Positions 1-41,573 of a stretch of DNA of 41,573 nucleotides are shown here, one piece after another. A program made the position numbers and the translations under genes. Numbering within the stretch: the first letter of the stretch is position 1; each line of letters begins with the position of its first letter. The notes below the pieces were generated by a model. That model ran no database searches and had not been told where the DNA came from. It saw only the letters and a list, made by a program, of their open reading frames with translations. Origin of the DNA: Mycobacterium syngnathidarum (GTDB lineage Bacteria; Actinomycetota; Actinomycetes; Mycobacteriales; Mycobacteriaceae); the NCBI RefSeq assembly GCF_001942625.1, contig NZ_MLCL01000087.1, positions 1 to 41,573 on the forward strand, read 5' to 3'.

Positions 1-72
1 GTACTCCTCGAGATGGTCGGTGACCAACCGCACCGCCCGGGCCTTGAACTCCTCGTCGTACTTCTTCGGCAT
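1..72 (-). CDS. IS3-family transposase OrfA, N-terminal 24 residues (partial)
   Basis: The ATG at 72 opens a frame beginning MPKKYDEEFKARAVRLV, the usual opening of an IS3/IS911-type OrfA helix-turn-helix protein that binds the IS ends. A GAGGGAAGG ribosome site lies about 11 bases upstream. The frame runs off the window, so length and integrity cannot be judged. It differs in sequence from the OrfA at 1051-1341 and so belongs to a different IS. Confidence 0.6.
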   Translation of the reverse strand, partial: MPKKYDEEFKARAVRLVTDHLEEY

Positions 73-126
73 GATGCGAACAACCTTCCCTCGAAAGAAG
101 GTGTGCATCAAACCCGGGGTGGTTCA
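1..126 (-). mobile_element. End of an IS3-family element, cut by the window edge
   Basis: The minus strand from 126 begins TGAACCACCCCGGG, a plausible IS3-type end starting with TG. A purine-rich ribosome site and the N-terminus of an OrfA-like protein follow. Only the leading end lies in the window. The element abuts the complete IS at 129 with two bases between them, so the second insertion landed at or beside its tip. The exact end is inferred, because the partner inverted repeat is outside the window. Confidence 0.5.
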
Positions 127-187
127 GGTGGCGAGTCCCCGTTACTGAGTCCACCCGGTTCTAGAGTCGGGTTTGTTTGATCCGGAT

Positions 188-1027
188 TCAGTTGATCTGG
201 CAGGCCATCGGGGTGTGGGTGTGCCTGCATGCCGCAGCGTACTCGGCCGGGGTTCGGTAGCCCAGGGCTGAGTGCCGGTGGCGGTGGTTGTGGTCGTGCT
301 TGAAGTCGCCGATGACCACCCGGGCTTCGAGCAGGGTGTTCCAGTGGTTGCGGTTCAGGCACTCCTTTCGCAGTCGGTTATTGAACGATTCGATGTATCC
401 GTTGTTCCACGGAGTGCCGGGCGGGATATAGACCATGCCCACCTTGTTCTCACAGAACTGTTGCAGCGCTTGGGAAATAAACTCCGGCCCATTGTCCATC
501 CGCAGCACTCTCGGCGGGCCACCGGTCGCGGCGAACACGGCTTGGAGCTCATCGACGAGCCGGTCGGCGGTGATCGAGCGCTCCACCAGGTTCAGCAGCG
601 AAACCCGGGTGTGCTCGTCGATCATCGACGCGATCTTGATCGCCTTGCCGTCGACGGTCGAGTCGTACTGGAAATCAATCGCCCACACCACATTCGGCGC
701 ATCGGCGACGATCGCCGGGATCGACGACACCCCGGCCCGCTTGCGCGGGCTGTGCACCCGCACCTGCAAGCCCTCCTCGCGCCACAGCCGGTGGACCTTC
801 TTCTTGTTGACCTCACGGTGCTCGTCGTAGCGCAACGCCGCCCAGGCACGCCGAAACCCATGACACGGGTGTTTCGTGGCATAGGCGCGCAGCCAGGCCC
901 TCATTTCAGCGTCGGGATCCTGTGGCGTCTGGGCCAGCGGCAGCCGGCGGCAGGTGGAACGGGCCAGCCCAACGGCCTTGCACGCCAACCGCTCCGACAT
1001 ACCCAACACGTCCTTGAGCATGTCCAC
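188..1027 (-). CDS. IS3-family transposase OrfB (DDE catalytic domain)
   Basis: This 279-residue protein carries an HTH_21-type N-terminal region and an rve integrase core. The three acidic residues appear as AIDFQYD, RMDNGPEF and ESFNNRLRKE, the last with the IS3-type ESFN...K/R spacing. OrfB is normally made as an OrfAB fusion by -1 slippage at 1057-1060, which reads GGGAAAATTC on the minus strand; after slippage the frame continues KILSPAAKRRAVD into OrfB. The ATG at 1027 is therefore only a nominal start. The frame is intact, so this copy could be active and could supply transposase to the truncated copy at 12676. Confidence 0.9.
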   Translation of the reverse strand: MDMLKDVLGMSERLACKAVGLARSTCRRLPLAQTPQDPDAEMRAWLRAYATKHPCHGFRRAWAALRYDEHREVNKKKVHRLWREEGLQVRVHSPRKRAGVSSIPAIVADAPNVVWAIDFQYDSTVDGKAIKIASMIDEHTRVSLLNLVERSITADRLVDELQAVFAATGGPPRVLRMDNGPEFISQALQQFCENKVGMVYIPPGTPWNNGYIESFNNRLRKECLNRNHWNTLLEARVVIGDFKHDHNHRHRHSALGYRTPAEYAAACRHTHTPMACQIN

Positions 1028-1050
1028 GGCGCGGCGCTTGGCAGCTGGGC

Positions 1051-1341
1051 TCAGAATTTTCCCTTCGCGACCTCCCGCAGCGCGTCCTTTTCCAGTTCGG
1101 CATCGGCCAGCAGCTTCTTGAGCCTGGCGTTTTGCTCGCGCAGCTCCTTGAGCTCCTTGGCGGCGTCGGTGTCCATCCCGCCGTAGGTGCGCCGCCAGTT
1201 GTACAGCGTGGCCGGCGACACCTCCAGCTCGGCGGCGATCTGCTCACCGGTCTTGCCCTCGGCAGCCAGCTCATCCGCGCGGCGCAACTTGCGCACGATG
1301 TCCTCCGCGGAATGCCGCTTGCGACCAGCCATGTGTTTCAT
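1051..1341 (-). CDS. IS3-family transposase OrfA
   Basis: This 96-residue protein has an N-terminal helix-turn-helix (KRHSAEDIVRKLRRADEL...SPATLYNWR) and a C-terminal leucine-zipper-like stretch (ELKELREQNARLKKLLADAELEK), the standard OrfA layout for end recognition and multimerisation. The ATG at 1341 is chosen because AAAGGA lies just upstream; a longer frame to 1395 would run through the inverted-repeat end. It finishes GKF-stop right after the A4 slippery run, as expected for frameshift-controlled transposase production. Confidence 0.85.
   Translation of the reverse strand: MKHMAGRKRHSAEDIVRKLRRADELAAEGKTGEQIAAELEVSPATLYNWRRTYGGMDTDAAKELKELREQNARLKKLLADAELEKDALREVAKGKF
1057..1060 (-). 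other. Programmed -1 frameshift site (A4) joining orfA and orfB
   Basis: On the minus strand the end of orfA reads GGGAAAATTCTGA. Slipping back one base on the A run avoids the TGA and continues in the orfB frame, giving an OrfAB product. A-run slippage is the known mechanism for the IS3 family; it has not been shown for this element. Confidence 0.7.
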
Positions 1342-1412
1342 CGTCCTTTCCGGCCCGACCTCGGGCCACAGGACTCTAAAACAAGCTGGACTCACTCAGT
1401 GGGAACACGCCA

Positions 1413-2050
1413 CCGGCACCAGTCGTTGTCCGCGTGGGCGACTAACGCAGGCCCGTTGTCGATGCGCACGTACGGCGCCCCATGTGTTTCGACCAATTGG
1501 TCGAGGATGTCGACGACTCCGTCGGCGTTGATGGCGCGGTCGACGTGGATCGCCAGGGCTTCGCGGGCGAACCCGTCGATGACGTTGAGCATCGTGATGG
1601 TGCGCCCGCCGGCGGTGGTGCCGAACCGGAAGTCCATCGCCCGGATCAGATTCGGACGGTTCGGGGACATCGCCCCGACCACGGTCCGGTCAGGCGTTCC
1701 TTCTTGCGGCGCTGCGGGACCCGCAGGCCCTCGTCGCGCCACAGCTGGCGGACGCGCGCTGCAATCGCTGCTCGTCGCCATAGCCCCAGCGGGGCCGATC
1801 GGTGGAGGATTTCCGCAGCCAGGCCCACAGCCGGGCTTCCTCATCAGTGGTCGGCGGCGGCGCGAGGCGCATCGTGGACCGATGCAGGCCCACCACCGCA
1901 CAGGCTCGACGCTCCGAGATCCCGAATCGCTCACACAACACCGTCACGGCGCTGCGCTCGTTGGCCTTCATGCCGCCGTACTGGGCCACCCAGCGGGATG
2001 AAGGCCTCTGGGAAAAACTCCACACCACGCTGCCGAAACTTCCTCCGTCG
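1413..2050 (-). pseudogene. Frameshifted, truncated IS3-family OrfB of a second element
   Basis: Pieces of one transposase lie in three frames of the minus strand. The N-terminal part starts near 1971 (MKANERSAVTVLCERFG...) and runs to about 1780. A middle part contains RVRQLWRDEGLRVPQRRKK. The catalytic part contains AMDFRFGTTAGG and RIDNGPALVAHADNDWCR. At least two frameshifts separate them. The gene stops at 1412, where the complete IS begins, before the catalytic Glu, and the expected continuation is not in the window. It is inactive and lies directly downstream of the mce operon. The right limit of the remnant is approximate. Confidence 0.8.
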
Positions 2051-2054
2051 AGAT

Positions 2055-2849
2055 TCAGATCGTCAAATCTTGGCGGAGGATCGACGAGAGTGCCTCGAGA
2101 GGGATATGGGTTTGAACGGCCCCGCCGTCCATCGACCACACCAACTGGTTGTGTGGCATCGGGTTCTCGCGCGACATCGGTCGATCAGGCATGAAAAGAA
2201 TCAGTTCACTCGATGTCAACGCAAATGCTCGGTAATTCTCTGAGTAGCCTGAGCCATCAACCTGCGGTTCGAACCGGTCGACGATGAAAGGGTATGCGCC
2301 GACAACGTGTGGCGGCCGTGCCGTGGCGAGCGATTCTTCGAGAAACGGCCGGGCCAGGGGCGGTAAGGCCGTGAGCGGGTCGATTCCGGGCTTGAACAGG
2401 TCGGCAAGCGATAGTTGATTGCCGGCGCCGAGGTCAAAAACGAAACTCCTGACAGCATTGTTTGCGTTGTTGCCTACGGTCTGCTGAGTCTCGCGAAATA
2501 CGACGGACCGCAGAGCTCGATGGGAGTGCGCGCTGTAGTCTATTGAGACATCGCTAGCACGAACCATGCTCGAACCCGCTGTGCGCCAGGACAAGACGCG
2601 ATCACGCAAATACGCTACGATTGGTGGCCCCATGTGCGGATGGCCGACCAGGTCTTGTGGAACCACAACTTTCAGAGCGAGGACAGCTTCCCGTTGCGAA
2701 CGAATGAAGGTCGTACAGTTGTCGTCCTGCGCTTCCCATTGGCCTCCGAACACCGCGTTGCACAGGGTGTCGGCGTGAGCTGATGATGCGCCGGCAAGCG
2801 CAGTGACGCATGCAATAGCGAGCGCGATCCGTAAGCCAGTTGTACCCAT
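2055..2849 (-). CDS. Secreted DUF3298-like protein at the end of the mce operon
   Basis: This is a 264-residue protein with a signal peptide (GLRIALAIACVTALAGASSAHA, residues about 4-25). The mature part resembles DUF3298/RsiV-type extracellular domains: VSIDYSAHSHRA, a FDLGAGNQLSLADLF block and a C-terminal IPLEAL. The ATG at 2849 lies four bases after the mas stop; the longer upstream frame overlaps mas and lacks a signal peptide. Its position as last gene of a tightly packed mce operon suggests an envelope role tied to the Mce transporter, but no function is known to me. The stop lies beside IS debris, so any genes once downstream may be lost. Confidence 0.75.
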   Translation of the reverse strand: MGTTGLRIALAIACVTALAGASSAHADTLCNAVFGGQWEAQDDNCTTFIRSQREAVLALKVVVPQDLVGHPHMGPPIVAYLRDRVLSWRTAGSSMVRASDVSIDYSAHSHRALRSVVFRETQQTVGNNANNAVRSFVFDLGAGNQLSLADLFKPGIDPLTALPPLARPFLEESLATARPPHVVGAYPFIVDRFEPQVDGSGYSENYRAFALTSSELILFMPDRPMSRENPMPHNQLVWSMDGGAVQTHIPLEALSSILRQDLTI

Positions 2850-2853
2850 TGCG

Positions 2854-3552
2854 CTACTTGATATCCACTTTGCTTGCGAGCCAGCGGTTATCGATGCGTT
2901 CGAGAACGATCGTAACCCGGCTGCGGTCGATCCGCGGCTCTGGGTTGACTGCATTGCTTATTGATTGATCTATGAAGAGGAGCACTTCCACCTTGTCAGG
3001 GGTGACTGACTTGACCGCTGAATCCACGACCACGCCGTGGCTTACAGCTTTGTTGTCGATAAGCAACTGCCGAAGTTGGGCAGCCGACTGGGTGTAAAGA
3101 TCCTTGAACTCGCCAGTTGCACCCTGGAGTACCTTCGCGTAGTTCTCATCGACCTTGGCGCTGTCGATACTCGTCAGGGTAACCCCATAATCATTGGCAA
3201 CTGCGAGTGCTTCACGACCCGTCGCGACTAGATCGTGTTGGCGTTTGACCTGCCACCCAAAGAAAGCCGCCGTGCCCACTGCGAGGAGCAGCGCCACTAG
3301 CAACACGGCGCCGATGAGGGTCGTCCGGGAACCCCGACCAAGCCGACTCTCGGTAGCAGGGTCGTCTAGGTCGACAGATTGGTGTTGATCGTCGGGATCG
3401 TCCGTGGGATCAACGCCTGTCACCTCATCTGCATCGTGGTTCTCGGGTGATTGATCGACGTCCTTGTCGCCGGAACTATGCTCATTCTCCTCACAGTCGT
3501 TGCTCCCGTTGATCTGATCGAACACATCCTTGGTTCTGGTCCGGCTGAACAT
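2854..3552 (-). CDS. Mce-associated membrane protein (Mas)
   Basis: This 232-residue protein has an acidic, disordered cytoplasmic N-terminus (about residues 18-68, rich in D and E), one transmembrane helix (TLIGAVLLVALLLAVGTAAFF, about 78-98) and an extracytoplasmic domain ending RWLASKVDIK. This is the usual layout of Mas proteins encoded after mceF, which have been linked to Mce complex stability in mycobacteria. GGAGGCACG precedes the ATG at 3552. It follows mceF by 17 bases and is followed by the DUF3298-like gene after 4 bases, so it is part of the operon. Confidence 0.85.
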   Translation of the reverse strand: MFSRTRTKDVFDQINGSNDCEENEHSSGDKDVDQSPENHDADEVTGVDPTDDPDDQHQSVDLDDPATESRLGRGSRTTLIGAVLLVALLLAVGTAAFFGWQVKRQHDLVATGREALAVANDYGVTLTSIDSAKVDENYAKVLQGATGEFKDLYTQSAAQLRQLLIDNKAVSHGVVVDSAVKSVTPDKVEVLLFIDQSISNAVNPEPRIDRSRVTIVLERIDNRWLASKVDIK

Positions 3553-3569
3553 CGTGCCTCCTATGCGTC

Positions 3570-4844
3570 TTACTTCGGCGGTGGCGCCAGGTTCTTGGGC
3601 GGCCCACCATAGGGTGTCGGGATAGTGTTGGGCCCCACGGGTGCTGGGTCGGTGGTTGCGAGGGGATCGTGGCCTGGCGGTGGCCGATCAGTGTCGTCGC
3701 CGGGAGGCCGCGGCGCATTGCGCGCGCCCCGAATAAGTACCGCGGGATCAGGATTATTGCAGTACGTATACCTGTACGGCTCGGGAAAGTCCGCCTGTGA
3801 TGGGGGACGTCGCGGCAGGTTGTAGTCGCAGGAATAGCGTGGGTAGGGGTCGACGATCTCCCAGACTCCTCCATCGCGGAAAGTCGACGCTACCGCATCG
3901 ATCACCGAACCCCGTTGCTCCAGTGGCGGGAACAGAGCTTTGAGCGCAGGTACCCTCACATAGGACAACTGCGCGACGGTGGTCAGGTTGCCGAGCAACT
4001 GGACCATGGTTTCGGAGTTGTCCGCAATGACAGCGTCCAGCGCGGTGAGTGGCCGACTTCCCGTATCGACCAATTGACGGTAGCCCCCCTCCATCCGGTT
4101 GGCTCCCGCTACGATTTCACGGACGTCCGTCGCCGTTTCGAGCAGCTCGGAATCGGCGTCGGTCACCATCGTGAAAATCGTACGGCTATTGCGAATGACC
4201 CGAATGGTTTCTGGGAGGACAGAATCCAGTGTCGAAATGAGGAAAATTCCGCCATCGAAGATGGCCGAAAGCTTCTCCGGTCCTGCCGCCCCTACGCCCA
4301 TCTCCTTCGTCATTGCTGAGAGCTTCGCTGGATCAAGCTGTGCAAGAAGGCCTTCAGCGTCTGTCACCAGACGATGAAACTGCACGGGGATGTCAGTCTG
4401 AGTTGCGCTGACCGTGTCGCCGTCACGAAGGAACGGCCCGGTACCGTTTGCGGGCCGGATGTCTAGGTACTGCTCGCCGGCGGGAGAAAGGCCGGAGACC
4501 CGGAATGCCGCGTCCTTGGGAATCTGGAGGTCTGGGTCGATCTCGATCTCGGCTACCACTCCATCGCCATCGACTTGTACAGCAAGGACTTTGCCAATCT
4601 GGACGCCCCGCAGTGTCACATCTTGACTGGCGAGGAGCCCGCCTGACTCTGACAGCTGAATGCGGAGACCAACTGTCGCGCGGACCGGATTGTATCCGAA
4701 CGTACCCAACGATATGTAGCCGAAAGCAGCAGTGAGAGTGAGGAACAGGCCCGCAAGAGCGACCGCTGTACGGCGGGCGCGTATGGCTTGCACTGAGTCG
4801 ACGGCGGCACCGGCGCATCGCTGGAAGATATTGGGCACGCTCAT
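3570..4844 (-). CDS. mceF: Mce family protein MceF
   Basis: This 424-residue subunit has an N-terminal transmembrane anchor (about 29-48), an MlaD/Mce domain (NPVRATVGLRIQLSESG...DVTLRGVQIGKV...LDIRP) and a long helical middle region. Its C-terminal tail is proline-rich (RPPPGHDPLATTDPAP to the end), as in other MceF proteins. Mce subunits form a periplasmic assembly that shuttles lipids to the YrbE permease. The start overlaps the mceE stop by 4 bases (ATGA), implying translational coupling. It sits sixth in the mce gene order, which fixes the letter. The substrate is unknown. Confidence 0.9.
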   Translation of the reverse strand: MSVPNIFQRCAGAAVDSVQAIRARRTAVALAGLFLTLTAAFGYISLGTFGYNPVRATVGLRIQLSESGGLLASQDVTLRGVQIGKVLAVQVDGDGVVAEIEIDPDLQIPKDAAFRVSGLSPAGEQYLDIRPANGTGPFLRDGDTVSATQTDIPVQFHRLVTDAEGLLAQLDPAKLSAMTKEMGVGAAGPEKLSAIFDGGIFLISTLDSVLPETIRVIRNSRTIFTMVTDADSELLETATDVREIVAGANRMEGGYRQLVDTGSRPLTALDAVIADNSETMVQLLGNLTTVAQLSYVRVPALKALFPPLEQRGSVIDAVASTFRDGGVWEIVDPYPRYSCDYNLPRRPPSQADFPEPYRYTYCNNPDPAVLIRGARNAPRPPGDDTDRPPPGHDPLATTDPAPVGPNTIPTPYGGPPKNLAPPPK

Positions 4845-5962
4845 CGCTGAGGCCCGTAAATTCTATTCAGCAAGAGATTCCATTGATACCGCAAACTACC
4901 GATCATCGCGTGCCAGTCGGTGCCGTCCGGACCGTGCGTCATCGGATCGCCTGGATAGTTCATATCTGGTAGAGCGCCAAGTGCGATCTGTTCTACGTCC
5001 CCTGCGGCATGGAGGTTGGCGCCGGAGGTCAGCTTGAGAAGCCTTGGGACGATTCGATTGAAGGTCGTCAGCGACGTGTTGGGGTCGATGCTTGCGTCGT
5101 TGAATGCGTCACTCAGCCTATTCAAGTCGGCAATGAGGCTGCGGGAATCAGTGCCTTGTAACGCCGGAAATCGCGATAGTTGCCGCGTAGTGCGGGCGAC
5201 AGAACCGATCAAAGTCACGATCTGATCGCGGTTATCGGCGATGACTGCGATCGCTGGATCTGCAGCTGCGAGCGCAGCATTGATCGTGTGCTGACGTGCG
5301 GACAAGCTAGACGCCAGTTCGGATGTGCGGTGCAGGGCCTCTGTGATCTCATCTGAGCGTGCGTTGAGTTGTGCAATCAATCTGTTCGACTGATGGAGCA
5401 GGTCGGCGATCTTCGTGCCACTGTCTCCGACGGCCGAGCCGGCGCCGTTGAGGATGTGGGTTAAGCTGCGGATCACCCCGCCATTGACAAGCACAGCAGC
5501 TGAACTGAGCAACTCCTCGACGGTGGCACCAGCCGATGTTGCAGCCAAGGGAATGATGTCTCCGTCGGCCAACGGTGTGCTAGCCGACCGTTGGTCCGGA
5601 TGAGGCTGGACTGCGACGAAGAGATCGCCGAGGGGCGTGGCCGACCTAAGCTCAACGGTTGCGCCGTCGTAGATCGAGACGTCCTCACGTATGCGCATAG
5701 TTACCTGCGCGGTGAACTCCTTGGCTTGAATCTTCTCAACCTCGCCGATGTCAGCGCCACCGACCTTCACCTTCGCATGAGCCGGCAAGTTTAGTGCATT
5801 AGTGAAAACCGCAGTCAACGTGTAGGTCTCGCCACCTACTGAAGGAGAACTCAGCGGGAGGCTTTCTAGTCCGGACGAACAACCGGACAAGACCGCGATC
5901 ACCCCGATAGACAGTACGTTGCGATAGCGGCGAGTTACGTGGGTGCCCAGCAGAGACGTCAT
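4841..5962 (-). CDS. mceE: Mce family lipoprotein MceE
   Basis: This 373-residue protein has a lipoprotein signal ending VLSGC (lipidated Cys about residue 28), the hallmark that separates MceE (LprK-type) from the other Mce subunits. A Mce/MlaD domain follows (YTLTAVFTNALNLPAHAKVKVGG), then a helical region and a C-terminus with DMNYPGDPMTHGPDG. It overlaps mceD and mceF by ATGA on both sides. It probably anchors the Mce assembly to the outer face of the plasma membrane by its lipid. Confidence 0.9.
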   Translation of the reverse strand: MTSLLGTHVTRRYRNVLSIGVIAVLSGCSSGLESLPLSSPSVGGETYTLTAVFTNALNLPAHAKVKVGGADIGEVEKIQAKEFTAQVTMRIREDVSIYDGATVELRSATPLGDLFVAVQPHPDQRSASTPLADGDIIPLAATSAGATVEELLSSAAVLVNGGVIRSLTHILNGAGSAVGDSGTKIADLLHQSNRLIAQLNARSDEITEALHRTSELASSLSARQHTINAALAAADPAIAVIADNRDQIVTLIGSVARTTRQLSRFPALQGTDSRSLIADLNRLSDAFNDASIDPNTSLTTFNRIVPRLLKLTSGANLHAAGDVEQIALGALPDMNYPGDPMTHGPDGTDWHAMIGSLRYQWNLLLNRIYGPQR

Positions 5963-7062
5963 TTCTCCACTCCCGCCATGAGTTCCAGCATTCCGGTGAG
6001 GCCGAAATCCGGTCCGTAGTCGCGGAGTGTGCCTGTGGCGCAGCCGAGCTGTTTGAGGCCGATGAGATTACACATTTCTTTGCTGAGCTGGCTGTCAAAG
6101 AGAATCTTGTCGGCGAGGGCGTGCAGTCGGACGGCGCCATTGTCGGCGTCGATGGCATTCCAGACGTTGTCGAGTGTCATTGGCGCGAGGTTGAAGAACT
6201 CTGCGACCTCACGTTGGTAGTCGACCAGTGCTTGGGTGATGGCCCTTGAGTCGGCGGCAGTCGTCTTCAGTCCGTCACGTCTGGATTCCAGTACCGATGC
6301 AACTTGCATCAGAATTTGGTTGATCTTGGAGCCCGTCGTGCCAGTGCCTAGGCTTTCGTCGGCCAGTATGTCGCTGAGCTGGTGCACGTTTGATCCGAAC
6401 TCTCGGATCGTCTGCTCGTTCTCTACGGCGGATTGCGTGAGCATGTCGAGGCTGGTGGCAATCGTATTAATGTTCTCTTTGGTGCGGGCCCCGTGATCGG
6501 TCTCGAGCCGTAGGGCTGATGACAGTTCGCTCAGCGTGCTCTTGAGATCCTCACCGTTGTCCGTCGCGATCTGCGCGCCGACATTCACCAGATCGGCCAA
6601 CGGCCCAGAGCCCTCGCCGTTTCCGCGGAGGGCGACTGCTAGCCGGTCGATCATGGCAAGTGTCCTGTCGAATTCCACGGGAGTACGGGTACGCCCGAGG
6701 CCGATGACGTCTCCGTCGCCTAGCTTCGGACCTCCGCGATAGGGGGGCGTAAGTTCAACATGTCGGTCTGTGAGAATCGACGTGGACACAGTGACTGCCT
6801 GAACATCAGCGGGTATGTCGATCCCGTCGTCGAGCACGAGCGTGACTTCGACGGAATCACCCTTCGTCGTGATGCGGTCAACATGTCCGACCTGCATACC
6901 TAGCACAGCAACGGTGTTGCCTTCGTAAAGCCCGATCGCGTCCTCGAAATGAGCGGTCACCGTGATTGGTTGGGTGCCAGCGCGGTTGGTTATCAAAGTC
7001 GTAGCAACGGCGAGGGCGGCGGCAATCACGGCAGTGAGCCAGACCAATGTCCTTCTACTCAT
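5959..7062 (-). CDS. mceD: Mce family protein MceD
   Basis: This 367-residue subunit starts at the ATG at 7062, which overlaps the mceC stop by four bases; a longer frame to 7128 would lie inside mceC. It has an N-terminal membrane anchor (LVWLTAVIAAALAVATTLI, residues 6-24), a Mce domain (ITVTAHFEDAIGLYEGNTVAVLG), long helices, and a C-terminal Cys pair (EMCNLIGLKQLGC) that may form a disulfide. It is the fourth mce gene. It probably contributes to the lipid channel of the complex, but nothing in the sequence gives the substrate. Confidence 0.9.
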   Translation of the reverse strand: MSRRTLVWLTAVIAAALAVATTLITNRAGTQPITVTAHFEDAIGLYEGNTVAVLGMQVGHVDRITTKGDSVEVTLVLDDGIDIPADVQAVTVSTSILTDRHVELTPPYRGGPKLGDGDVIGLGRTRTPVEFDRTLAMIDRLAVALRGNGEGSGPLADLVNVGAQIATDNGEDLKSTLSELSSALRLETDHGARTKENINTIATSLDMLTQSAVENEQTIREFGSNVHQLSDILADESLGTGTTGSKINQILMQVASVLESRRDGLKTTAADSRAITQALVDYQREVAEFFNLAPMTLDNVWNAIDADNGAVRLHALADKILFDSQLSKEMCNLIGLKQLGCATGTLRDYGPDFGLTGMLELMAGVEK

Positions 7063-8105
7063 GCGCAATCCTCGAAATACTCGACCAATCCGAATTGCTC
7101 GGCACGGCCGCTGATTGCGCACATCCATGAGTCGATGAGTGGGCCGGATGAAAATGTTCCATCGATTCCGGTGCCACTGCCCGTAGCGTTGGCGATGTTA
7201 CGCATGGCGATCGGGAGGGCCTGCAGTGTATTGCGGAACAGCGCGTCATGCTCGGCGATCATTCGCGTGAAGTCGCGCACACTGTCTAGCATTTCGTTGA
7301 GAGCGTGCTCGTCCGTCAGGATTCGAGATAACGTGTGCGCCAAGGCAGTCGTGCCTTCGAACAGTCGTTCAATGGCCGCGCGACGAGTCGTGATCTCGCC
7401 GATCAGGTCTCGACCTTGCAGGACGAGCATCCCCAGATTGGCCTTCTGGTCCCTGATTGTTGCGGCGAGCTTGTCGGTGCTGGAGAGTAGTGTGCCAATC
7501 TGACCCCGCCGATCGGAGATGATGCGGGATAGCGACTTTAGATTCCGCAGTGCGTCAGGCAACGCTTGAGGAAGACCGTCAAGGCTGCGCGACACAGTGG
7601 TCATTGAGTTGGCGATTTGATCGGCATCAACCTGATCGAAAGTCGTTGTGGCATCAGCTAAGGCAGTCTGTAGGTCATAAGGCGCCGACGTATTGGAGAG
7701 AGGGATCGTGTGGCCTTGGAGGCTGCCCGAACGTCCGGGAGTCAACTCGATGTAGCGGGACCCCAGTAGGGTAGTGAGTTTGATAGCCGCCTTCGTATCG
7801 CTGCCCAGGTAGACGCCCTTGTCGATCGACAATCTCATCTCAACCCGATCGCCGGCCAACGTGAGGGCATCGACATGGCCGACGGAGATACCGGCGATGG
7901 TTACCTGGTCGTCCTCGCGTACAGAGGCTGCTTGAGCGAATTCGGCACGATATATCGTCTTGCCGAGATTCAGTGCGCCCGTTAAGGCAACTGCGCCCAC
8001 TACCGCAACCATGACGACCAGTGCGACCGTGCCGATGGCAATCTTGTTGTAGTCCTCAATGGGGCGCGTGAGGCTTAGGCGCCCGAGTGCTCGTCTGATG
8101 ATCAT
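7059..8105 (-). CDS. mceC: Mce family protein MceC
   Basis: This 348-residue protein has an N-terminal transmembrane anchor (about 25-46), a Mce domain (YRAEFAQAASVREDDQVTIAGI...GSRYIELTPG) and a coiled helical region with DRRGQIGTLLSSTDKL, a motif typical of MceB/C/D helices. Its tail is short, without the proline-rich extension seen in many MceC proteins. It begins seven bases after the mceB stop and overlaps mceD by four bases. Confidence 0.88.
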   Translation of the reverse strand: MIIRRALGRLSLTRPIEDYNKIAIGTVALVVMVAVVGAVALTGALNLGKTIYRAEFAQAASVREDDQVTIAGISVGHVDALTLAGDRVEMRLSIDKGVYLGSDTKAAIKLTTLLGSRYIELTPGRSGSLQGHTIPLSNTSAPYDLQTALADATTTFDQVDADQIANSMTTVSRSLDGLPQALPDALRNLKSLSRIISDRRGQIGTLLSSTDKLAATIRDQKANLGMLVLQGRDLIGEITTRRAAIERLFEGTTALAHTLSRILTDEHALNEMLDSVRDFTRMIAEHDALFRNTLQALPIAMRNIANATGSGTGIDGTFSSGPLIDSWMCAISGRAEQFGLVEYFEDCA

Positions 8106-8112
8106 TCTGGAC

Positions 8113-9156
8113 CTACCTGCAGATCGGGGTGTTCTTGATGGTGTTGCCGGGGGTCGCAGCTCGCACGATTCGAGGGACGAGCCGACCGAGGAAATCGAAG
8201 ATCGTTATATTTATGTCGCACGCATACACGTCGGCGTAGGCACCGGATTGCATAGAGCGAGCGACACCTTTCAGCATGGCTGGCAAATTTGCGCCGAAGT
8301 ATGAGAACCGCTCACGAGCGTCGGCGGTGAGGTGTGCGGAGAGGCCGGGCTCTCGTGCCATCATTGCGCTGAGGTCTGGCTGTATGCTGGCCGATATCGC
8401 CCCAAGTCTGTTCACAGTTGTGGCGATAGAACCGACCGCTGCAGCCAAATCTGCGCGCCGGTTCCCCAGCCCTACCATCAACTCGCGGGTATGGGTGATG
8501 ATCGATTGAAGATTGGCGTTTTGGTTCGCCAGCATGGTCATCGTGTTATTCAGATTGGCGATGACCTCGCCCAGGAGCTGATCGGGGCCAGCGAACAGCT
8601 CAGCCAGAGCGGATGTCTGCGTGATCAATGTAAGGACCGAGCCACTATCCCCTTGCAAAGCTTGAATAATTCCGTTGGTGAGATTTTCTACTTGACTCGG
8701 ATCGAGCAGTGCGAAGAGCGGTTCAAATCCACGCAATAGGTGAGTAATGTCAAATGATGGCTCGGTTTTCTCGACGGGTATCTGACCATGATTACCGAGG
8801 ATGCGCCGACTATTGTCCTGGCCAGGAGACAGGCCCATATAACGCTGTCCGACGATATTTTGGTAGGTGACGGATGCAACGGTGTCGGTGTAAAGGGTTT
8901 GCTCCCGCTGGACGCGGAACGTTACTTTTGCCAGGGCATCTTCCTCCAGTGAGATTTCATCTACACGGCCGACGCGTACACCCGCGACTCGAACGTCATC
9001 TCCAGGATGTAGGCCTGCGACATTCGTGAATATCGCCGAATAGGTAGCGACTGGCCCGCTGACCTGGCGCAGCAACGTCACAGATACGAGCCACGTGGCC
9101 GATATGCACAAAACCAGAAAGATGACAAGACCGATCGATGACTTTCGGATGCTCAA
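8113..9156 (-). CDS. mceB: Mce family protein MceB
   Basis: This 347-residue subunit has an N-terminal anchor (IGLVIFLVLCISATWLVSV, residues 8-26), a Mce domain (TYSAIFTNVAGLHPGDDVRVAGVRVGRV...YMGLSPG) and a helical domain. The C-terminal YACDINITIF...NTPICR carries two Cys, as usual for MceB. The start is TTG at 9156, supported by AGGAAGG seven bases upstream; this site overlaps the mceA stop, so the two are coupled. Confidence 0.88.
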   Translation of the reverse strand: MSIRKSSIGLVIFLVLCISATWLVSVTLLRQVSGPVATYSAIFTNVAGLHPGDDVRVAGVRVGRVDEISLEEDALAKVTFRVQREQTLYTDTVASVTYQNIVGQRYMGLSPGQDNSRRILGNHGQIPVEKTEPSFDITHLLRGFEPLFALLDPSQVENLTNGIIQALQGDSGSVLTLITQTSALAELFAGPDQLLGEVIANLNNTMTMLANQNANLQSIITHTRELMVGLGNRRADLAAAVGSIATTVNRLGAISASIQPDLSAMMAREPGLSAHLTADARERFSYFGANLPAMLKGVARSMQSGAYADVYACDINITIFDFLGRLVPRIVRAATPGNTIKNTPICR

Positions 9157-9160
9157 TCTT

Positions 9161-10699
9161 CTACCTTCCTGTGTCCGGAGTGATGTGTACCGCCGCGCCC
9201 CGCAACACCGGTCCGAGTAGAAGTTGAACTGCCGAATCGGCCTCGCGGCCTACTACTTGGCTCAACTGGGAGTTCTCGGCGACGCTGCCGACCGGGCCGA
9301 CACTCCCTCCGTACTCCTGTTCGTAATTCTGTGGCAGCCCGAACGTTTCGGACGAGGCCTCCTCGGGCTTATCAGAAGGAGTCGTAATCACTGTTTCTGG
9401 GGCCGATGCTTCCGTGGGCGCGAGCGAACTGCCGGGATCTGAGATTGGCGGGCCAGGGGTGGGGTGAGCGCTCGGAGGAATCCCGCCAGGTACGTCGCCG
9501 GCGTGCCGAACCGAATCACGCGGTGGAGCAAGATTCGGTCGATTCTCCGTGATCCCATTCGGTGGTGGGATTCCCATTGATCCTAATGCCGGCAACAGAT
9601 CGGGCGCAGTCGGTACCTCTGGCGCTGTTTGACAACTTGGCCCCTCGAGTTCTCCGTAACGGGGGCAATCAGCGCGGACGTATTGTCGGAAAGGCGCCAG
9701 ACTGACGATTACCTTGATGACGTAGTTGTGTCTTTCGGTGTCGTAATTGGCCTCGACGCGTTCGGCCATTCTCGTCATCCTGGTTGCGATCGGTGTGAAT
9801 TCATCGGAGTTGTCGGCGAGCGTGCCGATAACAGGGGTCAACTGGGTGGTAATGGCAATAAGGCGGTCGGTGTGGTTATCGAACGCCTCACCAAGTGTTG
9901 TAGTCGTATTGGTGCCTGCCGAGATCAAGTTAGTCAGCTGAGATCGCGTTTCGGTCAGTGCACGCATGGGTGCGATCGCCTCGTCGAGAGCGTCGCTCAG
10001 AACTGGCTCAGCTTGTCGTAGCGCATTGGCCGCAGTCGCGAGTGCCGATATGGTGGTGGGGTCATTGTTATCGCCGACAACATTATTCAGCTGCGTAACA
10101 ATGTGGTGGAGGTCGCTGCCCGCCGCACGGATGCTACTGCCGCGGCTTTCGGCCGCGCCGCTGAGAGCTGCGAGCACACCGATGGTGTTGTCGTTGTCAT
10201 CTCGGCTCACTGACTTGAGTAATTCGCGAACTTTGGTTAACAAAGACTGGAACAAAACCGTGGGTAGGGTGTGATCCTCGCGTATCACTGAGCCAGAGCG
10301 CAGCGGAGACAGGTCCAGCCCGTTCGAGACCAATTGCACCGACGAAACCGCGAAGACGTTGGACGGAACAACTCGCGCCGTGACCGTGTCGGGGATGCTG
10401 GATGCATGATTGGGTTTGAGGTTGATTCGAACAATGTACGGTCGTCCTACGCCGGAAAGCTCGACGTCGCTAACTTCGCCTACAAGTACGCCTCGAAACT
10501 TGACATCTGACTTCGCAGGAAGACCGTCGCCCACGTTCATCAGCTCAGCGGTCACACGAACTATGTTGTCAAGCCTGCCTTGAGACTTCATGAGACACAA
10601 CGCGATGACGCTAGTGATGACGGTGAGAAAGCAAACTCCCGCGACGAACAGACGCCGATTGGATGGGCCGCGGGAGTCAGTGTCGAAGGAGTTTGTCAC
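9161..10699 (-). CDS. mceA: Mce family protein MceA
   Basis: This 512-residue protein is the first Mce subunit after the two permeases. It has an N-terminal anchor (LFVAGVCFLTVITSVIALCL, about 17-36), a Mce/MlaD domain (VRVTAELMNVGDGLPAKSDVKFRGVLVGEV), a helical region with paired Cys (RADCPRYGELEGPSC), and a long Pro/Ser/Thr-rich tail (about 365-460). It starts with GTG at 10699, one base after the yrbEB stop, with GGAGGG overlapping the end of yrbEB. I cannot assign it to a numbered mce operon from sequence alone. Confidence 0.9.
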   Translation of the reverse strand: MTNSFDTDSRGPSNRRLFVAGVCFLTVITSVIALCLMKSQGRLDNIVRVTAELMNVGDGLPAKSDVKFRGVLVGEVSDVELSGVGRPYIVRINLKPNHASSIPDTVTARVVPSNVFAVSSVQLVSNGLDLSPLRSGSVIREDHTLPTVLFQSLLTKVRELLKSVSRDDNDNTIGVLAALSGAAESRGSSIRAAGSDLHHIVTQLNNVVGDNNDPTTISALATAANALRQAEPVLSDALDEAIAPMRALTETRSQLTNLISAGTNTTTTLGEAFDNHTDRLIAITTQLTPVIGTLADNSDEFTPIATRMTRMAERVEANYDTERHNYVIKVIVSLAPFRQYVRADCPRYGELEGPSCQTAPEVPTAPDLLPALGSMGIPPPNGITENRPNLAPPRDSVRHAGDVPGGIPPSAHPTPGPPISDPGSSLAPTEASAPETVITTPSDKPEEASSETFGLPQNYEQEYGGSVGPVGSVAENSQLSQVVGREADSAVQLLLGPVLRGAAVHITPDTGR

Positions 10700-10700
10700 G

Positions 10701-11561
10701 CTACCCTCCGAACCTGGCGCCAGAGTCGACGCTCCAAAGCGCCATAGTGAGAAGCATGTTCACGATGATCACGACAGTGATGCTGGCGCGCATCGCCCTC
10801 CCGGCGGCGACACCGACGCCGGCTGGGCCACCGCTCGCGTAGTAGCCGTAGTAGCACTGCATCGTGGATGCTGCGAAGACAAACACCACGGCCTTGATCA
10901 CGGCAAAGAAGACGTCGCGTCCGCTTGCAACCAGATTGAAGTAGTGCATATAGGTACCGACAGAGTGGTCGCTTACCGCCGCCGCAACCATTTCAGCCGA
11001 AAGGTAAGCCGCCGCAAGACATACGAGAAATAGCGGAACGGCGGCTGTGACAGCCGCGGCCACTCGGGTTGTTACCAGGTATGCAACTGAGTTGATGCCA
11101 AGGGTGTCAAGGGCATCGATCTCCTCGTTGATGCGCATTGCGCCTAATTGTGCGGTAAATCGACAGCCTGCCTGGGTCGCGAATGCCAACGCGATCATCA
11201 CAGGCGCCAGCTCTCGGGTACCGACAAACGAGGAAATCAGCCCGGTGGCTGGGCCCAGCCCAAGCAGATTCAAGGCGTTGAATCCCTCTACGCTGATCAG
11301 CGCGCCCGCTGTGGCGCCCAACACGATCGCAACGCCTATGGTCCCGCCACCGACCACAATCGAGCCGTTGCCCCAGCTGATATCGACCAGTACCCGCGTG
11401 AACTCTTTTCGATAGCGGCGCACGACAAGGGGGATCGATAACAGGATGTTGCGGAAGAAGTAGCTGATGTGGCCAGCTTTTGCCACGACCAGTCCTGCGA
11501 CGAGCGCGGAGCTTGCCACCATCTGCGTCCCTGGCGGGCGGAACCGGGTGGGTGCCGTCAT
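10701..11561 (-). CDS. yrbEB: YrbEB, MlaE-type permease subunit of the Mce transporter
   Basis: This 286-residue integral membrane protein has several hydrophobic helices and the permease EQ-like loop NEEIDALDTLG (about 145-155), which in MlaE/YrbE proteins contacts the MceG-type ATPase. The ATPase gene is not in the window, as expected, because one MceG serves several mce operons elsewhere in mycobacterial genomes. It lies three bases after yrbEA and runs straight into mceA. YrbEB pairs with YrbEA to form the transmembrane pore. Confidence 0.92.
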   Translation of the reverse strand: MTAPTRFRPPGTQMVASSALVAGLVVAKAGHISYFFRNILLSIPLVVRRYRKEFTRVLVDISWGNGSIVVGGGTIGVAIVLGATAGALISVEGFNALNLLGLGPATGLISSFVGTRELAPVMIALAFATQAGCRFTAQLGAMRINEEIDALDTLGINSVAYLVTTRVAAAVTAAVPLFLVCLAAAYLSAEMVAAAVSDHSVGTYMHYFNLVASGRDVFFAVIKAVVFVFAASTMQCYYGYYASGGPAGVGVAAGRAMRASITVVIIVNMLLTMALWSVDSGARFGG

Positions 11562-11564
11562 GGG

Positions 11565-12431
11565 CTAGAAACTCGCTTTGGGGAAAACGATGATATACAG
11601 CTGGGTCATGACCACGTTGACAGTCATCAGTAGCAGTATCGACTCGACGACTGCTGCGTTCACCGAGTTGGCGACTCCGGCGGGCCCACCGCGAGTGCTC
11701 AAGCCTTTGTGGCAACTCACGATCGCCACAATGGCGCCGAAGACCACGGCCTTGGCGAGCGCCAACAGCAGGTCGCCGATCGTTGCGAACGAGGAGAACG
11801 TCGCGACAAAAGATCCCGGCGTGCCGTTTTGCATGTAGACGTTGAATGTGTAGCCGGCGAGGAAGCCTACAAAGCTGGTTAAGCCAGTCAGTGCTATTCC
11901 CACAATGATCACAGCCGCAAAACGCGGAACTACCAGGCGGTGGATCGGCGAAACTCCCATCACCGTCATCGCGTCGATCTCTTCACGCATCGTTCGGGAT
12001 CCCAGGTCTGCGCAGACTGCCGAACCTACCGCGGCTGCCAACAAGACAGCTGCAACGAGTGGCGCACCTTGGCGGATGACTGCGAGCCCTGTGGCAGCTC
12101 CCGCCAGCGACGTTGCGCCCACTTGTCCTGCCAACAAGCTGAACTGGATCGCCAGTGTTACACCGATCGGAATCGTCACGAATATTGTTGGGACAAAGGC
12201 TGTTGAGGCCATGAATGCGGCCTGCTGTATGAACTCTCGGAACTGGAAGCGGCGAGCGAGTGCATCGGTGAACAAGCACTGAACAGTGCGCACCGCTAGT
12301 ACGGCCTGTCCGCCCAATGTCCCCAGCGACATCAACGGGTGGGACGCAATGTACCTGCGCGCCCCATCCGCAACCTCGCCTATGGCATCGCGGGTTCCCG
12401 TTGTCGCGGAGCCGGATTCGGAGATTGTCAT
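11565..12431 (-). CDS. yrbEA: YrbEA, MlaE-type permease subunit; first gene of the mce operon
   Basis: This 288-residue permease has the EQ-loop MREEIDAMTVMG (about 148-159), flanked by membrane helices, and the family glycine motif TRGGPAGVANSVN near the C-terminus. It heads ten co-oriented genes with gaps of at most 17 bases. The ATG at 12431 lacks a strong ribosome site. The palindrome at 12549-12572 lies 118 bases upstream, so transcription of the whole operon is probably controlled there. Codons are less GC-rich to the eye than in the core genes after 25 kb, in keeping with acquired DNA. Confidence 0.92.
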   Translation of the reverse strand: MTISESGSATTGTRDAIGEVADGARRYIASHPLMSLGTLGGQAVLAVRTVQCLFTDALARRFQFREFIQQAAFMASTAFVPTIFVTIPIGVTLAIQFSLLAGQVGATSLAGAATGLAVIRQGAPLVAAVLLAAAVGSAVCADLGSRTMREEIDAMTVMGVSPIHRLVVPRFAAVIIVGIALTGLTSFVGFLAGYTFNVYMQNGTPGSFVATFSSFATIGDLLLALAKAVVFGAIVAIVSCHKGLSTRGGPAGVANSVNAAVVESILLLMTVNVVMTQLYIIVFPKASF

Positions 12432-12548
12432 CGGAAGCCGCAGCGTAGACCAAACGGGGTGGAAGTGAACATTGTTGGATCCTCCTGATTGCTACGCGGG
12501 GCATCAATGCCTGCGCGTCGGGGACGTCCGCGAGACCAATTGCCCGAG

Positions 12549-12572
12549 TACCGACCGTGCGTACGGTTAGTA
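12549..12572 (-). promoter_or_regulatory. Operator-like palindrome upstream of the mce operon
   Basis: Read toward yrbEA, the core is ACCGTACGCACGGT, a near-perfect inverted repeat that extends outward as TACTA...GGTA. The same element occurs before the atuA-like gene and the acyl-CoA ligase gene. The form is typical of a TetR-family site. The rest of 12432-12675 holds no gene that I can support; it is the leader and promoter of the operon up to the IS at 12676. Confidence 0.65.
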
Positions 12573-12675
12573 TGCACAGGTGCTGTTGGGCATGCAAGCG
12601 TTACGGCAAATATCTACATGCTGGAACCGCCGCGACTTTGATCCGCCTCGGCGGGGGTGAATGCTGTCGACCTCT

Positions 12676-13515
12676 TGGCGAGTCCCCGTTACTGAGTCCA
12701 CCCGGTTCTAGAGTCGGGTTTGTTTGATCCGGATTCAGTTGATCTGGCAGGCCATCGGGGTGTGGGTGTGCCTGCATGCCGCAGCGTACTCGGCCGGGGT
12801 TCGGTAGCCCAGGGCTGAGTGCCGGTGGCGGTGGTTGTGGTCGTGCTTGAAGTCGCCGATGACCACCCGGGCTTCGAGCAGGGTGTTCCAGTGGTTGCGG
12901 TTCAGGCACTCCTTTCGCAGTCGGTTATTGAACGATTCGATGTATCCGTTGTTCCACGGAGTGCCGGGCGGGATATAGACCATGCCCACCTTGTTCTCAC
13001 AGAACTGTTGCAGCGCTTGGGAAATAAACTCCGGCCCATTGTCCATCCGCAGCACTCTCGGCGGGCCACCGGTCGCGGCGAACACGGCTTGGAGCTCATC
13101 GACGAGCCGGTCGGCGGTGATCGAGCGCTCCACCAGGTTCAGCAGCGAAACCCGGGTGTGCTCGTCGATCATCGACGCGATCTTGATCGCCTTGCCGTCG
13201 ACGGTCGAGTCGTACTGGAAATCAATCGCCCACACCACATTCGGCGCATCGGCGACGATCGCCGGGATCGACGACACCCCGGCCCGCTTGCGCGGGCTGT
13301 GCACCCGCACCTGCAAGCCCTCCTCGCGCCACAGCCGGTGGACCTTCTTCTTGTTGACCTCACGGTGCTCGTCGTAGCGCAACGCCGCCCAGGCACGCCG
13401 AAACCCATGACACGGGTGTTTCGTGGCATAGGCGCGCAGCCAGGCCCTCATTTCAGCGTCGGGATCCTGTGGCGTCTGGGCCAGCGGCAGCCGGCGGCAG
13501 GTGGAACGGGCCAGC
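12676..13515 (-). mobile_element. Truncated second copy of the IS3-family element (840 bp)
   Basis: It matches 129-968 over its full 840 bp, from the TGGCGAG terminus to ...GGGCCAGC, in the same orientation and with no difference that I noticed. Copies of shadow frames read identically in both. It lacks the orfA end and the right inverted repeat. At 13516 the sequence passes directly into the atuA-like gene, which marks a deletion that removed both the IS 5' part and the gene's 3' end. Alone it cannot transpose. Confidence 0.92.
12735..13515 (-). pseudogene. Truncated OrfB of the second IS copy
   Basis: It is identical to OrfB at 188-1027 from LARSTCRRL onward, so the DDE core is intact, but the first 20 or so residues, the frameshift region and OrfA are missing. 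The frame stays open upstream into DNA antisense to nothing known, giving a chimeric start at 13592 that is unlikely to be used. It lies on the same strand as the atuA-like gene and could be read through from it. Confidence 0.8.
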
Positions 13516-15132
13516 TGCGCGTAGGTTGGGTAGCAGGTGTCGGTGGACTGGGAGGTCGGCGGTCTCCGGCAGTAGTTCTTTGAGCATTGCAACAGATATG
13601 GTGTGGACTAACCAGCGCCATTGTTCATCTGTACGGACCCATACGCCGACGTTGGCGCTGTGGCCCTTGTCTCCACTACGGGCACCGGCGATGGTGCCGA
13701 GTGGGAGGCGCAATGTCGGCCCGTGCACCAATCGGTCTGGAAGCGGTGGCTGTTCGGTCGCAATAAGCTCGCGAGTGTGACTAGCAGGGGCGATATCAAC
13801 GCGGTTCCCGTTGGCGTGCACGGCGGAATGTCGGACCAAACTCGCCTTCACGGAGGCGGCGGTGAACCTACCGTATGCTTGGCTGTCGCTTGGGGGTGCG
13901 GTGACATGAAACCCTGGGTAGCTCGCGAGACCGAGTTCTATTGCGGTGCCTGTGAATGCGCGTCCCACGTTGGCAGGATCGGAATCTCGAACAATGCAGT
14001 GCAGCAGGGCGCTCGCTGTCTCCTCGGTGTCCGCGTTCAGATGGTCGGTTCGGGCTAACGTCCACTCGAGTTCTGCTGGTTTGATCGGAAGCGCAGCTTC
14101 AAGTTGCCGACGGACCAATTGGCCCTTTGCCTCGATGTTCAGTCCGGTGAGCACGAACGTCACCGCATTGCGGTATCCGGCGATGTCATTGACAGACACC
14201 TTCAATGTCGGCGGCGGCGGTTCCCCTTTCGCTGCCGAGATCGCCACCCGGTCTGGACCGTCTGGAGCGAGAGTCACACTGTCTATTCGCGCGGTCGCGT
14301 CGGGATTGGCGTAACGGCCGCCGGTGATCTCGTAAACCAGCTGGCTCGTCACCGTTCCGACACTGACCTCACCTCCCGTGCCAGGATGTTTCGTGATCAC
14401 CGAGGAGCCGTCGTCATGAATCTCCGCTATGGGAAAGCCGGGGTGCCCCATGTCGTCGATACTGCCGAAGAATGCGTAGTTGCCGCCGGTTGCTTGTGCA
14501 CCACATTCGATGACGTGCCCGGCAACGACTGCCCCAGCAAGTTTGTCGTAATCCGTTTTACCCCAGTCAAAGTGCGCGGCAGCAGGCCCCACCGTGAGTG
14601 AGGCGTCGGTAACTCGCCCCGTTACCACGATGTCTGCTCCGGAGTTCAAGCACTCTACGATGCCCCAAGCGCCAAGGTAGGCATTGGCCGCGAGTGGAGA
14701 ACCCAACCCGAGCTCGGCTGCGCGTGGCAGTAGATCGTCACCCTCTACGTGCGCGACTGCCACCGGAATGCCGAGATCATCGCTGAGCGTGCGTATTGCG
14801 GTGGCTAGACCCGCGGGATTGAGTCCGCCAGCGTTTGTGACGATACGGACGTTGTTGTCTTGAGCCAGCCCTAGGCAGTCTTCCATTTGCCGCAGAAAAG
14901 TCTTCGCATAACCGCCGCCGGGGTTTCGCGCCCGGTCGCGAGCTAGAATGAGCATGGTCAGTTCGGCGAGGTAGTCCCCGGTGAGGTAGTCGAGCTCACC
15001 GCCGGTGAGCATCTCGCGCATCGCGGACAGTCGATCACCGTAGAAGCCCGAGCAGTTGCCGATTCGAACCACACCGGGGGCTCGCAATCGGGGCAGGGCG
15101 TCGTCTTTCTGATGCACCGGCCGATTCGCCAT
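13453..15132 (-). CDS. AtuA-family (DUF1446) protein with IS-replaced C-terminus
   Basis: This 559-residue frame opens MANRPVHQKDD and contains the family's VRIGNCSGFYGDRLSAM, TGDYLAELTM, VTNAGGLNP, VTGRVTDASL and GARSGDKGHSANVGVW motifs. The family includes AtuA of acyclic terpene utilisation; the reaction is not settled. After HLLPNLRA the frame enters the IS and adds about 20 foreign residues before a stop at 13453. Relatives continue past PNLRA for roughly 40-50 residues, so the true C-terminus is lost and activity is doubtful. It is divergent from the acyl-CoA ligase gene and has the shared palindrome 47 bases before its ATG. Confidence 0.8.
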   Translation of the reverse strand: MANRPVHQKDDALPRLRAPGVVRIGNCSGFYGDRLSAMREMLTGGELDYLTGDYLAELTMLILARDRARNPGGGYAKTFLRQMEDCLGLAQDNNVRIVTNAGGLNPAGLATAIRTLSDDLGIPVAVAHVEGDDLLPRAAELGLGSPLAANAYLGAWGIVECLNSGADIVVTGRVTDASLTVGPAAAHFDWGKTDYDKLAGAVVAGHVIECGAQATGGNYAFFGSIDDMGHPGFPIAEIHDDGSSVITKHPGTGGEVSVGTVTSQLVYEITGGRYANPDATARIDSVTLAPDGPDRVAISAAKGEPPPPTLKVSVNDIAGYRNAVTFVLTGLNIEAKGQLVRRQLEAALPIKPAELEWTLARTDHLNADTEETASALLHCIVRDSDPANVGRAFTGTAIELGLASYPGFHVTAPPSDSQAYGRFTAASVKASLVRHSAVHANGNRVDIAPASHTRELIATEQPPLPDRLVHGPTLRLPLGTIAGARSGDKGHSANVGVWVRTDEQWRWLVHTISVAMLKELLPETADLPVHRHLLPNLRAAGPFHLPPAAAGPDATGSRR

Positions 15133-15178
15133 CCAATCAACTCCTCAACGGGGATTCAACGGTGTCCGAGTATTACAC

Positions 15179-15196
15179 TGACCGCGCGTACGGTCA
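15179..15196 (-). promoter_or_regulatory. Operator-like palindrome upstream of the atuA-like gene
   Basis: The minus strand reads TGACCGTACGCGCGGTCA, an 18-base inverted repeat of the same design as at 12549-12572 and 15398-15415. It lies 47 bases before the ATG at 15132 and is followed by GTGTAATAC, a possible -10 region, so a bound repressor would block the promoter. Confidence 0.65.
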
Positions 15197-15397
15197 ATAG
15201 CGCTCCATCTGCATCTCGGCGCTGATCGGTGATTCATCTCGATCGGCCCGCGCCTGACCCTATTCTGGCTGTGGCGAATGACCCCGTAGGGCAAGGAGAT
15301 TTGAGGACATCGTCAGCATCGATACCTCAGACGTTAACCAGTCGGTGCTGCGGGGTGATGATGTGCGCAGAGCTGCGGACGCTCGTACTGCGCATCA

Positions 15398-15415
15398 TGA
15401 CCGTACAAACGGTTA
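15398..15415 (+). promoter_or_regulatory. Operator-like palindrome overlapping the acyl-CoA ligase promoter
   Basis: TGACCGTACAAACGGTTA shares the ACCGTAC-N3-CGGT core and spacing with the two other sites. It overlaps a -10-like TAGTAT at 15414-15419, which would put the transcript start near 15426. The span 15197-15397 between the two sites holds no gene that I can support. Confidence 0.65.
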
Positions 15416-15451
15416 GTATCGATAACTCAAGGCATGGATGAAGGAGTTGGC

Positions 15452-16990
15452 ATGGCGCTCGGGATCGGTGAGTGGATAACGAGACGTGCATCGCGCACGC
15501 CTAATCGGATCGCCCTCGTCGATGGAAGGGAGGGAACCGAGTTCACATACGCAGACCTCGACCGGCGTTCGGGGATCCTGGCCGAGATGCTCCGTGCCTC
15601 GGGGGTTCGGCGAGGTGATCGAGTAGCGCTCCTGATGGGCAACTCGACAACGTTTCTTGAGCTGCTTTTTGCCGCGGCGAAGCTTGGCGCCGTGACCGTT
15701 CCCATCAACTTCCGTTTGTCGGAGGGTGAGGTCGCGTACATCCTTGATAATTCCCAGGCGTCGATTCTCTTCCATGACTCTTTGCGAGAACGCCTGGCCC
15801 GCGAGGCGGCCGCGGAGATGCAGACATCGGCTCCGACAATAGTCGATGCCAGTGAAATCTCCCTACGAGTTGACGTATCGGTTGACGCCAGTTGTTCTGG
15901 GGGTAGTGAGCCTGCGAATCCGCATGATCTTGCTGTAATCATGTACACCTCGGGCACGACGGGCAGGCCCAAGGGTGCCATGCTCACTCACGGCAACTTA
16001 GAATGGAATGCGGTGAATATGCTAACCGCGGGCAAAGGCATAACCGGTACCGACGTCACGGTAACCGTTGCCCCGCTGTTTCATATAGGCGCGTTGGGGC
16101 TATTCACTCTTCCGCTTCTGTACGCGGGTGGAACGGTGATCGTGGAGGAGCAGTTCGACGCCCCACGAGTCCTAGAACTTTTGGCACAAAAAGGCGTCAC
16201 CGTACAGTTCATGGTTCCGACAATGTGGGCGGATCTGGCGGCGCTGCCCGACTTCGGATCACATAACCTTGAAAACCTCCGTTGGCTCCTCAGCGGGGGC
16301 GCGCCCTGCCCGCTTCCGCTGATCGAAACTTATGGAGCGAAAGGTCTGCTGTTGTCGGAGGGCTACGGTATGACCGAATTGTCTCCGGCCGCCCTGATAT
16401 TGGAGGAAGAATTCGTCTTGACCAAGGCCGGCTCCGTGGGACGCCCGTTCCTCCACGTAGAGACTCGAATCGTCGACGACTTCGACCGTGACGTGCGTCA
16501 AGGTGACGTGGGCGAGCTCATTTTTCGCGGACCCAATGTATGCGCCGGATACTGGGGTCTCCCGGACGCTACAGCAGAAGTGATATGCGGCGGTTGGTTT
16601 CACAGTGGCGATCTCGCCTTCGAAGGCGACGACGGATTCATCACACTTGTCGACCGCAAGCATGACATGATTATTTCAGGTGGCGAGAATGTGTACCCAA
16701 TTGAGGTGGAACAGATCCTCAATCAGCATCCGTTTATTTCGGATGTTGCAGTGATAGGTATACCGCACGATCGGTGGGGTGAAACCGTGCTGGCGGTTGT
16801 CGTGCCAGTAGGGCAAACAAATATCACTGAACAAGAGGTAATCCAATTTTGTCGCGAACGTATCGCCGGCTACAAATGTCCCCGCCGGGTCGAATCGGTC
16901 ATCGAGCTGCCAAGAAACGCGACCGGGAAGATTCTCAAACGTGAGCTACGGAAGATGTTTGGCGTCTCTGAAACCGCTGTTATACGCTGA
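15452..16990 (+). CDS. Acyl-CoA synthetase (FadD-type, AMP-forming)
   Basis: This 512-residue ANL-superfamily ligase activates a carboxylic acid as acyl-AMP and then acyl-CoA. Visible motifs are the P-loop YTSGTTGRPKGAMLTH (about 165-180), the SEGYGMTE core, the GWFHSGDLA hinge region, and the C-terminal catalytic lysine in NATGKILKREL (K493). The ATG at 15452 is preferred over that at 15434 because AAGGAG lies five bases before it and MALGIGEWI matches the family start. The acid specificity cannot be read. The shared palindrome and the neighbouring mce and atuA-like genes suggest that it activates an imported branched or terpenoid acid. Confidence 0.88.
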   Translation: MALGIGEWITRRASRTPNRIALVDGREGTEFTYADLDRRSGILAEMLRASGVRRGDRVALLMGNSTTFLELLFAAAKLGAVTVPINFRLSEGEVAYILDNSQASILFHDSLRERLAREAAAEMQTSAPTIVDASEISLRVDVSVDASCSGGSEPANPHDLAVIMYTSGTTGRPKGAMLTHGNLEWNAVNMLTAGKGITGTDVTVTVAPLFHIGALGLFTLPLLYAGGTVIVEEQFDAPRVLELLAQKGVTVQFMVPTMWADLAALPDFGSHNLENLRWLLSGGAPCPLPLIETYGAKGLLLSEGYGMTELSPAALILEEEFVLTKAGSVGRPFLHVETRIVDDFDRDVRQGDVGELIFRGPNVCAGYWGLPDATAEVICGGWFHSGDLAFEGDDGFITLVDRKHDMIISGGENVYPIEVEQILNQHPFISDVAVIGIPHDRWGETVLAVVVPVGQTNITEQEVIQFCRERIAGYKCPRRVESVIELPRNATGKILKRELRKMFGVSETAVIR

Positions 16991-17125
16991 ATTATCGTAC
17001 GGATTTGCCTACGTTGGCTGGGCAACGGGCGGGAACGACTCCAAATTCTGGGCTTTGATCCCGACATGCCTGAACCCCGAGACTCGCAGGCAGCCCACCG
17101 TCTGCTGACGCCCCGCACAAACGAA

Positions 17126-17151
17126 GCCTCGGCCGATTCGTCGGCCGGGGC
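17126..17151 (-). terminator. Rho-independent-type hairpin with TTCG loop
   Basis: GCCTCGGCCGA-TTCG-TCGGCCGGGGC forms an 11-bp stem with one G-T pair. On the minus strand it is followed by TTCGTTTG, so it best serves the minus-strand cassette ending at 17167. It may also stop the acyl-CoA ligase transcript from the left. The rest of 16991-17125 shows nothing that I can support. Confidence 0.6.
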
Positions 17152-17166
17152 TCCGTCGCGCTTGGG

Positions 17167-17460
17167 CTACTCGCCCGCCGCCACTCCCTGCTCGCCGGCA
17201 AACTTCGTAGCGCGGCGGTTGCGGTCCCGGGGTTGGCAGGAGCGCATCCCGCTCATCCTCACCACGGGTCCGGCGTTCAGCACCGCCGCGTAGGCCGCAG
17301 CGACATGCTGCATGACCTGCGCCGGCGTGTAGAGCGTGATCCTGGACAGCCGCAGCCAGGCTGCTGCCGCCGGGCCCAGTTCGAGGGGCCCGACCACCTG
17401 GTACTCGCCCGCTTCGACCACGCGGCTCGTCCCCTCCCAGTACGCATTGTCCCTGGTCAT
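17167..17460 (-). CDS. Small uncharacterised protein, last gene of a coupled cassette
   Basis: This 97-residue protein is not recognised. It begins MTRDNAYWEGTSRVVEAGEY and has an alanine-rich helical middle (TPAQVMQHVAAAYAAVL) and a basic tail (QPRDRNRRATKFAGEQG). Its ATG overlaps the stop of the preceding gene by one base (TGATG), and a strong hairpin follows 16 bases after the stop. The gene style suggests a phage or mobile-element cassette. Confidence 0.55.
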   Translation of the reverse strand: MTRDNAYWEGTSRVVEAGEYQVVGPLELGPAAAAWLRLSRITLYTPAQVMQHVAAAYAAVLNAGPVVRMSGMRSCQPRDRNRRATKFAGEQGVAAGE

Positions 17461-17750
17461 CAGCGTCCCTCCCGTCTCAGCAGCACAGCCCGGAACGGCT
17501 CACCGACGCGCCTAGGCAGCTCGCGCCCGACCATGTACAGCCAGTCCGAACCGCACCCGTCGAGCTCCTCTGCGGCCTCGGCGGGCATGACGTACCGGCC
17601 GAGATACTCGCCGTCGGACGTTCGATCCAGTTCCTGCACCTGCTCCACCGACAGAGTGCACGGCGCGAAGCCCGCTTCATAACCTGTGACGAGGACAGGG
17701 GTGTCAGGCGGCAGCGCGGCGAGCTTCCCCATCAGTTCGCCGACTGTCAT
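17460..17750 (-). CDS. Small phage-like protein (MTVGEL...PPDTPVLVTGYE type)
   Basis: This 96-residue protein opens MTVGELMGKLAALPPDTPVLVTGYEAG. The motif recurs in small actinophage and mobile-element proteins of unknown function, where a short helix is followed by a beta strand and a GYE turn. I rely on memory of that pattern, not a search. ATG at 17750 gives a TGATG junction matching the other two in the cassette; a GTG one codon earlier is possible. No catalytic motif is visible. Confidence 0.6.
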   Translation of the reverse strand: MTVGELMGKLAALPPDTPVLVTGYEAGFAPCTLSVEQVQELDRTSDGEYLGRYVMPAEAAEELDGCGSDWLYMVGRELPRRVGEPFRAVLLRREGR

Positions 17751-18076
17751 CACGGCTGCGCCACCAAGAAGACCGTCGCATCGGTTGCGTTGACATCGAC
17801 CGCCTGCGTCCCGTCATGCGCGACCTCGAACCCCGCGTCCCGAAGCCGTTGCGCTGCACCGGCATCGGTCTGTACGACCATGTCCACCGTCGTGATCAAG
17901 TTCCATGCTGCTGCCTCACCGATCAGCAGGTCCGGACCGGTCTGCGGGGTGATCCGTACCGACTGCCGACCCCAGCGATCTGCACCGCGCTCCGCGTCGG
18001 CCGTGGGGTAGATCGCGCGCCAGAAGCGCTCGCTGATCTCGATGGAGTTCGTGAGCAGCCGGATCTCGGCGATCAT
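17750..18076 (-). CDS. Uncharacterised 108-residue protein, weakly VOC-like
   Basis: It begins MIAEIRLLTNSIEISERFWRA and ends with two alpha-beta units (VDMVVQTDAGAAQRLRDAGFEV, then VNATDATVFLVAQP). The order resembles half of a vicinal-oxygen-chelate (glyoxalase/bleomycin-resistance) fold, but the metal ligands are not evident, so this is a guess about fold only. The ATG at 18076 overlaps the upstream stop as TGATG; a longer frame to 18361 overlaps the upstream gene and is arginine-rich shadow sequence. Confidence 0.55.
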   Translation of the reverse strand: MIAEIRLLTNSIEISERFWRAIYPTADAERGADRWGRQSVRITPQTGPDLLIGEAAAWNLITTVDMVVQTDAGAAQRLRDAGFEVAHDGTQAVDVNATDATVFLVAQP

Positions 18077-18897
18077 CAGCGCACCCTCTCGATCGCTGCG
18101 ACGACTCCAGACTCGACCACGGTTCCGTCGGCGGGCCGCAGCCGCCACGTCCTCAGCACTCCGGGCATCGCCAGCACCTCGTAGTCGCTGTACCGGACAC
18201 CGTTCACGGTGACCTCGCCCCGGTTCAGATCCCAGAAGCTCTCGGGGGCATCGCCGTAGCATCCGACGCGCCATAACCCGTCCATGTCGGCGGTGAGGAC
18301 GTTGACCAGCTCGCCGACGGGTTCGTAGCCATTCTGCTCCGCGGTCGCGCACGCCTCGCACAGCGTGCGGTACCAGCCGTGCGGCGTCACGTGCCGCACG
18401 CCGGGCTCACCGCAGAGCTCGCACGTGGCCTCGCAACGCACCTCGGCCTCGTCTACGAGCTCATCCATCCGCTGCCGATCCGCCTCTGCGATCGACTCGG
18501 AGGTGCCGAAGTAGTAGCGGAGTGCCCCCAACTTCTCCTTGCACTGGTGCAGTTCGTACCCCGGGTCGAGCGCGGCAAGCGCCTGGTCGAGCTCGATGAT
18601 GATCGGGTACCAGCCGCGGCTGCAACCGATCCAACGACCCCAGTTCGGCGGGATGCGCATCATGATCCGACGCAAGTCGTCCTCGAATCCCGCTGCGGTG
18701 TCGGGCATGTGGATCTTGTTGAGTAAAGCCTCCCGATCCATCCGCGCGGTCGCCTGCCTCGCCGCGGCGAGTGCAGCCGCGGCCTCCTCCGGGTCAGCGC
18801 CCTGGACGATCGCCGTCGCCAGGTCGTCGACCGCCGCGCGCGAGGCCGCGAGCGATGCCTTCTCCTCGGGCGTCATCTCCAAGTCGTCGTCGTTCAC
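18076..18897 (-). CDS. Uncharacterised protein with a Cys4 zinc-ribbon-like motif
   Basis: This 273-residue protein heads the cassette. It has an acidic, alanine-rich N-terminus, a GWYPIIIELDQALAALDPGY segment followed by KEKLGALRYYF, then CELCGEPG...LCEACA (about 160-183), a likely four-Cys zinc site. The C-terminal 40 residues (NGVRYSDYEVLAMPGVLRTWRLRP) look beta-rich. The GWYP/KEK-G-LRYY plus CxxC pattern is familiar from uncharacterised bacterial and phage proteins. It starts with GTG at 18897, preceded by AAGGGG and GGAG. The function is unknown. Confidence 0.7.
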   Translation of the reverse strand: MNDDDLEMTPEEKASLAASRAAVDDLATAIVQGADPEEAAAALAAARQATARMDREALLNKIHMPDTAAGFEDDLRRIMMRIPPNWGRWIGCSRGWYPIIIELDQALAALDPGYELHQCKEKLGALRYYFGTSESIAEADRQRMDELVDEAEVRCEATCELCGEPGVRHVTPHGWYRTLCEACATAEQNGYEPVGELVNVLTADMDGLWRVGCYGDAPESFWDLNRGEVTVNGVRYSDYEVLAMPGVLRTWRLRPADGTVVESGVVAAIERVR

Positions 18898-18911
18898 CTA
18901 CTCCACCCCTT

Positions 18912-18949
18912 CTCTACGGCTGCGGTCGCGCTCTACGGCTGCGGTCGCG
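18912..18949. repeat. Perfect 19-bp tandem duplication
   Basis: CTCTACGGCTGCGGTCGCG occurs twice, head to tail. It spans the end of the small gene at 18933 and each copy supplies a TAG on the minus strand. Nineteen is not a multiple of three, so this is a recent-looking duplication in non-coding or decaying sequence. Confidence 0.85.
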
Positions 18950-19289
18950 CCTCGTCCAGACTGTGGAACCTGCTGCAGGAGGCCACCTTCCCCGCCGCGG
19001 CGTGGAGCACGTCGAGAGCGGCGACGCCCTGCAGTGTGAGGAACCATCTCCGCGTCGACGAGTAGCCGGTGCGTGCGTCGGCCTCGGACGCGGCGGCGCC
19101 CCACAGTGTTGGAGCCCACGCCTCGACGGCGGCGTCGAGTGCGCCGGGTTCGCCGAGCACCGCACGGACTCCGGCGACCTCTCCGGAGCTCCACACGTTC
19201 TCGTACGGCTCCCAGCCGTTCGTGCGAACGAGAGCGGCACGCCCGCGGAGGTCTGCGGCGCGGCCGTCACGGGATTCAGCGGTGGGCAT
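18933..19289 (-). CDS. Hypothetical 118-residue protein
   Basis: Not recognised. From the ATG at 19289 the frame reads MPTAESRDGRAADLRGRAALVRT and has a tryptophan-containing middle (NGWEPYENVWSSGEVAGV, AVEAWAPTLWGAA) and a helical end (FLTLQGVAALDVLHAAAG). Amino-acid use looks like a real globular protein, unlike the Pro/Arg-rich competing frame at 18914-19318. There is no clear ribosome site. The stop falls in the 19-bp tandem repeat, so the C-terminus may be altered. It could be a decayed gene. Confidence 0.4.
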   Translation of the reverse strand: MPTAESRDGRAADLRGRAALVRTNGWEPYENVWSSGEVAGVRAVLGEPGALDAAVEAWAPTLWGAAASEADARTGYSSTRRWFLTLQGVAALDVLHAAAGKVASCSRFHSLDEARPQP

Positions 19290-19485
19290 GGAGCCAGTCT
19301 GACCGGCCGGGCCGACACGTCGCGACCGATTTCCTCGATGCAGGAACCGGTGCAGGTGCAGCGGAACCAGCAACACAGCCAAGACCTGCAACGGCGTCTA
19401 GGCGCGATGCAGGATCACCGAACTAGTCTGCACTCCTTGATGTTCCAGATAACCTCTGCCACATCGCCGTGGCAGTCTTCGTTGG

Positions 19486-19659
19486 ATGAGCAACACCGCC
19501 GCAACCCGTCCTGTGATCCGCGCCAGCACCACGGACATAGCCCGACTCGCCGAGTTCCTGTCCGCCCTCTTCGACGCTCCGCTGACGATTGCTTCCGCGC
19601 GCGACGTGGTACCGGCGCCGGCCGGACACCACCTCGTGATGATCGTCGCGGCAGCGTGA
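19486..19659 (+). CDS. Possible small protein (57 residues)
   Basis: The ATG at 19486 opens a frame beginning MSNTAATRPVIRASTTDIARL and ending HHLVMIVAAA before a TGA. Composition is plausible (an amphipathic LAEFLSALFD helix, two beta-like stretches), but no ribosome site or known family is evident. It lies between the phage-like cassette and the integrase remnant. It may be a fragment. The stretches 19290-19485 and 19660-19767 show nothing else that I can support. Confidence 0.3.
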   Translation: MSNTAATRPVIRASTTDIARLAEFLSALFDAPLTIASARDVVPAPAGHHLVMIVAAA

Positions 19660-19767
19660 TCGGTTGCGACGGCGAAGGTGGTCGTGCCCCTGAAACTCGT
19701 TCGTGCGTGTCAGTGTCCCGGCGTACGCTCCCCCGCATGTTTGAGGTCGCCCGTACCGAACGTTGCG

Positions 19768-20046
19768 CCTGCCCCGACCCGCACCCCGGATACGCTCACA
19801 GCGGCGTGGCGTAAGGCGCTCGCCAACGCCGGTCTCCCCCATGTCCGGCTGCATGATGCGCGGCACTCATGCGCGACCCTGATGCATCTGAACGGGGTGC
19901 CCACCGTGGTGATCGCCGCGTGGTTGGGGCACCAGGATCCGGGCTTCACGTTGCGCACGTACGCGCACTCGAATCACGATGCGCTCGCCGACGCGGCGGC
20001 GATGCTCGGCTCGATCACCACCGGGAAGAAGATGGACGCACAGTAG
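19768..20046 (+). pseudogene. C-terminal remnant of a tyrosine-type phage integrase
   Basis: The last 90 or so residues of a tyrosine recombinase are in frame: a helix AAWRKALANAGLPHV, the box II motif HDARHS (H-x-x-R), AAWLGHQDPG with the conserved His, and RTYAHS with the nucleophile Tyr. The N-terminal arm- and core-binding domains and the first catalytic Arg are missing, so it cannot act as a recombinase. It ends 145 bases from the 3' end of tRNA-Phe, the usual place for an integrase of an element inserted in a tRNA gene. Confidence 0.8.
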
Positions 20047-20056
20047 GCCGGAGACA

Positions 20057-20124
20057 TGACACATCTCGTGTCACCTCGTAGGCCGACGCGGAGGAATAAG
20101 GAAGCCGATGTGTCACATGTGTCA
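20057..20124. repeat. Cluster of GTGTCA repeats between the integrase remnant and tRNA-Phe
   Basis: TGACAC at 20057 is inverted against GTGTCA at 20068. Two more direct copies lie at 20110 and 20119. Short repeats beside an integrase gene can be arm-type or excisionase sites, but this role is inferred from position only. Confidence 0.4.
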
Positions 20125-20158
20125 GATTCGGGCTTCCGAGCAACGTGCCCCAGATACA

Positions 20159-20184
20159 GAAAAACCCACCGTCACCAGTGGGTT
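20159..20184 (-). terminator. Terminator of the tRNA Glu-Asp-Phe unit
   Basis: The minus strand reads AACCCAC-TGGTGACG-GTGGGTT followed by TTTCTG: a 7-bp stem and T run, eight bases past the tRNA-Phe end. Confidence 0.8.
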
Positions 20185-20191
20185 CTCTCAG

Positions 20192-20265
20192 TGGCCAGGG
20201 CCGGGATCGAACCGGCGACCTTCCGCTTTTCAGGCGGACGCTCGTACCAACTGAGCTACCTGGCC
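20192..20265 (-). tRNA. tRNA-Phe (GAA)
   Basis: A 74-base cloverleaf with acceptor GGCCAGG/CCTGGCC, anticodon loop CTGAAAA flanked by TCCGC/GCGGA, and T loop TTCGATC. CCA is not encoded. Third in a minus-strand Glu-Asp-Phe row. Confidence 0.97.
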
Positions 20266-20309
20266 GGAAGGCACCGGCTCTTGCAAACCGAACTGCCTCG
20301 CCGTGATGG

Positions 20310-20383
20310 CGACCCTGACGGGACTCGAACCCGCGACCTCCGCCGTGACAGGGCGGCGCGCTAACCAACTGCGCCACAGGGCC
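20310..20383 (-). tRNA. tRNA-Asp (GTC)
   Basis: A 74-base cloverleaf with acceptor GGCCCTG/CAGGGTC, discriminator G as expected for Asp, anticodon loop CTGTCAC and T loop TTCGAGT. Confidence 0.97.
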
Positions 20384-20418
20384 TTACTTTCCAGCATGCT
20401 CCACGTTTCCGTGGTGCG

Positions 20419-20491
20419 TACCCCCAACGGGATTCGAACCCGTGCTACCGCCGTGAAAGGGCGGCGTCCTAGGCCACTAGACGATGGGGGC
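20419..20491 (-). tRNA. tRNA-Glu (TTC)
   Basis: A 73-base cloverleaf with acceptor GCCCCCA/TGGGGGT, anticodon loop CTTTCAC and T loop TTCGAAT. First of the Glu-Asp-Phe row. TAAGCT on the minus strand upstream of it may be its -10 box. Confidence 0.97.
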
Positions 20492-20626
20492 CTGATCCGA
20501 ATCTCTCCGGGGTACTCATCAACTTCGTTCGTTGGGAGCTTCGATAGCTTAGGGTACAGATGCCCAAATCCTCAAACCGTGTGGTCGCAACACCAATTTG
20601 CGTCATCTTGTACCCTGTCTTCTCGC

Positions 20627-20699
20627 GCCCCTATAGCTCAGTTGGTAGAGCTACGGACTTTTAATCCGCAGGTCCCAGGTTCGAGCCCTGGTGGGGGCA
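20627..20699 (+). tRNA. tRNA-Lys (TTT)
   Basis: A 73-base cloverleaf with acceptor GCCCCTA/TGGGGGC, anticodon loop CTTTTAA and T loop TTCGAGC. It is divergent from the other three tRNAs; the 135-bp gap between them must hold both promoters. Confidence 0.97.
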
Positions 20700-20734
20700 C
20701 CACACGCCCGCCGCAAGGCGGGTCATGGTGCGGT

Positions 20735-21100
20735 TCACGCGCTCCGCGCGGTCGCGATCTCGTCGGCCAGCGGAGCGATCGCGGCGATGATCTGTCCGAG
20801 GATCGGCTCCGGCACACCGGCACCGGCCAGGCTGTCCGAAAGGTGGCCGGCCACCAGGTTGAAGTGGTGCATGGTGATGCCGCGGCCTTGATGGACCTGC
20901 CGCATGGGTGCACCGCTGTACTCGACTGGCCCACCCAGCGCCGCGGCGAAGAACTCGGCCTGCCTGCCCTTGAGCCTGGCCATGTTGGTTCCGCTGAAGA
21001 AGCCGGCCAGCTCGTCGTCGGCGAGCACCCGCCGGTAGAAGTCCTCGACGACGGCCTCAAGCGCCTCGGCCCCGCCGATCTGGTCATAGATGGTCGTCAT
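20735..21100 (-). CDS. glbN: Truncated haemoglobin, group I (trHbN/GlbN)
   Basis: This 121-residue two-over-two globin binds haem and in mycobacteria acts in nitric-oxide detoxification. Key residues by alignment from memory with M. tuberculosis trHbN are Tyr B10 (Y22 in EDFYRRV), Leu E7 (L43), Gln E11 (Q47) and proximal His F8 (H70 in QVHQGRG). [11 protein letters not shown] follows. The start at 21100 ([10 protein letters not shown]) lacks the pre-A extension of the M. tuberculosis protein, known to affect its NO dioxygenase activity. It lies 36 bases beyond tRNA-Lys on the opposite strand. Confidence 0.92.
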
Positions 21101-21330
21101 GACGCCAGCCTCGCCCGACGTCGTTGCCGCCCAATTTCGCCCGCGTAGCCGGACCGCTACAGCCGCCTCACAGGTGTGGACACCGGTACGCACCGGCGGC
21201 CGGTCCCGTTTATCGTTATGCCCGGGGGTCGGAAGTGACACCGAACGTGAAGAAGATCGCGAGAATCTCCAGAAAACTCGCCATCATGTTCACGTTCGGG
21301 ATCGACAGATCGAATGAAGGAGTCAGCAGA

Positions 21331-21687
21331 ATGTTCTCCCGGCGTCCGCGCACTCGAGCCATGGCCACCGCGGTAGGTGCTGCCATGCTGACTGCCAGCG
21401 TCGCATTCGGGGCCGCACCGGCCCACGCGGACACCCAGGACGACCAGTTCTTCACCTTCGTCAAAGAGCTGAACATCCCGACCAACTCGGCCGAGGAGGC
21501 CGGCCAGGTTGGCCGCGGCGTCTGTGATGCCCTCACGAAGGGCAAGATCGAACCCGCTCGTACCGTCCGGGGAGTCATCAGTCAGTTGATGAGCCAGGCC
21601 GGCATCGACAAGCACCAGGCGGCGAACCTGGTCCGGGGGGCAGTCAAGGTCTACTGCCCGCAAAACGCCCCGTTCGTCGGGCGCTGA
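21331..21687 (+). CDS. Secreted DUF732 protein
   Basis: This 118-residue protein has a basic N-terminus (MFSRRPRTRAM), a signal peptide core (AVGAAMLTASVAFGAAPAHA, cleavage near residue 33) and a mature DUF732 domain (DDQFFTFVKELNIPTNSAEEAGQVGRGVCDAL...AVKVYCP) with two Cys that may pair. The family is common in mycobacteria and its role is unknown. The ATG at 21331 has GAAGGAG nine bases upstream; the longer frame to 21124 has no signal peptide at its start. A hairpin terminator begins at its stop. Confidence 0.88.
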   Translation: MFSRRPRTRAMATAVGAAMLTASVAFGAAPAHADTQDDQFFTFVKELNIPTNSAEEAGQVGRGVCDALTKGKIEPARTVRGVISQLMSQAGIDKHQAANLVRGAVKVYCPQNAPFVGR

Positions 21688-21706
21688 GGCCCCGCAATCG
21701 GGGCCT
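21687..21706 (+). terminator. Terminator after the DUF732 gene
   Basis: AGGCCCCG-CAAT-CGGGGCCT, an 8-bp perfect stem just after the DUF732 stop, followed by TCACTC. The T run is poor. It lies between converging genes and may serve both. Confidence 0.7.
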
Positions 21707-21718
21707 TCACTCAAGCCG

Positions 21719-22747
21719 CTACACCTTTGGGCAGTAATGCATCCCGTTGTCGCGGTGCCCGACCGGAGGCAGGTTGCGGGCCGGGGTGTGCACCAGTGGC
21801 GCATCGGCCGGAAGCCGCCCCGTGGCCCGGTCCCACGCAGTGCGCGCCCGCGGATGCATGCGGCGGCGTCGGGGTACCAGCTTGAAAATGTGGCCAATCA
21901 CCTTGCCCAGCAGGCGATGCCGCTTCTCATCACGGTCCGACCAGGTGTATCCCATCAGCTCGCGCACCGCCGGGTGGTACAGCCCGACGGTGAACCATAC
22001 GAACAGCGGATGCACCAGATGCTTGCGCTGCAATGCCCACATCCAATCGGGCAACTTCGAGGCAAACGGCGGCTTCGGCAGCTCACTAAGATCCAATACG
22101 TCGCGGGCAGCCTGGTTGTTCTCCAACACGTTGCGGCACATGTGTTCCCAATAGACCTGGAAGTCTTCCCAGGTTTCGGGCACCGGACGCATACTCATCC
22201 CGTACATCGAGTACCACTGCTTGTGTTCTTCGAAGAGCTGCCGCTTGTCGGCTTCGGAGATCCCGCCCGCGAGCCGGTCGGCCACGATGATCGTGCCGAC
22301 GAAGAACGTCGAGTGCGCCCAGTAGAAGACTTCCGGGTTCAACGCGTGATAACGACGCCCCTGCGCGTCGACCCCTTTGATGTCGACGTGGTAGTCGCGC
22401 ACCTCGGCACCGGTCTGCGGTGCGCGGGGGCCGTCGAACACCACGCCACCGATGGGGTACAGCGAGCGCAACAGGCGGGGCCAGCGTTCCTGGAAGAAGA
22501 TCGAGTGCTCCATCACCGCTGCGCCGAGTTGCGGATGCATGTTCTGCATCGACCCGGCCCACGGTCCCTGGAGCATCCCCCGCCAATCGCCGAAGTACTT
22601 CCACGTCAGCGAATCCGGTCCGAGTGGGATCGGCGGCGCCTCGTATCCGCCCGGGGCGGCCGGGCAACCGGCCGCCGCAGCGGATCCGCTGGTCACGGGG
22701 CATGTCTCAGAAGTATCTTGTGTCACAGGTGCGCTTTCTGCCGGCAA
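21719..22747 (-). CDS. MpaB-family (DUF2236) oxygenase-like protein
   Basis: This 342-residue protein belongs to the DUF2236/MpaB family, related to latex-clearing (Lcp) oxygenases, which hold b-type haem through conserved His and Arg residues. Visible blocks are SIFFQERWPRLLRSLYPIGG, YWAHSTFFVG, WYSMYGMSMRPVPET and YWEHMCRNVL. The homologue in M. tuberculosis (Rv0826) sits at the same place beside a TetR gene. It starts with TTG at 22747 (AGGA seven bases upstream); GTG codons downstream are alternatives. The divergent TetR gene and shared palindrome suggest local repression. The substrate is unknown. Confidence 0.85.
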   Translation of the reverse strand: MPAESAPVTQDTSETCPVTSGSAAAAGCPAAPGGYEAPPIPLGPDSLTWKYFGDWRGMLQGPWAGSMQNMHPQLGAAVMEHSIFFQERWPRLLRSLYPIGGVVFDGPRAPQTGAEVRDYHVDIKGVDAQGRRYHALNPEVFYWAHSTFFVGTIIVADRLAGGISEADKRQLFEEHKQWYSMYGMSMRPVPETWEDFQVYWEHMCRNVLENNQAARDVLDLSELPKPPFASKLPDWMWALQRKHLVHPLFVWFTVGLYHPAVRELMGYTWSDRDEKRHRLLGKVIGHIFKLVPRRRRMHPRARTAWDRATGRLPADAPLVHTPARNLPPVGHRDNGMHYCPKV

Positions 22748-22769
22748 GACGGTGTCCTGTTTTCAAATG

Positions 22770-22787
22770 TGACTACACATGTTGTCA
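22770..22787. promoter_or_regulatory. Palindromic operator between the mpaB-like and tetR genes
   Basis: TGACTACACATGTTGTCA is an 18-base inverted repeat (TGAC-n-ACA-nn-TGT-n-GTCA) in the 59-bp divergent gap, 20 bases before the tetR start. It is the expected place and form for the site bound by the adjacent TetR protein. Confidence 0.7.
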
Positions 22788-22806
22788 TCGGAGCTTAGGA
22801 GTAGAT

Positions 22807-23391
22807 GTGCCATCCGGTCAACGACGCGGCCGATGGTCGGGCGTTCCGCTCCAGGAACGCGCGGCACGTCGACGCGACGACCTGATCGCCGCAGGCGTCA
22901 CCTTGCTGGGCAAAGCCGACGGTCCGGCACTGACTGTTCGGGCCGTGTGCCGAGCAGCCCAGCTCACCGAGCGGTACTTCTACGAAAGCTTCGACGACCG
23001 CGACACGTTCGTCCGGGCGGTTTACGACGATGTCTGCGCCCGGGCCATGTCTGCCCTGACGACTGCTGTCACACCCCGCGAGGCCGTCGAACAATTCGTC
23101 GCGCTCATGGTCGACGACCCCACCCGGGGTCGAGTGCTGCTACTCGCCCCGGAGTCGGAGCCGGTGTTGACCCGCTCGGGCGCCGAGTGGATGCCAGACT
23201 TCATCGGCCTGTTGCAGCGCAAACTCACCCGCATTGCCGACCCGGTACGTCAAGCCATGGCCGCCACCAGCCTGATCGGCGCCCTGACCGCATTGTTCAC
23301 GGCATATCTCGACGAGCGACTGCCTGCCAGCCGCGAACAATTCATCGACTACTGCGTCGACCTGCTGCTGGGACGGGTCGGCAGTTTCTGA
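22807..23391 (+). CDS. TetR-family transcriptional regulator
   Basis: This 194-residue repressor has an N-terminal helix-turn-helix (ERAARRRDDLIAAGVTLLG...LTVRAVCRAAQLTERYFYESFDDRDTFVRAVY, about 16-74) and an all-helical ligand domain. GTG at 22807 has AGGAG six bases upstream and gives a normal TetR length; a longer frame to 22420 runs through the divergent gene. It probably represses itself and the mpaB-like gene through the palindrome at 22770-22787. It corresponds in position to Rv0825c. Confidence 0.88.
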   Translation: MPSGQRRGRWSGVPLQERAARRRDDLIAAGVTLLGKADGPALTVRAVCRAAQLTERYFYESFDDRDTFVRAVYDDVCARAMSALTTAVTPREAVEQFVALMVDDPTRGRVLLLAPESEPVLTRSGAEWMPDFIGLLQRKLTRIADPVRQAMAATSLIGALTALFTAYLDERLPASREQFIDYCVDLLLGRVGSF

Positions 23392-23400
23392 GCGAGGGAC

Positions 23401-23841
23401 CTACTCGTCCGGGGTGCTCGCCTCGGCGATCGGTTCTTGTTCGGCCGCGGCAGCCTCGTCTTCGGCAGCCTTGGCCTCACGGCCCGCTGGGCTGCCGACC
23501 GACGCGCCCGGATGCGTCTCGGTGGCGTGGTCGCCATCGCAGTTGAGCGCCACCTGGGTGACGTCTTCCTTGTATTCGTAGTAGGTGTCGGATGTCTGCG
23601 GCACCAACTGCCGGACCGTCCAGGCGCTGGTGACGATGCACTCGTCGCGCGACAACCGGCTACCCACGGTGACGGCAACGTGCACGCTGCCGCCGCTGTC
23701 CTCGATGGCACTGGCCGCGTCGCTGTATGTCTGCCCAACCACATCCGGTGCGGCCTGAGCCGCCCCCGCGCCCGCCACGGCCAGCGCAAAACCCGCAGCG
23801 GACACACCGATGACACTTCCGAACCCGATCGCGATCTTCAT
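23401..23841 (-). CDS. Secreted PASTA-like protein, paralogue 1
   Basis: This 146-residue protein has a signal peptide (IGFGSVIGVSAAGFALAVAGAGAAQA, cleavage before APDVVG). A PASTA-like domain follows (PDVVGQTYSDAASAIEDSGG...VAVTVGSRLSRDECIVTSAW), then a divergent insert (TVRQLVPQTSDTYYEYKEDV) and a shared tail HPGASVGSPAGREAKAAEDEAAAAEQ...STPDE. Mature Cys in DECIV and NCDG could form a disulfide. PASTA domains can bind peptidoglycan; binding here is untested. It is the most diverged of three tandem paralogues and ends nine bases from the convergent tetR stop. Confidence 0.82.
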   Translation of the reverse strand: MKIAIGFGSVIGVSAAGFALAVAGAGAAQAAPDVVGQTYSDAASAIEDSGGSVHVAVTVGSRLSRDECIVTSAWTVRQLVPQTSDTYYEYKEDVTQVALNCDGDHATETHPGASVGSPAGREAKAAEDEAAAAEQEPIAEASTPDE

Positions 23842-23995
23842 CTAGGCCGACCTTCCCCGTCCGGTGATCTCTCCCGGAGGTGGGGCGGCAGCGCTTTGTG
23901 TAGTGCCGTGTGACGCCCCACAGCTCGCGACACGTCACGAGTTCTGGGAGCTAATTGAAATTCTAGCCTCGGAAAGGTCGGCCGACCGTAACTTT

Positions 23996-24427
23996 TTACT
24001 CGTCCGGCGTGCTGGCCTCGGCGAGTTCTTCCTGCTCAGCAGCGGCAGCCTCATCAGCGGCCTTCTTCGCCTCGCGCCCGGCCGGGCTGGCCACCGACGC
24101 ACCCGAGTGCGTCGAGGAGGCATACCCGCCGTCGCAGTTGAGGGAGACCATCACCTCGTCCTCGGCATGGGTGTACTCGTCGCCGGCGTCGCGCACGAAC
24201 GGGGCGTCCCAGACCTGGGTTACCACGCAGTCGTCCTTGGACAGCTTGCTGCCGACGGTGACCGCCACCTTGGCCTTGCCGCCGCCGTCCTCTATCGCCG
24301 ACGCGGCATCCTCGTACGTCTCACCGACCACGTCGGGCGCGGCAGCCGCCACTGCGCCCCCGAACAGGCCGCAGGCACCTACCCCGATCGCTACCCCAGC
24401 TGCGGAAACGGCAATTCTCTTCATCAC
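23996..24427 (-). CDS. Secreted PASTA-like protein, paralogue 2
   Basis: This 143-residue protein has a signal peptide ending VAAA, a PASTA-like domain (APDVVGETYEDAASAIEDGGGKAKVAVTVGSKLSKDDCVVTQVW), DAPFVRD, a NCDGGYAS loop and the same SPAGREAKKAADEAAAAEQEELAEASTPDE tail. GTG at 24427 is eight bases past AGGAG; the ATG right after it (24424) is also possible. It is closest to paralogue 3 in its DAPFVRD region. Gaps of about 130-155 bp between the three genes leave room for separate promoters, so they need not be an operon. Confidence 0.82.
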   Translation of the reverse strand: MMKRIAVSAAGVAIGVGACGLFGGAVAAAAPDVVGETYEDAASAIEDGGGKAKVAVTVGSKLSKDDCVVTQVWDAPFVRDAGDEYTHAEDEVMVSLNCDGGYASSTHSGASVASPAGREAKKAADEAAAAEQEELAEASTPDE

Positions 24428-24557
24428 TGGCCCGACTCCTCACGGCAACCCCGACTGCAGATTTCAGCCGGGAAGTTACCGAGAGAATTGCGAAAACCGA
24501 TGGCGCAGAAGCGAATTGCGAGTGAACGCTATGCGTCACGCAGCCGAACGCATGAGC

Positions 24558-25010
24558 CTACTCGTCGGGGGTGCTGACCTCGGCAAGCTCGGCCTGCTGA
24601 GCAAGTTGAGCCTGCTGTTCGGCGTACGCCTGCCGTGCCTCTTCCAGGTCCTCAGCAGCCTTGGCCTCACGGCCGGCCGGGCTGGCCACCGAGGCGCCCG
24701 GGTGGTTGGCGGTGGCATGACCGCCCTCACAGTTCAGGGCCACCATCACCTCGCCGGAGGCGTGATTGCCGTCCCGCACGAAGGGCGCATCCCATGCATT
24801 GGTGACGATGCAATCGCCCTGGGACAGCTTGCTGCCGACGGTGACCGCCACCTTGGCGCTGGCACCGGTATTCTCGATCGCGCTCGAAGCATCCGAGTAG
24901 GTTTGGCCGACCACGTCAGGGGCGGCAGCCGCGACTCCTGCGCCGAACAGCAGGGACACGGCCGCACCTGCGCCAACCACGGCTCCGGCACCAACGACAA
25001 GCTTTTTCAC
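24558..25010 (-). CDS. Secreted PASTA-like protein, paralogue 3
   Basis: This 150-residue protein has a signal peptide (KKLVVGAGAVVGAGAAVSLLFGAGVAAA), the PASTA-like domain (PDVVGQTYSDASSAIENTGASAKVAVTVGSKLSQGDCIVTNAW), DAPFVRD and NCEGGHATANHPGASVASPAGREAKAAED. A longer Gln/Glu-rich helix (QAYAEQQAQLAQQAEL) precedes the invariant STPDE end. It starts with GTG at 25010, with GGAGG ten bases upstream. It is divergent from desA1 across a 191-bp regulatory gap. Confidence 0.82.
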   Translation of the reverse strand: MKKLVVGAGAVVGAGAAVSLLFGAGVAAAAPDVVGQTYSDASSAIENTGASAKVAVTVGSKLSQGDCIVTNAWDAPFVRDGNHASGEVMVALNCEGGHATANHPGASVASPAGREAKAAEDLEEARQAYAEQQAQLAQQAELAEVSTPDE

Positions 25011-25116
25011 GTGTGCCCAACCTCCGAGCGTGGGTATCCGACAGGTGTTCGTGCGGATCCTACCGTCGGCGCGGTTGCTCCGCAGGACTCATGAACGCGC
25101 CCGCGGGGCAACTTGA

Positions 25117-25131
25117 TGTCACCGGGTTACA
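25117..25131 (+). promoter_or_regulatory. Palindromic operator and promoter of desA1
   Basis: TGTCACCGGGTTACA is a 15-base inverted repeat (TGT-n-ACC-n-GGT-n-ACA). It lies just upstream of a -10-like TATATT at 25136-25141, with the desA1 ATG at 25202. MadR, a TetR-family regulator, is known to repress mycobacterial desA genes; this palindrome is a reasonable candidate for its site, but I did not compare it with the published operator. Confidence 0.6.
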
Positions 25132-25201
25132 CAGATATATTGACTGCAACCAACAGGTACAGATAACTGAAGCGTCTCCGGACGCGAGAGGGTGAGGGCA
25201 T

Positions 25202-26203
25202 ATGTCGCAGGAATACACCGACCTGCAGCTCCTACACGAACTCGAGCCTGTCGTTGAAACCAGCATCAACCGCCACATGCGGATGCGTAAGGACTGGAAT
25301 CCGCACGACTTCATCCCGTGGTCGGACGGCAAGAACTACTACGCGCTCGGCGGCCAGGATTGGGACCCCGAGCAGTCCAAGCTGTCCGAGGTCGCCAAGA
25401 CCGCGATGGTGCAGAACCTGCTCACCGAGGACAACCTGCCCTCCTACCACCGCGAGATCGCGATGAACATGGGCATGGACGGCGCCTGGGGCCAGTGGGT
25501 CAACCGCTGGACCGCCGAGGAGAACCGCCACGGCATCGCCCTGCGCGACTACCTCGTGGTGACCCGCGCCGTCGACCCGGTCGAGCTCGAAGAGCTGCGC
25601 GTCGAGCAGGTCACCCGCGGCTTCTCCCCCGGCCAGAACCAGCAGGGCGACCTGTTTGCCGAGAGCCTGTTCGACTCCGTCATGTACGTGTCGTTCCAGG
25701 AACTCGCCACCCGCGTCAGCCACCGCAACACCGGCAAGGCCTGTGACGACCCGATCGCAGACCAGCTGTTGCAGCGCATCTCCGCCGACGAGAACCTGCA
25801 CATGATCTTCTACCGGGATGTTTCGGCAGCCGGCCTCGACATCGCCCCCAACCAGGGCATGGCGTCGCTGCACCGCGTACTCGACAACTTCAAGATGCCC
25901 GGATACACCGTGCCCGACTTCCGCCGCAAGGCTGTCGTCATCGCCGTCGGCGGTGTCTACGACCCGCGCATCCACCTGGACGACGTGGTGATGCCGGTCC
26001 TGCGCAAGTGGCGCATCTTCGAGCGTGAGGACTTCACGGGTGAGGGCGCACGACTGCGCGACGACCTCGGCCGCATCGTCGAAGAACTCGAAGACGCCTG
26101 CGACAAGTTCGAGGTCGCCAAGGAGCGCCGCATGGAGCGCGAGCGCAAGGTGGCCGAGAAGAAGGCGATGAAGAACCTGCTGGTGTCGTCCTCGTCTTCA
26201 TGA
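25202..26203 (+). CDS. desA1: Acyl-ACP desaturase DesA1
   Basis: This 333-residue soluble di-iron desaturase of the stearoyl-ACP type introduces a double bond in long acyl chains for mycolic-acid synthesis; DesA1 is essential in mycobacteria. Iron ligands are visible in EENRH (E106-H110) and DENLH (D196-H200), 90 residues apart, which is the family signature. The C-terminal 40 residues are highly charged (KERRMERERKVAEKKAMKN) and probably helical. GAGGG lies just upstream of the ATG. Its stop overlaps the dus start (ATGA). A palindrome in the promoter suggests repression tied to fatty-acid status. Confidence 0.95.
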   Translation: MSQEYTDLQLLHELEPVVETSINRHMRMRKDWNPHDFIPWSDGKNYYALGGQDWDPEQSKLSEVAKTAMVQNLLTEDNLPSYHREIAMNMGMDGAWGQWVNRWTAEENRHGIALRDYLVVTRAVDPVELEELRVEQVTRGFSPGQNQQGDLFAESLFDSVMYVSFQELATRVSHRNTGKACDDPIADQLLQRISADENLHMIFYRDVSAAGLDIAPNQGMASLHRVLDNFKMPGYTVPDFRRKAVVIAVGGVYDPRIHLDDVVMPVLRKWRIFEREDFTGEGARLRDDLGRIVEELEDACDKFEVAKERRMERERKVAEKKAMKNLLVSSSSS

Positions 26204-27384
26204 CCCTGACCGCATCGCCGCCTGCGACGACAGCGTCGGCCCGATCCCAACTGCGGATCGGGCCGTTCGCGTTGCCCAGTCCCGTCGTCCTCGCCCCGAT
26301 GGCCGGGGTGACCAACGTGGCTTTCCGGACGCTGTGTCGCGAGCTCGAAATCGCCCGCGCCGGCACCGTCAGCGGCCTCTATGTGTGTGAAATGGTCACC
26401 GCGCGGGCCCTGGTCGAGCGCCATCCCGTCACTATGCACATGACGACCTTCGGCCCGGACGAATCGCCGCGGTCGCTGCAGCTCTACACCGTCGACCCGC
26501 ATACCACCTACCTGGCGGCGAAGATGATCGCCGACGAGGGCATGGCCGACCACATCGACATGAACTTCGGCTGCCCGGTGCCCAAGGTCACCAAGCGTGG
26601 CGGCGGATCGGCACTGCCCTATAAGCGGCGCTTGTTCGGCCAGATCGTGGCCGCCGCGGTGCGCGGTGTCGAGGGCACCGACATTCCGGTGACGGTGAAA
26701 TTCCGGATCGGCATCGACGACGCGCATCACACACACCTGGACGCCGGACGGATTGCCGCTGAGGAGGGCGCGGCAGCCGTGGCCCTGCATGCCCGCACCG
26801 CGGCTCAGCGCTACTCGGGCACCGCCGACTGGGATCAGATCGCGGCGCTCAAAGCCCATGTCACCACCATCCCGGTGCTTGGCAACGGCGACATCTTCGA
26901 GGCCGAGGACGCGCTGGCGATGATGGCCGCGACAGGATGCGACGGCGTGGTGATCGGCCGCGGCTGCCTGGGCCGGCCATGGCTGTTCGCCGAGCTGTCC
27001 GCGGCCTTCACCGGCCGGCGGCCCGCCACTCCGCCGACCCTGGGCGAAGTGGCCGACATCGTGCGCCGCCACGGCGAGCTGCTCAGCCAGCATTTCGGCG
27101 AAGACAAGGGCATGCGCGACATCCGCAAGCACGTGGCCTGGTACCTGCACGGGTTCCCGGCCGGCGCTGATCTGCGCCGCGGGCTGGCCTTGGTAAAGAC
27201 CCGCGCCGAGCTCGACGGCCTGCTCGACCAACTGGACGCGGACGCACCGTTCCCGCCCGCGGCCACCGGCCCCCGCGGCAGGCAGGGGTCGGCCGCCTCG
27301 GTGTCCCTGCCCGAGGGGTGGCTCGACGACCCCGACGACTGCGCGGTCCCGGCCGGAGCCGATGTGATGCATTCCGGAGGCTGA
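26200..27384 (+). CDS. dus: tRNA-dihydrouridine synthase (DusB-type)
   Basis: This 394-residue FMN enzyme reduces uridine in the tRNA D loop using NADPH. It has a TIM-barrel start (LRIGPFALPSPVVLAPMAGVTNVAFR), the family motif HIDMNFGCPVPKVTKRGGGSAL with Cys125, VTVKFRIGID, LHARTAAQRYSG, VLGNGDIF, and the phosphate-binding IGRGCLGRPWLF. The C-terminal 45 residues after LLDQL are Pro/Gly-rich and extra. It is translationally coupled to desA1 by an ATGA overlap, as in the Rv0824c-Rv0823c pair. Confidence 0.92.
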   Translation: MTLTASPPATTASARSQLRIGPFALPSPVVLAPMAGVTNVAFRTLCRELEIARAGTVSGLYVCEMVTARALVERHPVTMHMTTFGPDESPRSLQLYTVDPHTTYLAAKMIADEGMADHIDMNFGCPVPKVTKRGGGSALPYKRRLFGQIVAAAVRGVEGTDIPVTVKFRIGIDDAHHTHLDAGRIAAEEGAAAVALHARTAAQRYSGTADWDQIAALKAHVTTIPVLGNGDIFEAEDALAMMAATGCDGVVIGRGCLGRPWLFAELSAAFTGRRPATPPTLGEVADIVRRHGELLSQHFGEDKGMRDIRKHVAWYLHGFPAGADLRRGLALVKTRAELDGLLDQLDADAPFPPAATGPRGRQGSAASVSLPEGWLDDPDDCAVPAGADVMHSGG

Positions 27385-27451
27385 CCTGCGCTCGCGCCGA
27401 GATGACATCGAGACAGCTCTGTCACCGGGTTGGGTCTAGCTCAGTCTCAGG

Positions 27452-27616
27452 ATGCGTCAGTACGATGAAAACCCTGTCGCGGCCGGCTCAGGTAGCCAGT
27501 CCGGCACTGTGCTGCTAGAAGAGATGAGGAGAAAACCTCAGCAGCACCCAGATCACACTGCGGGAACGATGCGCACCGACGCGCACGCGCGAGTTCGAAG
27601 AGTCGGAGGCCGGTAA
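27452..27616 (+). CDS. Possible 54-residue leader ORF before the LCP gene
   Basis: The ATG at 27452 opens [16 protein letters not shown] and stays open to TAA at 27614, five bases before the LCP ATG. A second, overlapping 17-codon frame at 27465 ([17 protein letters not shown]) ends with two cysteines before a TAG. Neither has a strong ribosome site. The close fit of the first stop to the next start would allow translational coupling. It could equally be untranslated leader. Confidence 0.3.
27509..27547 (+). promoter_or_regulatory. Nested hairpin in the leader of the LCP gene
   Basis: GTGCTGC pairs with GCAGCAC (7 bp). Inside, TGAGG pairs with CCTCA around an AGAAAA loop, leaving a 9-base purine-rich bulge. 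It lies 74 bases before the LCP start. No T run follows, so it is not a simple terminator. It may be a regulatory RNA element. The rest of 27385-27451 shows nothing firm. Confidence 0.5.
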
Positions 27617-27620
27617 GGAC

Positions 27621-30017
27621 ATGAGTGACGCTCATAACGCCACTCCCGGCCGTCGGCACCGCTCGCCGGAGGATTCGTCGGACAACCAATGGATTACCCG
27701 ATCCCGGCAGCCTTTGCCAGGCGCCGCGCCGTGGGAACGCCAGGATGCCTCGTCACCCGAAGATTTATCCGTCGACGAGCCCACCGGCAGCCACGCCGAC
27801 GGGGTAACTGTCGCCGATCTGATCGCCAAGGTCGCCGGTACCGGTTTCACCCCGAGCCGCCACCGGCTGGAGCCCGACGAGGCCTATCAGGCAGAGCCAG
27901 AACTCGACGCTGAACCTGAACCCGAGCCGGAACCGGCCTACTTCCAGGAACCCGACCCCGAACCGGCCTACTTCCAGGAACCCGACCCCGAACCGGAAGC
28001 TGGACCCGCGTACTTCTGGGAACCCGAGTTCGAACTGGAGCCCGAGCCAGAGTTCGAGCCCGAAGCCGAGGCCGAAACGGAGCCCGAACTGGAGCTGGAG
28101 CCGGACTATGCACCGGCCTATGCCCGCCCGCACGTGCCCGATCCGACCGACGTCATCGCCGCGGTCCGAATCGACCCGGAGGCCGACGATCCCCACGGAT
28201 CGGAGGACGCCGAGGATTTCCCGGCACGGTTCGAAGAACCGCTCGAAGACCCGTCGGCCCCTGAGATGGAGACCGACAACACCAACACCGACGTCCTGCC
28301 GGCGTTGGCGGTCTACGACTATGACGCTCCCGCGGAGCGCCCCCCGTGGCGCGTCCGCCCGATACCGCCAGACGAGCACGACCCCGACGAAACCACTGTG
28401 ATCGAGGCGGTGCGGCCGCCGATCAATCGCCGGGTGATGCTGGCCGGACGGGCCGCTGCCGCGATGCTCGCGGTCCTGACCCTGGTGCTGACCGGTGGGG
28501 CCTGGCAGTGGCAGTCCTCGAAGAACGCCAGCCTCAACAAGGTCGCCGCGCTGGATCTCAACTCGCGCGACATCCTCGACCCGAACGCCCAGTTCGGCGA
28601 CGAGAACTTTCTGATCATCGGAACCGACAGCCGGTTCGGCGAGAACGGGGGCATGGGCGCCGGCGACACCGAAGATGCCGGCGGTGCGCGATCCGACACC
28701 ATCATGCTGGTCAACATCCCGGCCAACCGGGAACGTGTTGTCGCCGTGTCATTTCCGCGTGACCTGTCGATCGATCCGATGAAGTGCGAACCATGGAACC
28801 CGGAAACGACGGCCTACGGTCCGCTGTACGACGCGGAGACCGAGACCTACGGCCCGGACGAGGTCTACACCGAGACCAAGCTGAACTCGGCCTTTGCCTT
28901 CGGCGGCCCGAAGTGCCTGGTGAAGGTGATCCAGAAGCTGTCCGGGTTGTCCATCAACCGGTTCATGGCCGTCGACTTCTCCGGTTTCTCCAAGATGGTC
29001 GACGCGCTGGGCGGGGTCGAGGTGTGCACCACCACCCCCCTCGAGGACTACGAGCTCGGCACCGTCCTACCGCACGCCGGACGCCAGATGGTCGACGGGC
29101 ACACCGCCTTGAACTATGTGCGGGCCCGTCAGGTGACCACCGAATACAACGGGGACTACGGGCGCATCAAACGCCAGCAGCTGTTCTTGTCCTCGCTGCT
29201 GCGAGCGCTGATCTCTCGAGACACGTTCTTCTCGCTGAACAAGCTGAACAACGTTGTCAACATGTTCATCAGCGACAGCTTCGTCGACAACATCAGGACC
29301 AAGGACCTGGTTGACCTCGGGCAGTCCGTACAAGGCGTGAACGCCGGACGGATCACCTTCGTCACCGTGCCGACCGTCGGATACGCCGACGAGTACGGTA
29401 ACGAGGTCCCGCGTCTCGAGGACATGCGGGCACTCTTCGACGCGATCATCAACGACGATCCGCTGCCCGGGGAGAAGAACCCGGACAACACCCCGGTGCC
29501 CGGCACCCCGGAGTCGTCCACGGTGCAGGCGGCCGCTCCATCCGAGACTCCTCAGTCGACCGCGCCGGCACCCGCACCGGACACGACGGACAGCGGTGAG
29601 ATGGTCAATGCCGTCACCACCGAACCGCAGCAGGTCACGGTGCAGGTGTCGAACTCCACCGGCCAGAGCGGTCTGGCCTCGACCGCGGCCACCGAGCTGC
29701 AGGAACACGGTTTCAACGTCAACACTCCTGACGACTACCCGAGCACGCTCCCGGCGACGACGGTGTTCTTCTCCCCCGGTAACGAGGAGGCGGCCGCGAC
29801 CGTGGCCAGTTCCTTCGCCAACCCCACCATCGAGCGGGTGTCAGGCATGGGCGACGTGGTGCAGGTGGTTCTGGGCTCCGATTTCAACACGGTGAATGCT
29901 CCGTCACCGAGCGGTTCGGAGGTGCAGGTACATGTGCTGAAGGGCACCAGCAGCAGCCCGACGCACCTCCCGGAGGACCTGAACGTCACCAACGCGGCCG
30001 ACACCACCTGCGAATAG
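27621..30017 (+). CDS. LytR-CpsA-Psr (LCP) family cell-wall ligase with LytR_C domain
   Basis: This 798-residue protein has a long acidic cytoplasmic N-terminus with Glu-Pro repeats (about 93-165), one transmembrane helix (about 275-293), an LCP domain (from [11 protein letters not shown] at about 326 through [18 protein letters not shown] and [14 protein letters not shown] to about 520) and a C-terminal LytR_C domain (about 668-755). A Ser/Thr/Pro linker separates the last two. LCP enzymes join glycopolymers such as arabinogalactan to peptidoglycan on the outer face of the membrane. GTAAGGAC directly precedes the ATG. It corresponds to Rv0822c and is longer than the usual LCP protein because of the acidic repeats. 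Confidence 0.93.
27931..27990 (+). repeat. Two perfect 30-bp tandem repeats in the LCP gene
   Basis: Each unit encodes a ten-residue [14 protein letters not shown] repeat and the two copies are identical. They lie in the acidic Glu-Pro region, which is likely to vary in length between strains. Confidence 0.9.
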
Positions 30018-30038
30018 CTTCTGAACCGGGCGCGCGGC

Positions 30039-30060
30039 ATTCACCGTTCGTTCATCGTTG
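30039..30060 (+). promoter_or_regulatory. Pho-box-like direct repeat before phoU
   Basis: ATTCACCGTTC and GTTCATCGTTG are two 11-base direct repeats matching the TTCA-n-C spacing described for SenX3-RegX3 sites. A -10-like CATAAT follows at 30087-30092 and the phoU ATG at 30102, so the message would be almost leaderless. Confidence 0.6.
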
Positions 30061-30101
30061 CATCGTGACTACAGGCCTGCTGACCGCATAATCTTGCAAG
30101 C

Positions 30102-30770
30102 ATGCGTACCCAATACCATGAGCAACTGCACTCGCTGACGGACCAACTCGGGCAGATGTGTGAGTTGGCGGGTACCGCAATGGAGCTGGCCACCCAGGCC
30201 CTCTTGCAGGCCGATCTCGCGCTCGCCGAGCAGGTGATCAGCGACCACGACAAGATGACCACGCTGAGCACCCAGGCCGAGGAGTCTGCGTTCGTGTTAC
30301 TCGCGCTGCAGGCGCCCGTTGCCGGTGACCTGCGGGCTGTGGTGGGCTCGATCCAGATCGTCGCCGATGTGGACCGCATGGGTGCGCTGGCGCTGCATGT
30401 GGCCAAGATCGCGCGTCGGCGCCATCCCCAGCACGTTCTGCCCGAGGAAGTGAACGGCTATTTCGCCGAGATGGGGCGGGTGGCCGTCGAGTTGGGCCAT
30501 GCCGCGCGGGAGGTGCTGCTGACCCAGGATCCGGAGAAGGCCGCCAGGATCCAGGAGGAGGACGATGCGATGGATGATCTGCATCGTCACCTGTTCTCGG
30601 TTCTGATGGACCGGGAGTGGAAGCACGGGGTGACAGCTGCTGTCGACGTGACATTGCTGAGCCGCTTCTACGAGCGCTTCGCCGACCATGCCGTCGAGGT
30701 GGCACGGCGGGTCATCTTCCAGGTCACAGGCACCTACCCGGACGGGGAATCGGTTTCTTCCAACCAGTGA
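30102..30770 (+). CDS. phoU: PhoU-type phosphate regulator (PhoY)
   Basis: This 222-residue all-helical protein has two PhoU three-helix repeats. The metal-binding-type motifs read [35 protein letters not shown] in the first half and [22 protein letters not shown] in the second. PhoU proteins link the Pst transporter to the phosphate two-component system (SenX3-RegX3 in mycobacteria), keeping it off when phosphate is ample. It corresponds to phoY2 (Rv0821c). No ribosome site is visible, in keeping with a leaderless start. A Pho-box-like repeat precedes it. Confidence 0.93.
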
Positions 30771-30771
30771 T

Positions 30772-31299
30772 TCAGGGCCGGTCGGCCGGCGGCACCAGCC
30801 GGACGCCGTCCTTGTGCGCCCCGGCCAGGTCCCCAAGTACTTTGACCAGTACCTGTAGGTCAGCCCCGCTGTAGCGCAGCAGGAAGTCACGCGTTCCACG
30901 GTCCATTTCCTCGTGCATCGTGCGGTGCACGTCGGCGACGAGTTGTCCGTCCGCGGTCAGGCCGAGCTCGATCTCCTTGCGGTTGCCGGGTACCGGCGTG
31001 CGCTCCACGAGGCCGGCCTCGACCAGCCGCTGCACGTGCTTGGACACCGTGCCCTTGAGCCGGCCGGAGCGCGCCGCCAGCCCCACCACGCTGACCGGGC
31101 CTTCGGTGATCTCGGCCAGCAGGTGCATCGACGAGGTCGGTAGCGTCCGCACCAGCGGTTGTAATCGCGGCGGGATTCGGGCCGCCATGAAGTCGCGTTC
31201 CGCGTCATCCTCGCCGTCGTTCCCGAGCCGGTCCCCCACCGCGGCCAACAGCCCGGCGATGGCGTCGATCAGCTCAAGTTTGGTTTTCACGGAAACCAT
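30772..31299 (-). CDS. MarR-family transcriptional regulator
   Basis: This 175-residue winged-helix protein contains TSSMHLLAEITEGPVSVVGLAARSGRLKGTVSKHVQRLVEAGLVERTPVPGNRKEIELGLTADG, the recognition helix and wing of the MarR fold (about 56-118). The ATG at 31299 is chosen; the long upstream frame to 31821 runs antisense through the neighbouring oxidoreductase gene. It is divergent from that gene, with GTTTC/GAAAC palindromes between them, so it probably represses both. It converges on phoU with one base between stops. Confidence 0.85.
   Translation of the reverse strand: MVSVKTKLELIDAIAGLLAAVGDRLGNDGEDDAERDFMAARIPPRLQPLVRTLPTSSMHLLAEITEGPVSVVGLAARSGRLKGTVSKHVQRLVEAGLVERTPVPGNRKEIELGLTADGQLVADVHRTMHEEMDRGTRDFLLRYSGADLQVLVKVLGDLAGAHKDGVRLVPPADRP
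31282..31297. promoter_or_regulatory. Palindrome at the MarR start codon
   Basis: GGTTTTCACGGAAACC is an inverted repeat with GGTTT/AAACC arms that overlaps the first codons of the marR gene. It is a likely site for autorepression and shares its arms with the site at 31329. Confidence 0.55.
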
Positions 31300-31328
31300 C
31301 TTGCCACCCGCGGAACGCCTGAGTAGAT

Positions 31329-31345
31329 TGTTTCCATAGAAACCA
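31329..31345. promoter_or_regulatory. Palindrome in the MarR/oxidoreductase intergenic region
   Basis: TGTTTCCATAGAAACCA holds GTTTC-CATA-GAAAC, matching the arms of the site at 31282. A further half-site, GGAAACC, follows at 31353. Probable MarR operator of the divergent pair. Confidence 0.6.
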
Positions 31346-31371
31346 TATCCTTGGAAACCAAAGGAGCAGCC

Positions 31372-32346
31372 ATGAAGGCCGCACTGGTCACCGCATGGGG
31401 CAACAACCCCGTGTACACCGACGTGCCCGAGCCCCAGCCGAGCGACGGCGCCGAGGTGGCCGCCGTCGAAGCATCGGCGCTGACCAACCTCACCCGGGCA
31501 CTGGTGTCCGGAAAGCACTACGCCAGCAAGGAGATTGCCCTGCCGGCCATTCCGGGCGTCGACGGTGTGGCACGGCTCGCCGACGGCCGTCGCATCTACA
31601 CCGGCGCCCTCGGATTCTCCGGCATGATGGCAGAACGCGCCCTGGTCGAGCCCCGCGGCGTCGTCGAGATCCCGGAGAACGTCGACTCGGTGACCGCCGC
31701 CGCCCTGCCCAATCCCGGCATCTCGGCCTGGACCGCGCTGTCGCACGCCGCGGCCGTCAAGCCCGGCGACCATTTGCTGATCTTGGGCGCCACCGGCGTA
31801 ACCGGTTCCATGGCAGCGCAATTGGCCGGCACCATGTTCGGCGCCGAGACGGTGGTGGCCGCCGGGCGCAACACCGAACGGCTGGAGTGGTTACGGTCGG
31901 CCGGCACTCAGGACACGATCCCCCTCGGGCAGCAGGATCTCGGCGCTCGGGTCGCCGAGATGCACGCCCAACGACCGTTTGACGCGGTGCTCGACTACCT
32001 GTGGGGCGACCCGGCCGCCGAGGTGCTCACTGCCTTGGCCGCCAGTCACCCTGCCGCGCACTACCACCCGACCCGATTCGTTCAGATCGGGTCGATGGCC
32101 GGGCCGACGCTGGCACTGGATGCGGGAGTCTTGCGCGGCACCGGGATCACGCTGCGCGGGGTCGGCATCGGCAGCGTTCCACCCGAGGTGCTGGGCCGCG
32201 CCCGTAGCGAGGCATTGCCGAGGTTGTTCGAGATGGTCGCCACCGACCAACTCGAATTACACACCCAGCCAAGGGCATTGGCCGATGTCGCCGAGGTATG
32301 GACGGGCGGCGAACCCTCTGGCACCCGGGTGGTGCTCACCCCATAG
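31372..32346 (+). CDS. Zinc-independent MDR-family oxidoreductase (quinone reductase-like)
   Basis: This 324-residue medium-chain dehydrogenase/reductase has an N-terminal GroES-like domain and the nucleotide-binding motif LLILGATGVTGS (about 135-146), preceded by NPGISAWTAL. The zinc-binding cysteines of alcohol dehydrogenases are absent, which fits NADPH quinone oxidoreductases. The ATG at 31372 is set by AAGGAG five bases upstream. It is probably induced when a ligand releases the divergent MarR protein. The substrate is unknown. Confidence 0.85.
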   Translation: MKAALVTAWGNNPVYTDVPEPQPSDGAEVAAVEASALTNLTRALVSGKHYASKEIALPAIPGVDGVARLADGRRIYTGALGFSGMMAERALVEPRGVVEIPENVDSVTAAALPNPGISAWTALSHAAAVKPGDHLLILGATGVTGSMAAQLAGTMFGAETVVAAGRNTERLEWLRSAGTQDTIPLGQQDLGARVAEMHAQRPFDAVLDYLWGDPAAEVLTALAASHPAAHYHPTRFVQIGSMAGPTLALDAGVLRGTGITLRGVGIGSVPPEVLGRARSEALPRLFEMVATDQLELHTQPRALADVAEVWTGGEPSGTRVVLTP

Positions 32347-32362
32347 CGCGAGCAGGAGAAAC

Positions 32363-33139
32363 TCAGCCGAAGCGGCCCGAAATGTAGTCCTCGGTCGCCT
32401 TCTGGGTGGGGTTGGAGAAAATCTTCTCGGTGTCATCGATCTCGATCAGCTTGCCGGGCTTACCGGTGGCCTCGAGATTGAAGAACGCTGTCTGATCGCT
32501 CACCCGGGCGGCCTGCTGCATGTTGTGCGTGACGATGACGATCGTGAAATCCTGCTTGAGCGTGGAGATCAGATCTTCGATGGCCAGCGTCGAGATCGGG
32601 TCGAGCGCCGAGCAGGGCTCATCCATCAACAGCACGTCGGGCTGCACGGCGATGGCGCGGGCGATACACAAGCGTTGCTGCTGACCACCCGACAGGCCAC
32701 CACCGGGCTTGTCCAGACGATCCTTGACCTCGTTCCAGAGGTTGGCGCCTCGCAGCGAACGCTCCGCGACCTCGTCGAGGGTCTTCTTGTTGCGGACGCC
32801 CTGCAGCTTCAGACCGGCCACCACGTTGTCGCGAATCGACATGGTGGGGAACGGATTCGGCCGCTGGAACACCATGCCGATGGTCTTGCGCACGCCCACC
32901 GGATCCACCCCGGCGCCGTAGATGTCCTCACCGTCGAGCAGCACCGAGCCCTCCACGCGGGCCCCGGGGATCACCTCGTGCATGCGGTTGAGCGTGCGCA
33001 GCACGGTCGACTTACCGCAGCCCGACGGACCGATGAAAGCCATCACGCTGCGCGGGTGCACCGACAGCGAAACGTCGGAGACGGCGTGGAATGCGCCGTA
33101 ATAGATGTTGACGTCCTTGAGGTCCAGCCGCTTGGCCAT
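32363..33139 (-). CDS. pstB: Phosphate ABC transporter ATPase PstB (PhoT)
   Basis: This 258-residue ATPase has Walker [10 protein letters not shown] (37-45), the ABC signature LSGGQQQR, Walker B VLLMDEP followed by CSALDPIS, and the H-loop VTHNMQQA. It powers inorganic phosphate import through PstA/PstC. It is last in the pstSCAB operon, nine bases after pstA. At the matching place in M. tuberculosis only phoT (Rv0820) remains of this operon. Confidence 0.95.
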
Positions 33140-33148
33140 GGATAGCTC

Positions 33149-34063
33149 CTACACCTTCTTGGGGGAAAAGAATTTGGCGACCGTGCGCGCTCCGACATTG
33201 AGCAGGGCGACCAGCAGGATCAGCGTCAGCGCCGCACCCCAGAGCCGGTCGGTGGGCACTGGGTTGGCGCCTGCACCTGCTGAGATCTGGTCGTACATCA
33301 TGCCCGGCAGAGATCCCATGAAACCGCCGAACATGTCGAAGTTCATCGCCTGGGCGTAGCCGACCAGGATCAGCAACGGTGCGGTCTCACCCATCACGCG
33401 GGCCAGCGCCAGCATGATGCCGGTGACGATGCCCGACAGCGCCGTCGGGATCACGATCCTGACGATGGTCTTCCATTTGGGTACGCCCAGTGCGTAACTT
33501 GCTTCGCGCAGATCCATCGGCACGATGCGCAGCATCTCCTCGGTGGCCCGCACGATCACCGGAATCATCAACAGCACCAACGACAGTGACACCGCGAACC
33601 CGGACCGGCCGAACCCGAGCGTGGCCACCCACAACGCGTAGATGAAAAGCGCCGCCACGATCGAGGGCACGCCGGTGAGGATGTCCACCATGAACGTGGT
33701 CACCTTGCCCAATCGGGTTCCGCTGCCGTACTCGACCAGGTACACGCCCACCATCACGCCGATCGGAATGGAGATCAGCGAGCACACGATGCCCTGCAGC
33801 AGGGTGCCGACGATCGCGTGATAGGCGCCGCCGCCGGCGGTAAACGTCGTCATCCCGGCCTGAGAGTTGGTGAACCACGTGGGTGAGGTCAATGCGGCCC
33901 ACCCCCGGGTGATCACCGAATACAGCACCCACGCCAGCGGAATCAGAGCGACCAACAACGAAAGGGTCACCAGCACCGTGGCGAAGTGGTTGGTCAGCTT
34001 ACGGCGCAGGCTCACGCCCTGAAACGCGGGCGCCTTGACCGGCCGTTCAAGCGTGGAAGTCAT
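33149..34063 (-). CDS. pstA: Phosphate ABC transporter permease PstA
   Basis: This 304-residue permease has about six membrane helices and the inner-membrane transport signature (EEMLRIVPMDLREASYALGVPKWKTIVRIVIPTALSGIVTG). The ATG at 34063 overlaps the pstC stop by four bases; the longer frame to 34237 lies inside pstC and is shadow sequence. It forms the channel with PstC. Confidence 0.95.
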   Translation of the reverse strand: MTSTLERPVKAPAFQGVSLRRKLTNHFATVLVTLSLLVALIPLAWVLYSVITRGWAALTSPTWFTNSQAGMTTFTAGGGAYHAIVGTLLQGIVCSLISIPIGVMVGVYLVEYGSGTRLGKVTTFMVDILTGVPSIVAALFIYALWVATLGFGRSGFAVSLSLVLLMIPVIVRATEEMLRIVPMDLREASYALGVPKWKTIVRIVIPTALSGIVTGIMLALARVMGETAPLLILVGYAQAMNFDMFGGFMGSLPGMMYDQISAGAGANPVPTDRLWGAALTLILLVALLNVGARTVAKFFSPKKV

Positions 34064-35142
34064 GACCGTCCCCTTCCTGCCACCGCGGCACGAGCCAGCG
34101 AGTTCACCACGAAGGTGAGGATGAACAGCACCAGGCCGGCGGCAATGTAGGCGCCCGCCTTGTATTGGTCGTTGAATTCGCTTGCGGTGGCGGCGATCTT
34201 GCTGGCGAAGGTGTAACCGCCGTCGAACAGCGTCCAACCGAACGCGGTCTGGGTGCCGCGCAGGATGATCAGCAGCGCAATGGTCTCACCGAGCGCGCGG
34301 CCGAGTCCCAGCATGGCGCCGCTGATGTATCCGGACAATCCGAACGGAAGCACCGTCGTGCGCACCACTTCCCAGCGGGTGGCGCCCAGCGCCAGCGCGG
34401 CCTCGATCTGGCCGCGCGGGGTCTGGGTGAACACCTCGCGGGTGACCGCGGTGATGATCGGCAGGATCATCACCGCCAGCACGATGCCCGCGGTGAAGAT
34501 CGTGCCGCCGCCGGCCACCGAAGCGTTGCCGGTCTTGAACAGGAACAACCAGTCCAAGTGTGTATTGAGCCACACCGCAAAGGGTTTGATCGCCGGCGCC
34601 AGGACATACAGGCCCCACACGCCGTAGACGATCGAGGGCACCGCTGCCAGCAGGTCCACCAGGTAGGCCAGCGGACCGGCCAACCGTCGCGATGAATACT
34701 GCGTGAGGTAGATCGCGATGCCCAGCGCCACCGGCATGGCCAGGACGAGCGCGAACACGGAGACGAACACGGTCACCTGAAGCAGCTCGAAGATGCCGAA
34801 GTGCATCGCCGAGGTGTCGGTGGTGATCCAGTTGCCGCCGTAGAGGAAGAAGTTCTCCTCGTTGCGGGTCAATGCCGGGACTGCGCGCCAGAGCAGGAAC
34901 ACCCCGATCGCCGCTATGAGCGCGACGATCAGGATGCCCGAGCCTTCGGCAAGCCCGTGGAAGATTCGGTCGCCGAGGCGGACCTTGGCTCCCTTGGACG
35001 GATCGGTGGAAATGGGTGCCGGTTCGGGGTGGGGGGACGCGAGCGCCTCCCCCGACCCCGAATCAGCTGGATTCGGCGTTGTCACTGTCGTCCCGTCGGG
35101 GCCCCTGGTCGTCATATGGTCGGTAAATCCATCCTCGCCCAA
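34060..35142 (-). CDS. pstC: Phosphate ABC transporter permease PstC
   Basis: This 360-residue permease has a long hydrophilic N-terminus (about 55 residues), then about six helices and the permease signature (TREVFTQTPRGQIEAALALGATRWEVVRTTVLPFGLSGYISG). The start is set at TTG 35142 because AGAGGA lies five bases before it; the ATG at 35115 is the main alternative but has no ribosome site at a normal distance. It follows pstS by 27 bases and is coupled to pstA. Confidence 0.92.
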   Translation of the reverse strand: MGEDGFTDHMTTRGPDGTTVTTPNPADSGSGEALASPHPEPAPISTDPSKGAKVRLGDRIFHGLAEGSGILIVALIAAIGVFLLWRAVPALTRNEENFFLYGGNWITTDTSAMHFGIFELLQVTVFVSVFALVLAMPVALGIAIYLTQYSSRRLAGPLAYLVDLLAAVPSIVYGVWGLYVLAPAIKPFAVWLNTHLDWLFLFKTGNASVAGGGTIFTAGIVLAVMILPIITAVTREVFTQTPRGQIEAALALGATRWEVVRTTVLPFGLSGYISGAMLGLGRALGETIALLIILRGTQTAFGWTLFDGGYTFASKIAATASEFNDQYKAGAYIAAGLVLFILTFVVNSLARAAVAGRGRS

Positions 35143-35169
35143 ATCCGTCCTCTGATGCCAGTTCGGCTA

Positions 35170-36306
35170 CTAGGCGATGGCCTCGACCGAGGTCAGCAGG
35201 CGCTGCTTGAACTCGTCGGGCAGGGCGATGTATCCGGCCTGCGACAGACTGGCCTGGCCCTCGTTGGCGGCCACGGTCAGGAAGGACTTGACGGCCGCAG
35301 CGGTTTCGGCGTCGTACCCCTTCGAGCAAACAATCTCGTAGGTGGCCAGCACCAGCGGGTATGCGCCGGCTTCCTTCGTGGCGTACAGCGCGTTCAGGTC
35401 GAGGACCAGGTCCTTGCCCTCGCCCTCGAACTTGGCGGCACCGACAGCCTTGGTGGCGGACGCGTCGTCGAGCGGGACGGCGCCGGCTCCGCTGTCGATC
35501 TGGGCGTAGGGCAAGCCGGCCGCGGCGGCCGGGCTCTTCTCGACGTAGCCGATCGAGCCGGGGGTGGCCTGCACGGCCTGCACCACACCGGAGGACTTCT
35601 GCGCGCCCTCGCCGGCGCCACCGTTGAACTCCTTGCCCGCACCCTTGGTCCAGGTCTGCGGCGCGGCCGCGGCCAGGTACTTCTGGAAGTTGTCGGTGGT
35701 ACCCGAGGAATCCGACCGGTAGATCGGCTTGATGTCCACGTCAGGCAGGTCGGTGCCGGCGTTGAGCGCAGCGATGGCCGGATCGTTCCACTTGTTGATC
35801 TGGCCCTGGAAGATCTTGGCGAGCACATCCGGGCTGACGACGAGCTTGTCGACGCCCTCGACGTTGTAGGCCAGCGCGACGGGGCCGAACACCAGCGGCA
35901 GGTTCCACGCCTCATTGCCGCCACACCGCTCGGCGGCCTTGGCGACCTGGTCTTCCTTGAGCGCCGAGTCGGAGCCGGCGAAGGCGACCTGCTTGGCGAT
36001 GAACTGGTCCACGCCCGCGCCCGAACCGGTCGGGTTGTAGGACAGGTTCTTCCCGGGGCACACCTGGCCCCACACCTTGTTGAACTCGGCAATGGCGTTC
36101 TGCTGCGCCGTGGAGCCCTCGGCCGTCAGCGAGGACTTGCCACCGCACTCGGCCGACGCTGAGCCCGCGCCCGCGGCGGCTGAGCTCGTGCCGGCGGCGT
36201 TGTTGTCGCTGCCGCACGCAGTCAGGGTGAGTGCCGCAATGGCGGTCGCGGACAGCGCGACGCCGAACGGCTTGCCTACACCCTTGCCAATGCTGATGAG
36301 CTTCAC
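35170..36306 (-). CDS. pstS: Phosphate-binding lipoprotein PstS
   Basis: This 378-residue substrate-binding protein has a lipoprotein signal (GVALSATAIAALTLTAC, lipidated Cys near residue 31) and phosphate-contact motifs: AEGSTAQ, NPTGSGAGVDQF, FAGSDSAL and YRSDSSGTTDNF. It captures phosphate at the membrane surface for PstCAB. GTG at 36306 (MKLISIGKG) is preferred by likeness to PstS3 starts; a GTG three codons earlier (36315) is possible. First gene of pstSCAB, 121 bases after mshD. Confidence 0.93.
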   Translation of the reverse strand: MKLISIGKGVGKPFGVALSATAIAALTLTACGSDNNAAGTSSAAAGAGSASAECGGKSSLTAEGSTAQQNAIAEFNKVWGQVCPGKNLSYNPTGSGAGVDQFIAKQVAFAGSDSALKEDQVAKAAERCGGNEAWNLPLVFGPVALAYNVEGVDKLVVSPDVLAKIFQGQINKWNDPAIAALNAGTDLPDVDIKPIYRSDSSGTTDNFQKYLAAAAPQTWTKGAGKEFNGGAGEGAQKSSGVVQAVQATPGSIGYVEKSPAAAAGLPYAQIDSGAGAVPLDDASATKAVGAAKFEGEGKDLVLDLNALYATKEAGAYPLVLATYEIVCSKGYDAETAAAVKSFLTVAANEGQASLSQAGYIALPDEFKQRLLTSVEAIA

Positions 36307-36376
36307 TTGTCCCACTTTCGGTTGACGGCTTCGAACTCTCCGGCAACGTATTAGGCCGCAGTGGACAGCGCGCGGA

Positions 36377-36399
36377 CAGCAGGTAAATCAGCAGTGAAT
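36377..36399 (-). promoter_or_regulatory. Possible Pho-box repeat before pstS
   Basis: The minus strand reads ATTCACTGCTG then ATTTACCTGCTG, an 11-base-period direct repeat resembling the RegX3-type site before phoU. It is weaker because the second unit has TTTA for TTCA. It lies 71 bases before the pstS start. The remainder of 36316-36427 holds no gene. Confidence 0.4.
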
Positions 36400-36427
36400 A
36401 GGTTCAGCAAGTTCACAGCTAAACGGG

Positions 36428-38178
<1,751 letters not shown>

Positions 38179-38260
38179 GTAGCCGTTACCGGCCTTTAGT
38201 GAACTAACGATAACGCCTCACCTGCTGATCAGCCGCGCCGAGCGCTTCGATCCAACCGCT

Positions 38261-39076
38261 GTGGGCGACAATGTGCCGGTGCGCAAACTGCTGATCGGGC
38301 TCACCGCGACCGTGACCGCACTCGTCGTCGGGGTGGTCGGCACCGATTTCGGATCGGCGATCTACGCCGAATACCGCCTCGCCCGCAACGTACGTACCGC
38401 GGCCGGCCTGCAGTGGGACCCGTGGGTGGCCATCCTGGGGTTCCCGTTCCTGAACCAGGTCCGCAACCATCGCTACCGGGAGATCGAGATTCGGGCGGCC
38501 GGCGTCGACCATCCGGTGGTGGGCAGGGCCTCGCTGGAGGCCACACTGCACGGAATCGACCTCACCGACTCGTCATGGCTGATCCGCCCGGACGCGAAAC
38601 TGCCGGTCAACAAGGCCGAGAGCCGCATCATCATCGACTCCACCCACATCGGCAGGTTCATGGGCATCGATGACCTGCTGGTGGAAGCTCCGTCGCGGGA
38701 AACCAACGACGCCACCGGGGGCACCACGGAGTCGGGGATTTCCAGCAGTCAGGGGCTGGTCTTCACCGGCACGCCCAAGGAATCCGGCCTGGACAAACGG
38801 GTCAGTGTCGCGGTCGACCTGTCCTTCGCCGACGGCGACGACACCACCCTGGTGCTGACCGCGACCGGCATCCTCACCGGCCCGGGCACCGCCGACGAGC
38901 CGGTGCCCGAGGAGAAGACCCCCGCGGTCCTGTCGGAGTTCAGTGACACGATCACCGGCCAGAAGTTGCCGTTCGGCATCGCCCCGACCACCGCGGGCGC
39001 CCGCGGCTCCGACGTGATCATCGAGGGCATCGCCGAGGGAGTAACGATCGACCTGGCGGGGTTCAGACAATCATGA
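38261..39076 (+). CDS. lmeA: LmeA, lipomannan elongation factor (DUF2993)
   Basis: This 271-residue exported protein has an N-terminal signal/anchor (LLIGLTATVTALVVGVVGT, about 10-28) and a DUF2993 lipid-binding-type domain. In M. smegmatis LmeA is needed for lipomannan/lipoarabinomannan mannan elongation; the homologue is Rv0817c. The start is uncertain: GTG at 38261 gives the listed length, while GTG codons at 38273 and 38279 would give a start nearer the signal peptide (RKLLIGL). No ribosome site is clear. Its stop overlaps the thiX start. Confidence 0.85.
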   Translation: MGDNVPVRKLLIGLTATVTALVVGVVGTDFGSAIYAEYRLARNVRTAAGLQWDPWVAILGFPFLNQVRNHRYREIEIRAAGVDHPVVGRASLEATLHGIDLTDSSWLIRPDAKLPVNKAESRIIIDSTHIGRFMGIDDLLVEAPSRETNDATGGTTESGISSSQGLVFTGTPKESGLDKRVSVAVDLSFADGDDTTLVLTATGILTGPGTADEPVPEEKTPAVLSEFSDTITGQKLPFGIAPTTAGARGSDVIIEGIAEGVTIDLAGFRQS

Positions 39077-39495
39077 GCTCTTCGATGGTGCTGGTCATCG
39101 TGGTGCTGATCGCCGCGCTGGGCGTCGCCTATGTGATCGGCCGTTTGATCACGCTGCGCGCGGGCATGATCAGGGCGGGCGAGGAGGCCGCCAACGTCGA
39201 CACCAGTGGCCTCGGGTTGTCACCCACCGGCCCGACGGTCCTGCATTTCTCCGCCGAATGGTGCGGCCCCTGCGCAGGAGTGCGCCGCGTGGTCGACCAG
39301 GTCTGTGACGAACTACCCGAAGTCGCTCACGTGGAGATCGACATGGACGCCAATCCCGAAGCCGCCAGGCGGCTTTCGGTTCTGTCGTTGCCCACGACCA
39401 TCATCTTCGACCGCGACGGGCGGCCCCGATACCGCACCAGCGGGGTCCCCAAGGCCGCTGACCTGCGCTCGGCGCTGGAACCACTGTTGGCCTGA
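39073..39495 (+). CDS. thiX: Membrane-anchored thioredoxin ThiX
   Basis: This 140-residue protein has an N-terminal transmembrane helix (MVLVIVVLIAALGVAYVIG, about 5-23) and a thioredoxin fold with active site WCGPC (63-67) and cis-proline region LSLPTTIIF. It probably acts on thiols at the outer membrane face. It is coupled to lmeA by an ATGA overlap and corresponds to Rv0816c. It lies just before the cysteine-regulated sulfur operon, which starts from its own promoter. Confidence 0.9.
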   Translation: MSSSMVLVIVVLIAALGVAYVIGRLITLRAGMIRAGEEAANVDTSGLGLSPTGPTVLHFSAEWCGPCAGVRRVVDQVCDELPEVAHVEIDMDANPEAARRLSVLSLPTTIIFDRDGRPRYRTSGVPKAADLRSALEPLLA

Positions 39496-39511
39496 CCGCG
39501 CGGTTATTGGG

Positions 39512-39517
39512 TAAGCT
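39512..39517 (+). promoter_or_regulatory. -10 box of the cysteine-responsive sulfur operon
   Basis: TAAGCT fits TANNNT and lies seven bases before the GTG at 39525, the spacing expected if transcription starts on the first base of the uORF. Confidence 0.6.
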
Positions 39518-39524
39518 GTCGCTC

Positions 39525-39614
39525 GTGTCAGCCCGCCTTGAGCTCGTGCTCACCAAGCGCCGCGCAGTGGATCTGTGCCGCGTCGCGGGTTGCTGCTGTT
39601 GTTGTTGCTGTTGA
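39525..39614 (+). CDS. Leaderless poly-cysteine uORF (29 residues)
   Basis: GTG at 39525 opens MSARLELVLTKRRAVDLCRV, then Ala-Gly and seven consecutive Cys codons (TGC TGC TGT TGT TGT TGC TGT) before TGA. Such poly-Cys uORFs are described in mycobacteria as cysteine sensors: when Cys-tRNA is short, ribosomes stall in the Cys run and translation of the downstream sulfur genes is relieved. The genes that follow (DUF4395, sulfurtransferase, SseC) fit this exactly. A second in-frame GTG at 39546 is possible. The two downstream hairpins probably form the switch. Confidence 0.85.
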   Translation: MSARLELVLTKRRAVDLCRVAGCCCCCCC

Positions 39615-39621
39615 GGGCAGC

Positions 39622-39658
39622 CGCGCGCTTTCGCGCGCCCGCTCAGGCCTTGGGCCTG
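39622..39658 (+). promoter_or_regulatory. Two hairpins downstream of the poly-Cys uORF
   Basis: CGCGCG-CTTT-CGCGCG (39622-39637) and CAGGCC-TTG-GGCCTG (39644-39658) are perfect 6-bp stems starting eight bases after the uORF stop. They lie between the uORF and the DUF4395 ribosome site and could hide or free it according to ribosome position. Confidence 0.6.
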
Positions 39659-39704
39659 GGCCTGCACACCATCAGACCTTCTACAACAACGGGAGTGCGT
39701 TTTC

Positions 39705-40187
39705 ATGTCACCGACATCTACCCAGCCCATCGCTGACGGTCGGCCCACCCAGGTCGACGTGCGGGGGCCACGGTTCGCAGCCTGGGTCACCACCGCGGCA
39801 CTGATCGCGACGCTGCTGGTCGCGGGCGTGAGTGCGCCGGCAGCTGGGGTGCTGTTGGGTATTCAGGCCGTGGTGTTTGCCATCGGTGCCCTCGCCGGCC
39901 CCCGCAACCATCCCTACGGTCGGTTGTTCGCCGGCCTCGTCGCGCCGCGCCTCGGCCCCACCACCGAGCGCGAGCCGGTGCCGCCGCTGAGATTCGCCCA
40001 ACTGGTGGGCTTCGTGTTCGCGGCCGTGGGCACCGCGGGGTTCGCCTTCGGCATCTCGGTGCTCGGCCTGACCGCCACCGCCTTCGCGTTGGTGGCAGCC
40101 TTCCTCAACGCCGCCTTCGGCATCTGCCTGGGTTGCCAGGTCTACCCGCTGGTGGCTCGGTTGCGCCGCTTTCCAAGTCCTGCATGA
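39705..40187 (+). CDS. DUF4395 membrane protein of the sulfur operon
   Basis: This 160-residue protein has about four membrane helices (WVTTAALIATLLVAGV, GVLLGIQAVVFAIGAL, LVGFVFAAVGTAGFAFG, ALVAAFLNAAFGICLGC) and a conserved CLGC pair near the end, suited to thiol or sulfane-sulfur chemistry in the membrane. GGGAG lies nine bases before the ATG. It is first in the operon with a rhodanese and SseC, so it probably moves or handles a sulfur compound; no direct function is known to me. Confidence 0.85.
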   Translation: MSPTSTQPIADGRPTQVDVRGPRFAAWVTTAALIATLLVAGVSAPAAGVLLGIQAVVFAIGALAGPRNHPYGRLFAGLVAPRLGPTTEREPVPPLRFAQLVGFVFAAVGTAGFAFGISVLGLTATAFALVAAFLNAAFGICLGCQVYPLVARLRRFPSPA

Positions 40188-40232
40188 TTACCGATACATC
40201 TGAAACAGCAAGGAACCGAAAGGAATTCGTAC

Positions 40233-41069
40233 ATGGCACGTTCCGACGTCCTGGTCTCGACCGAATGGGCCGGGAACAACCTCGATACCCCTGGCGTGGT
40301 GTTCGTCGAGGTCGACGAGAACACCAGCGCCTACGACGACGAGGGGCACATCCCCGGCGCCGTAAAACTGGACTGGAAAGACGATCTGCAGGACGCCGTC
40401 AAGCGTGACTTCGTCGATCAGCAGCAGTTCTCGAAGTTGTTGTCCGACAAGGGCATCAGCAACGACGACACCGTGGTCCTGTATGGCGGCAACAACAACT
40501 GGTTCGCTGCCTACGCCTACTGGTACTTCAAGCTGTACGGCCACGCCGACGTCAAGCTGCTCGACGGCGGCCGCAAGCGCTGGGAGCTCGACGCACGTCC
40601 GCTGGTCAAGGACGCCGTCAGCCGAGCCGCCACCTCCTACGCCGCCCAGCCCCTGGACAACAACATCCGGGCCTACCGCGACGAGGTCATCGCCGCGATC
40701 GGTACGAAGAACCTGGTCGACGTGCGTTCACCTGACGAGTTCTCCGGCAAGATCCTGGCGCCTGCGCACCTGCCGCAGGAGCAGAGCCAGCGCCCCGGGC
40801 ATATTCCGAGCGCCATCAACGTTCCGTGGAGCAAGGCAGCCAACGAGGACGGCACGTTCAAGTCCGACGATGAGCTGGCCAAGCTGTACGCCGCGGCCGG
40901 CCTCGACGGCGAGAAGGAGACCATCGCCTACTGCCGGATCGGTGAGCGTTCCTCGCACACCTGGTTCGTGCTGCAGGAGCTGCTGGGGCACCAGAACGTG
41001 AAGAACTACGACGGCAGTTGGACCGAATACGGCTCCCTGGTGGGCGCCCCGATCGAGTTGGGAAATTGA
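40233..41069 (+). CDS. cysA: Thiosulfate sulfurtransferase CysA (rhodanese)
   Basis: This 278-residue protein has two rhodanese domains. The first is inactive-type (FVEVDENTSAYDDEGHIPGAVKLDW...VVLYGGNNNWFAAYAYW). The second holds the active Cys in AYCRIGERSS (Cys234) after RPGHIPSAINVPW. It transfers sulfane sulfur from thiosulfate to acceptors. The gene matches Rv0815c (cysA2); the adjoining sseC supports this. GAAAGGA precedes the ATG. Confidence 0.93.
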   Translation: MARSDVLVSTEWAGNNLDTPGVVFVEVDENTSAYDDEGHIPGAVKLDWKDDLQDAVKRDFVDQQQFSKLLSDKGISNDDTVVLYGGNNNWFAAYAYWYFKLYGHADVKLLDGGRKRWELDARPLVKDAVSRAATSYAAQPLDNNIRAYRDEVIAAIGTKNLVDVRSPDEFSGKILAPAHLPQEQSQRPGHIPSAINVPWSKAANEDGTFKSDDELAKLYAAAGLDGEKETIAYCRIGERSSHTWFVLQELLGHQNVKNYDGSWTEYGSLVGAPIELGN

Positions 41070-41070
41070 T

Positions 41071-41373
41071 ATGTGCTCTGCACCCAAGCAAGGACAGACG
41101 TTGCCGGCCGGCGTCGACCTGGAGAAGGAAACCGTGATCACCGGCCGCGTGGTGGATGGCTCCGGCCAGGCGGTCGGCGGCGCCTTCGTGCGGCTGCTGG
41201 ATTCCAGCGACGAGTTCACCGCTGAGGTCGTGGCCTCGGCCACCGGTGACTTCCGCTTCTTCGCCGCTCCGGGCACCTGGACCCTGCGCGCACTGTCCCC
41301 GGCGGGCAACGGCGACGCCAGCGTGGCCCCGACCGGTGCGGGTATCCACGAGGTCGACGTCAAGGTTGCTTGA
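41071..41373 (+). CDS. sseC: SseC (DUF1416) sulfur-metabolism protein
   Basis: This 100-residue protein begins MCSAPKQGQTLPAGVDLEKE and has a carboxypeptidase-regulatory/Ig-like beta fold (VITGRVVDGSGQAVGGAFVRLLD...GDFRFFAAPGTWTLRALSP). It always follows cysA in mycobacteria (Rv0814c). Its N-terminal Cys could carry sulfur, which is inference. It begins one base after the cysA stop, so the two are coupled. A long hairpin follows ten bases after its stop. Confidence 0.93.
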   Translation: MCSAPKQGQTLPAGVDLEKETVITGRVVDGSGQAVGGAFVRLLDSSDEFTAEVVASATGDFRFFAAPGTWTLRALSPAGNGDASVAPTGAGIHEVDVKVA

Positions 41374-41382
41374 TCTCGCTTC

Positions 41383-41439
41383 CGAACGTGAGCTTGTGTA
41401 CGAGGATTCGCACGAATCTGACACACAAGCTCACGTTCG
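41383..41439 (+). repeat. Long inverted repeat (17-bp perfect stem) with an inner hairpin
   Basis: CGAACGTGAGCTTGTGT at 41383-41399 is the exact complement of 41423-41439. Between them GATTCG-CA-CGAATC forms a second palindrome. It lies ten bases after sseC. No T run follows, so it may be a factor-assisted terminator or a dispersed mobile repeat (REP/MITE type). Confidence 0.8.
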
Positions 41440-41496
41440 GCGTGTATTAGCCTTGATCCACCGATGAATGGGCTGGTTGTTGGGGTGTCGGAATGA

Positions 41497-41573
41497 GGAA
41501 AGTGCCCTCTGAGCTGGAAAGATTGGTGTTCTCTACGCAACAATCCGACCAGCACAAGAAAGGCACTTCCAGT
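41497..41573. mobile_element. Possible mobile-element end at the window edge
   Basis: GGAAAGTGCC at 41497 faces GGCACTTCC at 41562 as an imperfect inverted pair, and the intervening bases have no coding sense that I can see. IS ends or their subterminal repeats look like this. No transposase is in the window, so this is a pattern only. The stretch 41440-41496 shows nothing firm. Confidence 0.3.

Follow-up and report, generated by a model that had tools for sequence, protein, structure and literature searches.

The question raised by this locus is whether three palindromes found in a 41,573 nt stretch of the Mycobacterium syngnathidarum genome (contig NZ_MLCL01000087.1; hereafter, the window) are operators of a single lipid regulon. 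All three are situated upstream of their genes, which are an mce operon, an atuA-like gene and an acyl-CoA ligase gene. With the exception of Mce4, a cholesterol importer, it is mostly unclear what the products of mce operons transport, and a defined operator, together with a likely regulator and co-regulated enzymes, would offer a direct route to the substrate of this importer.

The mce operon (2055–12431, minus strand) has the make-up of an actinobacterial Mce importer, with two YrbE permeases and six Mce proteins, and comprises yrbEA (11565–12431), yrbEB (10701–11561), mceA to mceF (3570–10699) and the genes for two further proteins at its end. The Pfam domain MlaE was found on both YrbE proteins, and MlaD and Mce4_CUP1 on the products of mceA and mceE, the two Mce proteins tested; the rest of the operon was assigned by gene order and by its match to genomes G041, G127 and G353. 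The first of the end-of-operon proteins (2854–3552, minus strand) matched no Pfam family, and the second (2055–2954, minus strand) showed only a weak match to an esterase model, below its cut-off. The product of the atuA-like gene (13516–15132, minus strand, 539 codons) contains a complete AtuA core domain (PF07287, 505 bits, positions 1–435 of 437 in the profile) and has lost its C-terminus: in the 40 relatives inspected of the 80 compared, homology stops exactly at residue 539, with the relatives running on for 42–54 residues. PF23544 was matched partially and below its cut-off, and the product lacks a complete C-terminal ferredoxin-like domain, the gene being cut at codon 539 by an IS3-family copy. 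Along 840 bp, this truncated copy (12676–13515, minus strand) has 100% identity with positions 129–968, which are part of a longer IS3-family copy located beyond the other end of the mce operon (129–1416, minus strand; approximate limits, from alignment to an IS3 element of G041). The acyl-CoA ligase gene (15434–16990, plus strand; PF00501, PF13193, and NF004837, long-chain-fatty-acid-CoA ligase, above its cut-off) probably starts at ATG 15452, after a GAAGGAG seen by eye.

The initial annotation had described a pattern, ACCGTACNNNCGGTY, shared by the three sites, and we found exactly three matches to it in the window, where they had been placed: 12553–12567 (minus), 15180–15194 (minus) and 15400–15414 (plus). 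In 100 dinucleotide shuffles of the window the pattern occurred 0.01 times on average (maximum 1), and three copies were reached in none of them. The full palindrome is longer than first described, about TRACCGTACGTACGGTYA, and in the form ACCGTNNNNRCGGT it is present in the promoters of the target genes in the window as three exact sites. With a matrix from whose construction they had been left out, the three sites scored 21.0 (mce), 19.0 (atuA) and 21.5 (ligase), ranking first to third in the window; the next-best score, 13.0 at position 39906, agrees with the earlier statement that there is no fourth site. The top matrix score in 60 Markov resamplings of the window was 19.5, reached once.

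Each palindrome is read toward its gene at a -10-like sequence, as had also been noted (AATACT, CATACT and TAGTAT, the latter two by eye). Predicted operator 1 (12553–12568, minus strand, AACCGTACGCACGGTC), toward the mce operon, lies 122 bp 5′ of the yrbEA start and is abutted by CATACT (12574–12569, minus strand). Predicted operator 2 (15180–15195, minus strand, GACCGTACGCGCGGTC), toward atuA, occupies the spacer between a -35-like TTGACC (15197–15192) and the -10-like AATACT (15174–15169), a pair retrieved with a promoter-pair scan that yields around one pair per shuffle, and that is thus weak evidence for these two elements. Predicted operator 3 (15399–15414, plus strand, GACCGTACAAACGGTT), toward the acyl-CoA ligase gene, is overlapped at its end by TAGTAT (15414–15419). 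The promoter-pair scan listed neither CATACT nor TAGTAT.

Sites 2 and 3 share one divergent region and are separated by just 204 bp, which would suit an origin by chance or by shared ancestry without function, such as a promoter duplicated by an IS element. However, the three sites differ within and around the palindrome, and an identical copy of the operator 1 16-mer occurs 5′ of yrbEA in G041, G127 and G353, in the last of these despite mce proteins that are 58–84% identical to those from the window. Considering also the shuffle expectation of 0.01, and the enrichment at TetR loci and clustering in single genomes described below, we rejected both chance and IS-made duplication of a promoter, an explanation that we regard as extremely improbable.

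A tblastn search of the window with three TetR proteins from the clade described next retrieved nothing below E 1, so for this clade the observation that no regulator gene lies beside the sites holds throughout the window. Searches with a stricter pattern among 396 Mycobacterium genomes identified matches in 14 of them, at 16 places, against two occurrences of the reversed control, and in 10 of the 14 either an mce operon or a TetR gene related to one from Rhodococcus was linked to the match; in the stretches read from the other four (G033, G044, G064 and G311) we found neither a TetR of the clade nor mce genes. A profile made from six of these TetRs gave 63 strong matches in 62 of the 396 genomes, with E values of 6.6e-64 or better followed by a gap to 6.8e-28. 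The initial annotation had proposed looking for a TetR gene carrying the motif in its own promoter; such genes exist in relatives: among 61 mycobacterial TetR loci, not counting those of G041 and G353, which we read apart from the others, 58 have a site of at least 17 bits immediately 5′ of the start of the TetR gene, and a palindrome is likewise present in G041. Between TetR and yrbEA, 56 of the 61 loci have a site of at least 14 bits, a number that falls to 29 at a threshold of 15 bits and to 23 at one of 17. The mce operon in these 61 loci is of a different type, its yrbEA being around 41% identical to that from the window.

The presence of the site follows the recognition helix of the regulator. 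For the helix SKGTIV(H/Y), 71 of 73 loci have a site of at least 17 bits within 600/700 bp (the SKGTIVH of G041 was assigned by eye), and the two exceptions show own-promoter sites of 15.2–15.3 bits plus stronger sites further away. Conversely, a site was found in none of 25 loci with other helices (SRGLIAH, SQGLIVH, SQGTIVY, SKGTILH, and 20 distant TetRs whose helix was not recognised by the script). Most of the 61 loci, and many of those grouped by helix, are close orthologues, and these locus counts therefore overstate the independent evidence. The clade TetRs linked to sites are mostly of ~220–245 aa with one HTH; by sequence, their nearest solved structures are 3vpr (a TetR entry), KstR2 (E 6.6e-24) and unnamed TetRs, with DarR and a fatty acid regulator lower.

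The wider family extends beyond these loci, with a TetR at E 1e-40 or better in 24 of 401 genomes (26 matches). The 14 TetR loci that we fetched at length contain 23 sites of at least 19 bits in 266 kb; adding seven from L196 and L083, 27 of the 30 sites lie between genes, as delimited by a crude gene caller. By comparison, none of 20 distant TetR loci contained a site of at least 17 bits, and one had a site at 14.4. Neighbors of the sites, labeled by BLAST against annotated plasmid genes, include genes for TetR, P450, CoA ligases, alcohol and aldehyde dehydrogenases, crotonase and hydrolases, as well as one mce operon; sites precede ligase homologs in L247, L248, L251, L252 and L259, and the mce operon in L249.

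The most extensive cluster is in a plasmid from Rhodococcus sp. 008, found through its ligase (52% identical to that from the window), with six sites within 19 kb. One is between a crotonase gene and a run of alcohol dehydrogenase, aldehyde dehydrogenase, ligase and acyl-CoA dehydrogenase genes, and another between a CoA ligase gene and a run for P450, ferredoxin, reductase, thiolase and OB-fold protein. The others are found before the TetR gene, ~440 bp before an NDMA-alcohol dehydrogenase gene, before an aldehyde dehydrogenase gene and, not preceding any gene, in the gap past the end of the crotonase gene. The P450 matches structure entries named CYP125MRCA, followed by CYP124 and CYP125; for the thiolase, the matches were a thiolase entry and lipid-transfer proteins; with NCBIfam, the P450, the thiolase and the OB-fold protein were below the cut-off of every model. 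We have taken the CYP125MRCA entries as reconstructed ancestors.

These kinds of target gene (mce, ligase, P450 and thiolase) are shared with other mycobacterial lipid regulators, and one of them, KstR, KstR2, BkaR or Mce3R, might read the palindrome; the KstR regulon, in particular, includes a P450, a ligase and a thiolase. The resemblance to the KstR/Mce4 system of cholesterol catabolism lies in a TetR-type repressor, a palindrome at -10-like sequences, and the association of an Mce importer with lipid genes. KstR is an autoregulated TetR-type repressor of lipid-use genes and an Mce importer, with a 14-bp palindrome, TnnAACnnGTTnnA, partly overlapping the -10 (PMC1995591). By eye, the operator in the window is ACCGTACGTACGGT and not TnnAACnnGTTnnA, and there are further differences in the TetR clade, in the location on an IS-rich island and a plasmid, in the NDMA-alcohol dehydrogenase and, for the window, in atuA. 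KstR2 is among the nearest solved structures to the TetR clade; however, also by eye, the window sites do not fit the operator of its 15-gene regulon, AnCAAGnnCTTGnT (PMC3068626). The ligand of KstR2 is the CoA thioester HIP-CoA, and Mce3R, likewise a TetR-type repressor of an mce operon, is a double TetR protein acting on a non-palindromic operator (for both, PMC11667970); the TetRs of the clade differ from Mce3R in having one HTH and a palindromic site. For BkaR, the published operator is GTTA(N)T(N4)A(N)TAAC. We ruled out these four regulators as readers of the sites on the basis of their differing operators, and the motif goes together with a TetR clade of its own, making this explanation highly improbable. 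Among the best-ranked matches in one open-access library we saw no paper that seems to report the operator or its regulator, which could be described elsewhere.

We conclude that the palindrome, with core ACCGTACGTACGGT, is in all likelihood the operator of an SKGTIVH-clade TetR repressor of lipid import and oxidation, and that the window would be an IS-rearranged part of its regulon. What the sequences show is that the sites are there and are conserved next to TetR and mce genes, that helix and site are correlated, and that sites cluster in single genomes; from this we infer TetR binding, repression, ligand and substrate. Very probably, the three palindromes in the window are binding sites for the repressor that adjoins the same importer genes in relatives, and one repressor would then govern the three genes in M. 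syngnathidarum, its gene being outside of the window or lost.

Comparison with the closest relatives of the mce operon bears on whether that regulator is still present. The mce block of the window is 99.07% identical in DNA to those from G041 and G127 over 10.5–10.6 kb, whereas for another part of the window (20100–23000) the longer matches to the same genomes are 72–85% identical, with short pieces of up to 91%, indicating that the block has probably moved recently. In G041, an intact TetR gene, whose product is 54% identical to the Rhodococcus TetR, lies 1.2 kb past the far end of the mce operon, beyond an IS remnant; it is divergent from an aldehyde dehydrogenase gene, with a palindrome in the gap between both, and yet another palindrome occurs at a TIGR03084-family gene. 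The initial annotation had set its regulon against a motif scattered at random over the genome, and this was not the pattern in the closest genomes: the four matches to RACYGTACNNRCGGTY in the 6.1 Mb of G041 are all inside the mce/TetR cluster, and G127 and G353 have one match each, at the mce promoter. In these last two genomes it is the place of the match and not the number that counts, since the reversed control of RACYGTACNNRCGGTY also matched once in each, as it did in G685. Four of the five RACYGTACNNRCGGTY matches of G685 are close together, and four of the six places found in G610 are within 50 kb around TetR.

The same comparison supports, to an extent, the possibility that the sites are orphan operators, relics on a mobile mce island without a cognate repressor, with the genes expressed constitutively or otherwise controlled. 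The difference in identity between the mce block and the other part of the window favors this, as do the IS copies that flank the block and cut atuA. Additionally, G127 contains the mce operon and the site and no TetR of the clade (best E value 1.2e-25, with all 114 candidates scored), and the TetR of G353 is without its N-terminal HTH and adjoins a gene that by eye is transposase-like; sites can therefore outlast a working regulator. Nevertheless, atuA and the ligase gene are each preceded by a different variant of the palindrome, pointing to the presence of a regulator at the time these genes were assembled, and G041 retains the regulator near the same mce operon. We thus consider a loss of the repressor possible, if somewhat doubtful, and continue with a regulon under the SKGTIVH-clade TetR.

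In relatives, this TetR would control its own gene, Mce lipid importers, and a pathway for oxidation and activation formed by a CYP125/CYP124-like P450 with ferredoxin and reductase, an NDMA-type alcohol dehydrogenase, an aldehyde dehydrogenase, CoA ligases, an acyl-CoA dehydrogenase, a crotonase, and a lipid-transfer-type thiolase with its OB-fold partner. Bound to the promoter, the TetR would block RNA polymerase; a lipid taken up by the Mce importer would be converted by omega-oxidation to an acid, activated by the ligase and then shortened. Fatty acid regulators of the TetR kind bind acyl-CoA, and the most likely molecule to release the repressor would be the acyl-CoA into which the ligase converts the imported substrate, in line with the role of CoA thioesters for KstR2; a CoA derivative of the lipid being transported is the expected inducer of the TetR. 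The repressor probably controls the import and breakdown of a lipid, for which a terpenoid or branched isoprenoid is plausible. The best-fitting class would be a branched isoprenoid or a sterol-side-chain-like lipid, as suggested by the CYP125/CYP124-like P450 and the lipid-transfer-type thiolase from Rhodococcus.

More generally, these comparisons suggest transfer of a lipid-import operon among mycobacteria, in which its switch travels along or, in some cases, is left behind. We give even weight to the broader proposal that the SKGTIVH TetR and its operator are a portable lipid-import switch in Mycobacteriaceae, used with at least two distant mce types and elsewhere with a CYP125-like pathway without mce genes seen adjoining. 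This switch would parallel KstR/Mce4 for a non-cholesterol isoprenoid, and be carried on IS-bounded islands and plasmids able to lose the repressor yet keep the operators.

The initial annotation had also proposed an import-and-activate regulon including the AtuA-family protein. The import and activation parts agree with our results, as the motif is repeatedly followed by mce operons and by genes for CoA ligases and oxidation; conversely, atuA was found behind the palindrome in the window only, where it is truncated at its 3′ end by an IS, and not in the 80 nearest loci, three plasmid clusters or five further loci. Of 262 AtuA loci found, the best 80, from mycobacteria and rhodococci and with 69–75% identity to the atuA product of the window, contained no site of at least 19 bits in 1.508 Mb, so that the link between atuA and the motif comes from the window; these 80 loci showed one strict motif match (L080, a Rhodococcus bin) and 20 scattered matches with one mismatch. 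A search of the PDB with the AtuA sequence gave no match. The Atu pathway of Pseudomonas, with its regulator AtuR, acts on acyclic terpenes and resembles the genes of the window in joining an AtuA-family protein with CoA activation, and AtuA can be taken as an added hint of such substrates.

The ligase is 55% identical to its best match across the 396 Mycobacterium genomes, and among 30 ligase loci read of 75 matches a site of at least 14 bits was found in one, inside the gene. On plasmids from Mycolicibacterium and Rhodococcus there are clusters that combine genes for AtuA, a ligase and a biotin carboxylase, differing from the window in that no palindrome precedes atuA; in the window, we noticed no carboxylase gene in the vicinity of atuA. 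In the plasmid clusters L081, L082 and L084, where atuA is joined with a ligase gene, the top score was 12.7 bits, for a match located in L082 and L084 33 bp before a TetR gene from outside the SKGTIVH clade. Several of the 22 atuA upstream regions that we inspected have rpmF nearby, as identified by eye, and a different conserved sequence in front.

The association of atuA with the acyl-CoA ligase extends beyond the window, since in one related genome, G127, a relative of the ligase (53%) and a relative of the atuA-like gene (57%) lie convergently about 1 kb apart (L225 and L283; G127:C12:159518–163605). No matrix site of at least 15 bits was found at this pair. In the window itself, the mce operon is flanked by two identical IS3-family stretches, at 129–968 and 12676–13515, the second of which is truncated and cuts atuA.

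Upstream regions of 22 of the 80 nearest atuA loci (the best 80 of 262) were compared; in several of these, the common mycobacterial atuA has an rpmF-like gene (recognized by eye) nearby and is preceded by a different conserved sequence, TAACCTACCGGTTGGTTGG, which is possibly another operator.

In two relatives, the mce operon has an additional strong site at its downstream end (G103:C1:528786 and G235:C1:1644780; L130 and L131), ahead of a small gene that by eye is antitoxin-like. The TetR gene adjoining the mce operon of G353 (L123, G353:C1:4351857–4353847) lacks the N-terminal HTH and is itself adjoined by a transposase-like gene; the mce operator is nevertheless kept. TetR genes of a sister group, with recognition helix SRGLIAH, are divergent from an mce operon in L197 (G128) and L198 (G113:C2); the palindrome was not found near them, and these regulators may use a different operator.

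A TetR-type regulator-like ORF, identified by eye, is present in the window (22420–23391, forward strand), adjoining an MPAB_Lcp_cat-family gene (21719–22747). It had no NCBIfam matches and was not found at E < 1 with the clade TetRs (candidate regulators from relatives) as queries. Three similar, small, secreted-looking proteins (146, 143, and 150 aa) are encoded in tandem on the reverse strand at 23401–25010.
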